From the NCBI GenBank assembly GCA_017643165.1, contig JAEPNY010000002.1:288402-352401 (forward strand): a DNA stretch of 64,000 nucleotides, in the 5' to 3' direction. Below, piece after piece: positions 1-64,000 of this stretch. The translations under genes were made by a program, and so were the position numbers. Source of the stretch: Psychroserpens sp. (lineage in GTDB: Bacteria > Bacteroidota > Bacteroidia > Flavobacteriales > Flavobacteriaceae). The notes beneath the pieces are model-generated. The model ran no database searches. It was not told the origin of the DNA and saw only the letters and a program-made list of their open reading frames with translations. Position 1 is the first letter of the stretch; the number at the start of each line of letters is the position of its first letter.

Positions 1-855
1 AGTACCAGCAACTTTTTCACCACCACCATTCTTCACGTATTCTGCTATTTTCTGCCAATTAACAGCTGCGATATAGTCTTTATCATTTTGAGAAGCATTA
101 ACTTCCATCAAGGAATTTGCTTCCTCTGTATTATAACTTGTAAAGAAGAACCAGCCGTGAGATTTATTTCGACCAGGATGTGCTAAATCGTAATTGAAGC
201 CTGGCATGTTTAACTGAAATTCTAGGTTCATTCTTCCATTTTCAGCAATACTTACGAACGATAATGGACCTTTGAATTCACCTTTCATTTCATTTATTGC
301 CATATCTCTTTGTGGGTTAGGAACGGCAAATCGAGTACCTGCAACAATGTATTCTGTGTTTTCAGTAACAAAGGAAGAAGCGTGATTACCTGCAGAATTC
401 GGCAATTCTATGATCTCTTCAGTTTCAAAAGTTGCTAAACTAATACGTGCAATTCTTGGTGTATTGTTTTCATTAATAAAAATCCAACGTCCGTCAAGTT
501 CACCATTTGTTTGAGAAATATCAGGATGGTGAGCATCACCCCAAGGAACGAAACCGAAAGAGGTATTTAACATTGGTTTCGTTTCTTCTGAATAACCATA
601 TCCCGAAGTTGGAAATTGTGAGAAAACAGGAATTTCTTTTAATAGTCTTCCACTCGGTAGACCAGCAACAGTGATGTTTCCGCTGTATCCACCAGAGAAA
701 AATGCATAATATTCATCATGTTCTCCTGGAGCGACGTAAACTTTTTCGGCTTTACTCGCATTTAGTGCTCCAGACTTGTCCGAAGTATTATTGCCACAGT
801 TCGTGAAGAATAGAAGCGCAATAATACTTAATACATATTTACTTAGTGTATTCAT
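1..855 (-). CDS. nosZ: Nitrous-oxide reductase NosZ, N-terminal part (cut by window edge)
   Basis: Reduces N2O to N2 in the periplasm, the last step of denitrification. The reading frame starts at an ATG at 855 and is open to the window edge, giving about 285 residues. The N-terminus has a short hydrophobic stretch ending in a Cys (LLFFTNCGNN), so it looks Sec-exported and lipoprotein-like rather than Tat-exported, as in clade II NosZ. The motif WGDAHHPDISQTNGELDGRW near residue 100 matches the NosZ propeller, where the paired His residues bind the CuZ centre. The CuA domain lies outside the window. It is the third gene after the cytochrome c and fasciclin genes on the same strand, so it is probably transcribed from the promoter near 2022. 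Family call is secure; the clade is inferred from the signal peptide type. Confidence 0.93.
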   Translation of the reverse strand, partial: MNTLSKYVLSIIALLFFTNCGNNTSDKSGALNASKAEKVYVAPGEHDEYYAFFSGGYSGNITVAGLPSGRLLKEIPVFSQFPTSGYGYSEETKPMLNTSFGFVPWGDAHHPDISQTNGELDGRWIFINENNTPRIARISLATFETEEIIELPNSAGNHASSFVTENTEYIVAGTRFAVPNPQRDMAINEMKGEFKGPLSFVSIAENGRMNLEFQLNMPGFNYDLAHPGRNKSHGWFFFTSYNTEEANSLMEVNASQNDKDYIAAVNWQKIAEYVKNGGGEKVAGT

Positions 856-880
856 TAGTATAATTTTTTTTATGATTTAA

Positions 881-1465
881 TTAATTTTTAGGTAAAATGA
901 CATCCTCAACAACATGCACCCAACCGTTACTTACATTTACAGTTGCGATTACTTTCGTTCCTCCAACGAAAATGTCCCCGTCTTTCTCAGTTACTGTGAC
1001 ATATTCGCCAGAAGCCATATATAGTTTCCTGTTTTTTGCTGCATTTTTTTTGAGCATATCCACAGGGAAATTACTAGGCGCGACATGATTTGTTAAAATG
1101 AGTGCAAGTTGCCCTTTGTTTTCAGGCTTTAGTAGATCGTTGAGTGTTGTTTCATCAATCTTTGCAAAGGCCGCATTATTCGGTGCAAATACCGTTAATG
1201 GCCCAACGTTTACTAAAGCGTTCTCAACGCCAGCGGCCTGAACCGCGGCGACAAGGGTTGTATGATCTTCAGATTGCATCGCTAATTGCAATGCATTGGG
1301 AGTGCCACCTTCATCCTCAATAAAGGCTTGTCCGGTTTTTTCATTAGATAGTTCCTCAGACGGTGAGTTTTTACTATTCTGATCAGAGGATTTTACTGAG
1401 TTATTACATGCTATGAAGCATATACAGACTAGGAGTGAAAGAATTAATTTTGTTAGTGTTTTCAT
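881..1465 (-). CDS. Fasciclin (FAS1) domain lipoprotein of the nos operon
   Basis: A 194-residue exported protein. Residues 1-20 form a signal peptide ending in a lipobox Cys (CFIACNN), then a low-complexity polar linker to about residue 50, then one FAS1 domain to the C-terminus (motifs TLVAAVQAAG, LTVFAPNNAAFAKI, ILTNHVAP, GWVHVVEDVILP). FAS1 domains generally mediate protein or matrix contacts and have no known catalysis. It lies 25 bp upstream of nosZ and 28 bp downstream of the cytochrome c gene, so the three form one transcription unit. A role in holding or assembling NosZ or its electron donor at the membrane is inference from position only. Confidence 0.9.
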   Translation of the reverse strand: MKTLTKLILSLLVCICFIACNNSVKSSDQNSKNSPSEELSNEKTGQAFIEDEGGTPNALQLAMQSEDHTTLVAAVQAAGVENALVNVGPLTVFAPNNAAFAKIDETTLNDLLKPENKGQLALILTNHVAPSNFPVDMLKKNAAKNRKLYMASGEYVTVTEKDGDIFVGGTKVIATVNVSNGWVHVVEDVILPKN

Positions 1466-1493
1466 TGAAATTAGTTTTTATAAAGTCTAGATT

Positions 1494-1994
1494 CTAAAGT
1501 GTTCTGAAATACTCTAATACAGCGCGAGCATCATTTTCAGATAAATTTTGATTAGCCATAGGTGAACCATTAAATTCAATTAATAGTTCTTTAGCTAAAG
1601 GATCATTTTTAACCATGCCTTCTGGGTCTAAAATCATATTCATAACCCATTCTGGCGTTCGTCTTTCTAATATGCCTTTAGGTGCAGGACCTATGAATTT
1701 TTTGTCAATACGGTGACAAGCAGTACACAAGTTTTTATAAACTTCTGCACCGTGAGCTGCGAGTTCGGAGTCGATCGTTTCGTTTAAGGCAAGAGATTTA
1801 ATAGGACCAACACCTTTGTTTGTTAAGTCAATTTTTTTTGAAGCTGGTGTGCTTTTATCGATGGGTTCTACTTTTGTGACAGGAGCCTCTTTTCTTCCAT
1901 AATTAATAGGTTCCTTTTTCTTTTCTTCTTTGCCAGAGCAACTTAAGATTGTGGTTAGAATGAGTAATAGAAATAACTTTGAAATCAGTTTCAT
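1494..1994 (-). CDS. Monohaem cytochrome c lipoprotein, probable electron donor to NosZ
   Basis: A 166-residue exported cytochrome. The signal peptide ends at a lipobox Cys (TTILSCSGK), followed by a Lys/Glu-rich linker and a class I cytochrome c domain. A single haem site CTACH lies near residue 94, and a Met-containing segment (GSPMANQNLSENDARAVLEYF) near the C-terminus supplies a likely axial ligand. It is the first gene of the minus-strand nos unit, directly downstream of a TAnnTTTG promoter and an Fnr-type palindrome. Clade II nos clusters commonly carry such cytochromes between the quinol oxidase and NosZ, so electron transfer to NosZ is the likely job, inferred from context. Confidence 0.92.
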   Translation of the reverse strand: MKLISKLFLLLILTTILSCSGKEEKKKEPINYGRKEAPVTKVEPIDKSTPASKKIDLTNKGVGPIKSLALNETIDSELAAHGAEVYKNLCTACHRIDKKFIGPAPKGILERRTPEWVMNMILDPEGMVKNDPLAKELLIEFNGSPMANQNLSENDARAVLEYFRTL

Positions 1995-2014
1995 AATTAA
2001 TAGATTTTATGATT

Positions 2015-2022
2015 CAAAAGTA
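2015..2022 (-). promoter_or_regulatory. -7 element (TACTTTTG) of the nos operon
   Basis: Read on the minus strand, the sequence TACTTTTG matches the Bacteroidota sigma-A -7 consensus TAnnTTTG exactly. It lies 20 bp upstream of the ATG of the cytochrome c gene. No clear -33 TTTG precedes it at normal spacing, which fits a promoter that needs an activator. Confidence 0.7.
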
Positions 2023-2044
2023 TTACAGCTACACCTCTAAAAAA

Positions 2045-2058
2045 ATGATATTTATCAT
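2045..2058. promoter_or_regulatory. Fnr-type palindrome ATGAT-N4-ATCAT between the divergent nos and Rrf2 promoters
   Basis: A perfect inverted repeat with 5-bp arms and a 4-bp spacer, the same architecture as the Fnr/DNR box (TTGAT-N4-ATCAA) with only the outermost pair changed. Its centre (2051.5) is 29.5 bp from the first base of the nos -7 element on the minus strand and 30.5 bp from the TATATTTG element of the Rrf2 gene on the plus strand. That placement fits a Crp/Fnr activator contacting polymerase. The binding protein is not identified; the Crp/Fnr gene at 46111 has its own, somewhat different apparent site. Confidence 0.6.
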
Positions 2059-2070
2059 ATTTAAGATAAA
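2051..2070. promoter_or_regulatory. Inverted repeat TTTATC-N8-GATAAA, possible Rrf2 operator
   Basis: A second inverted repeat with perfect 6-bp arms that overlaps the Fnr-type site. Its right half lies just upstream of the Rrf2 gene's -7 element. It is a candidate autoregulatory operator for the Rrf2 protein. It does not match a named Rrf2 consensus that I can recall, so this is inference from symmetry and position. Confidence 0.35.
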
Positions 2071-2081
2071 AATATCTTTTT

Positions 2082-2089
2082 TATATTTG
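2082..2089 (+). promoter_or_regulatory. -7 element (TATATTTG) of the Rrf2 regulator gene
   Basis: TATATTTG matches the Bacteroidota consensus TAnnTTTG exactly and lies 20 bp upstream of the ATG at 2110. Confidence 0.65.
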
Positions 2090-2109
2090 TGAGTAAATAA
2101 TTTGATGTA

Positions 2110-2541
2110 ATGTTTTCTAATACAGTTAAATACGCGATTAAGGCAAGTTTGTATCTTGCCGTTAATTCGTCTGAGGATAATAAATTAGTTATTAAGGATA
2201 TCGCAGCACCGATAAATGTACCTCAAGCATATATTGGTAAAATCTTACAATCGCTTTCGCGTAAGAATTTAATCTCCTCAACAAGAGGTCCGAAAGGAGG
2301 GTTTTATCTAAAAGAGCAGCAATATCAAACAAAAATTATGGATATAGTGGAAGCTGTTGATGGAGAAGAACGTATTAATTCTTGCTTGTTAAGTTTGGAT
2401 AAATGTAATAGCGAAAATCCTTGTTCGCTACATCATTTAGTTTACACTGAGAAAAATGCGATAAATTTGAAATTAAAACAGACGACCCTTGAAGATCTTA
2501 AGAATCATATAATGCAGGGTAAATCCGTATTACCATTATAA
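2110..2541 (+). CDS. Rrf2 family transcriptional regulator (NsrR/IscR-like)
   Basis: A 143-residue winged-helix regulator. The N-terminal HTH (MFSNTVKYAIKASLYLAVN through ISSTRGPKGGFYL) is typical of Rrf2 proteins. Cysteines C92, C99 and C105 (spacing C-x6-C-x5-C) match the Fe-S ligand cluster of NsrR and IscR apart from one extra residue in the first gap, so an Fe-S cofactor sensing NO or redox state is likely. It is transcribed divergently from the nos operon, and the 115-bp gap holds both promoters. Control of nosZ in response to NO or nitrogen oxides is a reasonable inference. The exact ligand cannot be told from sequence, so no gene symbol is given. Confidence 0.92.
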   Translation: MFSNTVKYAIKASLYLAVNSSEDNKLVIKDIAAPINVPQAYIGKILQSLSRKNLISSTRGPKGGFYLKEQQYQTKIMDIVEAVDGEERINSCLLSLDKCNSENPCSLHHLVYTEKNAINLKLKQTTLEDLKNHIMQGKSVLPL

Positions 2542-2609
2542 TGTATGTTTTTAATCTAATAAACAGAAATAGCCGAATCCTTACTCAATAAATACAATCT
2601 TATTAAATC

Positions 2610-3401
2610 ATGGGAAATCATAAGCAACTTCCATCCAGCAAAATTAGTACGACACTCGAATGGGATGACTTGGTGTTACACCAAGACCTCATGGAACAGA
2701 TTAATGAGATTAAAAGTTGGATAAAACATGAACACACGCTGATGAATGATTGGCAACTTGACTCTAAGTTAAAACCAGGTTATCGTGCATTGTTTTATGG
2801 ACCGTCAGGAACGGGTAAAACTTTAACCGCTGCTTTGCTAGGCAAAGAAGCGAATAGGGAAGTGCATCGTATTGACCTTTCCATCTTAAGTACTAGATAC
2901 ATTGGTGAAACCGAAAAAAACCTATCAGAAATCTTTGATATTGCGCAGCAGAATAATTGGATTTTATTTTTTGATGAGGCCGACGCCTTATTTGGAAAGC
3001 GAACCGACGTCAGATCAGCCAATGACAGACACGCAAATCAGGAGGTAAGTTATCTATTACAACGCATAGAAAATTATTCAGGTGTTGTAATTTTAACATC
3101 CAATTTCAGTAATAACATCGATGAGGCATTTACCAGACGATTTCAAGTTTTGATGCGCTTTAGAATGCCATCAAATGCCGAGCGTCATCGACTTTGGACT
3201 AATATTTTTTCTGGTCGTATTCAGTTGCACCCTGATGTTAATTTAAAAGCTATTGCGGATCGCTATGAAGTTACTGGTGGTAATATTATCAATGTACTGC
3301 GTTATGCGGCAATTAAGGCGGCTGAAAGATCTGAACAAATTGTAACAAATGAAGACTTAATTAAAGGAATTAGGAAAGAACTTGTCAAAGAGAAGTTTTA
3401 A
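2610..3401 (+). CDS. Solitary AAA+ ATPase
   Basis: A 263-residue single-domain AAA+ protein. Walker A is GPSGTGKT (residues 64-71, Lys70), Walker B is ILFFDEADALFG (Asp122, Glu123), sensor 1 is the Asn in VVILTSNFSNN, and the arginine-finger region is DEAFTRRFQ. A C-terminal lid follows (VTGGNIINVLRYAAIKAA). It resembles the ATPases of contractile injection systems (Afp15-like) and VAT/FtsH-type AAA modules, but no injection-system or phage genes are nearby and it lacks an N-terminal substrate domain. It lies 68 bp after the Rrf2 gene in the same direction and may be co-transcribed with it. The substrate is unknown. Confidence 0.85.
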   Translation: MGNHKQLPSSKISTTLEWDDLVLHQDLMEQINEIKSWIKHEHTLMNDWQLDSKLKPGYRALFYGPSGTGKTLTAALLGKEANREVHRIDLSILSTRYIGETEKNLSEIFDIAQQNNWILFFDEADALFGKRTDVRSANDRHANQEVSYLLQRIENYSGVVILTSNFSNNIDEAFTRRFQVLMRFRMPSNAERHRLWTNIFSGRIQLHPDVNLKAIADRYEVTGGNIINVLRYAAIKAAERSEQIVTNEDLIKGIRKELVKEKF

Positions 3402-3418
3402 ATATTATATTTTAATTT

Positions 3419-3472
3419 CACGTCGTTACGTGCCTAATAAAAATTAGGAGTCAGCTATTATAATAAAATAGC
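3419..3472. other. Three short hairpins in tandem between the AAA+ gene and the PUL regulator
   Basis: Three perfect small inverted repeats follow the AAA+ stop codon: CACGT-N4-ACGTG (3419-3432), CCTAAT-AAAA-ATTAGG (3433-3448) and GCTATT-N7-AATAGC (3454-3472). None is followed by a strong T-run, so termination is possible but weak. The rest of the 248-bp gap holds the regulator's promoter region. Confidence 0.35.
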
Positions 3473-3500
3473 ATTCATTCTGATTTTTTGAATCCACTAT

Positions 3501-3519
3501 TGTAATTTACCTGTATAGT
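3501..3519 (+). promoter_or_regulatory. TGTA-N7-TGTATAG direct repeat upstream of the PUL regulator
   Basis: TGTAA at 3501 and TGTATAG at 3512 are 11 bp apart, the same phase as the near-identical repeats at 6610 (before susC) and 32952 (before the secreted binding protein). It lies about 130 bp upstream of the preferred regulator start. It is the weakest of the three copies and suggests autoregulation. Confidence 0.4.
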
Positions 3520-3649
3520 AATACTAATTCTTCAAAGACATAGAAAACATAGAGAAATCAAAAACTTATTTCATTAATTGTATAGGTTTTGTATTGTTGG
3601 ATATATATGCTATTTTGTACTTGCAAATGAACAATATGAAAATCACTCT

Positions 3650-6451
3650 ATGACTTCAATAGGTTTTAAATGGCTAATCGCTATAGTATTTATTTTTGGA
3701 CTGCAGTTAAATGCGCAAGAACTTCCACCTGTAGAAGTTTATACGACTAAAGAATACCAAGGCGAAAATCAGAATTGGGCCGTTTGTCAATCCTCTGATC
3801 GATTTATATATGTAGCCAATAATAAAGGTTTACTCGAATTCAACGGAGAATCTTGGCGCCTGTATAACTCACCTCAAGAGACTATTATGCGTTCCGTACA
3901 TGTCATTGAAGATCGCGTTTACACCGGAAGTTATATGGAATTTGGCTATTGGAAACGTGATATCTATGGCAGTCTGAATTATACATCTTTATCTGAAGAA
4001 TTGAACATTCCATTTGTTGAAGATGAAGAAGTTTGGACCATTCTTGAACTTGATGACTGGGTACTTTTTCAGTCCTTAGATCGCATCATAATTTACAACC
4101 CAACAGATTCGACCTATAAGATTGTTGATTCGGAAACTAAATTGACCAAAGCATTTAAAGTAAATGATACTATTTATTTTCAAAGTTTGGGCATTGGACT
4201 CTTCAAAATAGAAGAAGGAGAGGCCTTAATGTTTTTAGATGACCCAATCGTAAAACAAAACACACTTGTGAATCTATATGACCATCAAGGTAAATTCTTA
4301 ATTCAAACTCAAAATGACGGTTTTTATATTTATGAGAATGGCATCATTCCTTGGGATATTAATTCTAACGAATTATTGGGTAACGTAAGTGTGTATAGTA
4401 GTATTCAACTTGATAATAAGGGATTTGCCTTAGGAACGATTTCAAATGGACTAATTTATTTAAAACCTAATGGTGATCTAGATTATCAGATTAATCAGTC
4501 AACAGGTTTAGGGAATAATACTGTATTATCACTTTTTGAAGATATTGATAATAATATTTGGCTCGCCTTAGATAATGGTATAAACTGCGTAAACATGAAT
4601 TCGCCCTTCAGTATTTACAATGATCAAAAAGGAACAATCGGAACAGTTTATACATCGATAGTATATGAAGGTGTTTTGTACCTTGGTACCAATCAAGGAT
4701 TATTCTATAAGGAGCTGAATTCAGGGAACAATTTTAGTTTTATACGCGGTACTCAAGGTCAGGTTTGGTCCTTAGATATAATAAATTCACAACTTTTCTG
4801 TGCGCATAATAATGGAACATTTTTAGTGCTCGGAGATCGTGTTCAGAAGATAACAGATAGTGATGGATCCTGGAAAGTAAAAACGGTATATAATCGCTCA
4901 GATCTTCTTATCGAAGGGACATATAATGGACTTAATATTCTCCAGAAGTCAAATGATCAATGGAAAATTCGTAATAAAGTCGAAGGATTTGATATATCAT
5001 CAAGGTATTTTGAGTTCAATAAAGCAGATGAAATTTTTGTAAGTCATGAATATAAAGGTGTATTCAAGATTAAAGTAGATGACGATTTGAGACGAGTGCT
5101 TGAAGTTCAACAGGAAACCTCCGTATCAAAAGGGTTACATTCTAGTTTATTGAAGTATAATAATGATATACTATACACTTATAAAGATGGTATTTTCCGA
5201 TATGACACCGATAAATTTGTAAGAGATAGTATGTATAGTGTAGTATTTGATAAAGGAACCTACACTTCTGGAAAATTGGTACATATAGAACAAACCAATA
5301 AACTCTGGACGTTTTCAAGTAATGGTATAAGCTATGTCGCTTCAGGCAAATTAAGTAATGAGCCTAAAATCGAGAATATTTCGTTGCCTAATGCTATTCG
5401 AAATAATATGGGTGGCTATGAGAATATTAGTTATATAGATAAACAGCGATATTTGTTTGGCTCTTCATCAGGATACTTAATTATTGATTTAGACAAACTC
5501 AATCATAATTCGTATGCGATCGCTATAAACTCGATTAAAAATACAACAGAAAATAATGATGAGACTTTAATAGAGTTGAATAGCGTAGGTGAGTTTAAAA
5601 ATCAAGATAATGACTTTCAGATAAGTTATAGTGTATCAGAGTTCGATAAGTACATCGAAGCAGAGTACCAATATCAACTGGAAGGTATATATGATACATG
5701 GTCAAATTGGTCTACTACAGCGCAAGAACAATTTAAAAATTTACCTCACGGCGACTATAATTTTAAAGTGCGTGCTAGAATAGGAGATAGTATAAGCGCT
5801 AATATTGCGACGTATAGCTTCTCAATCGCTAAGCCATGGTATATTACAAATGTAATGCTGATTATTTATGCCTTACTAATTATAGCTATAATACTGGCGA
5901 CTCATAATATTTACAAAGGGTATTATCGACGTCAACGTGAAGAATTTCTTAAAACTGCTCAAAGAGAGCTCGAACTAAAAAAACTTGAGAATGAACAACA
6001 GTTAATGGCATTTAAGAATGAAAAACTGCAACAGGATATAGAAGGTAAAAATCGAGAACTTGCAATATCAACCATGAGCTTAATCAAGAAAAATGAATTC
6101 TTGAATACCATTAAGAATCAGCTCAAAGAGGTTCTAAAAACACAAGATATTAATGCTGTTATTAAGGTAATTGATAAAGACCTTAACAATACCGATGATT
6201 GGCGATTTTTCCAAGAAGCTTTCAATAATGCAGATAAGGACTTTCTTAAAAAAGTAAAAGCAAAACATTCAGAGTTAACACCAAACGACTTAAAATTGTG
6301 CGCATACCTCAGACTTAATCTTACATCAAAGGAGATTGCACCATTATTAAATATTTCTCCTAGAAGCGTTGAAGTAAAGCGATATAGGCTTCGAAAAAAA
6401 ATGAACTTACCGCATGAATCTAGCTTAACAAATTATATTTTGGAAATCTAG
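3650..6451 (+). CDS. Membrane-spanning propeller / Y_Y_Y / LuxR-type HTH regulator of the glucan locus
   Basis: A sensor and transcription factor in one chain, about 933 residues from the ATG at 3650. That start puts a clean signal peptide (LIAIVFIFGLQLNAQ) at the N-terminus; the frame is open to 3578 but the extra 24 residues would mask it. The periplasmic half has two-component-regulator-type propeller repeats and a Y_Y_Y domain (YQYQLEGIYDTWSNWSTTAQ). One membrane segment lies near residues 730-755 (NVMLIIYALLIIAIILA), then a coiled coil. The C-terminal HTH of LuxR type contains NLTSKEIAPLLNISPRSVEV and KRYRLRKKM. No kinase or receiver domain is present, so it is not a hybrid two-component system. 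Its position before susC and the shared direct repeats point to induction of this locus by glucan fragments. Confidence 0.9.
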   Translation: MTSIGFKWLIAIVFIFGLQLNAQELPPVEVYTTKEYQGENQNWAVCQSSDRFIYVANNKGLLEFNGESWRLYNSPQETIMRSVHVIEDRVYTGSYMEFGYWKRDIYGSLNYTSLSEELNIPFVEDEEVWTILELDDWVLFQSLDRIIIYNPTDSTYKIVDSETKLTKAFKVNDTIYFQSLGIGLFKIEEGEALMFLDDPIVKQNTLVNLYDHQGKFLIQTQNDGFYIYENGIIPWDINSNELLGNVSVYSSIQLDNKGFALGTISNGLIYLKPNGDLDYQINQSTGLGNNTVLSLFEDIDNNIWLALDNGINCVNMNSPFSIYNDQKGTIGTVYTSIVYEGVLYLGTNQGLFYKELNSGNNFSFIRGTQGQVWSLDIINSQLFCAHNNGTFLVLGDRVQKITDSDGSWKVKTVYNRSDLLIEGTYNGLNILQKSNDQWKIRNKVEGFDISSRYFEFNKADEIFVSHEYKGVFKIKVDDDLRRVLEVQQETSVSKGLHSSLLKYNNDILYTYKDGIFRYDTDKFVRDSMYSVVFDKGTYTSGKLVHIEQTNKLWTFSSNGISYVASGKLSNEPKIENISLPNAIRNNMGGYENISYIDKQRYLFGSSSGYLIIDLDKLNHNSYAIAINSIKNTTENNDETLIELNSVGEFKNQDNDFQISYSVSEFDKYIEAEYQYQLEGIYDTWSNWSTTAQEQFKNLPHGDYNFKVRARIGDSISANIATYSFSIAKPWYITNVMLIIYALLIIAIILATHNIYKGYYRRQREEFLKTAQRELELKKLENEQQLMAFKNEKLQQDIEGKNRELAISTMSLIKKNEFLNTIKNQLKEVLKTQDINAVIKVIDKDLNNTDDWRFFQEAFNNADKDFLKKVKAKHSELTPNDLKLCAYLRLNLTSKEIAPLLNISPRSVEVKRYRLRKKMNLPHESSLTNYILEI

Positions 6452-6484
6452 GAGCTATACATTTACATTATTACCTACAACATT

Positions 6485-6494
6485 ACCTATACAA
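6485..6494 (-). promoter_or_regulatory. Distal, reversed TTGTATAGG box upstream of susC
   Basis: Read on the minus strand the sequence is TTGTATAGGT, the core of the repeat found nearer susC. A degenerate second copy (TTGTAGGTAA) follows 12 bp away. It lies about 200 bp upstream of the susC start. A similar single box lies about 190 bp upstream of the gene at 33040. Confidence 0.35.
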
Positions 6495-6512
6495 TAGATG
6501 GTTTTTATATAC

Positions 6513-6524
6513 TACAACGTTGTA
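6513..6524. promoter_or_regulatory. Perfect palindrome TACAACGTTGTA, LacI-like operator candidate
   Basis: A 12-bp perfect palindrome with a central CG step, the usual symmetry of LacI-family operators. It lies about 165 bp upstream of the susC start. A LacI-family gene is present at 36762. The link is inference; no second copy of this exact palindrome was noticed in an intergenic region. Confidence 0.35.
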
Positions 6525-6609
6525 AATTGTTCATCAAGATATTGCGAAGTTGTTCATTTTCAAGGCTCTTAATTGCTAATTTGACAAAAACACACCCTGT
6601 TTTTTATGA

Positions 6610-6628
6610 TGTATGTTTTTTGTATAGG
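6610..6628 (+). promoter_or_regulatory. TGTAT-N6-TGTATAGG direct repeat, activator site for susC
   Basis: Two TGTAT copies start at 6610 and 6621, an 11-bp helical-turn spacing. This 19-bp stretch matches the stretch at 32952-32970 at 17 of 19 positions. It ends 59 bp upstream of the preferred susC start, a suitable place for an activator such as the LuxR-type regulator just upstream. Confidence 0.55.
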
Positions 6629-6687
6629 GGAAACTTAAGGATTCCTTAACAAAATATTATAAGTTGCATGTTATAACTAACACAATT

Positions 6688-9600
6688 ATGTATTCAAAAG
6701 TTCTAACATTTTTATTAATCCTATGTTCCACCACAATTTACGCTCAAAACGTAAATGTAACAGGAACTGTGACTGAGGCAACTTCAGGACAACCGCTCCC
6801 AGGTGTCAATGTCCTCATCAAGAACACATCTCGAGGTGCATCCACAGATTTTGATGGAAATTTTAGCCTCACGGATGTACCACTCAATTCTGTGCTAGTC
6901 TTTTCATACCTAGGCTATCAATCAAAAGAAGTGACTGTTGTAAATAATCAACCACTAAATGTGGTTCTCGACGAAGATTCACAATCGCTTGATGAAGTCG
7001 TAGTCATTGGTTATGGTACGCAGAAGAAAAAAGAAATTACTGGTGCTGTCTCCGTGGTTTCGAGTGAAACCATTGAAGATCTTAAACCAACACGTATTGA
7101 GCAGGCACTGCAAGGACAAGTGGCTGGTGTAAATATTGTTTCAAATTCCGGTTCGCCTGGGGCTGCTGCAACTATCAGTATACGTGGTGTATCTTCCAAT
7201 GGAGATACGCGTCCGTTAATATTAGTTGACGGTACTGTGGTTGAAGATTTAAGTGTAATCAATCCGAATGATATAGAATCGGTTAATGTATTAAAAGATG
7301 CAACTGCTGGTATATATGGTGTTCGTGCGGCGAATGGTGTAATTCTTATAACGACAAAAACTGGTCGAAAGAGTATGCCAATAACCGTTGAGTACAATGG
7401 TTATGCTGGTTTTCAGGAAACAACTCGAAAATTACCGTTGTTGAATGCTACAGAGTATGCGTTGTTGCTCAACGAAGCTTACGCAGCAAATGGAGATCCT
7501 TCACCATTTCCAGATGTATCTGGATTAGGACAAGGAACAGATTGGCAGGATGAAGTATTCGAAACTGCACCAATCGTGAGTAACGCTATCACTATTAAAG
7601 GTGGTGGAGAGAAATCAACATATGCATATAGTGGTTCATTTTTAACACAAGATGGTATTGTAGGTGGTAACAAATCAAACTTCTCACGATTTACACATCG
7701 TCTCGCATATGGCTTAGACTTTTTAGAAAATTTTAATCTTAATTCTGGTATCACTTGGACGACGACATCTAGACGCCAATTACCAGAGAATGGTATTGGA
7801 TCTGTTCTGTTTAATGCTATTAATATGGCGCCAACCTTTGGCGTTAATGACGCTGCGACAGGTTTAGGATTCGAAATAGTAAATCCGCGTCGTCAAATTG
7901 ATAATACATTCGATAGATTCTTAGTAGATAAGTTTAATGGTAACATCAATTTGTCTTATAAGTTTTTGGAGCACTTTACTGCCCAAGCCAGTTATCAATT
8001 TAACTATGCTGAGGTAGATAGAACATTATTCTCTCCGCAAATTGACTACGGTATACAAGGTACAGTAGATAAAGTATTTGATTTAGATAGAAGTCAGGTA
8101 CTTGAGACAAGAGACTTTTTTAGAGATTATACGTTTGATGCGTTCATTAAATATGAGCGTCTATTTAATGACACACACAATGTAAACGTATTATTGGGTA
8201 CCTCTGTATTTAAATCCACAGGAAATAACACTGGATTTGTAGGATTCGGAATACCAGGTAATTCTATTGCTAACGCATCTATAGAGCAGGCTTCAAGTGT
8301 TCAAAATATTTTTCCATTTGATACCACATTCGATGCAAGACTATTATCATATTTTGCTAGAGTACAATATGATTACAAAGGAAAGTACTTATTATCCGCT
8401 GTGATTCGTCGCGACGGTTCAAGTAATTTCGGTCCTGAGAACAAGTTTGGATATTTCCCTTCTGGTTCTGTAGGTTGGATCGTTTCTGAAGAATCATTCT
8501 TCAAAAGTGAATTCGTAAACTTTTTGAAATTAAGAGGATCTTATGGTATTCTTGGAAATGATAGAATTGGCGCTTTCAGATTCGTTTCTGTCTTAGACGG
8601 AGAAGGTGTTTATGTATTTGATGATAATTTACAGTTTGGTACTACGCCAGGTGCGATTTCTAACCCTGAGATAAAATGGGAAAGACAAAAGACATTAGAT
8701 ATTGGTCTTGATATGAGATTCTGGGACAATAGATTAGATCTTACATTAGACTATTATAATAAGAGAACAGAAGATTTATTAGTATCTCCTCCAGTGTCTG
8801 GGATTCTAGGTGCCTCTGGTCCTGGATCATCATCACCATTTATTAATGCGGGTATCGTAGAAAACAAAGGATTCGAATTATCCTTAGGTTTCACAGAGCG
8901 TTTCAATGAAAACACGAGATTAAGTATTAAGTATAACGTCGCTACGGTTGACAACAATGTTGTATCGGTGAGTGCTTCAGGTGATTTTATTCCTGGTGGG
9001 CAATTTGGAGTCGGACAGCTTGAACCAGCAAGAATGGAAGCTGGGCAACCTATTGGATACTTCAGAGGTTTTAGAACTGCTGGGATCTTCCAAAACCAAG
9101 CACAAATTGATAGTTCACCAGTTTTAAATGATAATACTTTACCAGGTGATTTGATTTTTGTTGACATTAATGGTGATGGTATTATTAATGACGATGATAG
9201 AACATATATTGGAGATCCTATTCCAGATGCAACAATGGGTCTAAATATCTCTTTCGATTACAAAAACTTTGATTTCGGTGCTTACGCTTTTGCATCAGTA
9301 GGTAATGACATTGTAAGAAACTATGAGCGTAACTTACCAAATGCCAACCGAACAACTTACTTCTTAGATCGTTGGAGAGGTGAGGGTACATCTAATAGCT
9401 TTCCTAGAGTGACTACAGGAGCAACAAATAATACCTTGTTCTCTGACTTTTACGTTGAAGATGGATCGTTTATAAGACTTCAAAATGTCCAATTAGGTTA
9501 TTCGTTTTCTTCGGAAATATTAGAGCGTTGGGGTCTTCAAAAGTTAAGAATTTATGTGTCTGCTAGTAACCTGTTTACGTTGACTGAATATAGCGGATTT

Positions 9601-9702
9601 GATCCGACTGCTTCCACTGGCCAACCTATTGGTGGTGGAATTGATTATGGTTTCTATCCAACACCAAGAACTTATTTATTAGGAATGAATTTAAAATTAT
9701 AA
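6688..9702 (+). CDS. SusC-like TonB-dependent outer-membrane glucan transporter
   Basis: Imports oligosaccharides across the outer membrane using TonB energy. The ATG at 6688 gives a clean signal peptide (YSKVLTFLLILCSTTIYAQ); the frame is open to 6664 but adds only eight polar residues. About 1004 residues. Domains: carboxypeptidase-regulatory-like domain (VTGTVTEATSGQPLPGVNV, residues 20-100), plug with the SusC-type motif SLDEVVVIGYGTQKKKEITG, then a 22-strand barrel ending FYPTPRTYLLGMNLKL. The next gene is SusD, 8 bp downstream, forming the usual SusCD pair. Enzymes in the locus (GH16, GH17, GH30, phosphorylase) indicate laminarin-type beta-glucan as the substrate; this is inferred from the locus, not from SusC itself. 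Confidence 0.96.
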   Translation: MYSKVLTFLLILCSTTIYAQNVNVTGTVTEATSGQPLPGVNVLIKNTSRGASTDFDGNFSLTDVPLNSVLVFSYLGYQSKEVTVVNNQPLNVVLDEDSQSLDEVVVIGYGTQKKKEITGAVSVVSSETIEDLKPTRIEQALQGQVAGVNIVSNSGSPGAAATISIRGVSSNGDTRPLILVDGTVVEDLSVINPNDIESVNVLKDATAGIYGVRAANGVILITTKTGRKSMPITVEYNGYAGFQETTRKLPLLNATEYALLLNEAYAANGDPSPFPDVSGLGQGTDWQDEVFETAPIVSNAITIKGGGEKSTYAYSGSFLTQDGIVGGNKSNFSRFTHRLAYGLDFLENFNLNSGITWTTTSRRQLPENGIGSVLFNAINMAPTFGVNDAATGLGFEIVNPRRQIDNTFDRFLVDKFNGNINLSYKFLEHFTAQASYQFNYAEVDRTLFSPQIDYGIQGTVDKVFDLDRSQVLETRDFFRDYTFDAFIKYERLFNDTHNVNVLLGTSVFKSTGNNTGFVGFGIPGNSIANASIEQASSVQNIFPFDTTFDARLLSYFARVQYDYKGKYLLSAVIRRDGSSNFGPENKFGYFPSGSVGWIVSEESFFKSEFVNFLKLRGSYGILGNDRIGAFRFVSVLDGEGVYVFDDNLQFGTTPGAISNPEIKWERQKTLDIGLDMRFWDNRLDLTLDYYNKRTEDLLVSPPVSGILGASGPGSSSPFINAGIVENKGFELSLGFTERFNENTRLSIKYNVATVDNNVVSVSASGDFIPGGQFGVGQLEPARMEAGQPIGYFRGFRTAGIFQNQAQIDSSPVLNDNTLPGDLIFVDINGDGIINDDDRTYIGDPIPDATMGLNISFDYKNFDFGAYAFASVGNDIVRNYERNLPNANRTTYFLDRWRGEGTSNSFPRVTTGATNNTLFSDFYVEDGSFIRLQNVQLGYSFSSEILERWGLQKLRIYVSASNLFTLTEYSGFDPTASTGQPIGGGIDYGFYPTPRTYLLGMNLKL

Positions 9703-9709
9703 TAAGACC

Positions 9710-11173
9710 ATGAAAAATTTAAAAATCACATTCGTTTTTATTTTACTGATTGTCATGGCTTCATGTAGTGATGACTTCGTTGATGTCAGTCCGAATAATG
9801 AAAACTCAGAAGACTTCTTCAATTCTGAAGAAGATTACCAAAACGCATTAATTGCGGCATATGATCTATTACAATCCACTTATCTAAATGTAATGCTAGG
9901 TGAAATCGCATCAGATAACACACTAGCAGGTGGAGAGAATCCTAATGATGTTCCTGGAATTCAAGAAATTGACGATATGATCCATACACCGATAAACGAA
10001 CAACTTCGAAGTATCTGGAGTTGGATGTATGCAGGTGTAAATCGTGCTAATTACATACTAGAATTTCAGAATAAAACTGATTTTGAGGGAAAAGAGGGTG
10101 TACTTGCACAAGCCAGGTTCTTACGAGCATATTATTATTTTGAATTAGTCAAGTGGTTTGGAGATATTCCTTTCGCTGTTGATACTCGACTTCAATTTGG
10201 AGATCAATTCGAAATTCCTCGTACAGCAAAAGAAACAGTATACGAACAAATAGAGTTAGACTTGATCTATGCCGCAGATAATCTACCTTATGTACAGCAA
10301 GAAACTGGGCGCGTCACCAAAGGTGCAGCACAAGCTCTACTTGGGAAAGTATATCTATATCAAGATAAATTTGCTGAATCTGCAAATGTGCTAGAAGATC
10401 TAATTAACAATGGTCCTTATGATCTGTTAACAGATTACAGCACAATGTTTGAGAATGATAATGAAAACAATATAGAATCTGTATTTGAAGTCCAATACAC
10501 CGATCTTGAAGGTGCTGGATTTGGATGTTTACAATGTAGTGAAGGAAATGTTGCCGTAGGATTTAACGGTATTCGATCTTATAACGGACCAGTTTTCGAA
10601 TCTGGGTTCAGCTTTAATGTTCCAACTCAGGAGGTTGTCAACGCTTTTGAGCCTGGTGATATGAGATTGGAAACTGCCATATTAGATATAGAGGCTTGGG
10701 CTGAACAAACTGGAGCTACATTTAGTACAGGTAATGAACATACAGGATACTATAATAGAAAGTATATCGCGCGTCAAGGTGATCTTAATACAGGAGATGC
10801 GAACTTAACAAATCCAAATAACTACAGAGCAATCCGATTTGCTGATGTTTTACTAATGGCAGCTGAAGCGCTTAACAGAGGAGGATTAAATGATATGCAA
10901 GCCCAAATGTATCTGAATCGTGTTAGAGAACGTGCATTTGGAAATACGAATAATAATATAACTGCTACTGGAACAGCACTAACAAATGCGATTTACCGTG
11001 AGCGTCGCGTAGAATTAGTTGGAGAAGGACATCATTTCTTCGATCTGGTAAGAACGGGTAGAGCAGCACAAGAAATAAATGGTTTCCAATCAGGAAAGCA
11101 TGAATTGTTTCCAATTCCGTTAGTTGAAATTCAATTGGCCGGAAATCAATGGCAACAAAACCCAGGATATTAA
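9710..11173 (+). CDS. SusD-like outer-membrane lipoprotein (RagB/SusD family)
   Basis: Surface glycan-binding lid of the SusC transporter, 487 residues. Lipobox at VMASCSDD. The N-terminal SusD-like region includes ENSEDFFNSEEDYQNALIAAYDLL. The TPR-rich family core is seen in QARFLRAYYYFELVKWFGDIPF and the family C-terminus in FADVLLMAAEALNRGG, ERRVELVGEGHHFFDLVRTG and HELFPIPLVEI. It is directly coupled to susC and followed after 6 bp by the PKD lipoprotein gene. Length and motifs are typical. Confidence 0.96.
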   Translation: MKNLKITFVFILLIVMASCSDDFVDVSPNNENSEDFFNSEEDYQNALIAAYDLLQSTYLNVMLGEIASDNTLAGGENPNDVPGIQEIDDMIHTPINEQLRSIWSWMYAGVNRANYILEFQNKTDFEGKEGVLAQARFLRAYYYFELVKWFGDIPFAVDTRLQFGDQFEIPRTAKETVYEQIELDLIYAADNLPYVQQETGRVTKGAAQALLGKVYLYQDKFAESANVLEDLINNGPYDLLTDYSTMFENDNENNIESVFEVQYTDLEGAGFGCLQCSEGNVAVGFNGIRSYNGPVFESGFSFNVPTQEVVNAFEPGDMRLETAILDIEAWAEQTGATFSTGNEHTGYYNRKYIARQGDLNTGDANLTNPNNYRAIRFADVLLMAAEALNRGGLNDMQAQMYLNRVRERAFGNTNNNITATGTALTNAIYRERRVELVGEGHHFFDLVRTGRAAQEINGFQSGKHELFPIPLVEIQLAGNQWQQNPGY

Positions 11174-11179
11174 AAAACA

Positions 11180-13267
11180 ATGACTATGAAGAAATTTAAA
11201 TTTATACTAACAGCCTTACTTCTTATAGCCTTTGTAGGTTGTGAAGAAGACGATAGAGAATTAGAGTATCTTGACGCTATTGAAGCGCCTTCTGAATTTG
11301 AAATTCAATTCAGAACAACACAGGATAATTCTGGTTTGATTACAATGACGCCAAGCGCCATTGGTGCTTCGAAATTTGATATTTCCTTTGGAGATGCTTC
11401 AGGTGATTCAGTTACATTGAATCCAGGTCAAAGTGTTGATCGTATCTACGAGGAAGGTAATTATACAATTATTGCAGTAGCAACTGCTCTAAATGGTCTC
11501 ACAACAGAAATTGAAAGATCCATAGATGTTGTGTTTATTTCACCTCAGAATTTAGAGGTGACCATTGAAAACGATGGTGTAGTTTCAAATACTGTGCGAG
11601 TAAATGCAACAGCTGAATTTGCAATTTTTTATGAAGTTGATTTTGGAGAGCCAGGTGATGATGACTTACGAACTGCCAATATTGGTGAAGAAATCGTTTT
11701 TGAATATCAAGCACCTGGAACTTATACAATAACCGTTTCTGCATTTAGTGCTGCTAACGCACCAACAGTGTATGTAGAAGAATTCGAAGTGACTGCTAAT
11801 GTCCAACCTATGGCTTCTGCACCAACACCACCATCACGAGCACCAGAAGATGTTATAGGTATCTTTAGTGAAGCATATGCTTACGATCCTGCGAATGATT
11901 TTTTCCCATTCTGGGGACAAAATAATCCGGGTTATGCAGCTAATGAATTTAACCTCAATGGCGACTTGATGTTACAGTATACGAATTTGTCATATCAAGG
12001 GATTCAGTTGGGTTCAAATACTGATGTGTCAGGCATGGAAATGCTGCATATTGATGTATGGACACCAGACGATATAGATGCACAAGTGTTCTTAATTAGT
12101 CCAGGACCAAACGAAACACCTTATGATCTTGATCTTGTAGAAGAGCAATGGACGTCTTTTGATATTCCATTATCGTTCTTTACAGATCAAAATCCATTAG
12201 TAGATCTCTCAGATATCATTCAGTTTAAGTTTGAAGGACAACCATCAGGTGCAGGTTCTGTATTTATTGATAATATTTATTTCTACAAAGCGCCTGCAAT
12301 GGGACCAACAATTACAGGAACATGGAAATTAGCATCTGAAGCAAATTCATTAGGTGTAGGACCATCTGTTGGTGATACACAATGGTTTAGCTGTGATGAT
12401 GCATGTGTCGCAGCAAGAGCGTGTTATTTTGATGATACGTACTTCTTCGGATTTGATGGTACATTCCAAAATGATCTGGGAGCAGAATCTTGGATCGAAG
12501 GATGGCAAGGTGGAGGTGATGCTTGTGGAGCTCCAGTTGCGCCACATGACGGCTCCAATCCAGCAACGTATAATTATGATGCTGGTGCAGGTACGATTAC
12601 AATTAATGGCGTGGGATCTTACATAGGATTGCCTAAAGCGGTTAATGCTGGCGAATTACCAGGTGTTGCAGTACCAAGTTCAATCACTTATAATGTTAAC
12701 CTTATCGATAACTTCAATATGGAGGTTTATATCGAAGCAGGGCCAGGTGTATTCTGGCAATATAAATTAGTTAAAGAATCTGAAGCGCCAAATCCATTAG
12801 CTGGAACATGGCAAATGGCTGCAGAAGCGAATTCATTAGGCGTTGGTCCATCAGTAGGTGATACGCAATGGTTTAGCTGTGATGATGCCTGTGTGGCAGC
12901 ACGAGCTTGCTATTTTGACGATCTGTATGTCTTTGGAGCAGATGGTAGCTTTATGAATGATCTAGGAGCAGAATCTTGGATCGAAGGATGGCAAGGTGGA
13001 GGCGATAGTTGTGGCGCACCTGTCTTCCCTCATGACGGTTCTAATCCAGCAACATATGCATATGATGCCGATGCTGGAACGATTACTATAAATGGTGAAG
13101 GATCTTACATTGGATTACCTAAGGCTGTGAACGCTGGAGAATTACCTGGTGTGGCACTACCTAGTTCGATTACTTATAACGTGACCTTTGTTGATGATAA
13201 TACTATCGAAGTTTACATCGAAGCTGGTCCAGGTGTATTTTGGCAATATAAGCTTATAAAACTCTAA
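11180..13267 (+). CDS. Multi-module surface glycan-binding lipoprotein with PKD domains and a duplicated C-terminal module
   Basis: A 695-residue exported protein in the usual place of a surface glycan-binding protein (SusE/F position), lipobox at LLIAFVGCEED. Two PKD-like beta-sandwiches occupy about residues 35-205. A module beginning APTPPSRAPEDVIGIFSEAY (214-371) recurs in the proteins at 17644 and 33040. Two near-identical modules follow (380-535 and 542-695), each with GVGPSVGDTQWFSCDDACVA, conserved Cys and Trp residues and the ending EAGPGVFWQYKL. A related module is in the next gene. No catalytic motif was seen. Binding of the polysaccharide at the cell surface is inferred. Confidence 0.85.
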   Translation: MTMKKFKFILTALLLIAFVGCEEDDRELEYLDAIEAPSEFEIQFRTTQDNSGLITMTPSAIGASKFDISFGDASGDSVTLNPGQSVDRIYEEGNYTIIAVATALNGLTTEIERSIDVVFISPQNLEVTIENDGVVSNTVRVNATAEFAIFYEVDFGEPGDDDLRTANIGEEIVFEYQAPGTYTITVSAFSAANAPTVYVEEFEVTANVQPMASAPTPPSRAPEDVIGIFSEAYAYDPANDFFPFWGQNNPGYAANEFNLNGDLMLQYTNLSYQGIQLGSNTDVSGMEMLHIDVWTPDDIDAQVFLISPGPNETPYDLDLVEEQWTSFDIPLSFFTDQNPLVDLSDIIQFKFEGQPSGAGSVFIDNIYFYKAPAMGPTITGTWKLASEANSLGVGPSVGDTQWFSCDDACVAARACYFDDTYFFGFDGTFQNDLGAESWIEGWQGGGDACGAPVAPHDGSNPATYNYDAGAGTITINGVGSYIGLPKAVNAGELPGVAVPSSITYNVNLIDNFNMEVYIEAGPGVFWQYKLVKESEAPNPLAGTWQMAAEANSLGVGPSVGDTQWFSCDDACVAARACYFDDLYVFGADGSFMNDLGAESWIEGWQGGGDSCGAPVFPHDGSNPATYAYDADAGTITINGEGSYIGLPKAVNAGELPGVALPSSITYNVTFVDDNTIEVYIEAGPGVFWQYKLIKL
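12317..13264 (+). repeat. Intragenic tandem duplication, 486-bp period
   Basis: Two copies start at 12317 and 12803, exactly 162 codons apart. The encoded modules are almost the same in sequence (for example both carry SWIEGWQGGGD and GSYIGLPKAVNAGELPGVA), while the DNA differs at many third positions. This indicates an older duplication kept under protein-level selection rather than a recent copy. Confidence 0.92.
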
Positions 13268-13286
13268 GCGTAAAAAATATTTAAAC

Positions 13287-14321
13287 ATGATAACAAAAAG
13301 ATTATTTCATATAAGTTTATCGCTACTTGCGTTATTGTCTTTCTCAGCTTGTCAAGATGAGGATCAAGAATTCGGAAATGTAGTGGCACCAACGAACCTT
13401 AGTGTTTCGTTTACATTAGAAGGTCAAAGTGCCGAAAACCCTAATGGTGATGGATCAGGTCTTGTGACATTTACTGCAACGGCTGATAATGCATTAGTTT
13501 ATAAATACTCATTTGGAGATAATACTTCTGAAGAAGTAACAGCTTCCGGAAGTATTACACATCGATTTTCTGTTCAAGGATTAAATACATACACGGTAAA
13601 CGTTGTAGCGACAGGAACGGGAGGAGCACCGACAACAACAACATTTGAGATTGACGTTTTTAGTGCCTTTGACGATGTCGAAGCACGAGCGTTCTTAACA
13701 GGTGCGACGCTTACCGATGACGGCAATGGAAACTTGAGTTTAGAATTAACAGAACCATCTAGCAAAACATGGTATCTCGATACGGCCTCATCAGGTCACC
13801 TTGGTGTTGGACCAACATTAGCATTTGATCTTCAGATAAATGGTGGTGTTGCCAGTGGATATTGGTTCCCAGCGTTTTTTGCCGCTGCTCCAGGACAGTT
13901 TTGTGGTGATGATAACTCATCATGCTTCTGTGATGATGAATTGACATTTACAATCGATACGGATAACAATATTACGTTCGAATTAAATAACAACGGTCAA
14001 ACATTTTTTAATGTGAATCATCAAGCCATTGTTGGAGGTGCAGGTAGCGGAGATGAATGTTTTGATTTTGACACGTCTGGAGTAAGTGATGTGACGCTGG
14101 CGCCTACAGCTGAAGATTGGTCTCAAGTAGGAGATCCAGATTTCTCACCAAGAGGAACTGTGCTTAATTTCACTAACGACGGCTTTATGTCTTATTATGT
14201 GTCTTCGTCGTCTTATGAAATACTATCAATAACTGAGGATGCCATTCATTTAAGGACATTAGATGGGTTAGATTCCAATCTTGCGTGGTATGTTAAATTT
14301 TCAACCACACAACCTGATTAA
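13287..14321 (+). CDS. PKD-domain lipoprotein, probable second surface glycan-binding protein
   Basis: A 344-residue lipoprotein (lipobox LLSFSACQDE). A PKD-like domain spans about residues 35-130 (KYSFGDNTSEEVTASGSI, STFEID-like end). The rest (about 135-344) is a Cys-rich beta module related to the duplicated module of the preceding gene, with the shared features HLGVGP, a Trp/Phe-rich segment and CFCDDELTF. It lies 19 bp after the preceding gene. No catalytic residues were recognised. A glycan-binding role is inferred from position and shared modules. Confidence 0.8.
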   Translation: MITKRLFHISLSLLALLSFSACQDEDQEFGNVVAPTNLSVSFTLEGQSAENPNGDGSGLVTFTATADNALVYKYSFGDNTSEEVTASGSITHRFSVQGLNTYTVNVVATGTGGAPTTTTFEIDVFSAFDDVEARAFLTGATLTDDGNGNLSLELTEPSSKTWYLDTASSGHLGVGPTLAFDLQINGGVASGYWFPAFFAAAPGQFCGDDNSSCFCDDELTFTIDTDNNITFELNNNGQTFFNVNHQAIVGGAGSGDECFDFDTSGVSDVTLAPTAEDWSQVGDPDFSPRGTVLNFTNDGFMSYYVSSSSYEILSITEDAIHLRTLDGLDSNLAWYVKFSTTQPD

Positions 14322-14335
14322 TTCGAGAATCCTAA

Positions 14336-14348
14336 TATGTTAAACATA
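14336..14348. promoter_or_regulatory. Palindrome TATGTT-A-AACATA between the PKD and glycosidase genes
   Basis: Perfect 6-bp arms around one base, 15 bp after the stop codon of the PKD gene. It has no T-run, so it is not a clear terminator. The 142-bp gap is the largest inside the susC to GH16 series and could hold an internal promoter or a processing site. Confidence 0.25.
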
Positions 14349-14463
14349 CGTAAGAATTTTCAATATTTAATTTAATGCTTTATTTTCATATGCCATTCGC
14401 ATAGAAAGTTGAGCCTCATCAACAAAAATCTATTATTAACTACCAACTTCAAAAAATAAAATT

Positions 14464-17400
14464 ATGAGAAACAAAGCTCTAAGTTTAATTCTATTATTTA
14501 TTACCGCGACGGTCTTTGCACAAACCGATAAGGTTTCGGTTGTTACAAATGCAGACGGCTCTAAGCTTGTAGTAAATGGGGAAGATTTTATGATTAACGG
14601 TATGAATTGGGATTTTATTCCAATCGGTACAAATACCTTAACTGCTGAATTCTGGAAAAAACCAGATGATATTATTAAAGCAGGTTTAGACGCTGAAATG
14701 TCACTACTTCAAAATATGAATGTTAATGTGATTCGTCAATATACTGGAGTACCAGCTCGATGGATTCAATATATCTATGAAGAATACGGAATTTATACCA
14801 TGCTGAATCATTCATTCGGTCGATACGGTTTAACGATTGATGGTGTATGGACACCAATTACAATTTATGATGATGAAAGAACAGCCGAATTATTAATGTC
14901 TGAAGTTACCACATTGGTAGAAGAGTATAAAGATACACCTGGTATCTTACTATGGCTTTTAGGTAATGAAAATAACTATGGATTATTCTGGCAAGGTGCA
15001 GAAACTGAAGATTTTCCTGATGGTGAAGAGAAAATTCGTGCCGTTGGAGAATTGAGAGGTCGCGCGATGTATAAACTTATGAATGATGCAACTAATGCGA
15101 TTAAGGCCATCGACCCTAATCACCCAGTTGCTATTTGTAACGGTGATCTATTGTTCTTAGATATCATTGCTGAAGAATGTCCAGATGTAGATATCTATGG
15201 TACGAATATGTATCGTGGGGAATCTTTTGGAGATGCCTTCACTAGAGTACGAGATGAATATGGGAAACCAGTACTTTTCACAGAGTTTGGTTCAGATGCC
15301 TATAATGCGATCGAAAATCAAGAAGATCAAAAAATGCAGGCCTATTACATGGTCAACAATTGGAAAGAAATCTATGAGAATGCCGCTGGATTAGGAAAAG
15401 CAAACAATTCAATTGGTGGATTTACATTTCAATTTTCTGATGGTTGGTGGAAAGCTGGATTTGATGATAGAAAAGATGCTGATACGCATCAAACTGAGTC
15501 AACTTGGAATGCAGGTGGATATAAATGGGATGAAGCTTTTCCTGGAGCAAATAATATGAATGAGGAGTGGTTTGGTATTTGTGCGAAAGGACCAACGACT
15601 CCAAGAGGATTATACACGTTATACCCAAGAGCAGCATACTATGCGCTTAAGGAAGCACATGCACTAGATGTATATGCAGATGGTCAGAACTTGGACTTCG
15701 TTCAAAACTACTTTAAAGAAATTAATTTAATGGATGCTGTATTAAGAGCTCGTGGTGATAAAGCGGCACTTGGTGGAGGTAGTAGTGAAAAAATTAGACT
15801 TAGTCGTTTAACGGCAGAGTGGACTAGTTTTAATACTGGCGGTTCATTGATTACAACTCCAGAAAATGAGGATCCTGATGGGACATCGTTCCCGAATCAA
15901 TTAGGATTCGATCATATGCAATCATATTTCTTAGGTGTGGAAGGAAATCCAGCACCAAATATGAGAGCTGAAGCTGTTTTTAATTTTATTGGTCGAGTGG
16001 CGCAAAATCCAATTGATGAGATTTTCTATGAGAACAGAGCGCGTAATGTAAGTGTTGTGACCGATCAAGGTACAGTCGATTTAGAGGATGTTAACAGATT
16101 AAATGTGTATCAAGCAGAATTCGAATGGAACGCTAAAGACTTCGATCTTAGAGGATTCTATCGTACTGGACATTATCACTGGGGATATGAAGGTGATTTC
16201 TTCGGACTTTATCCTGAAGCGAATTATGGTCCTAATTTAGATATTTATGGTGGTGAGATCCTTGGTGTAGAAATAGATGGAAAAAGAGCTCTTAATGGCT
16301 TGAAAGCTGCTATTGGACCACAATTATGGTGGGGCGCTAACCCAACAATGCTTTTTAAATATCATAAACGCGTAGGAAATTATGATTTAACTGGTATTTA
16401 CCATAGAGACGTAGAAACAGATCTTCAGTTCGATGCATCTGGTAGACGTATCTTAGATCCTAATCAAGTACGATCGGGTATTATTCCAGCGTGGCCTACT
16501 GAAAGAGCAACGTTAGTAGTAGAAAGAGAATTAGGAAAGTTCGACGTTCAGTTAGGAGGTATCTGGTCTGGAAATCCATTAAATGGGAGTTCATTCCAAG
16601 ATATAAATAGTAACGGTGATGTCGTAGTAGATAAAATCGAAGGTGCCGATAATTGGGGTGGTAAAGCCAAAGTTATGTACCAAGGTGGTAAGTTCAATTG
16701 GTATGCTCAAGGAGCTGTAATGGGACTTGTTGCTAACGGTGGAGCCGATCAGACGCAAACATTCACTGGATGGAGATTAAAAGATACAGGCAGTGGAAAC
16801 CAAACGAACTTCTTAACTGGTTTTACATATACTGTTGGAGACTTTCAAATTGCACCTAACTTCTTGTGGCAAAAGCCTATTGTTGATGCAATGCCTAATA
16901 ATGGGCCAGCACCTGGTCGTTTAAGAAACTTTATTGATGATCCATTTGCTGTACGATGGAATCGTGAAACTACAGCTGGTGAGATCCTCTTAACTTATGA
17001 TCCTACTCCAGGAACATGGATGTATGAATGGGATAATGATAGAGCAGAAGATGCAAAATTTGCAATGAATTTAGGATTTGTTTATAGATCATTACCAACT
17101 ACAATGGATGCACATATTGGTTTCAATGCAAATCGTGAGTTTTTTGCATTTCCAAATTCTGCACCAGCAATAGACTTATGGGAAGTACACTCGAGAATGG
17201 TTTCTAAATTATCTAATGAATTAGGAATCATCGGAAACTTCTACTATGGAAATGGACAAGGTAATGGTGATAGTACCAGAGAGATTACCAGATTTGGAGG
17301 TGATGTAAGAATGCTTTACAAGAACTTTAGAGTAGAGTCTCATGTCAAAGTTAATGACTGGGGTCCATTTGATTATCATAGAGATTTCAACTTAACATTC

Positions 17401-17634
17401 CCATTACAATTAATGTTAGATGTGTCTACGACGTTAGGAAAACCAGACTGGTTTATCTTACCGAGTACACGTATTGGTATTAGAGGAACATGGCGATCGC
17501 TAGATCAGTTCTCACCAAGATACTTACCAAATCAGGCGGAATTAAATATGGATCCACCTTTGAGTCCAGTTGGTTTCGGAGATGGTACAGAGTGGGAGAT
17601 CAGAACATACATACATATCAATATTGGAAAATAA
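14464..17634 (+). CDS. Clan GH-A glycosidase fused to a probable outer-membrane beta-barrel
   Basis: A 1056-residue exported protein (signal peptide LSLILLFITATVFAQ). Residues about 25-400 form a GH2/GH5-like TIM barrel: acid/base candidate Glu169 in LLWLLGNENNYG and nucleophile candidate Glu274 in KPVLFTEFGSDAY, with DIYGTNMYRG between. From about residue 430 to the end the sequence is a series of amphipathic strands with aromatic girdles and short polar turns (YDLTGIYHRDVE, FDVQLGGIWSGNP, FNWYAQGAVMGLV, VRMLYKNFRVESHVKV, EWEIRTYIHINIGK), like a 16-18-strand outer-membrane barrel. No sugar-binding module or T9SS tail is seen. It probably anchors a glucanase in the outer membrane. The enzyme part is firm at clan level; the barrel is inference from pattern. 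Confidence 0.8.
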   Translation: MRNKALSLILLFITATVFAQTDKVSVVTNADGSKLVVNGEDFMINGMNWDFIPIGTNTLTAEFWKKPDDIIKAGLDAEMSLLQNMNVNVIRQYTGVPARWIQYIYEEYGIYTMLNHSFGRYGLTIDGVWTPITIYDDERTAELLMSEVTTLVEEYKDTPGILLWLLGNENNYGLFWQGAETEDFPDGEEKIRAVGELRGRAMYKLMNDATNAIKAIDPNHPVAICNGDLLFLDIIAEECPDVDIYGTNMYRGESFGDAFTRVRDEYGKPVLFTEFGSDAYNAIENQEDQKMQAYYMVNNWKEIYENAAGLGKANNSIGGFTFQFSDGWWKAGFDDRKDADTHQTESTWNAGGYKWDEAFPGANNMNEEWFGICAKGPTTPRGLYTLYPRAAYYALKEAHALDVYADGQNLDFVQNYFKEINLMDAVLRARGDKAALGGGSSEKIRLSRLTAEWTSFNTGGSLITTPENEDPDGTSFPNQLGFDHMQSYFLGVEGNPAPNMRAEAVFNFIGRVAQNPIDEIFYENRARNVSVVTDQGTVDLEDVNRLNVYQAEFEWNAKDFDLRGFYRTGHYHWGYEGDFFGLYPEANYGPNLDIYGGEILGVEIDGKRALNGLKAAIGPQLWWGANPTMLFKYHKRVGNYDLTGIYHRDVETDLQFDASGRRILDPNQVRSGIIPAWPTERATLVVERELGKFDVQLGGIWSGNPLNGSSFQDINSNGDVVVDKIEGADNWGGKAKVMYQGGKFNWYAQGAVMGLVANGGADQTQTFTGWRLKDTGSGNQTNFLTGFTYTVGDFQIAPNFLWQKPIVDAMPNNGPAPGRLRNFIDDPFAVRWNRETTAGEILLTYDPTPGTWMYEWDNDRAEDAKFAMNLGFVYRSLPTTMDAHIGFNANREFFAFPNSAPAIDLWEVHSRMVSKLSNELGIIGNFYYGNGQGNGDSTREITRFGGDVRMLYKNFRVESHVKVNDWGPFDYHRDFNLTFPLQLMLDVSTTLGKPDWFILPSTRIGIRGTWRSLDQFSPRYLPNQAELNMDPPLSPVGFGDGTEWEIRTYIHINIGK

Positions 17635-17643
17635 AAAAAGCAA

Positions 17644-19590
17644 ATGATGAAAAATATGAGACGACTTAATTTAAACAAAATAGCAGCACTTGGGTTGCTC
17701 TTGATCACAGCAGCGAGTTGTGAAAGAGATTTTACCAATGAGGTAGTCGATGCGACTTTTCCAAATATTGCAGAAGTCTACACCGATAATCCAGTGAATT
17801 TAACAGATCAATTCTTTATTTCATTTAGTCCAACAGAAGGCGCTAATCCTAATGCATTTGGAACGGATGATAATGAAGCATATGAAGGCCAGTCCTCAAT
17901 ACGAATAGACGTACCAGCACCAAATGATCCAGATGGAGGTTTTGTTGGCGGTATATTTTTAGATCGTGGCGCTGGTAGAGACCTTACTGGTTTTGATGCC
18001 TTGACCTTTTGGGTAAAGGGCTCAACAACGGCGGTCGTGGATGTATTCGGATTTGGAACAGACTTTGTTCAAGACCGTTATGCAGCTGACATTAATGGTG
18101 TAACACTTTCTACAGATTGGAAACAGGTTATTATTCCAATCCCAGATCCTTCAAAACTAGTTCAAGAACGTGGAATGTTCAAATTCGCGGCAGGAACAGC
18201 AAGTACTGGTGGGTTAGGTTATACGATCTGGATTGATGAAATTAGATTTGAAAACTTAGGAACGGTTGCTCAACCAAGACCAGCTATCGTAGGTGGTCAG
18301 GACATAGTTGAGCAAACATTTAATGGATCATCACGAACTGTTAACGGTTTACAGCAGACATGGAATTTGGCGAATGGTCAAGATGTCACGGTTTTACCAG
18401 CTCCTGGTTATTTTGATTTTAGTTCTTCTAATGTCTTGTCGGCAGAAGTTGACGAAGCTGGTGTTGTTTCTATTCTAACTAGTGGAACTGCAACCATTAC
18501 AGCAGAGTTAGCAGGACTTGAAGCTGAAGGATCATTGACCTTAGAATCTTTAGGTGATTTCACTCAGGCACCAACACCTGATGAAGATCCAGCGAATGTA
18601 ATATCTATCTTTAGTGACGCTTATCAGAATGTACCTGTAGATTATTATAATGGATTCTTCGCACCTTTCCAAACAACATTGGGTGGTGCTCCTCCAATTG
18701 ATATTAGTGGAAATCAGGTTATAAATTATACAGAACTGAATTTTGTTGGTATTGGAACTTTCTTAAACGTTAATCCTATCGATATAACGCAAATGACACA
18801 TTTACATGTAGATATTAATGTTCAAGAAGCAATTGATGCGGGAGATTTTATTAGACTTGAGATATTGAACGGTGTTCAAACCTCGAATGAAATATCAGGA
18901 TCACGTACTATTAGTGGTAATGATCTAACGAATAATGCATGGGAAAGTTTTGATATTCCTTTAGGTGAATTTGCTGGATTGTCTGCAAGAGATCAAGTAG
19001 GATTATTATTCTTTATTTCTGATGCAACAATTTCAAACATCTATGTAGACAACATTTATTATTATAAAGAAGTTTTAGACCCAACACCTAATGTAGACGA
19101 TTCTGGAGCAACTGAAGTTGCGTTACCAGTTGGATTTGAATCAACAACATTGACTTACAATTTCTTCGGATTTGAAGGAGCGTTTCCAAGTATAATACCA
19201 AATCCAGATGCTACGGGAATTAATCCGACTGGGACAGTAATGGCTACTGAGAAGTCTGTTGGAGCTCAATTCTTCGCAGGAAATGTACTAGACTTAGATG
19301 CACCAATGGATTTATCAACGACTCAGAAACTTAGAATTAAAGTTTGGTCGCCTAAAGCCAATATACCTATTAGAGTAGCGCTAGAGACCGCAGGTGGTGG
19401 TAATCAAATATTTATTGATGCCAATGTCACAACTGCTAATACATGGGAAGAATTAGAATTTGACTTTGCTGGTAATTATAACCCTGCTCTGGATTATCAA
19501 AGAGTTATTGTGTTCTTTGAGTTTATAGATGGTTTGGCAGGAGACGGTTCAACCTATTATTTTGACGATATCCAATTATTAAATGAATAA
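17644..19590 (+). CDS. Multi-module carbohydrate-binding lipoprotein
   Basis: A 648-residue lipoprotein (lipobox LLITAASCERD). Domains in order: CBM11-like jelly roll (about 40-215, ending GYTIWIDEIRFEN), an Ig-like BIG2-type segment (about 235-300, SGTATITAELAGLEAEGSLT), the shared module starting APTPDEDPANVISIFSDAYQN (309-476, ending ISNIYVDNIYYYKE), and a fourth jelly roll (about 485-648, ending YYFDDIQLLNE). No catalytic motif was seen. It lies 9 bp after the glycosidase-barrel gene and 5 bp before GH16, so it is part of the same transcription unit. It probably holds glucan at the surface for the neighbouring enzymes. Confidence 0.82.
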   Translation: MMKNMRRLNLNKIAALGLLLITAASCERDFTNEVVDATFPNIAEVYTDNPVNLTDQFFISFSPTEGANPNAFGTDDNEAYEGQSSIRIDVPAPNDPDGGFVGGIFLDRGAGRDLTGFDALTFWVKGSTTAVVDVFGFGTDFVQDRYAADINGVTLSTDWKQVIIPIPDPSKLVQERGMFKFAAGTASTGGLGYTIWIDEIRFENLGTVAQPRPAIVGGQDIVEQTFNGSSRTVNGLQQTWNLANGQDVTVLPAPGYFDFSSSNVLSAEVDEAGVVSILTSGTATITAELAGLEAEGSLTLESLGDFTQAPTPDEDPANVISIFSDAYQNVPVDYYNGFFAPFQTTLGGAPPIDISGNQVINYTELNFVGIGTFLNVNPIDITQMTHLHVDINVQEAIDAGDFIRLEILNGVQTSNEISGSRTISGNDLTNNAWESFDIPLGEFAGLSARDQVGLLFFISDATISNIYVDNIYYYKEVLDPTPNVDDSGATEVALPVGFESTTLTYNFFGFEGAFPSIIPNPDATGINPTGTVMATEKSVGAQFFAGNVLDLDAPMDLSTTQKLRIKVWSPKANIPIRVALETAGGGNQIFIDANVTTANTWEELEFDFAGNYNPALDYQRVIVFFEFIDGLAGDGSTYYFDDIQLLNE

Positions 19591-19595
19591 AAGCA

Positions 19596-20528
19596 ATGAA
19601 TAAGAAAAGAAAATTTAAAATCACTGGCGCAGCCATAGCTGCAGCCTTATTTTTCACAGTGAGTGTAGTTAGTTTTACAGGCTGTGAAAATGACGAAACT
19701 CAAACTGTAGCTACCTTAACAAATGTTACGTTAGCTCAAGAATTTGATGTAGATGGACCACTTGATTCGGCAATTTGGTCGTTTGATATTGGTGACGGAT
19801 CTGCAGAAGGAATCCCAGGATGGGGAAATAATGAACTTCAATATTATACCGATAGACCAGAAAATGTGAGAATTGAGGATGGCGTCCTTAAAATTACAGC
19901 CATTCAAGAACAATTTGAAGGGTCTGGTTATACTTCGGGAAGAATTGTCACTAAAGCTAAGTTTGAGCAAAAATATGGACGTTTTGAAGCCCGTATGAAA
20001 TTACCTTGGGGACAAGGTATGTGGCCAGCCTTTTGGTTATTAGGTTCTAACCGAGAAGCAGTTGCAGATAATGATCCTAATACACTTGTGTGGCCATTTT
20101 GTGGAGAAATTGATATCATGGAAAATCGTGGTCAAGAACCTACGTTAATGAATGGTACAATTCATGGTCCTGGTTATGCTGGAGGTGATGCAATTACTAA
20201 AGCTCACGAGTTAGAAAACGAACGATTCGATACAGATTTTCACATCTTTGGAATTGAATGGGGTCCAGGCTACATTAATTTCTATGTAGATGATGTATTG
20301 TATAATCAATTGACACCTGCCGATCTTCCAACTGGTCCAGAACCAGAATTTTTAGACGAATTTCTACCTGGCGCCGAATATGATAATCTTTGGAATACAT
20401 GGGTTTATGATCAAGAATTCTACATCATAATTAATCTTGCTGTTGGTGGCAATTACCCAGGACCACCAAACGAGAACACAGTATTCCCACAAACTTTGGA
20501 AGTTGATTACGTGCGCGTATATCAATAA
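19596..20528 (+). CDS. GH16 endo-beta-1,3-glucanase (laminarinase) lipoprotein
   Basis: Cleaves internal beta-1,3 bonds in laminarin at the cell surface or in the periplasm. 310 residues with a lipobox at VVSFTGCEND. The GH16 signature GEIDIMENRG carries nucleophile Glu171, Asp173 and acid/base Glu176. Other laminarinase features are IPGWGNNELQYYTD near the N-terminus, MKLPWGQGMWPAFWLLG, TIHGPGYAGG and the C-terminal strand QTLEVDYVRVYQ. It is a single catalytic domain of normal length, without attached binding modules, which are instead on the neighbouring lipoproteins. It is the last gene before a strong hairpin terminator. Confidence 0.96.
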   Translation: MNKKRKFKITGAAIAAALFFTVSVVSFTGCENDETQTVATLTNVTLAQEFDVDGPLDSAIWSFDIGDGSAEGIPGWGNNELQYYTDRPENVRIEDGVLKITAIQEQFEGSGYTSGRIVTKAKFEQKYGRFEARMKLPWGQGMWPAFWLLGSNREAVADNDPNTLVWPFCGEIDIMENRGQEPTLMNGTIHGPGYAGGDAITKAHELENERFDTDFHIFGIEWGPGYINFYVDDVLYNQLTPADLPTGPEPEFLDEFLPGAEYDNLWNTWVYDQEFYIIINLAVGGNYPGPPNENTVFPQTLEVDYVRVYQ

Positions 20529-20547
20529 TAATTAACTATAAAGCTAT

Positions 20548-20580
20548 AGAAAGGTTGGGCGTAATCTCAACCTTTCTTTT
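20548..20580 (+). terminator. Terminator after the susC to GH16 unit
   Basis: Perfect 10-bp stem AGAAAGGTTG / CAACCTTTCT (20548-20557 and 20568-20577) with a 10-base loop, followed by TTT. Confidence 0.85.
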
Positions 20581-20613
20581 AGAACACCAATCCCATTTAC
20601 CTAAATCTTAATA

Positions 20614-23600
20614 ATGGCAAATCTGTCTTTGACAAACGAAATACAAATGAGCGAAAACGATTTAAACAACGCTTCAATGGAGCATGTCTTAATAAATAAT
20701 GAATACTATTATAAAATCACAAATAGTGATGACATGCGTCCATTTTTTATGAGTATTGTTAGTGATTCCAACCATTGGATGTTTATTTCAAGCAATGGTG
20801 GTTTAAGTGCTGGACGCAAAAACAGTGAATATTCATTTTTTCCGTATTACACAGATGATAAGATTACAGAATCTGCAGAAATTACGGGGAGTAAATCGAT
20901 ATTCAGAGTAAGAAGATATCACGATGTGTCTTTGTGGGAACCTTTTTCAATACGTCAAGAAGGACTTTATCGAACCACTAGGAATTTATATAAAAACACC
21001 TACGGGAATAAGGTGATTTTTGAAGAAATTAATCACGACTTAGAACTAACCTTCCGCTACCAGTGGAATTCAAGTAATGAATTTGGTTTTGTTAAGCGTT
21101 CAACATTGATTAATAACTCCGATATTAATGTAGAAGTATCATTTGTTGATGGATTCCAAAATATTATGCCATATGGCGTACCATCTGATACACAAACACG
21201 TGTGAGTAACTTAGTAGATGCTTACAAAAAAAGTGAGCTAGAAAAAGATGCTGGACTTGGCATATATGCCCTTAGTGCAATTATTGTCGATAAAGCCGAA
21301 CCTAGTGAGGCTCTTAAAGCTAATATCGCTTGGTCTCTTGGGTTAGAACATCCAAGATATCTCTTGTCTTCGCTTCAATTGAAAGACTTTAGACATCATG
21401 GAGGTGTGGCTGAAGAAGTCGATGTACGTGCTGAGAAAGGCGCATATTTCGTTAACGCCGATATCACTTTAAATGGGAATTCAGAAGGTGAGTGGCTTAT
21501 TATTGGAAATGTAAATCAAGATCATGATGGAATCGCAGCCATCAAACACCGCATTCTTACAGACAGAGAACTACTTAATAAAGTAAATGAAGATATTGAA
21601 AACGGCACACAGCGTTTAATAAAGTTGAATGCTTCATCAGATGGATTACAATTAACTGCAGATAAACAAAGAGATACAAGGCATTTTGCGAATACGCTAT
21701 TTAATATCATGCGTGGCGGTATTTTTGATGATCACTATAATATAGAACTTTGGGATTTTAGAAATTACCTCGCCAAAGCGAATAAAAAGGTATACTCTAA
21801 AGCACAGGAAATACTTAAAACACTACCAGAGTTATTTTCAGTGACACATTTAAAAGACATCGCCTATAAGTCTGATGATAAAAACTTTAGAAGACTTTGT
21901 TTAGAATACATGCCATTAAAGTTTAGTCGTCGTCATGGTGATCCGAGCAGACCTTGGAACAAGTTTTCTATTAATACACGAAGCGAAGTTGACGGTTCGA
22001 AAATACTCGATTATGAAGGAAACTGGCGAGATATTTTCCAAAATTGGGAAGCCTTAGCTCACGCGTATCCTGAGTTTATAGAAAGTATGATTCATAAATT
22101 TCTGAATGCTACAACATTTGATGGATACAACCCTTATCGTGTAACTAAAGATGGCTTCGATTGGGAGACAATTGAACCAGACGATCCATGGTCATATATT
22201 GGGTATTGGGGTGATCATCAGATCATTTACTTGCTGAAGTTTTTAGAATTCATAGAAGATCATCAACCAGGAAAATTGGCAAGTTACTTCGAACAGGATT
22301 TATTTGTTTATGCCAATGTACCTTACAAGATTAAAAGCTATCAAGATACACTAAAGAATCCGAAGGATACTATAGATTTTGACGATGAGCTAGATGAGAA
22401 AATACGAATTAAGCGTACTGAATTAGGAGCTGATGGTGCGCTGTTAAGAGATCAGAATTTCTTCATCTGTAAAGTCAACTTTATAGAAAAGATATTAGCC
22501 ACTGTTTTAGCTAAGGTATCTAATTTTATTCCTGAAGGAGGTATTTGGTTAAATACACAGCGACCAGAATGGAATGATGCTAACAACGCTCTTGTTGGGA
22601 ATGGAGTCTCAATGGTAACACTTTACTATTTGAGACGCTTTTTACATTTCTTTGAAGGTGCGATCAGCCATTCAAATACAGATCGAACAGAAATATCCGA
22701 AGAACTTCTTGAATTCTTCAGTGCTGTTGTATCCACTTTAGATAGGAACAAGGATATACTTAAAGGTACTGTTTCTGATACTGAAAGAAAAACGGTATTA
22801 GATGGATTAGGTGAAGCTGGAAGTCATTACCGAGAAACCATTTATAATAAAGCCTTTACAGGTCATAAGTCTTCTATTACCATGGAAGAACTATCGCATT
22901 TCATTTCAATTACGCAGAAATACTTAGAGCACACAATTAATGCGAATAAAAGAGATGACAATTTATTCCATGCCTATAATATAATGTCATTAAATGGCGA
23001 TTCAGAGATAGCTATTTCCTATCTGGATGAAATGTTAGAAGGTCAGGTGGCAGCATTGAGTTCTGGATATTTAGAGTCATCTGAAACTTTAAGACTGCTT
23101 GATGCGCTGAAGCAAAGTGCGCTGTTTAGACATGATCAATATAGTTATATCCTGTATCCGAATAAAAATTTACCAAGATTTACAGTAAAAAATACGATAC
23201 CTACTGAAGCAGTAGAAAAATCAGAATTACTTAAAAAGTTGCTTAACGATGGTAATCGAAGAGTTATTACAAAAGACATTAATAATGTTTATCATTTCAA
23301 CGGTAATTTTAATAATGCCAGTAGTTTAGAAGACGCTTTAGATCAATTAGATAGAAGTGAGTATGGTACACTCATTGAACAAGATAAGTACCTATTGCTT
23401 CAAATTTTTGAAGATGTATTTAATCATAAAGCATTCACGGGAAGATCAGGTACATTCTATGGTTATGAAGGATTAGGATCAATTTATTGGCATATGGTTT
23501 CTAAACTTCTTCTTGCAGTTCAGGAATGTTGCTTAAAGGCTGTTCACGATAAAGAAAGTCCTGAAGTAATTGGAAGGCTCTTAGAACATTATTACGAAAT

Positions 23601-24087
23601 AAATGAAGGAATAGGTGCGCATAAACCTCCTAAATTATACGGTGCCTTCCCGACAGATCCTTATTCACATACACCAGCGGGTCGAGGAGCACAGCAACCA
23701 GGAATGACCGGACAGGTTAAAGAGGATATACTTTCTAGGATTGGAGAACTCGGTGTGTTTGTGGTTGAAGGACAACTCACATTTAATCCATGTCTGCTCA
23801 GAGCAGAAGAATTCTTAACTGAACCGAAATCGTTTCGTTATGTAGACATAGGTGGAAATACCAAAGAAATTCAATTGTACAGACATGAATTAGCATTTAC
23901 CTATTGTCAAGTGCCTATTATTTATAGTATGGCGTCTGAAGATAGCATAGAGGTGTTTAATAGAGATGGATCATCAAAATCTATGAAAAGCCTCACGCTC
24001 AATTCTGAATTAAGTCAAAAACTGTTTGAAAGAACGGATGAAGTTGAATTTATCAAAGTATTTATTGAGAAAAGTATTCTAAAATAA
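20614..24087 (+). CDS. GH149-type beta-1,3-glucan (oligosaccharide) phosphorylase
   Basis: Predicted to split beta-1,3-glucooligosaccharides with phosphate, releasing glucose 1-phosphate in the cytoplasm. 1157 residues without a signal peptide. The overall pattern is of the GH94/GH149/GH161 inverting phosphorylases: an N-terminal super-sandwich (SSNGGLSAGRK, SLWEPFSIRQEG), a helical barrel with the likely general acid Asp655 in RPEWNDANNALVG, and a C-terminal region GRGAQQPGMTGQVKEDIL with GVFVVEGQLTFNPCLL. The length of about 1150 residues and the beta-1,3-glucanase neighbours favour GH149 over GH94 (about 800 residues). It opens the second gene block after the terminator at 20548. The family choice is from memory and would need a profile search. 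Confidence 0.75.
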   Translation: MANLSLTNEIQMSENDLNNASMEHVLINNEYYYKITNSDDMRPFFMSIVSDSNHWMFISSNGGLSAGRKNSEYSFFPYYTDDKITESAEITGSKSIFRVRRYHDVSLWEPFSIRQEGLYRTTRNLYKNTYGNKVIFEEINHDLELTFRYQWNSSNEFGFVKRSTLINNSDINVEVSFVDGFQNIMPYGVPSDTQTRVSNLVDAYKKSELEKDAGLGIYALSAIIVDKAEPSEALKANIAWSLGLEHPRYLLSSLQLKDFRHHGGVAEEVDVRAEKGAYFVNADITLNGNSEGEWLIIGNVNQDHDGIAAIKHRILTDRELLNKVNEDIENGTQRLIKLNASSDGLQLTADKQRDTRHFANTLFNIMRGGIFDDHYNIELWDFRNYLAKANKKVYSKAQEILKTLPELFSVTHLKDIAYKSDDKNFRRLCLEYMPLKFSRRHGDPSRPWNKFSINTRSEVDGSKILDYEGNWRDIFQNWEALAHAYPEFIESMIHKFLNATTFDGYNPYRVTKDGFDWETIEPDDPWSYIGYWGDHQIIYLLKFLEFIEDHQPGKLASYFEQDLFVYANVPYKIKSYQDTLKNPKDTIDFDDELDEKIRIKRTELGADGALLRDQNFFICKVNFIEKILATVLAKVSNFIPEGGIWLNTQRPEWNDANNALVGNGVSMVTLYYLRRFLHFFEGAISHSNTDRTEISEELLEFFSAVVSTLDRNKDILKGTVSDTERKTVLDGLGEAGSHYRETIYNKAFTGHKSSITMEELSHFISITQKYLEHTINANKRDDNLFHAYNIMSLNGDSEIAISYLDEMLEGQVAALSSGYLESSETLRLLDALKQSALFRHDQYSYILYPNKNLPRFTVKNTIPTEAVEKSELLKKLLNDGNRRVITKDINNVYHFNGNFNNASSLEDALDQLDRSEYGTLIEQDKYLLLQIFEDVFNHKAFTGRSGTFYGYEGLGSIYWHMVSKLLLAVQECCLKAVHDKESPEVIGRLLEHYYEINEGIGAHKPPKLYGAFPTDPYSHTPAGRGAQQPGMTGQVKEDILSRIGELGVFVVEGQLTFNPCLLRAEEFLTEPKSFRYVDIGGNTKEIQLYRHELAFTYCQVPIIYSMASEDSIEVFNRDGSSKSMKSLTLNSELSQKLFERTDEVEFIKVFIEKSILK

Positions 24088-24099
24088 AAACCAACTAAT

Positions 24100-25386
24100 A
24101 TGAAAGCAAGATTAACAATAGTATGTGCAGCGCTAATAGCAATATGTGCTTGGTCTTGTGAAAACGAACCAAAAAAAGAAAAAGAAATGACTCCCCAAAA
24201 GTATATGACCGCAAAAGATATTTTAGGAAATCCTAATTACCAGGCTATCTCATATGGAGGTTATCGAGAAATTTCACGCGAGTACCAGCCAACAATTGCA
24301 GAGCTCAAAGAGGATTTAAGGATTCTAAGTGCGATGGATATAAAAGTTCTCAGAACGTATAATGTTCAATTAGCACAGGCTTTTAATCTTTTAATTGCAA
24401 TTCGTCAACTCAAGGAAGAAGACAGCAATTTTGAGATGTATGTCATGCTAGGCGCATGGATTGATTGTAAAAACGCTTGGACAGGTTTAACGCCTGATCA
24501 CAATGCTGAAAGTGAGCATAATGAAAGTGAAATTGCACGAGCAGCGGCATTAGCGAATCAATTTCCAGATATTGTAAAGGTTGTAGCTGTAGGTAATGAA
24601 GCAATGGTAAAATGGGCTGCAAGCTATTACGTGCAACCCAATGTAATACTCAAATGGGTAAATCATCTACAACAAATGAAGGCTGACGGAAAATTACCAA
24701 AAGACCTTTGGATAACAAGTTCTGATGATTTTGCCTCTTGGGGTGGTGGTGAAGATCAATATCATGTGGAAGATCTAAATAAATTGATCGAGGCGGTTGA
24801 TTATATTTCGATGCACACCTATCCGTATCATAATACACATTATAATCCAGAATTTTGGGGCGTCCCTGAAAATGAACAACAAGACACAGATTTGAATAAA
24901 ATTGATGCTGCAATGGAACGCGCCATTGAGTTTTCGAAAAAACAATACGATAGCGTTAAAAGTTACATGAAAAGCATTGGCGCTGATAAACCAATTCATA
25001 TTGGTGAAACAGGATGGGCTACCATTTCTAGTGGACAGTACGGCCCAACAGGTTCTAAAGCAACAGATGAATACAAACAAGGTGCTTATTATAGATTAAT
25101 GCGAGACTGGACAAATTCTAATAATATTTCATGCTTCTATTTTGAAGCGTTTAATGAACGTTGGAAAGATGCTCATAATCCGAAAGGATCAGAAAATCAT
25201 TTTGGATTGTTCACATTAGAAGGTCAAGCAAAATATCCAATTTGGGACCTTGTAGACAAAGGTATTTTTAAAGGATTAACCAGAAATGGAAATCCAATCA
25301 CAAAAACCTATGATGGCAACCTGGATTTGTTGATGGAGGATGTGCTGGTACCACCTACCATTCAAGAAGTTATGTCGCATAGATGA
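24100..25386 (+). CDS. GH17 beta-1,3-glucanase lipoprotein (exported)
   Basis: A 428-residue exported enzyme of clan GH-A, lipobox AICAWSCENE. The acid/base is Glu167 in VAVGNEAM and the nucleophile is Glu303 in HIGETGWAT, the two hallmark motifs of GH17. The motifs VLRTYNVQLAQAF and SMHTYPYHNTHYNP fit a bacterial GH17 acting on laminarin oligosaccharides. It lies 12 bp after the phosphorylase gene and 21 bp before GH30. It probably trims debranched beta-1,3 chains in the periplasm or on the surface. Exo or endo action cannot be told from sequence. Confidence 0.93.
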   Translation: MKARLTIVCAALIAICAWSCENEPKKEKEMTPQKYMTAKDILGNPNYQAISYGGYREISREYQPTIAELKEDLRILSAMDIKVLRTYNVQLAQAFNLLIAIRQLKEEDSNFEMYVMLGAWIDCKNAWTGLTPDHNAESEHNESEIARAAALANQFPDIVKVVAVGNEAMVKWAASYYVQPNVILKWVNHLQQMKADGKLPKDLWITSSDDFASWGGGEDQYHVEDLNKLIEAVDYISMHTYPYHNTHYNPEFWGVPENEQQDTDLNKIDAAMERAIEFSKKQYDSVKSYMKSIGADKPIHIGETGWATISSGQYGPTGSKATDEYKQGAYYRLMRDWTNSNNISCFYFEAFNERWKDAHNPKGSENHFGLFTLEGQAKYPIWDLVDKGIFKGLTRNGNPITKTYDGNLDLLMEDVLVPPTIQEVMSHR

Positions 25387-25407
25387 TGTATGAAAGTATA
25401 ATGCTAT

Positions 25408-26925
25408 ATGAAAACTGTAAACTATTTTATTTATCCCATTTTATTAGTCCTCGTAATGAGTTGTAGTAAAACACAAGAACAAGAGCAATTGCGTGTAGAT
25501 GTCTATGAGACATCTGCTAAAGGAAATAATTTGACGAAACTTAATAATGAGTTTACTGTTGGAGATTCGCTAATTACTATAAGTCTTAACCCAGAACAGA
25601 AATTTCAAAAAATCACAGGTTTTGGTGGTGCATTCACCGAGTCATCAGCTTATCTTTTGAATAAGCTGAGTAAGGCAAATCGTGATACCATCTTAAAGGC
25701 CTATTTCAGTAGAGAAGGGGCAAATTATTCGTTGACACGTACGCATATGAATTCTTGTGACTTTTCATTAGATCAGTATTCATATGCGCCTATCGAGGGC
25801 GATATGATGTTAGAACATTTTACCATTGAAGATGATGTGGATGATCTTATTCCAATGATAAAGGACGCTATGATGATTTCCGAAGATGGCTTCGAAATTT
25901 TTGCTTCGCCGTGGACAGCTCCGCCATGGATGAAAGATAACAAGGATTGGGTAGGCGGAAAATTATTACCTGAGTTTTATGATACCTGGGCATTATTCTT
26001 TTCGAAATATGTTGATGCTTATGAAGCACAAGGGATTCCTATTTGGGGATTTACAGTTGAGAATGAACCGCATGGTAATGGGAATAATTGGGAAAGTATG
26101 CACTTTACACCAGAAGAAATGACTGATTTTGTAATGCATTACTTAGGACCTCAATTAGAAAAGGATGGTAAAGGCGATAAGATTATTTTAGGATATGATC
26201 AAAATAGGGAAGGACTCAAAGAATGGGTAGATGTCATGTTTAGAGATGAAGAAACATCAAAATATTTTGACGGGACAGCTATTCACTGGTATGAAAGTAC
26301 GTATGATTATTTTCCTGAAGCTTTACAATATGCACATCATAAGGCTCCTGATAAATATTTAATAGAAACGGAAGGATGTGTCGACTCTGAAATACCAAAA
26401 TGGAAAGATGATATTTGGTATTGGTCTAAAGAGGCCACTGATTGGGGTTGGGATTGGGCACCAGAGGATCAAAAGTATCTTCACCCGAAATATGCCCCTG
26501 TAAATCGTTATGCTAGAGATATCATAGGATGCCTTAATAATTGGGTCGATGGCTGGGTAGATTGGAATATGGTACTTGACCGCCAAGGCGGACCAAACTG
26601 GTTCAAGAATTGGTGTGTTGCACCAGTAATTGTAGATCCAGATGCCGATGAAGTTTATTTTACGCCCTTGTATTATACAATGGCGCATTTCAGCAAGTTT
26701 ATGAGACCTGGAGGACATGTGATTGGTGTAGATAATCCTGACAAAGAACTTATGGTGGCTGCAGTAAAGAATCCAGACAATACGATAGCAGTCGCTTTAT
26801 TTAATGAGGGTGAACAAGCTAAATCATTTAAACTAACGCTTGAGGGAAAATCTGTGAATATAAAAATTGATGGTCAAGCCATTCAAACAGTGGTAATTCC
26901 AACTCAAGATCAAGATACTAACTAA
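25408..26925 (+). CDS. GH30 beta-glucosidase / beta-1,6-glucanase lipoprotein
   Basis: Removes beta-1,6-linked glucose branches from laminarin, going by characterised marine flavobacterial GH30 enzymes in similar loci. 505 residues, lipobox LVLVMSCSKT. GH30 motifs: KITGFGGAFTESSAYLL, FASPWTAPPWMKDN, acid/base Glu220 in GFTVENEPHG and nucleophile Glu322 in YLIETEGCVD, then DIIGCLNNWVDGWVDWNM. The C-terminal beta domain (about 430-505) has the usual GH30 side-domain strands. It sits in the block phosphorylase, GH17, GH30, MFS, GH17. Endo or exo specificity is not resolved here. Confidence 0.94.
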   Translation: MKTVNYFIYPILLVLVMSCSKTQEQEQLRVDVYETSAKGNNLTKLNNEFTVGDSLITISLNPEQKFQKITGFGGAFTESSAYLLNKLSKANRDTILKAYFSREGANYSLTRTHMNSCDFSLDQYSYAPIEGDMMLEHFTIEDDVDDLIPMIKDAMMISEDGFEIFASPWTAPPWMKDNKDWVGGKLLPEFYDTWALFFSKYVDAYEAQGIPIWGFTVENEPHGNGNNWESMHFTPEEMTDFVMHYLGPQLEKDGKGDKIILGYDQNREGLKEWVDVMFRDEETSKYFDGTAIHWYESTYDYFPEALQYAHHKAPDKYLIETEGCVDSEIPKWKDDIWYWSKEATDWGWDWAPEDQKYLHPKYAPVNRYARDIIGCLNNWVDGWVDWNMVLDRQGGPNWFKNWCVAPVIVDPDADEVYFTPLYYTMAHFSKFMRPGGHVIGVDNPDKELMVAAVKNPDNTIAVALFNEGEQAKSFKLTLEGKSVNIKIDGQAIQTVVIPTQDQDTN

Positions 26926-26939
26926 CAAAAATTAAGACG

Positions 26940-28505
26940 ATGTCAAATACTAAAACATTAGCGAAAGACAGAGTGCCTATTGGTCAGAAATCGGCCTTTG
27001 GTGCTGGTCATTTTATTCTGAATATTCTACCTGGGACTCTTGGGGTATTTATACAATTCTTCTTGTTAACCGCGTGGGGAGTTGATCCTTTATGGGCTGG
27101 GCTTCTAGGTGGTTTACCAAGAATTTTTGATTCTATCACCGATCCTATAATGGGATTCATTTCTGATAACACGAAATCAAAATGGGGTCGTAGACGACCT
27201 TATATCTTCGTAGGTGCCATTATTTCTGGTATCCTATTCGCCTTGATGTGGCAAATTGATGATAACGCATCACAAAGCTATATCATTTGGCATGTGATGA
27301 TCATTCAGTTATTATTCTTAATTGGTAATACGATGTTCGCTACACCTCTCGTAGGATTAGGATATGAAATGACATCAGATTACAATGAGCGTACGCGTTT
27401 AATGGCTTTTTCAAATACGATGGGTCAAATTGCTTGGATGATTGTGCCTTGGTTGTATGTTATAATACCAGATTCAAATACGTTTAATACACAAACCGAA
27501 GGGGTACGTACAATGGCATTAATTGTTGGTGGAATGTGTGTCGTTTTCGGAATATTACCAGCTTTATTCTGTAAAGGGATTGATGCGTCGCATATGGAGA
27601 ATCGAAAAGAAATCAATTTTAAATCCCTAATGTCTAACCTAAAGGAACTTTGGCAAGGGATAATACAAGTGTCTAAAAACAAACCATTCATGAAATTGTG
27701 TGGTGCAACATTTTTAGTATTTAACGGGTTCCAACTTGTAGCGGCCTTTGGAGTTTTTATCATCGTATTCTACATGTATAATGGGAGCTACGAATTAGCT
27801 GGAACTTGGCCTGCATGGTTTAATACAATTAATGCAATGATTACAGCATTTATTGTAATTCCAATAATTTCTAGAATGGCTAAAAAATGGGGAAAGAAAA
27901 ATGCGTTTATTATCTCTACAGTACTGTCTATTGTTGGGTATATTCTTAAGTGGTGGGGATTTGATAAAGAGTTAAATAACAAATTTAATGAAACCAGCTT
28001 AGGAGAAAGTCTTAACTCAGGGGTGTCTTCGATCTTCGAATCTATTAATCCGTTCTTAGATAGTGTTGGAATGTCATGGTTTAGCATTGATACAGGCAGC
28101 GACGTTCCGTGGTTAATATTCTTACCAATTCCGTTATTTGCTTTTGGTATGGGAGGTTTATTTACCTTAATGATGTCAATGACTGCAGATGTCTGTGATC
28201 TTGATGAACTAGAGAATGGTATGCCTCGAAAAGAAGGAACATTCGGTGCTATTTATTGGCTTATGGTAAAAATTGGTCAATCAATTGCATTAGTACTTGG
28301 TGGTGTAATCTTAAGTGTTGTTGGATTCGATCCGAATGTCACAGAACAATCTCTGGAAACCATGAATAATTTAAGGATAGCCGATATTATCGTTCCATCA
28401 TTAACAGCTGCCCTAGCGGTTTGGGTAATGTGGAAGTATAGTTTATCTGAAGAAAGAGCCAGAGAGATAAAAGCAGAGCTCGTTGAGCGAAGAGGAGAAT
28501 TATAA
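26940..28505 (+). CDS. MFS/GPH-type sugar transporter, inner membrane
   Basis: A 521-residue polytopic protein of the glycoside-pentoside-hexuronide:cation symporter type. The loop motif DNTKSKWGRRRPYIFVGAII after the second membrane helix is diagnostic, and about 12 hydrophobic segments are visible. A central segment near residues 345-385 (between TM8 and TM9) is longer than usual. It lies 14 bp after GH30 and 30 bp before the cytoplasmic GH17. It probably brings glucose or short laminarin oligosaccharides into the cytoplasm for the phosphorylase and the cytoplasmic GH17; the exact substrate is inferred. Confidence 0.9.
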   Translation: MSNTKTLAKDRVPIGQKSAFGAGHFILNILPGTLGVFIQFFLLTAWGVDPLWAGLLGGLPRIFDSITDPIMGFISDNTKSKWGRRRPYIFVGAIISGILFALMWQIDDNASQSYIIWHVMIIQLLFLIGNTMFATPLVGLGYEMTSDYNERTRLMAFSNTMGQIAWMIVPWLYVIIPDSNTFNTQTEGVRTMALIVGGMCVVFGILPALFCKGIDASHMENRKEINFKSLMSNLKELWQGIIQVSKNKPFMKLCGATFLVFNGFQLVAAFGVFIIVFYMYNGSYELAGTWPAWFNTINAMITAFIVIPIISRMAKKWGKKNAFIISTVLSIVGYILKWWGFDKELNNKFNETSLGESLNSGVSSIFESINPFLDSVGMSWFSIDTGSDVPWLIFLPIPLFAFGMGGLFTLMMSMTADVCDLDELENGMPRKEGTFGAIYWLMVKIGQSIALVLGGVILSVVGFDPNVTEQSLETMNNLRIADIIVPSLTAALAVWVMWKYSLSEERAREIKAELVERRGEL

Positions 28506-28535
28506 AATTAATAATTAAATAAACAAAACTTTAGA

Positions 28536-29444
28536 ATGTCGTATAGAGACGAAGATTATCGCGCGTATGATGGCGTGAATTTCATTGAACACTCAGGAAT
28601 TGATTTTAGTCAGTATTCATTAGAAGAGCTGACCAAACTTTGGAGGCAAACCTTGAAAAAAGGAATGCACGGTATCTGTTTTAGTATGTATGAGGATGGG
28701 CAGGTGCCAGGTGATACAATAACTGAAGAGCAAGTTGAGCGTCGAATCAAAATATTAAAACCATACTCAAAATGGGTACGCTCATTTTCATGTATTGAAG
28801 GCAATGAGCACGTACCTCGTATGGCGCATAAACACGGTATGAAAACGCTAGTTGGAGCATGGTTAGGAGATGATAAGGAGGATAATGAAAAAGAAATCGA
28901 AGGATTGATTCAATTGGCTAAGGAAGGTGTTGTAGATATTGCAGCAGTTGGAAATGAAGTGTTGTATCGTGATGATCTTACTCTAGATGAGTTATTAGAT
29001 TATATATGGCGTGTAAAACAAGCCATTCCTGATGTGCCTGTTGGTTATGTAGATGCCTATTATGAGTTTTCAAGACATCCACAACTTGTAGAAATAAGTG
29101 ATGTCATTTTAAGTAATTGTTATCCATATTGGGAAGGATGTCACATTGATGGCTCATTAGCGCATATGCAACAAATGTTCGGTCAAGCCACGCATGCCGC
29201 AAATGGCAAAAAGGTAATTATAACTGAAACCGGATGGCCTAGTGAAGGTGGTAGTCTACGAGGTGCGATGTCTTCTGCGGAAAATGCTATGAAGTATTTT
29301 ATTAACACCCAACTATGGGCGAAAAAAGCGAATATCGAAACCTTTTATTTTTCTTCTTTTGACGAGTCATGGAAAACAGGTGATGAAGGTGATGTAGGCG
29401 CTTATTGGGGCCTATGGGATAAGCATGAAAACTTAAAATTCTAA
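28536..29444 (+). CDS. GH17 enzyme, cytoplasmic
   Basis: A 302-residue GH17 domain with no signal peptide. Acid/base Glu141 is in AVGNEVLYRDD and the nucleophile Glu231 is in IITETGWPSEG. Length is typical of a bare GH17 barrel. In contrast to the exported GH17 at 24100 it should act inside the cell, on oligosaccharides taken up by the neighbouring transporter, either hydrolysing them or remodelling them by transglycosylation before phosphorolysis. Several bacterial single-domain GH17 proteins are transglycosylases, so both are possible. It is the last gene of the second block, followed by a hairpin terminator. Confidence 0.92.
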   Translation: MSYRDEDYRAYDGVNFIEHSGIDFSQYSLEELTKLWRQTLKKGMHGICFSMYEDGQVPGDTITEEQVERRIKILKPYSKWVRSFSCIEGNEHVPRMAHKHGMKTLVGAWLGDDKEDNEKEIEGLIQLAKEGVVDIAAVGNEVLYRDDLTLDELLDYIWRVKQAIPDVPVGYVDAYYEFSRHPQLVEISDVILSNCYPYWEGCHIDGSLAHMQQMFGQATHAANGKKVIITETGWPSEGGSLRGAMSSAENAMKYFINTQLWAKKANIETFYFSSFDESWKTGDEGDVGAYWGLWDKHENLKF

Positions 29445-29452
29445 ATCATATC

Positions 29453-29477
29453 AAAGCACACATTTAATGTGTGCTTT
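29453..29477 (+). terminator. Hairpin terminator after the cytoplasmic GH17 gene
   Basis: Perfect 11-bp stem AAAGCACACAT / ATGTGTGCTTT with a TTA loop. The T-run after it is short, so termination may be partial. Confidence 0.7.
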
Positions 29478-29530
29478 GTATTAATATCACCCCCAGAAAT
29501 CCTTATATTTACTCAATTGAATAAATAGAA

Positions 29531-32500
29531 TTGACCATGAAGAATATTAAATTTCAATACTTATACTTTAGTCTAGCCTTAATGACAATATTTAGTTGTC
29601 AAGATGAAGTACAACGCGATTTATATCCACAAGAATTAACAGGTGGATTTGAATTATTAGGTGTTGAAAAAACCGGAATTGATTTTAATAATAAGATCAA
29701 CGAAAGCCCTACGTTTAATCATTATTTCTACAGTCAGATGTATGTTGGATCTGGTGTCGCTATTGGCGATATCAATAACGACGGACTTGCAGATGTCTTT
29801 TTCGGAGGTAACCAAGTTGCAGATCGCTTATATTTAAATAAAGGCGGATTTCAATTTGAAGACATTACTAAAAAATCAAAAGTGGCTGTCAATTCTGGTT
29901 GGACTTGGGGTGTGACCATGGCCGATGTTAACGCCGATGGGTATTTAGACATTTATGTAAGTAGAAATGGTACTTCTGCAAATCTCGAAGATCGTAGAAA
30001 TCAACTGTATATTAATAATCAAGACTTAACATTTACCGAATCTGCTATAGCATATGGTTTAGCTGATGTAGGATTTTCAACTCAGGCTGTATTTTTCGAT
30101 ATGGATAATGATGGAGATTTGGACATGTACCAAGTAAATCAGGTCGCAGATAAGAAATTATTATTAATCAATAAGATTCCTCAAGATCAATTCAAATATT
30201 TTAGAGATCGCATCTATAGAAATGATAATGGACGTTTTAAAGATGTTTCTGACGAGGTTGGGATTTCAAGGAATGTGGCCTATGGATTAAGTGTTAATGC
30301 CACCGATTTCAACAATGACGGATGGACCGATCTTTATGTGGCGAATGATTATGCCGAGCCAGATTTTATGTATTTCAACAACGGAGACGGAACGTTTACC
30401 AATGTGATCAATGAGCAGCTAAAACATATTACACAACTTAGTATGGGTTCTGATACAGGTGATATCAATAATGATGGTCTTATTGATTTAATAACCACAG
30501 ATATGACACCTGAAGATCATTATCGCTCAAAAACGAATATGGCCTCAATGAGTACGGAAGCATTCCACACCATGGTAGAGGCTGGCGCTCATTATCAGTA
30601 CATGACAAATACACTTCAAGTCAATACAGGTCTAGGAACATTTTCAGATGTTGCAAATGTTGCCGGAATTTCATTTACAGATTGGAGTTGGGCAAGTTTG
30701 TTAGTAGACCTTGATAATGACGGTTTAAAAGATATTGTGATCTCCAATGGTATTAAGAAGGATGTTGATAATAATGATTATCGGATTAAAGTCAGTGCAT
30801 TAGGAAAGGGAGCGACCCTTGAAGACTTATTTGAATTAAGTAAGAATACACCTTCTCAAAAAATATCAAATTATGCTTTTAAGAATAAAGGAAACCTGAA
30901 ATTTGAAAAAGTAGCTAAAGATTGGGGATTTGATACACCAAGTTTCTCCAATGGAATGGCTTATGGAGATCTAGATAATGATGGAGACCTCGATATAATT
31001 ACCAACAATATTGATGATGTAGCATTTGTTTATGAAAACAAATCCAATGGTAATTTCTTAAAGATAAAGTATGAAGGACCAGAAAATAACAAATTTAGTA
31101 TTGGCGCGAAAGCCAAGGTCTATTATAAAGATAAAATTCAGGTTGAAGAGAATTCAGTGACTAGAGGATTTATATCATCGGTCGAACACGGATCTTTTTT
31201 CGGTTTGGGTAAAGAAACTGAAGTTGATCGCGTAGAGGTGATTTGGCCTAACGGAAACGTCAATGTGTTTGAAAATGTAGGAGCCAATAAAACAATAACG
31301 GCTAAATTTTCAGATGCAAAAGCTACTTCAATAGTAAATACCGAAAATCCTAAATTATTAGCATCGGTTGACGCTGGAGATCTAGGTGTTAATTTCACAC
31401 ACAAGGAGAATGAATTTGACGAATATGTCGATGAGATCTTACTTCCACATAATGTATCACAAAACGGACCTTTTATTGCTAGTGAAGATGTAAATGGTGA
31501 TGGTTTGGAAGATATGTTCGTAGGTGGTGCATTTGGACAAAGCGGAATGTTATACATTCAAACTTCTAATGGATCGTTCACTGAGAGTGCATCACAACCT
31601 TGGGAACAAGATAAAGGGTCTGAAGATTTAGGTTGTGTCTTTATTGATGTTGATAATGATAACGATATGGACCTATTTGTAGCTAGTGGAGGGTCTGAAG
31701 TTGATGCTGGAGATATCTTGTTACAAGATCGTTTATATATAAATGATGGAAATGGTGTTTTTGTAAAGGATAATGCAGCCTTGCCAAAAATCAAAGAAAG
31801 TACGCAATGTGTTGAAGCAGCAGATATCGATGGTGATGGTGATATCGATTTATTTGTTGGAACACGCATATTACCTGGTTTTTATGCGTATCCAGCGACA
31901 AGTTATTTCTTGGAAAACACAAATGGAAAATTCTCAAGAAAGGCATCAAATCAAGCATCTGTCCTTGAAAATATAGGAATGGTTACAGATGCTGTATTTT
32001 CAGATGTTGATAAGGACAATGATCTAGATCTTATCGTAGTAGGTGAGTGGATGGAGATAAAGGTTCTAGAAAATGAAGCTGGTAGTTTTTCAGACGCTAG
32101 CACTAATTATGGTTTAGAAGATACAAGAGGAATGTGGTGGTCTATTACCGCAAGTGACCTCGATGGCGATGGCGATGAAGATTACATTGTAGGAAACTTA
32201 GGGAAGAACAATAAGTTTAAAGCGTCAGAAGAGCATCCATTTAAAGTATTTGCTAATGATTTTGATAATAATGGAACTAATGATATTGTGTTGGCAAAAT
32301 ATTACAAAGATGATTATGTACCGGTGAGAGGAAGAGAATGCACGAGTCAACAAATGCCTTATGTAGCTGAAAAGTTTAAAGACTATCACAGTTTCGCATC
32401 CTCAAAACTTATCGATATTCTTCCTGAAGATAAAGTAGATGAAGCTGTAATCTATGAAATAAAAAGTTTTGAAAGTATTGTCCTTATTAATGATAACGGG

Positions 32501-32827
32501 CAATTGCGTAGACAAATTCTCCCAATACAGGCACAAATTTCCCCATTAAAATCCTCAATAGTCACTGATGTGAATAAAGATGGAAATATGGATATAATTA
32601 CTGTAGGTAATCACTACGGCGTTGAGGTTGAAACAACGAGATATGATGCAGGATTTGGAACGGTCTTATTAGGAGATGGTGCAAATAATTTTAAATTCTT
32701 ATCACCATCTAAAAGTGGATTCTACGTTCCCACCGATAGTCGAAATATCATGAAGATTAAGCAAGGTGATACCGACTTAATTATTGTCTCTAATAACAAC
32801 GAAAAACTCTCGTTATTTCGAGGTTAA
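29531..32827 (+). CDS. VCBS/FG-GAP repeat lipoprotein with ASPIC/UnbV domain
   Basis: A 1098-residue lipoprotein (lipobox LMTIFSCQDE). It holds repeated calcium-binding FG-GAP/VCBS motifs of the form DxNxDGxxD (for example GDINNDGLADVFFGG, DMDNDGDLDMY, DVDNDNDMDLFVASGG, DIDGDGDIDLFVG), which build a beta-propeller. An ASPIC/UnbV domain lies near residues 535-600 (VEHGSFFGLGKETEVDRVEV). Proteins of this type are frequent beside SusCD pairs in Bacteroidota, but their role is not established; surface binding or assembly is likely. It starts 54 bp after the GH17 terminator. A second ATG two codons in (29537) is also possible. Confidence 0.88.
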   Translation: MTMKNIKFQYLYFSLALMTIFSCQDEVQRDLYPQELTGGFELLGVEKTGIDFNNKINESPTFNHYFYSQMYVGSGVAIGDINNDGLADVFFGGNQVADRLYLNKGGFQFEDITKKSKVAVNSGWTWGVTMADVNADGYLDIYVSRNGTSANLEDRRNQLYINNQDLTFTESAIAYGLADVGFSTQAVFFDMDNDGDLDMYQVNQVADKKLLLINKIPQDQFKYFRDRIYRNDNGRFKDVSDEVGISRNVAYGLSVNATDFNNDGWTDLYVANDYAEPDFMYFNNGDGTFTNVINEQLKHITQLSMGSDTGDINNDGLIDLITTDMTPEDHYRSKTNMASMSTEAFHTMVEAGAHYQYMTNTLQVNTGLGTFSDVANVAGISFTDWSWASLLVDLDNDGLKDIVISNGIKKDVDNNDYRIKVSALGKGATLEDLFELSKNTPSQKISNYAFKNKGNLKFEKVAKDWGFDTPSFSNGMAYGDLDNDGDLDIITNNIDDVAFVYENKSNGNFLKIKYEGPENNKFSIGAKAKVYYKDKIQVEENSVTRGFISSVEHGSFFGLGKETEVDRVEVIWPNGNVNVFENVGANKTITAKFSDAKATSIVNTENPKLLASVDAGDLGVNFTHKENEFDEYVDEILLPHNVSQNGPFIASEDVNGDGLEDMFVGGAFGQSGMLYIQTSNGSFTESASQPWEQDKGSEDLGCVFIDVDNDNDMDLFVASGGSEVDAGDILLQDRLYINDGNGVFVKDNAALPKIKESTQCVEAADIDGDGDIDLFVGTRILPGFYAYPATSYFLENTNGKFSRKASNQASVLENIGMVTDAVFSDVDKDNDLDLIVVGEWMEIKVLENEAGSFSDASTNYGLEDTRGMWWSITASDLDGDGDEDYIVGNLGKNNKFKASEEHPFKVFANDFDNNGTNDIVLAKYYKDDYVPVRGRECTSQQMPYVAEKFKDYHSFASSKLIDILPEDKVDEAVIYEIKSFESIVLINDNGQLRRQILPIQAQISPLKSSIVTDVNKDGNMDIITVGNHYGVEVETTRYDAGFGTVLLGDGANNFKFLSPSKSGFYVPTDSRNIMKIKQGDTDLIIVSNNNEKLSLFRG

Positions 32828-32841
32828 GGACTCATTTTTGC

Positions 32842-32851
32842 TTTGTATAGG
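32842..32851 (+). promoter_or_regulatory. Distal TTTGTATAGG box upstream of the secreted binding protein
   Basis: A single copy of the core found in the direct repeats at 6610 and 32952, 15 bp after the preceding stop codon and about 190 bp upstream of the next gene. It mirrors the distal box before susC at 6485. Confidence 0.35.
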
Positions 32852-32951
32852 TAGGATTTTCTTATATATTTCCGAACGCAGACTATAAAACCTTAATAAA
32901 CAGGTGTTTGGGGTTTTTGTTAATATGTTAAATTTTGAGTTTTGTATTGCT

Positions 32952-32970
32952 TGTATAGTTTTTGTATAGG
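32952..32970 (+). promoter_or_regulatory. TGTATAG-N4-TGTATAGG direct repeat, activator site
   Basis: Two copies of TGTATAG start 11 bp apart (32952 and 32963). The 19 bp match the susC-proximal repeat at 17 of 19 positions, and the distance to the start codon is similar (69 bp against 59 bp). A further TTGTAT lies at 32942. This puts the downstream gene under the same control as susC. Confidence 0.55.
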
Positions 32971-33039
32971 TGGCATATAAGTATAAATTGAATTAAATTG
33001 ATTTTATTGCATGTATTATTAACTAATTCGTAAAAAAAT

Positions 33040-34491
33040 ATGAAAAAAATTACATTTTTATTTTGCTTCTTAGTAGCTAGTTTGGGGTATTCTCAAGTAG
33101 TTTTAGAAGATTTTGAATCGATGTATCCAGCAGGTGACCTTAATAATTTTGAGGGAACATCTAGTGCGAGCATCGTAGCAGATCCTGCTCCGGGAGGAAC
33201 GAACGGAAACGTTTTAGAAATTGTTTCTGAAGCATCAGGAAATCCTTGGCAAGGAGCTAGTATGCTATTGCAAAGTAATTTCATTGATCTTACAGGTCCT
33301 AATCCTCAGGTTCAATTAGACATTTACTCAACATCTTCTTTTGGTATGTTAGTAGCAGCTGAGAACCCTTCAGGAATGGCACCTCGTTCAGCAGGTGATA
33401 GCGATTCCAATGTTGATTATGTAGGTGGATCCGGTTGGCAAACCATTACAATAACCTTAAATCAAGGTTTAGATGGAACTACTACAGCGAATGGAGATTA
33501 TGAATTATTAGCGTTCTTCCCAGGTTGGAATAATGCTACAGATGGCTGGGTGACTGGTGCACCAGGTGTAGGTACTCCAAACACAATATATATCGATAAC
33601 ATTACTGGTATTGCTGGTGCTGCGCTTGGTGGCCCAACATGTAATGATGGTATGATGAATGGAATGGAAACTGGTGTTGATTGTGGAGGACCTGATTGTC
33701 CGGCTTGTCCAGCACCTCCAACAATGGGAGCACCTGCTCCTCCAAGTAGAGATGCTGCGGATGTACTTTCGTTATATAGTGGTGCTTATGCAAATACGAC
33801 TATAGAAACTTATGATGCAGGATTCTGCGGATTTGGCGGATCTACCGAAGTAGATATTGCTGGTAATCCTACTTATCTTTATTCTGGTGTTCCTTGTATA
33901 GGATGGGAATTTACAAATAACAGAATTGACGCGTCTTCGTTTTCGCATATTCACTTTGATTTTTACACCGATGACCCAGATCTTACGGGTAAAGTATTTA
34001 ATGTGAAATTCTCTGATTGGGCTGGTGGCTCAATGGAAAATAGTGCATTAGAGATAAATGTAAATGCTGGTACAACTCCTGGGATAGTTACTGGAGCATG
34101 GGTTTCTGTTGATCTTGAGATTAACTTCACGAATCCTATATTCGCCGGTAGTCCAACTCGTAGTGATTTAGCACAGTTTGTTATTACATCTAACCTTAGC
34201 AATGCTTGGTATGATAACGTTTACTTCCACAGAAATTTATTAGGAACAGAAGATTTGACAACATCTGAATTCAAAGCTTTCCCTAACCCAACTCAAAATT
34301 CTTGGAATATTACAAGTAATAATATTATTAAGACTGTTGCGGTATACGATGTATTAGGAAAACAAGTCTTTGCTTTAAAGCCAAGTGCAACAGAAGTTGA
34401 AGTTGATGGATCGACCTTATCTCAAGGATTGTATTTCGCACGTATTGAAGGTGAAAACGGTTCTGAAACAGTAAAGTTGATTAAAGAATAA
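33040..34491 (+). CDS. T9SS-secreted carbohydrate-binding protein, no catalytic domain
   Basis: A 483-residue secreted protein with a type I signal peptide (FLFCFLVASLGYSQ). Residues 20-190 are a jelly-roll domain (VVLEDFESMYPAG through NTIYIDNITGI). A Cys-rich linker follows (GVDCGGPDCPACPAPP). The shared module APAPPSRDAADVLSLYSGAY spans 231-398. The last 80 residues are a type IX secretion sorting domain (FKAFPNPTQNSWNI to GLYFARIEGENGSETVKLIK). It has its own promoter region with the same direct repeat as susC. It probably captures glucan outside or on the cell surface. Confidence 0.85.
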   Translation: MKKITFLFCFLVASLGYSQVVLEDFESMYPAGDLNNFEGTSSASIVADPAPGGTNGNVLEIVSEASGNPWQGASMLLQSNFIDLTGPNPQVQLDIYSTSSFGMLVAAENPSGMAPRSAGDSDSNVDYVGGSGWQTITITLNQGLDGTTTANGDYELLAFFPGWNNATDGWVTGAPGVGTPNTIYIDNITGIAGAALGGPTCNDGMMNGMETGVDCGGPDCPACPAPPTMGAPAPPSRDAADVLSLYSGAYANTTIETYDAGFCGFGGSTEVDIAGNPTYLYSGVPCIGWEFTNNRIDASSFSHIHFDFYTDDPDLTGKVFNVKFSDWAGGSMENSALEINVNAGTTPGIVTGAWVSVDLEINFTNPIFAGSPTRSDLAQFVITSNLSNAWYDNVYFHRNLLGTEDLTTSEFKAFPNPTQNSWNITSNNIIKTVAVYDVLGKQVFALKPSATEVEVDGSTLSQGLYFARIEGENGSETVKLIKE

Positions 34492-34516
34492 AATTCATAT
34501 TTTTTGATAATTATAT

Positions 34517-34547
34517 AAAGCGTGTTTGTTTCAAACACGCTTTTTTT
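34517..34547 (+). terminator. Strong terminator at the end of the glucan locus
   Basis: Perfect 12-bp stem AAAGCGTGTTTG / CAAACACGCTTT with a TTT loop, followed by a run of T. It overlaps the 5' extension of the next reading frame, which supports the later start at 34598. Confidence 0.92.
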
Positions 34548-34569
34548 ATGTGAACCGTATGCTTTACCT

Positions 34570-34577
34570 TATTTTTG
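34570..34577 (+). promoter_or_regulatory. -7 element TATTTTTG of the DUF255 gene
   Basis: Exact match to TAnnTTTG, 21 bp upstream of the ATG at 34598 and downstream of the glucan-locus terminator. Confidence 0.55.
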
Positions 34578-34597
34578 TGATTTCAAATAAAATAGAT

Positions 34598-36715
34598 ATG
34601 ACCAAGAATATTTTCTTGCTACTAGTGATTTTAGGATTCGTTTTTAATTGTGCTGAAAATACCAATGCAAAAGTGAGTGAAGATAAACGAGTTGCAAATG
34701 CCTTAATTAATGAAACAAGTCCGTATTTGTTGCAACATGCCTATAATCCCGTAGATTGGAAGGCTTGGAATCCAGAGACACTAGAATTAGCTAAAAAAGA
34801 AAATAAACTTATTATAATTTCTGTTGGATACTCGGCCTGTCATTGGTGTCATGTAATGGAGGAAGAAAGCTTTGAAAACGATAGCATCGCCAAGATCATG
34901 AACGACAATTTTATCAATATCAAGGTAGATAGAGAAGAACGTCCGGATGTTGATCAAGTGTATATGAATGCCGTTCAATTAATGACTGGTGGTGGAGGCT
35001 GGCCATTGAATTGTATTACGCTTCCTGATGGTAGACCTGTATTTGGTGGAACGTATTTTTCTCCGCAACAATGGCAGAAGATACTCGAAGATATGTCCGA
35101 GCTTTATCGTAACGATCCTGATAAAGTATTAGCCTTCGCAGACAATTTAACGGAAGGCATTAAAAATTCTAATCTTATTACCATAAATAAGGAGGAAGTA
35201 CCTTTCAAAAAAGATCAATTCACCGCTTTAGTGAATGAAATTAAAACTAACCTTGATTTGAAGGAAGGTGGTCAAAAAGGTGCACCAAAGTTTCCTATGC
35301 CTGATCTTATGAATTTCTTGTTAAGATCAAGTTTTCAACTAGAAGATATAGATTTGCATGAACGTGTTGAGCTTTCATTGACAAAAATGGCAAATGGTGG
35401 TTTGTACGATCAAATAGGAGGAGGCTTTTCTAGATATTCAGTAGATGACCGATGGCATGTTCCTCATTTTGAAAAAATGTTATACGATAATGCGCAACTA
35501 GTAAGTCTATATGCGAATGCCTATCAACTCACTAAAAATGAAAATTTCGCTACTATCGTAAAAGAGACTCTCGATTTTGTCGATCGTGAATTAACAGCAC
35601 CAAACGGAACGTTCTACTCTTCACTGGATGCTGATAGTAAAAACGCTCAAGGTGAAAAGGAAGAAGGTGCTTTTTATTTTTGGACTAAGGATGAATTACA
35701 ATCATTATTAAATGACGATTATAAACTCTTTAGCGCTTATTATAATATCAATGCCATTGGTAAGTGGGAAAAGAACACTTATATACTTTACAAAACAGAA
35801 GGCGATATCGACTTTGCATCCGCAAATAACCTAACTATTGAAGCGTTTCAGTCCAAATTGAGCGAATGGAAAGACATCTTATTAAATGCTCGTAATAGTC
35901 GTGAACGTCCAGCTACTGATGATAAAATATTGACGTCTTGGAATGCGCTTATGTTACAAGGGTATGTCGATGCGTACAAAGTCTTTAGAGATAAAGCATA
36001 TTTAGATAAGGCTATAACAAATGCACAATTCATTATCGATAATCAATTAACAGATGATGGATTATTATATCATAGTTTTAAGGATGGTAAAAGCTCTATT
36101 ATTGGTTTTTCCGAAGATTATGCTCAAACGATCGCAGCCTTTATTGCATTGTATCAGTCAACATTAGATCAAAAATGGCTTGACATTTCTAAGACGCTTA
36201 CGGAGTATTGTCTTGATCACTATGGCGACGAAAAAACAGGTATGATCTTTTTTACTTCGGATTCTGAGACAGATTTGATCACTAGAAAAATTGAATTTAT
36301 AGACAATGTCATACCTTCTTCAAATTCTGTAATGGCAGAAAATCTGTTTAAACTAGGACATTATTTTGCAGATCGTTCTTATTCTGATAAGGCTCAGCAA
36401 ATGCTGAAGAATATGAATGATGGTCTAATGAGATCACCTTCCGGATATTCCAATTGGTTAGAGCTTTATCTAAATTATTCAAATCCTTATTATGAGGTGG
36501 CTATAGCAGGACAAGAAGCCAAAATTAAACTTGAAGAGATCAATCGATTTTATAATCCAAATATATTAATTGCTGGAACTACAAAAGATAGTAAATTACC
36601 ACTATTGGATAGTAAATTCAACGAAGAAGATACTTATATTTATGTGTGTGTTAATGGGAGTTGTAAACTTCCAGTTATCGATACGGAACAAGCCTTAAAA
36701 CAGTTGTTAAAATAG
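34598..36715 (+). CDS. Thioredoxin-like DUF255 (YyaL/SPATA20-type) lipoprotein
   Basis: About 705 residues from the ATG at 34598. This start gives a signal sequence with lipobox (VILGFVFNCAEN); the longer frame from 34526 begins inside a terminator. The N-terminal domain is a thioredoxin fold with the family motif SVGYSACHWCHVMEEESF (CxxC) followed by DREERPDVDQVYM and GGWPLNCITLPDG. The rest is an (alpha/alpha)6-barrel like those of N-acyl-glucosamine epimerases (GGGFSRYSVDDRWHVPHFEK, PATDDKILTSWNALM). The function of this widespread family is not established. It may be co-transcribed with the LacI gene 46 bp downstream. Confidence 0.88.
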   Translation: MTKNIFLLLVILGFVFNCAENTNAKVSEDKRVANALINETSPYLLQHAYNPVDWKAWNPETLELAKKENKLIIISVGYSACHWCHVMEEESFENDSIAKIMNDNFINIKVDREERPDVDQVYMNAVQLMTGGGGWPLNCITLPDGRPVFGGTYFSPQQWQKILEDMSELYRNDPDKVLAFADNLTEGIKNSNLITINKEEVPFKKDQFTALVNEIKTNLDLKEGGQKGAPKFPMPDLMNFLLRSSFQLEDIDLHERVELSLTKMANGGLYDQIGGGFSRYSVDDRWHVPHFEKMLYDNAQLVSLYANAYQLTKNENFATIVKETLDFVDRELTAPNGTFYSSLDADSKNAQGEKEEGAFYFWTKDELQSLLNDDYKLFSAYYNINAIGKWEKNTYILYKTEGDIDFASANNLTIEAFQSKLSEWKDILLNARNSRERPATDDKILTSWNALMLQGYVDAYKVFRDKAYLDKAITNAQFIIDNQLTDDGLLYHSFKDGKSSIIGFSEDYAQTIAAFIALYQSTLDQKWLDISKTLTEYCLDHYGDEKTGMIFFTSDSETDLITRKIEFIDNVIPSSNSVMAENLFKLGHYFADRSYSDKAQQMLKNMNDGLMRSPSGYSNWLELYLNYSNPYYEVAIAGQEAKIKLEEINRFYNPNILIAGTTKDSKLPLLDSKFNEEDTYIYVCVNGSCKLPVIDTEQALKQLLK

Positions 36716-36761
36716 CATTCATACTTCGTATAATTCGGAGTGTGTGAAAATAAAATTCAGT

Positions 36762-37772
36762 ATGGTTACATTAAAACATCTTGCCGAACAATTAAATGTC
36801 TCTGTGTCTACAGTTTCAAAAGCTTTAAAGAATAGCGAGGAAATAAGTCCTGAAACCATTGAGCGCGTCCAGGCATTAGCCAAATTCTTAAATTATAAAC
36901 CCAACAGGTTAGCGGTCAGTTTAAAAAGCAGTAGAACCAATACGATTGGCGTAATAATTCCAAATATTTTAAATCATTTCTTTGCAAAAGCACTGTTTGC
37001 TATAGAACAAGAAGCAAGTAAACATGGATATAATATAATTACTTGTTTGTCAAATGAGAAACAATCTAAAGAAACTGATAGTTTGCAATTACTCTCAAAT
37101 GGAAGTGTTGATGGTTTCATAGTATCTATTGCTGAAGAAACTCAAATCAATAACAATCTTGACCATTTGAATGCTATTATCCGACAAAATATTCCGCTGG
37201 TACTTTTTGATCGCGTTTCCGATGAAATTAATTGCGATAAAGTGGTAATAGATGATTTTGGAGCTGCTAATGAGGCGACTAACCATTTAGTATCGGAAGG
37301 CAGAAAGAATATAATTCTGATTGGTGATATTGAAAACCTAAGCGTTGGAAAACTTAGAACTAACGGTTATCTCGATGCAATAGAAAAAGCCTCAGGTTAT
37401 AGTGAAAATCCTAAAGTTTATACAATTAAAAAGAAAGATAAAGTTGAAGATGTGGTAACACAACTTTTTGATGAAAATCCCAAAGTAGATGCTATAATAT
37501 CGATCGATAATGTCTCCGGTGTCGCTGCTTTACAAAAAGCATTACAGCTTAATTATAAGGTTCCAGAAGACCTATCGATAATCGGATTTTCAGATGAGAA
37601 TGTTTTACCGTTTACGTATCCTAAATTGTCTACCATCTCGCAACACACAATTGATATTGGTAAATCTTCAGTAAGTCTGCTTATTGATCGACTTAAAAAT
37701 GAAGACGAAACTGATAAGATGAAGACTAAAACAATTAAAACAAATCTGGTTCTAAGGGGTACTACGAAATAA
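36762..37772 (+). CDS. LacI family transcriptional regulator
   Basis: About 336 residues. The N-terminal HTH starts right at the ATG at 36762 (VTLKHLAEQLNVSVSTVSKA), as is usual in the family; a GTG at 36744 would add six residues. The hinge helix is NYKPNRLAVSLKS, followed by a periplasmic-binding-protein-like sensor domain (TIGVIIPNILNHFFAKALF, PLVLFDRVSDEI, VDAIISIDNVSGVAALQKAL, SIIGFSDENVLPFTYPKLS). Its distance from the glucan locus leaves its target open. A CG-centred palindrome at 6513 is one candidate operator. The effector is unknown. Confidence 0.94.
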   Translation: MVTLKHLAEQLNVSVSTVSKALKNSEEISPETIERVQALAKFLNYKPNRLAVSLKSSRTNTIGVIIPNILNHFFAKALFAIEQEASKHGYNIITCLSNEKQSKETDSLQLLSNGSVDGFIVSIAEETQINNNLDHLNAIIRQNIPLVLFDRVSDEINCDKVVIDDFGAANEATNHLVSEGRKNIILIGDIENLSVGKLRTNGYLDAIEKASGYSENPKVYTIKKKDKVEDVVTQLFDENPKVDAIISIDNVSGVAALQKALQLNYKVPEDLSIIGFSDENVLPFTYPKLSTISQHTIDIGKSSVSLLIDRLKNEDETDKMKTKTIKTNLVLRGTTK

Positions 37773-37861
37773 AGCGAACTTGCAGTCACGCACTTTATTT
37801 TGTGAAAGATTTCATAAAACTTTTAAATCTGATTCGATAGATTTATATAATCCTTTCAATA

Positions 37862-37885
37862 AGCGTTATCTTTATAAAAAACGCT
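37862..37885. promoter_or_regulatory. Inverted repeat AGCGTT-N12-AACGCT just upstream of the repair cluster
   Basis: Perfect 6-bp arms, seven bases before the TTG start of the exonuclease gene. It could be an operator or an RNA hairpin next to the start codon that limits translation. No LexA-type consensus was recognised. Confidence 0.35.
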
Positions 37886-37892
37886 AACACAA

Positions 37893-38909
37893 TTGAAGAT
37901 CGTTCGATTTACTAAGAAAGGTATTTACTGTATTCCCGGAAAATTCTATCTCGATCCATGGTATCCTGTTGACTATGCCGTTATTTCACATGCGCATGCA
38001 GACCACGCCAGATCGGGAATGAAGCATTACTTGTGTCACGACGACTCTAAGGCGATTTTAAAACATCGAATTGGGAAAGATATTTCTATTGAGAGTTTGC
38101 CTTATGGTAAACCGATTACCATTAACGGTGTTTCAGTTAGTTTTTATCCCGCAGGACATATTATTGGCTCGGCACAAATCCGATTGGAATACAAAGGATA
38201 TGTAGTTGTTTTTTCTGGTGATTATAAAGTTAAAGATGACGAACTTACCATACCATTTGAACCTGTCAAGTGTAATGAATTTATTACTGAAAGTACGTTT
38301 GGATTACCAATTTACAACTGGGAAGAAGAATCAGTCTTAAGATCACGCCTGCATAATTGGGTAAGTAGTAATCAAGCAAAAAATAGAACCAGTGTATTCG
38401 TAGGTTACTCATTAGGCAAAGCGCAACGATTGATGAAACTATTAGACGGTGTGGCCAATGTGTATGTGCATAGCGCTATTCACAATACAAATGAAGCAAT
38501 TAGATCGTCTGGTATCGAATTACCAACTACTGAGCTTTGGACGGTTAATACCCAAAAGCAAGCCTTACAGAACAATATTTTGATTGTGCCGCCTGCTTTA
38601 CTAGGTTCAAAAATGATCAAACGCGTTCCAAATATGGCAACGGCTATTTGTTCTGGTTGGATGCAAATTCGAGGAAACAGACGATGGCAATCAGTTGATG
38701 CTGGATTTCCTGTTAGTGATCATGCCGATTGGAATGGCCTAATAACAGCAGTTAAAGCTACAGAGGCCGAAAAAGTGTACGTTACGCATGGTTCTCAAGC
38801 AATATTTTCGAAATACTTAAATGAAAATGGAATTTATTCTGAAGAGGTCAAAACAGAGTATGGAGACGAAACTATCGATAATGATCAAAATGTTTTACAG
38901 GAATCATGA
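37893..38909 (+). CDS. Ligase-associated DNA exonuclease (metallo-beta-lactamase fold)
   Basis: A 338-residue MBL/beta-CASP-type nuclease, the first gene of the four-gene ligase-associated repair cluster. Metal-binding motif SHAHADHARSG (HxHxDH) near residue 33, then PAGHIIGSAQIRLE and FSGDYKVKDDE, and a late His motif in VSDHADWNGL. It starts with TTG at 37893; no ATG lies upstream in frame near enough, and the MKIVRFTKKGIYCIPG start matches the family's N-terminus. The stop overlaps the ligase start (ATGA). In other bacteria this family acts in DNA damage repair with the ligase, helicase and PdeM partners. Confidence 0.92.
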   Translation: MKIVRFTKKGIYCIPGKFYLDPWYPVDYAVISHAHADHARSGMKHYLCHDDSKAILKHRIGKDISIESLPYGKPITINGVSVSFYPAGHIIGSAQIRLEYKGYVVVFSGDYKVKDDELTIPFEPVKCNEFITESTFGLPIYNWEEESVLRSRLHNWVSSNQAKNRTSVFVGYSLGKAQRLMKLLDGVANVYVHSAIHNTNEAIRSSGIELPTTELWTVNTQKQALQNNILIVPPALLGSKMIKRVPNMATAICSGWMQIRGNRRWQSVDAGFPVSDHADWNGLITAVKATEAEKVYVTHGSQAIFSKYLNENGIYSEEVKTEYGDETIDNDQNVLQES

Positions 38910-40501
38910 AGCAGTTTGCGAACCTCATTAATACCGTAGAACTCACAAATAAGACCAATGATAAGATTGATGCCTTTGTAGATTATTTTTCTAAGGCACC
39001 AGATAAGGATAAGTTGTGGCTTATTGCAATTTTTACAGGAAAACGCCCTAAGAGACCGGTGAAAACTACATTGATGAGAGAATGGTGTATGGAAATAGCC
39101 GGTATACCAGAATGGTTATTTCTTGAAAGCTATAGCACAGTTGGTGACCTTGGTGAGACTTTAGCCTTGCTATTACCAAATCCCTCAAGAAGCGACGATC
39201 GCACCTTTAGTGAATGGATGCAGGATATTGTTGATTTGAGAACCAAATCAGATCAAGAGAAAGAAGCTTTTATTCGAAACGCTTGGTCAAGTCTAGACAT
39301 GCAGGAACGTCTTATTTTTAATAAACTAATAGGTGGTAGTTTTAGAATTGGAGTGTCAAAGAAAACTTTAGTAAATGCATTGGCTAAGTACTCTGGTCTT
39401 GAAGCGAATCAGCTTATGCATAGTATTATAGGTAATTGGGACGTGAATTCAATATCGTTCGATGCCTTAATCCATGGAAAGCATATCAATTATGATAATT
39501 CTAAACCATATCCTTTCTGTTTAGCTTACGCACTCGAAAAGGATTTAAATGAACTAGGATCGATAAAGGATTGGCAGATTGAGTACAAATGGGACGGTAT
39601 TCGCGGACAAATTGTGAAGCGAAATAATGAAGTATTTATATGGTCCAGAGGTGAAGAATTAGTAACAAAACAATTCCCTGAGTTGGTGGAAGTAATTCAA
39701 TCCCTCAATGGTGATTTTGTTATTGATGGTGAAATATTAGCCCTTAAAGACAACGGTATTCTTCTTTTTAATGATCTTCAAAAACGATTAAATAGAAAGA
39801 ACATAACTAAAAAATTGATGGAGGAAGTGCCAATTGGTTTTTATGCTTACGATATGATGGAATGGGAGCATAAAGACATTAGGGAATATCCATTAAGCGA
39901 GCGAAGGCAACGACTTGAAAATCTTTTTGAGAGTAATTCGGTGGAAGGGAAAAGGCTTTTTCTTTCTGATGTGATTACTGTTGATACTTGGGCAGAACTC
40001 CACGAGATTAGAGCTCAAGCTCGATCAAAAGATAGTGAAGGTTTAATGCTTAAACAAAAAGAATCTCCCTATCATACAGGTCGTAAAAAAGGAGACTGGT
40101 GGAAATGGAAGGTTGATCCTTTAACCATTGATGCTGTTATGATTTATGCGCAAAAAGGGAGCGGACGCAGAAGCGCGCACTATACCGACTATACATTTGC
40201 AGTCAAAAAAGATGATGGACTTGTAACCGTTGCTAAAGCCTATTCAGGTTTAACCAATGCTGAAATACTAGAAGTGAGTCGATTTGTAAAACAAAACTCT
40301 ATCGAAAAATTCGGTCCAGTTCGTATAGTAAAACCAGAATTGGTTTTTGAAATTGCATTCGAAGGAATTGCATTAAGCAACAGACATAAATCTGGCGTGG
40401 CACTGCGATTTCCTCGCATATCCAGATGGCGCAAGGATAAGCCAGTTGAGGAAATTGATACAATAGAAACCGTTAAACAACTGATCTATTCAACGCATTG
40501 A
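38906..40501 (+). CDS. ATP-dependent DNA ligase of the ligase-associated repair cluster
   Basis: A 531-residue ATP-dependent ligase with a helical N-terminal domain (about 1-200) and nucleotidyltransferase plus OB domains. The adenylated lysine is Lys228 in EYKWDGIRGQ (motif I KxDG-like, here KWDGIR). Other motifs are VIDGEILAL (motif III/IIIa region), DSEGLMLKQ (motif IV) and WWKWKVDPLTIDAVM (motif V). The ATG overlaps the exonuclease stop, and its own stop overlaps the helicase TTG start, so the genes are translationally coupled. Confidence 0.95.
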   Translation: MKQFANLINTVELTNKTNDKIDAFVDYFSKAPDKDKLWLIAIFTGKRPKRPVKTTLMREWCMEIAGIPEWLFLESYSTVGDLGETLALLLPNPSRSDDRTFSEWMQDIVDLRTKSDQEKEAFIRNAWSSLDMQERLIFNKLIGGSFRIGVSKKTLVNALAKYSGLEANQLMHSIIGNWDVNSISFDALIHGKHINYDNSKPYPFCLAYALEKDLNELGSIKDWQIEYKWDGIRGQIVKRNNEVFIWSRGEELVTKQFPELVEVIQSLNGDFVIDGEILALKDNGILLFNDLQKRLNRKNITKKLMEEVPIGFYAYDMMEWEHKDIREYPLSERRQRLENLFESNSVEGKRLFLSDVITVDTWAELHEIRAQARSKDSEGLMLKQKESPYHTGRKKGDWWKWKVDPLTIDAVMIYAQKGSGRRSAHYTDYTFAVKKDDGLVTVAKAYSGLTNAEILEVSRFVKQNSIEKFGPVRIVKPELVFEIAFEGIALSNRHKSGVALRFPRISRWRKDKPVEEIDTIETVKQLIYSTH

Positions 40502-42960
40502 GTACAGGATTTAAAACATCAGAAGGCTTCCAGGTTATTAAATCTTGGATGGCATCAAATGGCAATGAGCCATTCAAATTCCAGGAACAAACTTGGGCCA
40601 AGTTTAGTAGAGGACACAGTGGTATGGTGGTTGCTCCAACTGGATTTGGAAAGACGTTTTCGGTATTTCTTGCAGTGGTTATTGATTATTTAAATCATCC
40701 AAATAATTATAAGAAAGGAATCAAGTTGTTGTGGATTAGTCCATTGCGATCACTAGCTAAAGATCTTGCAAAAGCTATGTCTGAAGCAATTGAAGATATT
40801 GGTATAGACTGGGAAGTTGCCGTTCGTAATGGAGATACACCTCAGAAAGTACGAAGACAGCAAGAACGACTGATGCCTGATGTATTAATCACCACACCAG
40901 AGACCTTACATTTATTATTCTCACAAAAAAATAATTCTCGCTGGTTTAAATCAATCTCTTGTATCGCAGTAGATGAATGGCATGAGCTTATTGGTAATAA
41001 ACGAGGCGTTTTAGTTGAACTGGCCTTGTCTCGTATTAAACTGCTCTCAAAACAGGTCCGAATATGGGGAATTACTGCTACTATTGGTAATCTGGATCAA
41101 GCGTCAAAAGTATTGATTCCGTTTCCTGATTTAAAAGTAGTCACTATTAAAGCCAGAGAAAAGAAAAAAATCAAAGTAATACCAGTACTTCCAGATGAGG
41201 TAGAAGTTCTGCCATGGGCTGGACATTTAGGACGTTCAATGGCTTCCAAAATTATTCCAATTATACATGAGAATAAAACGACGTTGATCTTTACAAATAC
41301 CAGAGGACAATCAGAACTTTGGTATCAAATTCTATTAGAAGCAGATCCTGATTTAGCTGGTTTATTGGCAATTCATCACGGCTCTATAGATAAGAAACTA
41401 AGAAATTGGATTGAAGAAAGTATTTCTGAAGGTCTATTGAAAGCCGTTGTTTGTACATCATCTTTAGATCTAGGCGTGGATTTTAAACCTGTGGATTGTG
41501 TTATCCAAATTGGATCGGCAAAAGGGATTTCAAGATTTATGCAACGCGCAGGACGAAGTGGTCATTCGCCTTATGAAGTTTCCAAAATTTATATGATACC
41601 TACACATTCGCTAGAATTGGTTGAGGCATCTGCATTAAAAGAAGCCGTAAAAGAACTTCGAGTAGAAGATAGAGAGCCTCAAATATTGTGTTACGATGTT
41701 TTAGTACAGTTCCTGGTAACCTTAGCAGTTGGTGAAGGATTTAGCCATGAAGACACTTTAAACTTAGTAAGAGCAACACATGCCTTTAATGCACTCACCG
41801 ATGAAGAATTTGCTTGGGCAATTCAATTTATAACGCAAGGCGGTAGTACTTTAAAGTCATATGAACAGTTTCATAGAGTGTATAAAGACGATAACGGCTT
41901 GTTTAAAGTAAAAAACAGACGAATTAGTATGCTGCACCGCATGAATATTGGTGCTATAGTGAGTGATGCTATGTTGCGAGTTAAGTTCCTGTCAGGTGGT
42001 TATGTAGGTATGATTGAAGAATTCTTTATATCTAAACTAAAACCAAGTGATAGTTTTGTACTTGCTGGTCGTGTTCTCGAACTTATTCATATTAAAGATA
42101 TGACTGCCTATGTAAGAATAAGTAAATCTAAAAAAGCAATAACTCCAAGTTGGATGGGAGGAAGACTACCGCTAACGTCATATATGAGTCACTTTTTAAG
42201 AAAAAAATTAAGTGATGCACTCGAGCCCGGAATACGAGAGCGTGAATTGAAATTTTTACACCCATTAATTAGTAGACAAGCAAAATACTCACAAATACCA
42301 AGGGCAAATGAATTTTTAGTCGAGTTAATACAGACTAAAGAAGGCAATCATTTATATATGTATCCCTTTGAAGGTCGATTGGTGCATGAAGTAATTTCAG
42401 CACTAATCGCTTATCGAATTAGTAAGATAAAGCCGCTTACTTTTACCATTGCAATGAATGACTATGGTTTTGAACTGCTTAGTGATCAAGATATTCCAAT
42501 TAATGAGTCGAATATAGATATGATTTTAAGCAAAGAGAATTTAATGGATGATGTAATAGCCAGTATAAATGCTGCTGAAATGGCCTCGAGAAAATTTAGA
42601 GATATTGCCGTCATCTCTGGTCTTGTAGTGCAATCTGCACCTGGAGCTAATAAAACAAATAAGAGTTTGCAGTCTTCATCTGGATTGATTTTTAGAGTTC
42701 TTGAAGAAAATGAACCAAATAACTTATTACTTCGACAAGCTTATACTGAAGTATTCGATCAACAAATAGAAGAAGTGAGACTAAGAGCGGCATTTGATCG
42801 TATTAGCGAAAGTAAACTTATAATAAAGCGATCTAATACTTTTACACCATTAAGTTTTCCAATTAAAGTAGATCGTCTTCGACAGTCGGTTTCATCAGAA
42901 AAGCTGGACAAACGTATTCAACGAATTCAGTCTGAAATTTATAAAAAAACAAAAGTGTGA
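40498..42960 (+). CDS. Ligase-associated Lhr-type DEXH-box helicase
   Basis: An 820-residue superfamily 2 helicase of the Lhr-core type. Walker A APTGFGKT contains Lys52, the DEXH box is VDEWHEL, motif III is WGITATIG, and motifs IV to VI include LIFTNTRGQSELWY, CTSSLDLGVDF and FMQRAGRSGHSP. The C-terminal part is the Lhr winged-helix and core domain. It starts with TTG at 40498, overlapping the ligase stop by four bases, and its TGA overlaps the GTG of the next gene. Lhr-core enzymes are 3'-5' ssDNA translocases and helicases in DNA repair. Confidence 0.94.
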   Translation: MSTGFKTSEGFQVIKSWMASNGNEPFKFQEQTWAKFSRGHSGMVVAPTGFGKTFSVFLAVVIDYLNHPNNYKKGIKLLWISPLRSLAKDLAKAMSEAIEDIGIDWEVAVRNGDTPQKVRRQQERLMPDVLITTPETLHLLFSQKNNSRWFKSISCIAVDEWHELIGNKRGVLVELALSRIKLLSKQVRIWGITATIGNLDQASKVLIPFPDLKVVTIKAREKKKIKVIPVLPDEVEVLPWAGHLGRSMASKIIPIIHENKTTLIFTNTRGQSELWYQILLEADPDLAGLLAIHHGSIDKKLRNWIEESISEGLLKAVVCTSSLDLGVDFKPVDCVIQIGSAKGISRFMQRAGRSGHSPYEVSKIYMIPTHSLELVEASALKEAVKELRVEDREPQILCYDVLVQFLVTLAVGEGFSHEDTLNLVRATHAFNALTDEEFAWAIQFITQGGSTLKSYEQFHRVYKDDNGLFKVKNRRISMLHRMNIGAIVSDAMLRVKFLSGGYVGMIEEFFISKLKPSDSFVLAGRVLELIHIKDMTAYVRISKSKKAITPSWMGGRLPLTSYMSHFLRKKLSDALEPGIRERELKFLHPLISRQAKYSQIPRANEFLVELIQTKEGNHLYMYPFEGRLVHEVISALIAYRISKIKPLTFTIAMNDYGFELLSDQDIPINESNIDMILSKENLMDDVIASINAAEMASRKFRDIAVISGLVVQSAPGANKTNKSLQSSSGLIFRVLEENEPNNLLLRQAYTEVFDQQIEEVRLRAAFDRISESKLIIKRSNTFTPLSFPIKVDRLRQSVSSEKLDKRIQRIQSEIYKKTKV

Positions 42961-43604
42961 ATTACGTCGAAAAAGAAATACATATCAATAATCAGAGATT
43001 AATTTTGAATAATCTTCGTGCCGTGTTTTGGGCAGACCACAAATCTATTATCGTTTCTGATCTCCACGTCGGAAAATCAAAACATTTCAGAAAGCACGGA
43101 ATTCCTATTAGTTCAAAAGTACAGGAAAGTGATTTAGAGCGATTACATTTTTTAATCACGCTATATAAGCCCGAAAGATTAATCATTGTTGGCGACTTGT
43201 TTCATTCTGGACATAAAGACGAGGTTTCGATATTTAAAAAATGGTTGGAACGTTTTCCATTGTTAGAGGTTCATCTTATCAAAGGAAATCATGATCGTAT
43301 ATCATCAAACAGCCCAGCTGTTAATAATTTATATATATATGATGACGAACTCAAATTGACGCCTTTTATATTTGTTCATATCCCTATTGACGCAGTCAAG
43401 GATTTTACAATATCTGGACATTTACATCCAGGAATCCGTCTTAAAGCTCGCGGTCGTCCTGGAATAACACTCCCGTGTTTCAAATTGTGTAAGACGCAAC
43501 TTGTACTGCCAGCATTTAGTCTTTTTACAGGGTTAGCCACAGAAAGCATACGCAAGTCTAATAGTTATTATGCATTTACTGACACATCTTTTTATGAATT
43601 TTAG
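42957..43604 (+). CDS. pdeM: Ligase-associated DNA damage response endonuclease PdeM
   Basis: A 215-residue calcineurin-like metallophosphoesterase. Metal motifs in order: SDLHVGKSKHFRKHG, VGDLFHSG, KGNHDR and SGHLHPG. The Pseudomonas putida homologue in the same four-gene setting is a manganese-dependent single-strand DNA endonuclease. It starts with GTG at 42957, overlapping the helicase stop. It is the last gene of the cluster; the following 115 bp hold no other gene. Confidence 0.92.
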   Translation: MNYVEKEIHINNQRLILNNLRAVFWADHKSIIVSDLHVGKSKHFRKHGIPISSKVQESDLERLHFLITLYKPERLIIVGDLFHSGHKDEVSIFKKWLERFPLLEVHLIKGNHDRISSNSPAVNNLYIYDDELKLTPFIFVHIPIDAVKDFTISGHLHPGIRLKARGRPGITLPCFKLCKTQLVLPAFSLFTGLATESIRKSNSYYAFTDTSFYEF

Positions 43605-43719
43605 TTAAAAGAATAAATCATAAATTCCTCGAATTTATTTAGCTAGGACCTAAAATATTTTTATCTTTAGTATTGATTGATAGCATTTTACAACTAAAAC
43701 TTAATCATACAACAAAGCT

Positions 43720-46014
43720 ATGTGCTGCTATCAATTGAAATTTAGGATATCTTTTCTTTTTTCATTTTTCCTATTAATTACATCTGTAACTTTTGGTCAA
43801 CTACCCGCTGGATACTCAGCCGAACAGGTGCAATCTGGTTATAATACAATCATGGGAGTCGTCTTTAATGCAGATGGTTCCAAAATGTTTGTATGGGAAA
43901 AACGCGGACATGTATATGTGTCGAATTGGGACGGTTCCAATTATGTAAAGCAATCAACACCTGTTTTAGATATTTCAGATGAGGTCGGTGATTGGCGAGA
44001 TTTTGGATTTGCTAGTTTTTGTTTGGATCCTGATTTTGATAATAACGGCTTGGTTTATATGTATTACATGGTAGATCGTGAACATCTTATGGACTACGGG
44101 ACACCAAACTATGATCCAAATGACAATGATTATTATGAAGCTTCAATAAGTCGACTTACACGATATCAATTAAATATTGGTAGTGATCCATTGACAACAA
44201 ATTATGCATCTAGAACTGTTTTGTTAGGAGAGTCTGTCTCAACAGGCGTACCATTAACACACGAATCTCATGCAGGAGGAACCGTTATTTTTGCGAATGA
44301 TGGCACATTATTAGTATCTACTGGTGATAATGCCAGTTATAGTTCAACCGACGTAGGGAGCGCTTCTGAAACCTATTTTCAGCAGGCTATTGATGATGGA
44401 ATTATGCGGCCAGAAGAAAATGTGGGTGCGTTCAGAAGTCAAATGCCAACGTCTTTATGTGGTAAAGTTCTGAGGCTTGACCCAGCAACTGGAGATGGTA
44501 TTCCAAGTAATCCTTTTTATGAGTCTGGAAGTCCGCGTTCTGCAAAATCACGAATGTGGGCAATGGGATTGAGACATCCCTTTAGAATGTCTATTCAACC
44601 GGGTTCAGGAAGTACAAATCCTAATGATGGAGATCCTGGTGTTATTCATGTTGCGGATGTAGGTTGGGGTACATGGGAAGACCTTCATATTTTTGATAAG
44701 GCTGGTCTTAATGGCGGATGGCCTTTATACGAAGGACTTACACAGTTAAATAGCTATTATAATAGTGGCACAACAAATCCGGATGAAGGAAACGCATTGT
44801 TCGTTGATAATTGTCCGCAACCAACTTCTTTTAATGACAATCCAGATCCAACCTTACGACGATATGTTCACGACAGACCTGAAGTGGCTTGGCGTCATGG
44901 CGGGCAAAATGAGGCACGCGTTCCATCATTTTTCTTTGGAGCTCCTACAAGCCCACGTGTTAACGGATTTGGGTCTCCGGTTACTGGAATAGAATTTAGA
45001 GGAAATACGGCTATTGCAGGTATCTATGTTCAAGGCGATGCTTTAGGAAGTAGTATGAATGGCAAATACTTGTTCACAGATTATGTTAGAAATTGGATTA
45101 ACGTAGCAACCTTAACCGATGGATCGCAAAACTGGATTAGTCATATTTCAGAATTAGCTCCTATCAATTTTGGATCAGGTATTGTTCATATGATGCAAAA
45201 TCCGCTTGATGGTTTTGTGTACTATGTAAATATCTATAATGGCACACTTTTTCGGATAACTTTTGAAGGACCAACTTGGGTTAACGCACCTCAAGATATG
45301 ATAATAGAATGCGACAATACAACAGATATAAACGCCGCATTTAATACTTGGTTAACGAGTTTTAACGGAACTGTAACTTGTGGAAATCCAAGTGTAATTC
45401 ATAACAGCACTGGTCTTTTGAATACCTGTGGAAATGCTGTGCAAGAAGAGGTGACCTTTCACTTAGAAGATGAATGTGGAAATCGAATTACTTCAATTGC
45501 AACATTTTCTGTTGTGGATACAACCATGCCTTCATGGGATAGCGTCGGTAATAATTTAACTACACAATGTGCTCCAGATATACAAGAAACTTATGACAAT
45601 TGGTTAAGCAGTTTTACAGGTTCGGATATCTGCGGAAATGCGACTGTCACACACGATGGTCCCACAATGATTACTTGTCCAATAAGTCTCACAGTCAATT
45701 TCACATTGACTGATGATTGCGGAAATCAAAACTTTGAAAGTAAGTTATTCAAAATTGAAGATACACTTGGTAATGAAATACCTAATAACCCAAATGAAGT
45801 CAAAATTTTTCCTAATCCTAGCGACTACCAAATTACTATTAATGGATTAAAAAACTCGACCCTAATAACTTTCTTCAGTATAACTGGGCAGGAAGTTTTT
45901 AATCGTCGAGTGCAAAACGAAGACACTATACAGTTCAATTTAAATACCGGAGTTTACATTCTTAAGATTCAAGACGGTTCAAACTATTCCTATAAAAAAC
46001 TTATCATTAAATAA
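43720..46014 (+). CDS. T9SS-secreted PQQ-type glucose/sorbosone dehydrogenase-like protein
   Basis: A 764-residue secreted protein. Signal peptide ends TSVTFGQ. Residues about 25-525 are a six-bladed propeller of the soluble aldose/sorbosone dehydrogenase family (GVVFNADGSKMFVWEKRG, ESHAGGTVIFANDGTLLVSTGD, MWAMGLRHPFRMSIQPGS, DVGWGTWEDLHIF, GKYLFTDYVRNWI). Two Cys-containing HYR-like repeats follow (each with a TWLTSFNG or NWLSSFTG segment and DECGN or DDCGN). The end is a T9SS sorting domain (VKIFPNPSDYQITI to GVYILKIQDGSNYSYKKLIIK). PQQ would have to come from outside if the host cannot make it. It is probably an extracellular sugar oxidase or a binding protein with the same fold. Confidence 0.88.
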   Translation: MCCYQLKFRISFLFSFFLLITSVTFGQLPAGYSAEQVQSGYNTIMGVVFNADGSKMFVWEKRGHVYVSNWDGSNYVKQSTPVLDISDEVGDWRDFGFASFCLDPDFDNNGLVYMYYMVDREHLMDYGTPNYDPNDNDYYEASISRLTRYQLNIGSDPLTTNYASRTVLLGESVSTGVPLTHESHAGGTVIFANDGTLLVSTGDNASYSSTDVGSASETYFQQAIDDGIMRPEENVGAFRSQMPTSLCGKVLRLDPATGDGIPSNPFYESGSPRSAKSRMWAMGLRHPFRMSIQPGSGSTNPNDGDPGVIHVADVGWGTWEDLHIFDKAGLNGGWPLYEGLTQLNSYYNSGTTNPDEGNALFVDNCPQPTSFNDNPDPTLRRYVHDRPEVAWRHGGQNEARVPSFFFGAPTSPRVNGFGSPVTGIEFRGNTAIAGIYVQGDALGSSMNGKYLFTDYVRNWINVATLTDGSQNWISHISELAPINFGSGIVHMMQNPLDGFVYYVNIYNGTLFRITFEGPTWVNAPQDMIIECDNTTDINAAFNTWLTSFNGTVTCGNPSVIHNSTGLLNTCGNAVQEEVTFHLEDECGNRITSIATFSVVDTTMPSWDSVGNNLTTQCAPDIQETYDNWLSSFTGSDICGNATVTHDGPTMITCPISLTVNFTLTDDCGNQNFESKLFKIEDTLGNEIPNNPNEVKIFPNPSDYQITINGLKNSTLITFFSITGQEVFNRRVQNEDTIQFNLNTGVYILKIQDGSNYSYKKLIIK

Positions 46015-46110
46015 GCCTTTGCAACATATCATTTCTAAAAATCTATATGTTCAAAGTGTTATTTGTAAGCAACAATTCCTACCTTTAGTCGATCAAAATT
46101 TTAGGACTAA

Positions 46111-46743
46111 ATGATTGAAGAGCTAAAAGCAAATTATGGCTATTTATTCGAAGAAGAGTTGCTTCAAGAAATCAATAAAGTAGGTACTTATAAAGATGTT
46201 CCTGAAGGCCACAGGCTAATCGAAATAGGTGATTATATAAAGTCAATGCCACTCCTTGTGAGTGGTGCAATTAAAATACTAAGAGAGGATGAGAATGGTG
46301 ATGAGTTATTATTGTACTTCCTAGAGCGAGGTGATACATGTGCTATGACACTTTCCTGTTGCTTAGGACAATCTAAAAGTGAGATAAGAGCGGTTGCAGA
46401 AAATAATACAAAATTGATCATGGTGCCTGTGCAGAAGATGGAGGAGTGGCTGGGAAAATACAAAAGCTGGCAGCGTTTTATTCTTCAAAGTTATCACGAT
46501 CGTATGACAGAATTATTGCAGGCAGTAGATACTATAGCCTTTTTAAGAATGGATGAAAGGCTATTTAGATATTTAAAAGATAAAGCAATGGTAAACCATG
46601 ATGATGTTGTACATGTTACCCATGAACAAATCGCTCAGGATTTACATACCTCAAGAGTTGTGATTTCGAGATTATTAAAAAAACTATCTCTTAGTGGTAA
46701 AATAGAATTACAAAGAAGCAATATAAAGGTAATTGACCTCTAA
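46111..46743 (+). CDS. Crp/Fnr family transcriptional regulator
   Basis: A 210-residue regulator with a cyclic-nucleotide-binding-type sensor domain and a C-terminal winged HTH (VTHEQIAQDLHTSRVVISRL, the recognition helix being SRVVISRLLKKL). It lacks the N-terminal Fe-S cysteine cluster of Fnr but has three cysteines, C77, C83 and C84 (GDTCAMTLSCCLG), which could sense persulfide or redox state. It lies upstream of the sulfur genes, whose three promoters share TGTAAC-N4-GTTACA-type sites, so it is the likely activator. Its own promoter has a possible -7 element (TACCTTTA at 46080) but no such palindrome at the matching distance. Confidence 0.93.
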   Translation: MIEELKANYGYLFEEELLQEINKVGTYKDVPEGHRLIEIGDYIKSMPLLVSGAIKILREDENGDELLLYFLERGDTCAMTLSCCLGQSKSEIRAVAENNTKLIMVPVQKMEEWLGKYKSWQRFILQSYHDRMTELLQAVDTIAFLRMDERLFRYLKDKAMVNHDDVVHVTHEQIAQDLHTSRVVISRLLKKLSLSGKIELQRSNIKVIDL

Positions 46744-46744
46744 A

Positions 46745-46760
46745 TGTAACAAGTGTTACA
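46745..46760. promoter_or_regulatory. Crp/Fnr-type operator TGTAAC-N4-GTTACA upstream of the TauE/SafE gene
   Basis: Perfect 6-bp arms and a 4-bp spacer, two bases after the regulator's stop codon. Its centre (46752.5) is 29.5 bp upstream of the first base of the -7 element TAGTTTTG (46782-46789), an exact TAnnTTTG match. This suits activation by a dimer centred about 41-44 bp before the transcription start. Confidence 0.75.
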
Positions 46761-46806
46761 CGTTCGCATTCAATAACTAATTAGTTTTGAATGAAATAAA
46801 TATTAC

Positions 46807-47607
46807 ATGGATATTCAACAGTTATTAGGTTATCTGGGAGCCTTATTTATCGGTATAGTGTTAGGTCTTATTGGTGGTGGTGGGTCCATTTTAACGGTGC
46901 CAATCTTGGTGTATTTGATGTACGTTAATCCAGTTACCGCTACAGCATACTCACTTTTTGTAGTTGGTGTATCGGCATTGGTTGGTGCTATACGCAATAT
47001 GCAAAAAGGCTTGGTAGATTTTCGAACGGCAATTGTCTTTGCTATACCTGCATTTATTGCGGTTTATGCCACACGAAAGTTTTTAGTGCCTGCGATTCCT
47101 GATACCTTATTTAATATTGGTGATTTTCTGGTTACCAAGGATATTGCAATCATGCTGTTTTTTGCTGTAGTGATGCTAGTAGCTTCAATCTCAATGATTA
47201 AAAGTAAACGTGAAGATAATCAAGAGTCTGACGCCGTGTCTTATAATTATCCATTAATAATAATTGAAGGAATTGTTGTAGGCGTGCTTACTGGGATCGT
47301 TGGAGCTGGAGGAGGATTTCTTATAATTCCAGCTTTGGTATTATTGGCTAAGTTACCTATGAAAAAAGCCGTTGCGACCTCCTTACTTATAATCGCAATT
47401 AAATCACTCATTGGTTTTCTAGGTGATGTTGAAAATTTGACTATCGATTGGCAATTCCTATTAATATTTACTTCACTTGCCGTAATTGGTATTTTCATTG
47501 GGATCTATTTGTCTAAATTCATCGAAGGCAAAAAACTGAAAAAGGGATTTGGCTGGTTTGTACTTATCATGGGTGTCTATATTATATTCAAAGAATTACA
47601 GAAATAG
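46807..47607 (+). CDS. TauE/SafE family sulfur-anion exporter
   Basis: A 266-residue inner-membrane protein of the TauE/SafE family with about eight helices and the two-fold family repeat: GIVLGLIGGGGSILTVPIL near the N-terminus and GVLTGIVGAGGGFLIIPAL in the second half. Members export sulfite, sulfoacetate or related anions. The setting between the Crp/Fnr gene and a persulfide dioxygenase suggests that it removes sulfite or thiosulfate formed by sulfide oxidation. It has its own promoter and Crp/Fnr-type site. Confidence 0.92.
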   Translation: MDIQQLLGYLGALFIGIVLGLIGGGGSILTVPILVYLMYVNPVTATAYSLFVVGVSALVGAIRNMQKGLVDFRTAIVFAIPAFIAVYATRKFLVPAIPDTLFNIGDFLVTKDIAIMLFFAVVMLVASISMIKSKREDNQESDAVSYNYPLIIIEGIVVGVLTGIVGAGGGFLIIPALVLLAKLPMKKAVATSLLIIAIKSLIGFLGDVENLTIDWQFLLIFTSLAVIGIFIGIYLSKFIEGKKLKKGFGWFVLIMGVYIIFKELQK

Positions 47608-47611
47608 TAAA

Positions 47612-47627
47612 TGTAACTTATGTTACA
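47612..47627. promoter_or_regulatory. Crp/Fnr-type operator TGTAAC-N4-GTTACA upstream of the persulfide dioxygenase gene
   Basis: Perfect arms with spacer TTAT, four bases after the TauE stop codon. The centre (47619.5) lies 29.5 bp upstream of the first base of TACTTTTA (47649-47656), a one-mismatch -7 element. Same geometry as at 46745. Confidence 0.75.
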
Positions 47628-47693
47628 GCATAGCTTGTACAGATGTACTACTTTTAACTCATTCATTACTAATTAAATATTCAATAATAAACA

Positions 47694-49109
47694 ATGAAAG
47701 TAGAACAAATATATACTGGCTGTTTAGCGCATGCAGCTTACTATCTAGAGAGTAATGGCGAGGCAGCAATTTTTGATCCCTTACGTGAAGTTGATCCTTA
47801 TATAAAACGGGCAAAACTGGATGATGCGAAGATCAAATATATCTTTGAAACACATTTTCACGCTGATTTTGTTTCAGGGCATTTAGACCTTAAACACAAA
47901 ACAGGTGCACAGATCGTTTTTGGTCCTACCGCAAAACCTGACTATGACGCTCTTGTAGCAAAAGATGAACAAGTATTCTTAGTTGGAGATTATAAGGTTA
48001 AAGTATTGCATACACCTGGACATACAATGGAAAGCACCACCTATTTGCTAATTGATGAAAATGATAGAGAACACGGGATTATTACTGGAGATACCCTGTT
48101 TATTGGTGATGTAGGACGTCCTGATCTAGCACAAAAAATTAGTGCTGATCTAACACAAGAAAAACTAGCCGCTTTACTCTATGAGTCATTAAGGACCAAA
48201 ATTATGCCACTTCCAGACCATCTAATTGTATATCCTAACCATGGTGCAGGTTCGGCTTGTGGAAAAAACATGAGTAAGGAAACTACAGATACTTTAGGTA
48301 ATCAGAAAAAGGTCAATTATGCTTTAAGAGCAGATATGTCAAAGGAAGAATTTATTGCAGAACTTATCGATGGTTTAACAGAACCTCCTGGATATTTTCC
48401 ACAGAATGTAATGATGAATATTAAAGGCTACGAAAGCTTTGATAATATCATGTCTAAATCTCACACACCATTATCATCAAAGGCGTTTGAAGCTGCAGCT
48501 AATGAAACAGATGCTGTTGTGCTTGATGTAAGGCATCAAACAGAATATAGTAAAGGACATATCCCAAGATCTATATTCATTGGCGTTGACGGAGATTTTG
48601 CACCTTGGGTTGGTGCAATGATTGTAGATGTGACGACACCAATATTACTTGTGTCACCTATAGGAAGAGAGCAAGAAGTAATTACACGCTTATCACGCGT
48701 GGGATTTGACAATGTTATAGGATATCTAGATGGAGGATTTGAACAATGGAAAGAAGATGGAATGGAATACGATACTTTGACATCCATATCCGCAGAAGAG
48801 CTTGAATCGCGTTACACAGAGATTAAAGATGTTGTATATGATGTTCGAAGAGCTAATGAATTTAACGCCGAACACGTAGATGGCGCGAAAAATACGCAAC
48901 TTGATTATCTAAATTCGCATTTGAGTGAATTTCCTGATGACAAAACATTTTATGTTCATTGTGCTGGAGGTTATCGATCGGTTATCGCAGCCTCGATATT
49001 AAAAACTAGAGGAATCCATAACCTAATTGATGTTTCTGGAGGTTTCGGAGCAATTAGAAAAACAGGGATTCCAAGAACAGATTTTGTTTGCCCGTCTACT
49101 ATAAAATAG
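47694..49109 (+). CDS. Persulfide dioxygenase (ETHE1-like MBL) fused to two rhodanese domains
   Basis: Oxidises persulfides such as glutathione persulfide to sulfite and moves sulfane sulfur. 471 residues, no signal peptide, so cytoplasmic. Residues 1-240 are an ETHE1-type MBL domain: THFHADFVSGHLDLK (HxHxD), VLHTPGHTMEST, TGDTLFIGDVGRPDLA and YPNHGAGSACGKNMS. Two rhodanese domains follow. The first (about 255-365) has Ser321 (LLVSPIGRE) where the catalytic Cys should be and is probably inactive. The second (about 370-471) keeps Cys423 in VHCAGGYRSV. The arrangement is typical of bacterial MBL-rhodanese proteins in Bacteroidota. Confidence 0.94.
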   Translation: MKVEQIYTGCLAHAAYYLESNGEAAIFDPLREVDPYIKRAKLDDAKIKYIFETHFHADFVSGHLDLKHKTGAQIVFGPTAKPDYDALVAKDEQVFLVGDYKVKVLHTPGHTMESTTYLLIDENDREHGIITGDTLFIGDVGRPDLAQKISADLTQEKLAALLYESLRTKIMPLPDHLIVYPNHGAGSACGKNMSKETTDTLGNQKKVNYALRADMSKEEFIAELIDGLTEPPGYFPQNVMMNIKGYESFDNIMSKSHTPLSSKAFEAAANETDAVVLDVRHQTEYSKGHIPRSIFIGVDGDFAPWVGAMIVDVTTPILLVSPIGREQEVITRLSRVGFDNVIGYLDGGFEQWKEDGMEYDTLTSISAEELESRYTEIKDVVYDVRRANEFNAEHVDGAKNTQLDYLNSHLSEFPDDKTFYVHCAGGYRSVIAASILKTRGIHNLIDVSGGFGAIRKTGIPRTDFVCPSTIK

Positions 49110-49131
49110 ATTTTACATAGTTTTTTGGTTT

Positions 49132-49170
49132 AAAAAGGTGTGTCTGACTGCTAAGGGACATGCCTTTTTT
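49132..49170 (+). terminator. Terminator after the persulfide dioxygenase gene
   Basis: A 13-bp stem with two G-U pairs (AAAAAGGTGTGTC at 49132-49144 against GACATGCCTTTTT at 49157-49169), loop of 12 bases, ending in a T-run. Confidence 0.75.
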
Positions 49171-49171
49171 C

Positions 49172-49187
49172 TGTAACAATGGTTACG
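49172..49187. promoter_or_regulatory. Crp/Fnr-type operator TGTAAC-N4-GTTACG upstream of the rhodanese unit
   Basis: One outer mismatch relative to the two perfect copies. The centre (49179.5) lies 29.5 bp upstream of the first base of TAAATTTA (49209-49216), a one-mismatch -7 element. It directly follows the terminator of the previous gene. Confidence 0.7.
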
Positions 49188-49248
49188 GTAAATCGTTTTG
49201 AAATGGATTAAATTTACAGAATAGAAGCAGAAATTATATTTAAATTAT

Positions 49249-49590
49249 ATGTCGTTATTATCACTATTGTTTGGAAAAAGAGTGAACTCAAATGAATCAA
49301 TAAAAGTATTAAATGCTGATGCATTCAGATCAGAGGTAGAAGGTAAAAAGGTTCAGCTAGTGGATGTAAGAACAAAAAAAGAGTTCAATTCAGGACATAT
49401 CAAAGGCGCAATTAATATTGATTATTTCTCCGGAAAGTTTACAACAGATTTCAATCGACTAAATAAGCAACAACCCATATTTATTTATTGTAGAAGCGGT
49501 GGGCGAAGTCGACAAGCTGCTAAAAAGCTATCTAAATTGGGTTTTGAGGAAATATATGACTTAAAGGGAGGAATTATAAATTATAAATAA
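49249..49590 (+). CDS. Single-domain rhodanese (sulfurtransferase)
   Basis: A 113-residue rhodanese domain. The active-site loop is IYCRSGGRSRQAAK with the catalytic Cys, preceded by the family motif LVDVRTKKEFNSGHIKGAINI and ended by GFEEIYDLKGGI. It first gene of a tight unit with a cytochrome c, thioredoxin and methyltransferase. It likely carries sulfane sulfur as an enzyme persulfide. The N-terminal 15 residues are slightly hydrophobic but do not form a convincing signal peptide. Its stop overlaps the next ATG region by one base. Confidence 0.93.
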   Translation: MSLLSLLFGKRVNSNESIKVLNADAFRSEVEGKKVQLVDVRTKKEFNSGHIKGAINIDYFSGKFTTDFNRLNKQQPIFIYCRSGGRSRQAAKKLSKLGFEEIYDLKGGIINYK

Positions 49591-50060
49591 TGTTAAGAGT
49601 TTTATCAATACTGGTATTGTCACTATTTGTATTAGGTTGTAAACAATCTAGAAATGACAATCAGCAAGAAATAAGTTATGCTCGAGTAAATGATGGACAT
49701 CCTGGCAAAAAGCTAATGGAGACGCAGTGCTACATCTGCCATAATCCTAAATCAAGTCATGATGACCGCATCGCTCCTCCAATGATAGCCGTTAAAAATC
49801 ATTATCTAGAAGACGGAATGTCCAGGTCTGAATTCGTAGAAAGTATTCAAAATTGGATAAAACACCCAACTAAGGAAAACGTTAAAATGCCTGGAGCAGT
49901 TAGGAAGTTTGGAATTATGCCAAAACAAACCTTTTCTGAAGCCGATATTCAAATGATATCAGAATTCATTTATAATAATGAGTTAGAAGAGCCTAGCTGG
50001 TTTCGGAATCATAGGCGGCAAAATCACGGAAAAAACGGCCGTAAGCATAGTAAGTTATAA
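49590..50060 (+). CDS. Monohaem cytochrome c lipoprotein of the sulfur unit
   Basis: A 156-residue exported cytochrome with lipobox LFVLGCKQS and a single haem site CYICH near residue 47. Met residues in GIMPKQTFSEADIQMISEFI are candidate axial ligands. The C-terminus is rich in basic residues and Asn. The start overlaps the rhodanese stop by one base. Membership in a sulfide/persulfide unit suggests it takes electrons from a periplasmic sulfur oxidation step; no partner dehydrogenase is in the window, so this is inference. Confidence 0.88.
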   Translation: MLRVLSILVLSLFVLGCKQSRNDNQQEISYARVNDGHPGKKLMETQCYICHNPKSSHDDRIAPPMIAVKNHYLEDGMSRSEFVESIQNWIKHPTKENVKMPGAVRKFGIMPKQTFSEADIQMISEFIYNNELEEPSWFRNHRRQNHGKNGRKHSKL

Positions 50061-50080
50061 GATTGTTATAATTGTTAGGT

Positions 50081-50380
50081 ATGAGCAAATTTTCAGAACT
50101 TATTAATCAAGACAAACCAGTTCTTATTGACTTCTTTGCAACGTGGTGTGGACCTTGTAAAATGTTGACGCCTATCTTGAAACAAGTAAAAGATCAGTTA
50201 GGTGATGCCGTTGTAATACTTAAGATTGATGTTGATAAAAATCAAAGTTTGGCCGCAACCTATCAGGTTAGAGGTGTGCCAACATTGTTATTGTTTAAAT
50301 CTGGTAAACAGCTCTGGCGACAATCAGGATTGGTCCAGAAAGAGGAATTAGTAAATATTATCACTAAGTTTAAATCATGA
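50081..50380 (+). CDS. Thioredoxin
   Basis: A 99-residue cytoplasmic thioredoxin with active site WCGPCK in VLIDFFATWCGPCKMLTPIL and the cis-Pro motif RGVPTLLLF. The ATG at 50081 is preferred over a TTG at 50072 since it begins the usual family N-terminus. Placed between the cytochrome c and methyltransferase genes, it probably reduces persulfides on the rhodanese or dioxygenase substrates, releasing sulfide. The stop overlaps the next start (ATGA). Confidence 0.93.
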   Translation: MSKFSELINQDKPVLIDFFATWCGPCKMLTPILKQVKDQLGDAVVILKIDVDKNQSLAATYQVRGVPTLLLFKSGKQLWRQSGLVQKEELVNIITKFKS

Positions 50381-50961
50381 ATTTAGATGAGACCTTTTGG
50401 GATAACAGATATCAGTCGTTTGATACTGGCTGGGATCTTGGTGATGTATCACCACCTTTAAAAGCGTATTTTGACCAACTCACAAATAAGGCTATCAGAA
50501 TTTTAGTACCTGGCGGTGGAAATTCCTATGAGGCCGAGTATTTACATGAGCAAGGATTTACAAATGTTTATGTCATTGATGTCTCAGCTACAGCTTTAAA
50601 AAATTTTAGTGAACGCGTTCCAGACTTCCCCAAAGAAAGGCTTATACATGCTAATTTTTTTGATCTTGACATGACCTTCGATTTAATAATTGAACAAACC
50701 TTTTTTTGCGCACTTGACCCAAATTTACGAGATCGTTATGTAGCCAAAATACATAGCTTATTGGATACAAATGGGAAGCTAGTAGGCTTATTGTTTGATG
50801 CGCCGTTGTATTCTGATAGACCACCATTTGGAGGGACTAAATTAGAGTATGAAAACCGATTCAAAATCTATTTTAATATTGTTCGAATAACACCATCATA
50901 CAATTCTCATGAATCTCGACATGGGAAAGAAGTTTTTATTAGTGTAATGAAAACTAAGTAG
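50377..50961 (+). CDS. TPMT-type SAM-dependent methyltransferase, probable thiol methyltransferase
   Basis: A 194-residue methyltransferase of the thiopurine S-methyltransferase superfamily: FWDNRYQSFDTGWDLGDVSP at the N-terminus, SAM-binding ILVPGGGNSYEAEYLHEQGF, acidic loop VYVIDVSATAL and IEQTFFCALDP. Related bacterial proteins methylate sulfide, methanethiol, thiols or halides. Overlap with the thioredoxin gene and the sulfur context suggest methylation of excess sulfide or thiol as detoxification. The substrate is not determined by the sequence. Confidence 0.88.
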   Translation: MNLDETFWDNRYQSFDTGWDLGDVSPPLKAYFDQLTNKAIRILVPGGGNSYEAEYLHEQGFTNVYVIDVSATALKNFSERVPDFPKERLIHANFFDLDMTFDLIIEQTFFCALDPNLRDRYVAKIHSLLDTNGKLVGLLFDAPLYSDRPPFGGTKLEYENRFKIYFNIVRITPSYNSHESRHGKEVFISVMKTK

Positions 50962-50986
50962 GTAGTATTACATTAATTTTTAATAA

Positions 50987-51000
50987 ATGACTTATGTCAT
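50987..51000. promoter_or_regulatory. Fnr-type palindrome ATGAC-N4-GTCAT upstream of a 48-residue membrane protein
   Basis: Perfect 5-bp arms with spacer TTAT. The centre (50993.5) lies 29.5 bp upstream of the first base of TATTTTTA (51023-51030), the same geometry as the nos and sulfur promoters. The half-site is intermediate between ATGAT (nos) and TGTAAC (sulfur). Confidence 0.6.
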
Positions 51001-51048
51001 ATTTTATAGATGTTTTTGATAGTATTTTTACACTAATAAATTAAAATT

Positions 51049-51195
51049 ATGGCATTTCAAAATATAGCTTTATACAGTTCAAGTGCAACCATAGCTTTGG
51101 TTGCGGTTTTTGGTTTAGTCTGTCTAGTCTTAATAGGTTTTTTGGTTAATTTTATGACTAGCGGAAGTAAAAAGAACTCAGAAGCCAAAGATTGA
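51049..51195 (+). CDS. Small single-pass membrane protein (48 residues)
   Basis: A short frame from ATG 51049 to TGA 51193-51195. It has a polar N-terminus, one membrane helix (ATIALVAVFGLVCLVLIGFL, about residues 13-32) and a charged tail ending KKNSEAKD. It is bracketed by an Fnr-type palindrome with a -7 element upstream and a strong hairpin terminator downstream, so it forms a monocistronic unit. I do not recognise the family. By analogy with small subunits of terminal oxidases it may help a respiratory complex, but that is a guess from size, topology and promoter. Confidence 0.75.
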   Translation: MAFQNIALYSSSATIALVAVFGLVCLVLIGFLVNFMTSGSKKNSEAKD

Positions 51196-51214
51196 AATAC
51201 GTTTGTTTAAATCG

Positions 51215-51247
51215 AAAGAAGAGCATCTATTAGGTGCTCTTCTTTTT
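51215..51247 (+). terminator. Terminator after the 48-residue membrane protein gene
   Basis: An 11-bp stem AAAGAAGAGCA / TGCTCTTCTTT with a 9-base loop and a T-run. Confidence 0.88.
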
Positions 51248-51312
51248 TTATAGAATTGCAATATGTTATTTAAATAGTTGTAACGTTTTTAAAAAAATTG
51301 CGTCATACAGGT

Positions 51313-51669
51313 ATGGAAACAAAAGCAACAGTAATGAGACAGGATAATCAACTTTTAGTGTTGACGCATTTGAGTCAGTTGCTAACCTTTATTACAGGAT
51401 TTGGCGGACTCATTGTACCATTAGTTATTTGGGCGACACAGAAAGAGAAAATCTATCAAATGGATGAGCACGGAAAGAATATTGTAAACTTTCAATTAAG
51501 TATTTTAATTTATAGTTTGATTTGTATTCCACTAGTATTCATTCTTATTGGCATAGCTGGATTATTCTTATTAGCCTTTATATCATTTATTTTTCCAATC
51601 ATTAATGCAATTAAAGCGAGTCAAGGAGAAATACCAAGATACCCTTTATCTCTTAATTTTATTAGTTAG
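51313..51669 (+). CDS. DUF4870-type small membrane protein
   Basis: About 118 residues from the ATG at 51313; a TTG at 51298 would add five. Features of DUF4870 proteins: QLLVLTHLSQLLTFITGFGG, then LVIWATQKEKIYQMDEHGKN, then two more hydrophobic helices ending FIFPIINAIKASQGE. It has about three membrane segments. No function is established for the family. A hairpin terminator follows, so it is probably a single-gene unit. Confidence 0.82.
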   Translation: METKATVMRQDNQLLVLTHLSQLLTFITGFGGLIVPLVIWATQKEKIYQMDEHGKNIVNFQLSILIYSLICIPLVFILIGIAGLFLLAFISFIFPIINAIKASQGEIPRYPLSLNFIS

Positions 51670-51690
51670 TTATTATTTTTGTCAGAGGTA

Positions 51691-51727
51691 AACAAAAACG
51701 CTCACATTAACGTGGGCGTTTTTTTGT
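51691..51727 (+). terminator. Terminator after the DUF4870 gene
   Basis: Stem ACGCTCAC / GTGGGCGT (one G-U pair) flanked by complementary A-rich and T-rich tracts, ending in a T-run. Confidence 0.82.
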
Positions 51728-51788
51728 TATAATTTTTATTAAAGTGTTGTGTAAACGAGTTTTGTGTTTTATTTTTAAAACAAAAACT

Positions 51789-52505
51789 ATGTTTTCATCA
51801 ACTGATATTGAAAAAGAGCTTCGGGCCCTTAAAGGCCGCACGTCTTCTCAAAAAGATTTTGTAGATGCACTTTTAGCTGATATTGCTCAAAATGCAAGTA
51901 GAGAAGAAGAAATCAAAAACACCTTAAGTGAATCTAATGGTGGATCAACCAATGACTTTAACATTGATCTGCTAGAATCTGATCGTATCTATCACATCGA
52001 TATGATCAAGAGTATTTGTATTGATTTTAGACTGCGTTTTTTGGATTCTAAGTATTTTAAGAATGAGTTTCCAGAAGAGGCTCTTGATAAAATTAAAGAT
52101 CTAGAAAATGCGCATCATACGAAATTAGAAGGGTTTAAAGTAATGGCGCCTTCAAAGTTATTTCGTTTAGAAAATCCAGATGATCCATTACTATTCGCCC
52201 CAATCGGAAATGGATATTATTATTTAATACATAAATGGGGAAATGATTTACATCCACTACGAAAATGGCTAGTGAAACCGGTTAAGAATCTTGATAATTT
52301 AATGATCACGGCCTTAATTGTAAGCTTTGTTATCTCTTATGTATTTAATAGTTTCTTGACCTTGCAGGATGACAACTTTATTAGTAATTTCTTTTTGATT
52401 TTCTTATTTAATTTCAAATGTATAATTGCGGTTATTATGTTTTATGCAATACCAAGAGGGAAGAGTGTTAACGACGTTATTTGGGATAGCAAGTATTCTA
52501 GATAA
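51789..52505 (+). CDS. Conserved-type hypothetical protein with two C-terminal membrane helices
   Basis: About 238 residues from ATG 51789 (MFSSTDIEKELRALKGRTSS); the frame is open to 51744 but the upstream residues do not look like a signal. A polar, partly helical N-terminal region of about 165 residues is followed by two membrane segments (LMITALIVSFVISYVFNSFL and NFFLIFLFNFKCIIAVIMFY). I do not recognise a domain. Terminators on both sides mark it as a single-gene unit. The motif PLLFAPIGNGYYYLIHKWGN before the helices is a useful handle for a profile search. Confidence 0.75.
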   Translation: MFSSTDIEKELRALKGRTSSQKDFVDALLADIAQNASREEEIKNTLSESNGGSTNDFNIDLLESDRIYHIDMIKSICIDFRLRFLDSKYFKNEFPEEALDKIKDLENAHHTKLEGFKVMAPSKLFRLENPDDPLLFAPIGNGYYYLIHKWGNDLHPLRKWLVKPVKNLDNLMITALIVSFVISYVFNSFLTLQDDNFISNFFLIFLFNFKCIIAVIMFYAIPRGKSVNDVIWDSKYSR

Positions 52506-52520
52506 TTAACGAAATAGGTC

Positions 52521-52565
52521 ACAAAAAAACCACAATACTGATTGTTCAATATTGTGGTTTTTTGT
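52521..52565. terminator. Bidirectional terminator between the hypothetical gene and dnaN
   Basis: Stem CCACAATA / TATTGTGG extended by an A-tract on the left and a T-tract on the right, so it reads as a terminator on both strands for the two converging genes. Confidence 0.88.
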
Positions 52566-52580
52566 TATAAATATCTATTT

Positions 52581-53699
52581 CTAAGAGTTCAGCATCACAG
52601 GCATAACAAGCATTGTTACTTGTTCACCTTCGTCTAAACCATCTATCGGTGTTAAAATTCCAGCTCTGTTCGGAAGACTCATTTCTAACATCACCTCGTC
52701 AGAATTCAGGTTATTCAACATTTCTGTCAAGAATCGTGAGTTAAATCCGATTTGCATGTCATCGCCTTGATAATCGCAACTTAAACGTTCTTCGGCTTTA
52801 TTCGAGTAATCTATATCTTCAGCTGAAATGTTTAATTCAGCCCCAGCGATTTTTAATCGAATTTGGTGCGTTGTCTTGTTAGAAAAGATACTAACACGAC
52901 GCACAGAATTTGAAAACTGTGTGCGATCAATAGTTAATTTATTAGGATTCTCCTTCGGAATAACAGCCTCGTAGTTAGGATATTTCCCATCGATCAAACG
53001 ACAAACTAAAACAGAATTCTCGAATGTGAACTTCGCATTAGAATCATTGTATTCAATCGTTACAGCATCGTCCATTGTTGCTAGAATTCCCTTCAATAAA
53101 TTCAATGGCTTTTTCGGCATAATGAACTCAGCAACTTGATCTGCTTTAACATCATTACGTGTGTATTTTACCAATTTATGGGCGTCTGTAGCAACAAAGG
53201 TTAGTCCTTCAGTAGAAAACTGAAAGAAAACGCCACTCATTACCGGACGTAAATCATCATTACCGGCCGCGAATATTGTTTTGCTTATTGCAGTTGCTAG
53301 TATGTCTCCAGCAATTGTGGTAGTACTAGGATCGTCTAATTCAACGGCTTTAGGGAATTCGTTACCATCAGCATAGGCTAACGCGTATTTACCGTGATTA
53401 GAACTAATTTCTACCGTGTTATTGTCCTCAACAACAAAGGTTAAGGGTTGTTCTGGAAATGTCTTTAAAGTATCTAATAATAGGCGAGCAGGAAGCGCTA
53501 TGCTTCCGTCATTATCACTTTCTACATCTAACGTTGATGACATCGTTGTCTCTAAATCACTTGCAGAAACCGTTAATTTCGACGCTTTTAATTCAAATAA
53601 GAAATTATCGAGAATTGGAAGCGTATTAGAATTATTAATGACTCCTCCAAGAACTTGTAATTGTTTAAGTAAATAGGTGCTGGATACTATAAATTTCAT
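52581..53699 (-). CDS. dnaN: DNA polymerase III beta subunit (sliding clamp)
   Basis: The 372-residue processivity clamp of the replicative polymerase. Typical three-domain beta-clamp sequence: MKFIVSSTYLLKQLQVLGGV start, FVATDAHKLVKYTRNDV in domain 2, and the C-terminal end DEGEQVTMLVMPVMLNS, with the peptide-binding-pocket residues near the end. It has its own promoter with an exact TATATTTG element. It is transcribed in the same direction as the gld genes upstream but is separated by 141 bp. Confidence 0.97.
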   Translation of the reverse strand: MKFIVSSTYLLKQLQVLGGVINNSNTLPILDNFLFELKASKLTVSASDLETTMSSTLDVESDNDGSIALPARLLLDTLKTFPEQPLTFVVEDNNTVEISSNHGKYALAYADGNEFPKAVELDDPSTTTIAGDILATAISKTIFAAGNDDLRPVMSGVFFQFSTEGLTFVATDAHKLVKYTRNDVKADQVAEFIMPKKPLNLLKGILATMDDAVTIEYNDSNAKFTFENSVLVCRLIDGKYPNYEAVIPKENPNKLTIDRTQFSNSVRRVSIFSNKTTHQIRLKIAGAELNISAEDIDYSNKAEERLSCDYQGDDMQIGFNSRFLTEMLNNLNSDEVMLEMSLPNRAGILTPIDGLDEGEQVTMLVMPVMLNS

Positions 53700-53751
53700 T
53701 TCTTTTTAATTGATTGTATTTACTGTAAAGTACATGCCTTAACATGCAGTA

Positions 53752-53759
53752 CAAATATA
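53752..53759 (-). promoter_or_regulatory. -7 element TATATTTG of dnaN
   Basis: Exact TAnnTTTG on the minus strand, 52 bp upstream of the dnaN start. Between it and the start lies an imperfect inverted repeat (AGTACTGCATG and CATGTACT, 53729-53752). Confidence 0.55.
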
Positions 53760-53840
53760 TCTTAAAGCTACTGTTTTATGAAACAAACTTATTAACATTT
53801 CAATTGTCTCTTAATTTATGGAGAGAAGCAGATATTTCGA

Positions 53841-55517
53841 CTAATTCGCGTATTTGCGTTTTCGAAGATAACTGAAAAGCAATCCAAAAATACCAAGGAT
53901 TACAAGGGGTAAAACAATATTAATGATTTGCCACTTTGACTTTTCTTCTTTAACCTTTTCAAGATCAAGGAAAGCTAGCTTAACCTCTTTAGTCCTAATG
54001 TTTATAAGTCCGTCGTCATTTAGTAAATAATTTATCGCGTTTTCGAGAAACTCTTTATTCCCAAATTTACGTTTTGATAAGAATTCAAATCCAAGTTCTT
54101 GAGGCTGATTCTTAATAACCTCGTTTTTAATCACGTCGCCATCAGCTATAACGATCATTTTGGTTGGTGAGCTTATTGTCTTATCGGAATTAAGTTTTGT
54201 AGGTTTTATACGTTTATCATAAACCGAAGTGAACGTGCCTTCCAATAGTACAGCTAGTGTTTGATTAGGATCTTTATAAGTCTGAGCGTCAGTTTCTTTG
54301 GTTACCACATCTAAACTAATTTCTCGAGGAGTTCCTTCCAGTTTAGTTAATGGAGAACTTCGTAATAATATCGTTTTATCAACCGTATTTTTAAGGGTAT
54401 CGATTTGACTTGCAAAATCAAATTTGACAGGATCTAAATTAGTGGTAATAGGGTGATTTGGATTGCTTGCCGCCAATGGAGAATATTGCCATTGTAAGGG
54501 TTGAAATTGCGAATTACTGCCTTCACCAATGGCGAGTGTAATTGGTGCAGAATACATGTCATTAACAATGACTGGATTAATTCGAACGCCATACTTAAAA
54601 AAGAAATCGTTTAAATTGAGATCTTTGATAACAGCAATAGCCTTTCCGCTATCGTTCATAAGACTATCGCGATCCATAATGACACTTTCTGTTAACCACA
54701 AGCTCTTACCGCCATTCATTGTATATTGGTCTAGCACATACTTCTCCTGTTCTGAGAATGCTTCGCTAGGTTTGGCTGAAATGATCAGGTCATAATCATT
54801 AAGCTCATCTAAAGTCTTCTGGGCATTATTCGAAACGCTATCTAAAGTAAAAGGTGCTAGAAAATAATGTTCGCCAAGTTTTCTAAGTAGATCTGCGAGA
54901 TAAATATCTTTAAGTTGGCCATTTCCTTTAAGGACAGCTATTTTCTTTTGCTTAGGTGTTACGAGTTTTTTGAAAGCTTCAGCAAAAGCATATTCTAAAT
55001 TTTGGATGGAACTATTAACGAGTTCTTGGTCTGTTGCTCCAATTTTATTCTTTATGAGTGGAATAATTACGGTTTGTTCATTATAACTGGCTAAAGCCCA
55101 TGGAATGATGACTTCTTGTGTTGTTTTTCCACTTTCTTTTAGACTAATCTGAAAAGGGCGGAGGCCACGCTGATTTAGCTGTTGTAGATTTTGACGCCTT
55201 GTATCTTCATCTGCTAACGGATTAATAAACCCAAAATTTACATTGCTATTGTAGATTTTAAATTCTTCCAATAATTGTCTAGTTTCATCGCGTAAACGCC
55301 TAAATTCTGATGGGAATTCACCTTCTAAGAACACATCAATTATAAGAGGAGAGTGAACATCATCAATAGTTTGAAGTGCCGCATCCGACAACGTGAAACG
55401 CTTGTCGGCAGTTAAATCAAAACGCTGGTATATATAACTACCTATATAATTAATTGCAATTATGGTAACTAATGTCAGTGCTACTTTAAGGCCATATGAT
55501 TTAGTCTTGGACTTCAA
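53841..55517 (-). CDS. gldG: Gliding motility ABC-transporter component GldG
   Basis: A 558-residue protein with an N-terminal membrane anchor (VALTLVTIIAINYIGSYIY), a large periplasmic GldG/ABC-type-uncharacterised domain (FDLTADKRFTLSDAALQTI, TQEVIIPWALASYNEQTVII, YDLIISAKPSEAFSEQEKYV) and a C-terminal helix (IINIVLPLVILGIFGLLFSYL) followed by a basic tail. With GldF and GldA it forms an ABC transporter that helps gliding in some Bacteroidota. Its start overlaps the unknown gene 55501-55995 by 17 bp. gldA is not in the window. Confidence 0.93.
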   Translation of the reverse strand: MKSKTKSYGLKVALTLVTIIAINYIGSYIYQRFDLTADKRFTLSDAALQTIDDVHSPLIIDVFLEGEFPSEFRRLRDETRQLLEEFKIYNSNVNFGFINPLADEDTRRQNLQQLNQRGLRPFQISLKESGKTTQEVIIPWALASYNEQTVIIPLIKNKIGATDQELVNSSIQNLEYAFAEAFKKLVTPKQKKIAVLKGNGQLKDIYLADLLRKLGEHYFLAPFTLDSVSNNAQKTLDELNDYDLIISAKPSEAFSEQEKYVLDQYTMNGGKSLWLTESVIMDRDSLMNDSGKAIAVIKDLNLNDFFFKYGVRINPVIVNDMYSAPITLAIGEGSNSQFQPLQWQYSPLAASNPNHPITTNLDPVKFDFASQIDTLKNTVDKTILLRSSPLTKLEGTPREISLDVVTKETDAQTYKDPNQTLAVLLEGTFTSVYDKRIKPTKLNSDKTISSPTKMIVIADGDVIKNEVIKNQPQELGFEFLSKRKFGNKEFLENAINYLLNDDGLINIRTKEVKLAFLDLEKVKEEKSKWQIINIVLPLVILGIFGLLFSYLRKRKYAN

Positions 55518-55995
55518 ACTCTATTTGTTCTTTATATGGAATAATTTCCGTTAGTTTTTCGTTTTGGAATACTAATTCTAAACATTCTTTTTCTTCATTA
55601 AAAGCACCTGGTTCAATGCCTAATCCATAGTTCCAGCGATTTGCATCATGTGATTTTAATGTATCGTCCCAGGTTAGCCATTCCGCCTCACCAAGTAAGC
55701 CTTCCACATCTTGTTTGGTCTTTCCAATAAGTAGATCTGATGCGATCATGTGGTCAGATAACTCATAGCGTAAAGCTGGTTTCTCCAACCAATGTTCAGA
55801 AGAGAAATACTTTTGATGATGATAATTACTGAATATATTGACCATCGGATAGAACACATAAAAATAGATAACAGGTGTTAACGCAAGACTTACTAAAAGT
55901 GTCAACCACTTTCGCCTATCTATGGTTCTCACAAAAAGATATGTGAGTATAAAAACAATACTCATAAATAGTACTAATGGAATAGTGATAATCAT
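55501..55995 (-). CDS. Unknown membrane protein with BamE/SmpA-like segment, inserted between gldF and gldG
   Basis: A 164-residue protein with two N-terminal membrane segments (TIPLVLFMSIVFILTYLFV and WLTLLVSLALTPVIYFYVF). The soluble part contains LLIGKTKQDVEGLLGEAEWL and ECLELVFQNEKLTEI, which resembles the GxxxxxVxxxLGxP pattern of BamE/SmpA-type domains. Its ATG overlaps the gldF stop (4 bp) and its stop lies inside gldG (17-bp overlap), so all three are translationally coupled. In the gldFG pairs I know the two genes are adjacent. A role as accessory part of the Gld transporter is possible but unproven. Confidence 0.8.
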   Translation of the reverse strand: MIITIPLVLFMSIVFILTYLFVRTIDRRKWLTLLVSLALTPVIYFYVFYPMVNIFSNYHHQKYFSSEHWLEKPALRYELSDHMIASDLLIGKTKQDVEGLLGEAEWLTWDDTLKSHDANRWNYGLGIEPGAFNEEKECLELVFQNEKLTEIIPYKEQIEFEVQD

Positions 55996-56720
55996 GAATT
56001 TGCTTTATTGAGATTGAACTTAGTTAAAAGTATAAACGCTGCAGTCAGACTTAAGAAATAGAGCATATCTCTTGTGTCAAGTACACCGCGACTCATACTT
56101 TTAAAATGTGCTTCCATTCCCAGTTTTTCGATATATAAGGTATCGCCAAACACATTGTAGTTTGATAATCCTTCAAACCCGAAATAAAAAAAGAAACAGA
56201 TAAACACGGCTAGAATAAATGCGACGATCTGATTATCGGTAAGGCTAGATGCAAATACACCAATAGCAGTATAGGTGCTTACTAAAAATAATAATCCGAT
56301 ATATGAGCCCATGAGACTACCTGTATCAAGATTTCCTTGCGGATTCCCCAATGTCCATAATGAAAACACGTACAGTAAGGTCGGTATTAAGGCTATGATG
56401 ATAAGCACTAGTGCACCAAAATATTTACCAAGAGCGATATTAAGGTGGCTAATTGGTTTGGTCAACAAAAGCTCCAGCGTGCCTTGTTTTTTTTCATCCG
56501 CGAAACTACGCATCGTTACAGCTGGAATTAAAAAGATTAAAATCCATGGCGACAACAAGAAAAAAGCCGATAAATCTGCAAATCCATTATCCAAAATATT
56601 GAATTCACCTTTAAAGATCCATAAAAAGAGTCCGCTCAATAATAAAAATGCCGCAATCACCAAATAGCCAATAGGAGAGGTGAAAAATGTATTGATTTCT
56701 TTCTTAAGTATGGCGAGCAT
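55992..56720 (-). CDS. gldF: Gliding motility ABC-transporter permease GldF
   Basis: A 242-residue inner-membrane permease with about six helices. Family features are the N-terminus ILKKEINTFFTSPIGYLVIA, the loop MRSFADEKKQGTLELLLTKP and the C-terminus SRGVLDTRDMLYFLSLTAAF. It pairs with GldG downstream through an intervening small gene. The tail is short and ends LTKFNLNKANS. Confidence 0.93.
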   Translation of the reverse strand: MLAILKKEINTFFTSPIGYLVIAAFLLLSGLFLWIFKGEFNILDNGFADLSAFFLLSPWILIFLIPAVTMRSFADEKKQGTLELLLTKPISHLNIALGKYFGALVLIIIALIPTLLYVFSLWTLGNPQGNLDTGSLMGSYIGLLFLVSTYTAIGVFASSLTDNQIVAFILAVFICFFFYFGFEGLSNYNVFGDTLYIEKLGMEAHFKSMSRGVLDTRDMLYFLSLTAAFILLTKFNLNKANS

Positions 56721-56790
56721 GTAGTTAATTTAGTACGTAAAATTAGACATTAATTTAAACTTCTTCGAGCATTATCATAGATATTCATTG

Positions 56791-57087
56791 TTACTCCAAT
56801 GTTGCAACTTTGTCGACGCTCCATGCCTCAGGTTTCGCATTGAACAATGGTTTGGTTTTAGACCATACACTTTTGAATAACTCAGAGTGACGATAATTCT
56901 CAAGATCAGATTCTGTTTGCCAATAACTATACGTGAAAAATACATTAGTATTGTGTTTGTCACGATACAATTCTAGGAATTCACAACCAGGAAAGGCTCT
57001 GATCTTTGTTTTATTAAGATTAAAATTTTCTAAGAACTGATCGATATGATCGGGTTCAAAGCTCATTTTTACGATTCTAACGAACAT
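56791..57087 (-). CDS. Antibiotic biosynthesis monooxygenase (ABM) domain protein
   Basis: A 98-residue ferredoxin-like-fold domain: FVRIVKMSFEPDHIDQFLEN, FPGCEFLELYRDKHNTNVFF, YSYWQTESDLENYRHSELFK. Single-domain ABM proteins include small oxygenases, haem-degrading enzymes and proteins of unknown role. The start is 3 bp after the stop of the upstream gene, so the two are co-transcribed. The substrate is unknown. Confidence 0.88.
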   Translation of the reverse strand: MFVRIVKMSFEPDHIDQFLENFNLNKTKIRAFPGCEFLELYRDKHNTNVFFTYSYWQTESDLENYRHSELFKSVWSKTKPLFNAKPEAWSVDKVATLE

Positions 57088-57090
57088 AAA

Positions 57091-57927
57091 TTAGGTTTTT
57101 GAGAAGTTCACAGTTACCGTATCCATCACTTTTAATCCCATAAGCGATGAAGCACTACCAACAGTGGCATTATCACTTTTGTAGACAGCAATCTCAAGAT
57201 AACCAGAGGAATTAAAGACTACTAAACCCTTGCCGGCATCATAACGCTTATCTTCAGGAACATCAAAATTGATCGCGTCACTGTACTTATCATAAATCTT
57301 CTTGAACTTATAACTGCGCGCTGAGATTTCATAGGAACGCGTCTTCTGGACACCCTCGAAAAACTTCCGCTTAATATTAGTTATCACATTTCCGTAATTA
57401 TCAATATAGATGACGCTTCCTATGATTTGATTCTTCTCGTCATTGACAAACGGATTTAAATTCTTTATCGGTTTAATGGTTTCAATATGCTTACCAATCA
57501 CCTCCAAAGTTCCACCACGTGCAATGTGACAAGCCACATTCACGAACACATCTAACACAGGGAAACTCGTAGCAACGCGATCATGAATATTTATTTCTAC
57601 AATCTTTTGTGGTGCAATCTCTGTACAGATCATGCTCATAATGCCATTGTTTGCACAAATGAAGTAATGATCATCGAGTTTAACGGCAATATGTTTGTTT
57701 TCTGGATTGAGTTCTGAATCAATCCCAATCACATGAATAGTGCCTTTAGGGAAACTACTATAAGCATTCTGAATAATGTATGCCGCTTCAGGTACGTTAA
57801 ATGGCGCGACCGAATGGGAGATATCAACAATTCTAACATCTGGAAGTTCGCTGTAAATAGCCCCTTTTATGGCTCCAGCAAAATGATCTTTTTCACCAAA
57901 ATCTGTTGTTAGCGTGATGATTGCCAT
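57091..57927 (-). CDS. SAM hydroxide adenosyltransferase (DUF62 family)
   Basis: A 278-residue member of the S-adenosylmethionine-dependent chlorinase/fluorinase family (DUF62): TLTTDFGEKDHFAGAIKGAI, RIVDISHSVAPFNVPEAAYI, YFICANNGIMSMI and IYIDNYGNVITNI. Most bacterial members hydrolyse SAM to adenosine and methionine instead of halogenating. No halogen-site insertion was recognised. It is transcribed divergently from phoH, with mirrored promoter boxes in the 211-bp gap. Confidence 0.9.
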   Translation of the reverse strand: MAIITLTTDFGEKDHFAGAIKGAIYSELPDVRIVDISHSVAPFNVPEAAYIIQNAYSSFPKGTIHVIGIDSELNPENKHIAVKLDDHYFICANNGIMSMICTEIAPQKIVEINIHDRVATSFPVLDVFVNVACHIARGGTLEVIGKHIETIKPIKNLNPFVNDEKNQIIGSVIYIDNYGNVITNIKRKFFEGVQKTRSYEISARSYKFKKIYDKYSDAINFDVPEDKRYDAGKGLVVFNSSGYLEIAVYKSDNATVGSASSLMGLKVMDTVTVNFSKT

Positions 57928-57975
57928 AAATGACCTTTGAAAAAATTAACCTAAACTTACCCTAATTTTATTTGT

Positions 57976-58088
57976 GTTATAAAACTGTTAAAAACTAATC
58001 ATTTTTTAACCTTAACGAAACCTTATGAATAAAATACTTTAATTATTTTTGATTATGATGTAGGTTAAAAACATAGCGGTTTTATAAC
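57976..58088. promoter_or_regulatory. Mirrored GTTATAAAAC / GTTTTATAAC boxes in the divergent promoter
   Basis: A perfect 10-bp inverted repeat (57976-57985 and 58079-58088) separated by 93 bp. Each copy lies about 50 bp from the start codon it faces (49 bp for the DUF62 gene, 51 bp for phoH). Flanking TTTGTG-type sequence is also mirrored with a 3-base difference. This suggests a shared promoter or regulator element. The rest of the gap is AT-rich with no further clear signal. Confidence 0.4.
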
Positions 58089-58138
58089 ATCACAAATCTA
58101 ATAAAACAAAAACGATTAATTTATAATTCACAGCGCTT

Positions 58139-59092
58139 TTGAATGAACTTATTTTAGAACTGGAAGAAATAACTCCAAAAGAATTTTTTGGAGCTCAAAA
58201 TGCAAATATCAAAACTCTTAAAGAATACTTTCCAAAACTAAAAATTGTAGCAAGAGGTAATAAGATAAAAGCTTATGGCGATGAAGATCTCTTAGAAGAA
58301 TTTGACCGTCGTATGGAAATGCTCATGGTGCATTTCGGAAAATACAATAAGATTGATGAGAATGTTATAGAACGTGTCCTTACAAGTCGAAGTAGCGATG
58401 ATTACGCGACATCGGCGAGTAGCGGTGAAGCTATCGTTCATGGCGTGAATGGAAAGATCATAAAAGCCCAAACGGTTAATCAGCGAAAGCTGGTTGAAAG
58501 CATGCGTAAAAACGATATGGTTTTTGCTATTGGTCCAGCAGGAACAGGAAAAACCTATACAGGCGTTGCTTTGGCTGTACGCGCTTTAAAGAATAAAGAA
58601 GTAAAACGTATTATACTCACGCGTCCAGCAGTTGAAGCAGGAGAGAACTTAGGATTCTTACCTGGTGATCTAAAAGAAAAATTAGATCCTTATATGCAAC
58701 CATTATACGATGCATTGCGTGATATGATTCCTGCTGAGAAATTGGCAAATTTCATTGAGAATGGAACTGTACAAATTGCGCCTTTAGCGTTTATGCGTGG
58801 TCGAACATTAGATAATGCGTTCGTGATTCTCGATGAAGGTCAAAATACAACACATGCACAGATGAAAATGTTCTTAACGCGTATGGGAAAAAATGCTAAG
58901 TTTCTTCTTACAGGTGATCCTGGTCAAGTGGATTTGCCGAGACGAACCATTTCGGGATTGAAAGAAGCATTACTCGTTTTAAAGAATGTTGACGGCATTG
59001 GTATGATTTATCTTGATGATAAAGACGTTATCCGTCACAAACTTGTGAAGAAAGTTATCGACGCATATAAGAGTATTGAAAATAGAGATTAA
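58139..59092 (+). CDS. phoH: PhoH family ATPase / ribonuclease-like protein
   Basis: A 317-residue PhoH protein. An N-terminal KH-like region (FFGAQNANIKTLKEYFPKLK) is followed by the P-loop domain: Walker A IGPAGTGKT (Lys138), LTRPAVEAGENLGFLPGDL, Walker B FVILDEGQNTTHAQM and FLLTGDPGQVDLP. PhoH proteins are linked to RNA metabolism and phosphate stress. The start is TTG at 58139, since the N-terminus NELILELEEITPKEFFG matches the family and no in-frame ATG precedes it. It is divergent to the DUF62 gene. Confidence 0.93.
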   Translation: MNELILELEEITPKEFFGAQNANIKTLKEYFPKLKIVARGNKIKAYGDEDLLEEFDRRMEMLMVHFGKYNKIDENVIERVLTSRSSDDYATSASSGEAIVHGVNGKIIKAQTVNQRKLVESMRKNDMVFAIGPAGTGKTYTGVALAVRALKNKEVKRIILTRPAVEAGENLGFLPGDLKEKLDPYMQPLYDALRDMIPAEKLANFIENGTVQIAPLAFMRGRTLDNAFVILDEGQNTTHAQMKMFLTRMGKNAKFLLTGDPGQVDLPRRTISGLKEALLVLKNVDGIGMIYLDDKDVIRHKLVKKVIDAYKSIENRD

Positions 59093-59112
59093 TTTTTTTA
59101 GTAGCTTTTTCC

Positions 59113-59163
59113 AGCTCTCGGCAGTCGCTATCTCTTTACATTATTGAGCAAAAGAGATGAGCT
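59113..59163. other. Bulged stem-loop between phoH and purC
   Basis: An 8-bp stem ATCTCTTT / AAAGAGAT (59130-59137 and 59151-59158) continues into an outer stem AGCTC / GAGCT (59113-59117 and 59159-59163), with a 12-base bulge on the left side only. No T-run follows. It may be a decayed intergenic repeat element or a structured leader of purC. The other parts of the 130-bp gap hold nothing clear. Confidence 0.4.
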
Positions 59164-59222
59164 CCAACAAATGCCTCCATCTGGGCTAGAAAATAGTATA
59201 CATTCGTATAAAACACATAAAC

Positions 59223-60179
59223 GTGGCAAACCAGAATAATACAATTACAGAATCAAATTTTAATTTCCCAAATCAAAAAAGTGTTTACAAAGGGAAGGTT
59301 AGAGAAGTTTATAATATCAATGATCAAGAATTGGTAATGATCGCAACAGATCGTTTGTCGGCCTTCGACGTTGTCATGCCAAAAGGGATTCCTTATAAAG
59401 GACAGATCCTGAATCAGATTGCCACAAGCATGATGAAAGCAACTGAAGATCTAGTGCCTAACTGGTTAACAGCAACGCCAGATCCTAATGTGGCTGTCGG
59501 ACATCTATGTGAGCCATTTAAAGTGGAGATGGTGATTCGAGGCTATCTTTCTGGTCATGCAGCTCGAGAATATAAAGCAGGAAAACGAATGTTATGTGGC
59601 GTGTCAATGCCAGATGGTATGAAAGAGAATGATAAATTCCCAGAGCCTATTATCACGCCAGCGACCAAAGCAGAGCAAGGTGATCATGACGAAGACATTT
59701 CAAGAGAGGATATTCTAGCGCGTGGTATTGTTTCTGAAGCGGATTATCTTGTTCTTGAGGATTACACTCGCAAACTCTTCCAACGTGGAACAGAGATTGC
59801 AGCGTCTCGCGGACTTATACTCGTTGATACTAAATACGAATTTGGAAAAACTAAAGATGGCAAGATCGTTCTTATCGATGAGATCCACACACCAGATTCC
59901 TCACGCTATTTTTATGCTGATGGTTACCAAGAACGTCAGGATAACAATGAACCGCAAAAGCAGTTATCTAAAGAATTTGTGCGTCAATGGTTGATTTCTA
60001 ATAATTTCCAAGGCCTCGAAGGTCAAACTGTGCCACATATGACTGACGCTTACATTGAAACCGTAAGCGAACGCTATATTGAGCTGTATGAGAATATTAT
60101 GGGTGAACCATTTGAGAAAGCAGACGTTTCAGATATTCAAAACAGAATCGAGAAGAATGTGCTTAATTATTTAAACTAG
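59223..60179 (+). CDS. purC: Phosphoribosylaminoimidazole-succinocarboxamide synthase (SAICAR synthase)
   Basis: Joins aspartate to CAIR in purine synthesis. 318 residues, the longer type found in Bacteroidota and eukaryotes. Motifs: [20 protein letters not shown] near the N-terminus, [48 protein letters not shown] and [19 protein letters not shown]. The start is GTG at 59223. It stands alone, away from other pur genes. Its TAG stop lies within CTAG, overlapping the stop of the converging next gene. Confidence 0.96.
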
Positions 60180-60553
60180 TACATCGTATTTGGATTAGCA
60201 GAGGATTTTGGGATTTGTTGAATCGCATCCCAATGCTCGCATATTTTCCCGTTATCATCAAATCTAAAAAAGTCCATAGTAATGTATTCGTCATTATCTG
60301 GCCACGTTTGGTGCGTGTGTAAGGCTACCAAATCACCTTCAGCAATACACCTCACAAATTCAATCGATTTTTCTGGGTATTCATTTTGCATACGTTCAAA
60401 ATAGTCAATAAACCCTTGTGTACCATCAGCTACATCAGGGTTATGCTGAATATATTCTTTGCCAATATATAGTTCTACAGCGCGTTTCGGATTGCCTTCA
60501 TAGGCCATTTTGTAAAATGCGATGGCATTCGCCTTATGTTGTTCTAAGTCCAT
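60176..60553 (-). CDS. NTF2-like (SnoaL-type) protein
   Basis: A 125-residue cone-fold domain: [23 protein letters not shown] start ([20 protein letters not shown]), [58 protein letters not shown]. Such proteins include polyketide cyclases, isomerases and many without known activity. It lies 3 bp after the acyltransferase-like gene on the same strand and ends in the CTAG shared with purC. Confidence 0.88.
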
Positions 60554-60556
60554 ATG

Positions 60557-61645
60557 TTATTTTTTTAGTTTTTGTATCAGTCCGCGTACACCTTGATAGA
60601 TGAAATGATTGGTTTTTACATAATGGAATGAAATTATGCAAACGACGATCATAAATATAATTGCACCTAAGATGGCTTCAGTGGGTTCAAGCGATTTATA
60701 ATAAAATTGCTTTAAGCCTAATCCTGTATAACTTCCGAAGATAATAATGAAGTGAATCACATAGATCGATAAGGTTTTCTGACCAATTTTTCCAATCAAT
60801 GATCCCTTCAGAAAAGGTTCGGCCGCATAGAATATTCCAAATAGAACCAAAACGTTTCCGAAGCGTGTAAAGAGATAATTGTAGAATGCACAAGATTTAA
60901 AAAGTTCGATATCTGTCCACAAATATATTTTCATTAGTGCTAGGGATGAAAAATTGATGAGTAATAATCCTATGACTACAAATGAGATTACGGTAAACAT
61001 GCGGAATTTGTTTCGATGGACATGAGAGAAAAACACCGTAGCTAGGTAGCCTCCAAAGGCTGTATAACCAAACCATGGTAGTATAGTAAACACTGAGCCA
61101 TTAGTAGTTGTCATATAATTTGCAAAAAACAAAGGGACATTCTCCAATTCAAGCGCTCTATATAAGGGTTCAGTTAGAAAGCTTAAACAGCCTAATATCA
61201 GTAGAAACAATGATAGCAAACGAATGTAATGTTTGAATAACACATAGCACCCAATTAAAATAATGAGTGATAATCCAATACATTGTAGGACGTCAACTGC
61301 AAAAATGTAAGAACTAAACTCACCTCTAAACCATCCGAAAAAATCGATGCGTAAGGAATAGCCTATTCCAAGCAGTAAAAGTCCACGATATAACCCTTTT
61401 TTGATCCTTGGACGATCACTACCTTTGGCTTTAGCACGCAATAATAAATACAAAAAGACCAAACCGGAAATAGTGAAGAATGTAGGTGCAGTAATACCTC
61501 TGAAATAAGACCAAATCTGATATACCATATTTGTCTCATCGCGATAGATGGGATTGAGCAGTGTGTCAATGAAATGACCTTGTAGCATCATAAGAATCGC
61601 AAAGGCGCGCACTGCATCGATAAAATAAATACGGTCGGTTTTCAA
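60557..61645 (-). CDS. Integral membrane acyltransferase-like protein (HGSNAT/DUF1624 type)
   Basis: A 362-residue polytopic protein with about ten membrane helices. The N-terminus RIYFIDAVRAFAILMMLQGHFIDTLL is typical of heparan-alpha-glucosaminide N-acetyltransferase-like and related membrane acyltransferases, with the His of QGH as likely catalytic residue. Others in this fold modify glucans or cell-surface sugars. The substrate is unknown. It is divergent to the symporter at 61729, with an 83-bp gap. Confidence 0.82.
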   Translation of the reverse strand: MKTDRIYFIDAVRAFAILMMLQGHFIDTLLNPIYRDETNMVYQIWSYFRGITAPTFFTISGLVFLYLLLRAKAKGSDRPRIKKGLYRGLLLLGIGYSLRIDFFGWFRGEFSSYIFAVDVLQCIGLSLIILIGCYVLFKHYIRLLSLFLLILGCLSFLTEPLYRALELENVPLFFANYMTTTNGSVFTILPWFGYTAFGGYLATVFFSHVHRNKFRMFTVISFVVIGLLLINFSSLALMKIYLWTDIELFKSCAFYNYLFTRFGNVLVLFGIFYAAEPFLKGSLIGKIGQKTLSIYVIHFIIIFGSYTGLGLKQFYYKSLEPTEAILGAIIFMIVVCIISFHYVKTNHFIYQGVRGLIQKLKK

Positions 61646-61728
61646 AAATCAAAGATTTATGGTCATAAATATAGTTTTAATTTTTATGCTTCGGGAAGTT
61701 TAATATCTTAGTTCAGTATTATATATAC

Positions 61729-63096
61729 ATGGAGCAGCTCGAAAACTTTTCTGAACAATTTTCTTCTTTCGCCTGGGGAATTCCGCTATTAATACTCTTA
61801 GTTGGTGGAGGATTGTATTTATTGATACTGTCAAGATTCCTGCCGTTTCGATATTTCTCCCATGCGATAAGTGTGTTGCGTGGTAAATATGATGATCCTA
61901 ATGATCCAGGAGAAATTAGTCATTTTAAGGCGCTTACAACAGCCTTATCAAGTACAATTGGAATGGGCAATATCGCAGGAGTAGCTTTGGCCATTTCAGT
62001 AGGAGGACCAGGAGCCATGTTCTGGATGTGGATTAGTGCCATTGTTGGGATGAGTACTAAATATTTTACATCCACATTGGCAATTTTATATCGTGGAAAA
62101 GATTCCAGCGGCCAATTGCAAGGTGGTCCAATGTATTTTATTAGAGAAGGACTAGGGAAACGCTGGAAACCACTAGCTATAATGTTTTCAGTTTTTGGAA
62201 TGCTTGGCGCCTTGCCAGTTGTAAATGTTAATCAACTTAAACAGGCGATAAATGATATTATATTGATTCCAAATGGCGTTGAGGTTGATCTCTATACCAA
62301 TATACTTATAGCTATTATTCTAGTGATAATAACGTCAATAGTAATAATGGGAGGCTTAAAACGAATCAGTAACGTTGCTTCTAAAATGGTGCCTTCAATG
62401 GTGCTCCTTTACTTTGTGTTGGTATTAATCATATTGGCGGTGAATTATGATCAGGTACCACATTATTTTGTTCTAATTATTACCGATGCCTTTGACGCCA
62501 ACTACATCTCAGGAGATGAGGTAATGGGAGGGATGCTTGGTGCTTTGATATTACTTGGAATAAAACGCGGAGCATTTTCAAACGAAGCTGGAATTGGAAC
62601 GGCGCCAATGGCCCATGGTGCAGCGAAAACAGATGAGCCTGTTCGAGAGGGACTAGTAGCGATGCTTGGTCCAGTGATCGATACACTTATTGTCTGTACA
62701 TTAACGGCATTAGCAATCTTAGTAACTGGTGTTTGGGAAACAACAGCCAAGAATGGTGTGAGTCTCACGGCTTCCGCATTTCAAGAAGCTATGCCTTATG
62801 GTCAGTACCTATTAATGGTTTGCGTATTTATTTTTAGCATATCCTCTTTGTTTTCGTATGCCTATTATGGTAAAAAGTGCTTGTCCTTTTTAATAGGTGC
62901 ACAGAACAAACACTATTATAACATCTTTTATATAGGCAGTATTGTTATTGCTGCAACTACCGAATTTGAAGTGATGATCAACTTTATAGATGGAATTTTT
63001 GCATTTATGGCCATTCCAACAATGCTGGCAACTATTTTACTTGCGCCAAAGGTGGTAAAGGAAACCAAATCTTATTTTAATAGATTGAGGCCATAG
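61729..63096 (+). CDS. Sodium:alanine symporter family (AGCS) protein
   Basis: A 455-residue inner-membrane symporter with about eleven helices. Family motifs: LSSTIGMGNIAGVALAISVG, PGAMFWMWISAIVGMSTKYF, GGPMYFIREGLGKRWKPLA, KRGAFSNEAGIGTAPMAHG (the AGCS signature region) and SSLFSYAYYGKKCLSFLIG. It probably takes up alanine or glycine with sodium, in keeping with a marine host. It is followed by a 197-bp gap with no clear terminator before acs. Confidence 0.94.
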   Translation: MEQLENFSEQFSSFAWGIPLLILLVGGGLYLLILSRFLPFRYFSHAISVLRGKYDDPNDPGEISHFKALTTALSSTIGMGNIAGVALAISVGGPGAMFWMWISAIVGMSTKYFTSTLAILYRGKDSSGQLQGGPMYFIREGLGKRWKPLAIMFSVFGMLGALPVVNVNQLKQAINDIILIPNGVEVDLYTNILIAIILVIITSIVIMGGLKRISNVASKMVPSMVLLYFVLVLIILAVNYDQVPHYFVLIITDAFDANYISGDEVMGGMLGALILLGIKRGAFSNEAGIGTAPMAHGAAKTDEPVREGLVAMLGPVIDTLIVCTLTALAILVTGVWETTAKNGVSLTASAFQEAMPYGQYLLMVCVFIFSISSLFSYAYYGKKCLSFLIGAQNKHYYNIFYIGSIVIAATTEFEVMINFIDGIFAFMAIPTMLATILLAPKVVKETKSYFNRLRP

Positions 63097-63293
63097 GAAA
63101 AGGAATCAACTAGTCTTAAAATACTTTATAAGAAAGTAATTGAAGTGTCAAAAAACTTGTAAATTATGAATCCAAAAAGTTGAGAATTATCATCTAATAA
63201 TGCATGTGGCACTGATTTTTTAAAAACTGCTAAAAAATTGAATTGAAACTAGGGTCTAGAGACTCATTTATTCAAACTTTAATAAATACCATA

Positions 63294-64000
63294 ATGAGTA
63301 ATTATCATATAAAACATTTAGAAGAGTATTATCAAGTCTATCGCAAATCGGTTCGAAATCCCGAATTATTTTGGGAAGAAATTGCTGAAGAACATTTCCT
63401 ATGGCGAAAAAAATGGAACAATGTATTAAGTTGGGATTTCAGTAAACCAGAAGTGAAATGGTTTGAAGGAGCGCAATTAAATATTACTGAAAATTGTATC
63501 GATCGACATTTAGTAACACGAGGTGATAAAACTGCAATTCTTTTTGAACCAAATGACCCTAATGAATCCGCTGAGCACATAAGCTATAAAGACTTACATG
63601 AAAGAGTCTGTCGCTTTGCAAATGTTCTTAAACGTAAAGGTATAACCAAAGGTGATCGCGTGTGTATATATTTACCAATGATACCTGAATTGGCTATTTC
63701 TGTTCTGGCATGCGCAAGAATTGGAGCAATTCACTCCGTAGTATTTGCAGGGTTTTCTTCAACTGCTTTAGCAACACGTATTAATGATTCCCATTGTAAA
63801 ATGGTTATAACTAGTGATGGTTCTTACCGCGGTGCAAAAACAATAGATTTAAAAGGTATTGTGGATGAAGCTTTGGATAGTTGCGATTGTGTAGAGTCGG
63901 TATTAGTTGCGAAACGAATTAATTCAGAAATACAATTAAAAGAAGGCCGTGATTTTTGGTTACAACCCTTACTTGATAATGCTGATACAGATTGTGCAGC
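63294..64000 (+). CDS. acs: Acetyl-CoA synthetase, N-terminal part (cut by window edge)
   Basis: Activates acetate to acetyl-CoA. The frame runs from ATG 63294 to the window edge, about 235 residues. Features of AMP-forming acetyl-CoA synthetases: an N-terminal ACAS segment (LEEYYQVYRKSVRNPELFWE), WFEGAQLNITENCIDRH, the AMP-ligase core start YKDLHERVCRFANVLKRKGI, KGDRVCIYLPMIPELAISVL, ACARIGAIHSVVFAGFSSTA. The adenylation P-loop and C-terminal domain lie outside the window. The 197 bp upstream are AT-rich, with no recognised operator. Confidence 0.93.
   Translation, partial: MSNYHIKHLEEYYQVYRKSVRNPELFWEEIAEEHFLWRKKWNNVLSWDFSKPEVKWFEGAQLNITENCIDRHLVTRGDKTAILFEPNDPNESAEHISYKDLHERVCRFANVLKRKGITKGDRVCIYLPMIPELAISVLACARIGAIHSVVFAGFSSTALATRINDSHCKMVITSDGSYRGAKTIDLKGIVDEALDSCDCVESVLVAKRINSEIQLKEGRDFWLQPLLDNADTDCA

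Follow-up and report, generated by a model that had tools for sequence, protein, structure and literature searches.

The uptake of laminarin, a major storage sugar of algae, is attributed in Bacteroidota to SusC/SusD pairs. The window studied here (the whole stretch of 64,000 nucleotides that was analysed, from a Psychroserpens sp. contig) holds a laminarin-type locus with such a pair, and in the same locus a single gene joining a glycosidase to a predicted outer-membrane barrel, which raises the question of what such a protein would do beside, or instead of, SusC/SusD.

One frame for an enzyme and a barrel-like region

The gene is one ORF with an ATG start, spanning both parts (Table 1). Other families of the phylum also have full-length relatives, so that the self-anchored enzyme that the original prediction called unusual is a conserved architecture and no oddity of this genome; the fusion of the enzyme part and the barrel-like part in one frame is confirmed. 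In the full-length alignments, from which rows containing X were left out, the linker between the two parts is conserved (L427 in 125, R430 in 122, and D432 in 124 of 127 rows), and W573, Y575, E576, and D578 of one predicted outer loop are found in 127/127 rows, making residues 570-597 a candidate constriction or sugar-contact loop. A lipobox is absent from 133 of the 139 full-length relatives, the six flags lying inside the signal peptide and being judged artefacts; the protein thus does not read as a surface lipoprotein with lipobox and acidic export signal. Nor does the window protein read as T9SS cargo, as the sorting domain TIGR04183 gave no match in it at E<=1.

Table 1. Features of the locus and of the fusion gene (positions in the window).
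Feature	Position	Strand	Basis
Locus regulator; C-terminal part weakly matches LuxR-type response-regulator models	3578..6451	+	profile match
SusC-like TonB-dependent receptor	6664..9702	+	Pfam plug, CarboxypepD_reg
SusD-like lipoprotein	9710..11173	+	Pfam SusD_RagB
PKD-type lipoprotein	11180..13267	+	below Pfam cut-off
PKD-type lipoprotein	13287..14321	+	below Pfam cut-off
Whole ORF: GH-A enzyme and predicted outer-membrane barrel, 1056 aa	14464..17634	+	full-length relatives
Predicted signal peptide, residues 1-20, ...VFAQ, without lipobox	14464..14523	+	by eye from sequence
Clan GH-A TIM-barrel enzyme domain, residues 20-416	14521..15711	+	Pfam GH2_C, GH158 structures
Glu169, predicted acid/base, motif GNEN	14968..14970	+	127/127 rows; aligns with E137 of BuGH158
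Glu274, predicted nucleophile, motif TEFG	15283..15285	+	127/127 rows; aligns with E220 of BuGH158
Enzyme-to-first-strand linker, residues 417-443	15712..15792	+	conserved L427, R430, D432
Predicted outer-membrane beta-barrel, residues 444-1056, about 24 strands	15793..17631	+	alternation, couplings, segment model
Highly conserved predicted outer loop, residues 570-597, HYHWGYEGDFFGLYPEANYGPNLDIYGG	16171..16254	+	row conservation
Lipoprotein, probable surface glycan-binding protein	17644..19590	+	no Pfam match; homologue in at least 77/80 loci
GH16 lipoprotein, probable surface laminarinase	19596..20528	+	acidic tag, 68/73 lipobox-bearing homologues
GH149 beta-1,3-glucan phosphorylase	20614..24087	+	NCBIfam equivalog, 1803 bits
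GH17 lipoprotein	24100..25386	+	acidic tag in only 5/50 lipobox-bearing homologues
GH30 lipoprotein	25408..26925	+	domain scan
MFS sugar transporter	26940..28505	+	domain scan
Second GH17	28536..29444	+	domain scan

It is a hallmark of clan GH-A that a TIM barrel carries Asn-Glu after strand 4 and Glu after strand 7. In the fusion, Pfam recognises a GH2-type TIM barrel (GH2_C) at residues 33-283 of the window protein (E=1.5e-7) and in 39/40 rows of the family alignment; N168-E169 and E274 are invariant in 127/127 rows. By these criteria, the N-terminal part is a clan GH-A glycosidase. In GH2 enzymes, jelly-roll and immunoglobulin-like domains precede the TIM barrel; here the TIM-barrel match begins directly after the signal peptide and only the TIM-barrel model matches, so that we do not class the protein as GH2. 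Its best solved relatives by sequence, through weak and partial PDB matches, are GH158 endo-beta-1,3-glucanases (9oro, E=1.4e-6; 6pal, which is BuGH158, E=1.8e-4). Glu169 and Glu274, already proposed as clan GH-A motifs in the original prediction, align with E137 and E220, given as the catalytic residues of BuGH158 in the available part of PMC7157763; the same text describes a C-terminal Ig-like domain in BuGH158, whereas a predicted barrel follows the TIM barrel in the fusion. A paralogue in the same genome (L002) matches the fusion at 34% over residues 73-277.

Judging from its GH16, GH149, GH17, and GH30 neighbours, the fusion belongs to a laminarin-type locus. GH16 is present in 74, GH149 in 59, GH17 in 54, and GH30 in 38 of the 80 fusion loci, all counts out of 80 loci being lower bounds because contig ends truncate many loci, and a homologue of the regulator lies upstream of the fusion in 57/63 loci. 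These catabolic neighbours, together with the MFS transporter, make it very improbable that the fusion acts on beta-glucan made by the cell itself, exporting or processing it, with no part in glucan uptake, a reading for which Pfam matches to GH72 (glucanosyltransferase) could be invoked: they occur in 5/40 rows (best E 1.2e-5) and in two free relatives of the enzyme, one of them above the curated cut-off. The scan of 16 further window proteins turned up no glucan synthase.

Residues 444-1056 as a predicted outer-membrane barrel

Assigning the C-terminal part to a fold is not an easy task: Pfam yields nothing at E<=1 for the last 636 residues of the window protein, and the 40-row profile of these residues matches no PDB entry at E<=10. 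With hhalign, no similarity of the predicted barrel to SusC, DUF6029, or Porin_O_P was detected (all probabilities <1%). One has to keep in mind that hhalign hardly links known barrels to each other, and that even for the SusC barrel Pfam gives nothing at E<=0.001. The lack of any match to a known barrel family would also suit a soluble region built as a beta-sandwich or propeller, and this is the reading against which the following measures have to be weighed. With simple strand density and with a first segment model, beta-rich proteins stood apart from alpha/beta ones, but neither barrels nor the region itself stood apart from PKD beta-sandwiches; both measures were set aside.

The alternation of polar and apolar columns expected of a membrane strand is more telling. 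Averaged over the family, runs of at least 8 columns amount to 3.30 per 100 aa in the predicted barrel region. For three barrel families, one of which (DUF6029) is counted as such by assumption, the figures are 2.20, 3.41, and 3.28; the eight non-barrel families, at 0.41-1.74, all lie below the region. Letters X, which mark record gaps, were deleted from the family files and tree rows before alignment. Taken alone, the window sequence reaches 2.04 per 100 aa (2000 shuffles: mean 1.25, sd 0.39, max 2.99), a weaker signal, so that the weight lies on the family average; single PKD2 sequences even alternate more than single sequences of the region (up to 3.23 vs at most 3.11), which is a point for a soluble fold. 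The 64 E. coli negative proteins used for strand density and for single-sequence alternation were hand-picked and included CusC, an outer-membrane channel.

Strand covariation points the same way as the family average. Antiparallel coupling was found for 16 of 25 consecutive pairs of candidate strands, each being outranked by no more than 16 of the 300 non-consecutive blocks; seven pairs couple above all 300, and 14 chosen registers were positive in random halves of the alignment. The remaining 9 pairs couple weakly. Paired neighbours form an unbroken chain between the 8th and the 15th candidate strands, which exceeds the four strands of a propeller blade. Closure between the first and last strands was not seen (rank 73 of 300 blocks), the last strand being nearly invariant and the test either negative or underpowered. 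A further segment model, run with the two penalties best fitting nine E. coli barrels, gave 26 and 24 strands; strand numbers and trimming points were assumed for these barrels, and the penalty was tuned on the same nine proteins. The count of 24 adopted for the predicted barrel results from leaving out two candidate strands on the strength of the very couplings described above.

With hand-set boundaries, 22/24 strands are amphipathic by more than 0.5 units, and short and long connections alternate, with a mean of 19.2 residues after up-strands and 2.5 after down-strands; cysteine is absent from 155/165 rows. The outer third of the hydrophobic face is 0.28 aliphatic and 0.24 charged or Asn/Gln, which leaves strand boundaries or membrane span uncertain. 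The amphipathic strands and short turns first noticed in this region are recovered at the sequence level. The aromatic girdles described with them are no more than weak, with a Tyr+Trp value of 0.13 in the inner, 0.09 in the middle, and 0.14 in the outer third of the hydrophobic face. Weighing alternation, pairing, connection lengths, and cysteine content together, we consider a soluble fold improbable; an outer-membrane beta-barrel of about 24 strands, with short turns and long loops on opposite sides, is supported at the sequence level. The proposed architecture, a clan GH-A enzyme followed by an outer-membrane barrel, holds at that level, and the prediction as a whole in part.

Which side the enzyme would face

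Type V enzyme autotransporters carry an N-terminal enzyme and a C-terminal barrel of 12 or 16 strands in a single chain, and the fusion shares this order of parts. Since it is also the layout of the type V secreted esterases, the enzyme could be carried to the cell surface and laminarin degraded outside, and an active site at the surface was one of the options named in the original prediction. The predicted barrel is, however, about twice as large (24-26 strands with the penalties that fitted best), the protein has no POTRA or autotransporter match in Pfam at E<=1, and the enzyme would probably lie on the opposite side; we do not count the fusion as a type V autotransporter.

Several observations bear on this side. 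Both ends of the predicted barrel fall on the short-turn (periplasmic) side. Of four topologies, N-in/C-in had the best score with the family profile whichever of the four penalties was used, its lead over N-out being 0.1-1.3 units; the single window sequence favours N-out at two of the four, and the score is a weak judge, misplacing the C-terminus for BtuB, FepA, and the SusC and Porin_O_P profiles. Enzyme-barrel couplings pointed to no side, being dominated by groups of columns varying together, and were left unused.

Relatives of the enzyme that lack the barrel also bear on the question. Lipoproteins make up 20 of the 22 free relatives examined (three of 25 distant ones, L147, L222, and L223, are outside the export-tag count), and none of the 20 has an acidic export tag (at least two acidic residues at +2 to +6), against 21/24 for SusD, 22/22 for PKD2, and 68/73 for GH16; the loci being drawn from two collections, these counts may include one genome twice. 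Four close relatives without the barrel have plain signal peptides and are scattered among the fused rows in a tree built with 54 of the 127 fused rows, from which we read that the barrel is lost at least four separate times; G048, cut by a contig end, was not counted. The free form directly follows GH17 in 19/20 loci fetched for it and occurs in 0/80 fusion loci, co-occurrence being counted by direct search as a first scan had scored at most two candidates per genome. Speaking for the surface are the T9SS tails (TIGR04183) of two distant relatives, L147 and L222, in which the enzyme is probably secreted, and one close relative fused to a GH16-like domain. On balance, strand parity, the tagless lipoproteins, and the plain signal peptides indicate that the enzyme domain probably faces the periplasm. 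The proposed surface location is thus disfavoured, and surface display quite unlikely.

Uptake with and without SusC/SusD

The SusC/SusD pair is an optional part of these loci. Among the 63 fusion loci with enough upstream sequence, SusC/SusD was not found in 38 in the stretch covered; in those, the fusion is the only candidate for an outer-membrane channel that we recognised, which fits the original suggestion of an enzyme joined to its own pore. A whole-genome search in 33 of the 38 (all but L041, L053, L075, L082, and L106) gave 30 without a SusC above 40% identity to the window SusC, whereas 9/9 genomes with the pair (ten of the 23 were chosen, and L074 of these fell out) gave one at 49-64% identity; other SusC proteins are present in most of the SusC/SusD-less genomes searched. 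One laminarin-type locus without susCD has been reported, the available part of PMC10811738 giving no indication of a fusion gene there.

We lean towards beta-1,3-glucan uptake by a hydrolase-coupled outer-membrane protein, with a periplasmic enzyme on a barrel of about 24 strands. The fusion would be exported via Sec, its C-terminal part folding into the outer-membrane barrel and its clan GH-A enzyme coming to sit at the periplasmic mouth. Surface lipoproteins (the glycan-binding protein and GH16) would bind and cut laminarin outside the cell; beta-1,3-gluco-oligosaccharides would then cross the outer membrane, and the fused enzyme would cut or rearrange them as they emerge, thereby trapping them. 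In a locus with SusC/SusD, the fusion may work alongside the pair; elsewhere it may be the entry route. A bolder version is possible, if doubtful: the fusion would be a SusC/SusD-independent channel for laminarin oligosaccharides, whose own periplasmic glucanase cuts arriving chains so that cleavage, not TonB, drives uptake, and which, with the lipoprotein and GH16 directly downstream, takes the place of SusC/SusD in a sizeable fraction of these laminarin loci.

The barrel might instead be an anchor only, holding a periplasmic enzyme while SusC/SusD or other receptors do the uptake. Membrane tethering is common in the family, as the lipoprotein relatives in similar cassettes indicate; the window has its own pair, and the repeated losses of the barrel would fit as well. 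A conserved barrel of 613 residues with a highly conserved loop nevertheless exceeds the needs of a tether, and the many loci in which no pair was found sit poorly with it, so that we hold this reading to be rather unlikely.

If hydrolase-coupled uptake is right, it would be a second uptake design, a barrel with an enzyme of a beta-1,3-glucan locus, kept where SusC/SusD was not found. It resembles SusC/SusD importers in placing a predicted outer-membrane barrel next to surface lipoproteins in a glycan locus, and the last strands look alike (RTYLLGMNLKL in the fusion, RTYIHINIGK in SusC); it differs in its enzyme domain and in having no detectable profile similarity to SusC. As it also has neither plug nor CarboxypepD_reg, both of which the neighbouring SusC has, it is not a TonB-dependent receptor of that type. 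Closer in idea is FORMB_24740 of Formosa, an MFS-GH17 fusion in a laminarin locus for which its authors proposed coupling of cleavage and uptake (PMC6246565, as far as its available text goes). Both join a transporter, here a predicted one, to a beta-1,3-glucan enzyme or its relative; the Formosa protein is a helical inner-membrane MFS with GH17 at its C-terminus, whereas the fusion has a predicted outer-membrane barrel with the enzyme at its N-terminus.

We found no description of the enzyme-barrel architecture in the literature searched, which comprised titles and the beginnings of abstracts, mostly outside subscription journals. The gene itself has apparently been seen before. A "GH2 beta-glycosidase" gene is described in Muricauda laminarin loci (PMC13188888, in its main text, where "beta-barrel" and "outer membrane" each occur 0 times); the contigs concerned, SGIU01000001 and VCNI01000001, are those of two of our loci (L042 and L098), with the order regulator, fusion, lipoprotein, GH16, and the gene would be the fusion studied here. 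Such a label conceals more than half of the protein, and with it a hint at an overlooked coupling of sugar uptake to cutting in the laminarin gene cluster of marine bacteria.

Enzyme and carboxy-terminal parts of the fusion

Residues 33-283 of the window's fusion protein match the GH2 TIM-barrel model of Pfam (E = 1.5e-7), and, among solved structures, GH158 enzymes come closest to its enzyme part (9oro, E = 1.4e-6; 6pal, E = 1.8e-4). Glu169 and Glu274, present in 127/127 rows of the alignment of fused relatives, align with E137 and E220 of the endo-beta-1,3-glucanase BuGH158, reported as its catalytic pair (PMC7157763). In the window's genome, a 618-aa frame encodes a second, distant GH-A homologue (L002), with 34% identity over residues 73-277.

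Past residue 420, the window sequence has no Pfam match at E ≤ 1, and a 40-row profile of the C-terminal part (C-part) found no PDB match at E ≤ 10. Individual rows of the 40 gave hits to three Pfam families (seven rows for one family, a single row for each of the others; best E 0.046) that look like chance, and hhalign found no similarity between the C-part and three barrel families. We scored strand alternation as runs of at least eight alternating columns per 100 residues, averaged over a family. The C-part reaches 3.30 (127 rows), the barrel families used for comparison 2.20 (SusC barrel), 3.41 (DUF6029, counted as a barrel by assumption) and 3.28 (Porin_O_P), the enzyme part of the fused proteins 0.50, and SusD, PKD2, the CBM-like lipoprotein, GH16, GH149, GH17, GH30 and MFS 0.41-1.74. 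On single sequences the measure fails to separate the classes: 11 E. coli outer-membrane proteins give 1.21-2.69, PKD2 0.67-3.23 and 64 other E. coli proteins a mean of 1.17 (maximum 2.16), with 2.04 for the window's C-part and a mean of 2.40 for the 127 rows. A segment model run on the family profile assigns 26 and 24 strands at the two penalties that err least when nine E. coli barrels are modelled (summed errors of 10 and 8 strands), and 28 and 20 at the remaining two; it assigns 24 to the SusC barrel, which has 22.

Predicted strand layout and probable side of the enzyme domain

A covariation alignment of 165 rows (77 effective) has its strong couplings along antidiagonals that link adjacent strands, such as those near 747-784, 645-683 and 961-983. 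When all blocks were scored for 26 candidate strands, defined with the coupling results already known, 7 of the 25 consecutive pairs scored above all 300 non-consecutive blocks, 11 above all but two at most, and 16 were outscored by at most 16, the other nine being weak. The top non-consecutive block joins strands 18 and 20, and a weaker one joins 16 and 18; these blocks suggest that 17 and 19 should be struck from the candidate strands, leaving 24. Pairs of pairs are antidiagonal/diagonal in the C-part versus the enzyme part at 6/1 versus 3/7 among the top 60 couplings, 11/6 versus 13/15 among 120, and 15/9 versus 22/34 among 200. Fourteen chosen registers were positive in all three random splits, individual registers going down to 0.2-1.7; closure is not seen, as the block of first and last strand ranks 73rd of 300. 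In the 24-strand layout, connections average 19.2 residues after up-strands versus 2.5 after down-strands (exceptions: one inner connection of 15 and one outer of 1); strand boundaries were set by hand, so the p-value from this layout has descriptive use only. On the hydrophobic face, aliphatic residues make up 0.64 and charged or Asn/Gln residues 0.05 of the middle third, against 0.28 and 0.24 of the outer third.

This strand pattern puts the enzyme on the short-turn side of the predicted barrel. On the family profile, the segment model has N-in/C-in ahead of N-out/C-in by 0.1 to 1.3 units; on the window sequence alone, N-out wins at two of the four penalties. When run at penalty 4.0, the model favours N-in for the nine E. 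coli barrels (one tie) but puts the C-terminus on the wrong side for BtuB, FepA and the SusC and Porin_O_P profiles.

Relatives provide evidence independent of this topology. Among 22 distant free relatives counted (enzyme-part homologues without barrel), 20 are lipoproteins, and 0/20 carry at least two acidic residues within positions +2 to +6, reported as a surface-export mark in this phylum (PMC5080379); the proportions are 21/24 in SusD, 22/22 in PKD2, 68/73 in GH16, 100/134 in the CBM-like lipoprotein, 5/50 in GH17 and 10/29 in GH30. Two distant relatives left out of the acidic-tag count, L147 and L222, carry a T9SS sorting tail, which counts against the periplasmic side; the wider enzyme family, thus, probably has secreted members too. 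Sequence reading gives plain signal peptides for four close barrel-less relatives (L143, L144, L145 and L152); in L143, a pattern flag falls within the signal peptide. In a tree of 54 of the 127 fused rows, with the root and long branches (L143, L144) uncertain, fused rows and these four form one group, the 25 distant free relatives lie outside it, and supported branches require at least four separate changes. A short barrel remnant lies downstream of a stop in L152. In L143 (genome G199), a GH16-like domain, so labelled by sequence reading, replaces the barrel.

Features and their coordinates
Feature	Sequence	Positions	Strand	Remark
Fusion ORF	window	14464-17634	+	1056 residues; signal peptide plain as read from sequence
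Large lipoprotein	window	29531-32827		
DNA damage response set	window	37893-43604		
Second GH-A homologue	C3 (L002)	336402-336959		
Close enzyme relative	L143	2882-4957	−	
Distant relative	L147	4914-6647		
Distant relative	L222	773-2512		

Distribution and locus

Some match occurs in 149 of 397 genomes of the family, and the fusion itself, whole or in pieces, in 83 (counted by hand from the match table); three have the close GH part alone (G258, G176, G199), and G048, cut by a contig end, is listed apart from both groups. Confirmed relatives in named genomes number at least 589, of which we kept 80 that are full-length or almost (67-77% identical). Across the phylum, the barrel profile matches in 35/395 genomes under 11 family labels; among the 36 matches listed at E ≤ 0.001, none is a barrel on its own, since 33 lie in 1028-1084-aa frames and three are fragments. 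The class-level search gave matches in 33/395 genomes, 17 full-length, the remainder being one GH-only sequence with a stop (L262) and short enzyme-part matches.

Neighbours across the 80 fusion loci are the CBM-like lipoprotein (77), GH16 (74), GH149 (59), GH17 (54) and GH30 (38); two short contigs (L060, L095) have none of the five. GH17 and GH30 adjoin at 37 places in these loci, and the free relative is absent from all 80 (E < 1e-30). In 20 free-relative loci, GH149 is always present, the fusion never, and the free relative immediately follows GH17 in 19. The free form occurs in 41/397 genomes, two of which have the fusion as well (G147, G223), where 8.6 would be expected (Fisher p 0.003; the genomes are not independent, and the figure of 83 fused genomes is a hand count). 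Given their separate locus places and rare co-occurrence, fusion and free form look like alternatives for the same step. On contig C149 of G147, a free form with a TGA within the match adjoins the start of the fusion. MFS frames in free-relative loci L322 and L334 have 785 and 800 aa (470-551 aa in the other MFS frames listed) and are perhaps enzyme-transporter fusions.

SusC and SusD were counted in the 63 loci whose upstream sequence spans 9 kb or more: both in 23, one alone in two (L039, L083) and neither in 38 within the examined stretch. As this stretch reaches to about 10 kb from the fusion, farther copies are possible. Indeed, a SusC of 69% identity occurs in the L081 genome and seems to sit on the same contig, some 12 kb farther out. 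Whole-genome searches of 33 of the 38 with the window's SusC found a SusC of 46-69% identity in three (L069, L081, L093), a best listed match of 33-40% in 20, a weaker, unlisted one in two and none at E ≤ 1e-100 in eight; genomes with SusC/SusD at the locus gave 49-64% in 9/9. Laminarin could be carried by other SusC proteins.

Taken together, the comparison lends support to a glucan-locus enzyme that faces the periplasm and is joined to a large predicted barrel, in many loci the only channel candidate recognised. Glucan would then enter through the fusion's barrel, and cleavage would trap the sugar. A precedent for such coupling, at the inner membrane, is the reported MFS-GH17 (PMC6246565); an account of the same locus type names a gene at the fusion's place GH2 (PMC13188888). 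Right after the window's laminarin cassette lies a large lipoprotein with VCBS-like repeats (named by sequence reading), and farther on a complete ligase-associated DNA damage response set, a known system (exonuclease, ATP-dependent ligase, DEXH helicase and endonuclease PdeM).
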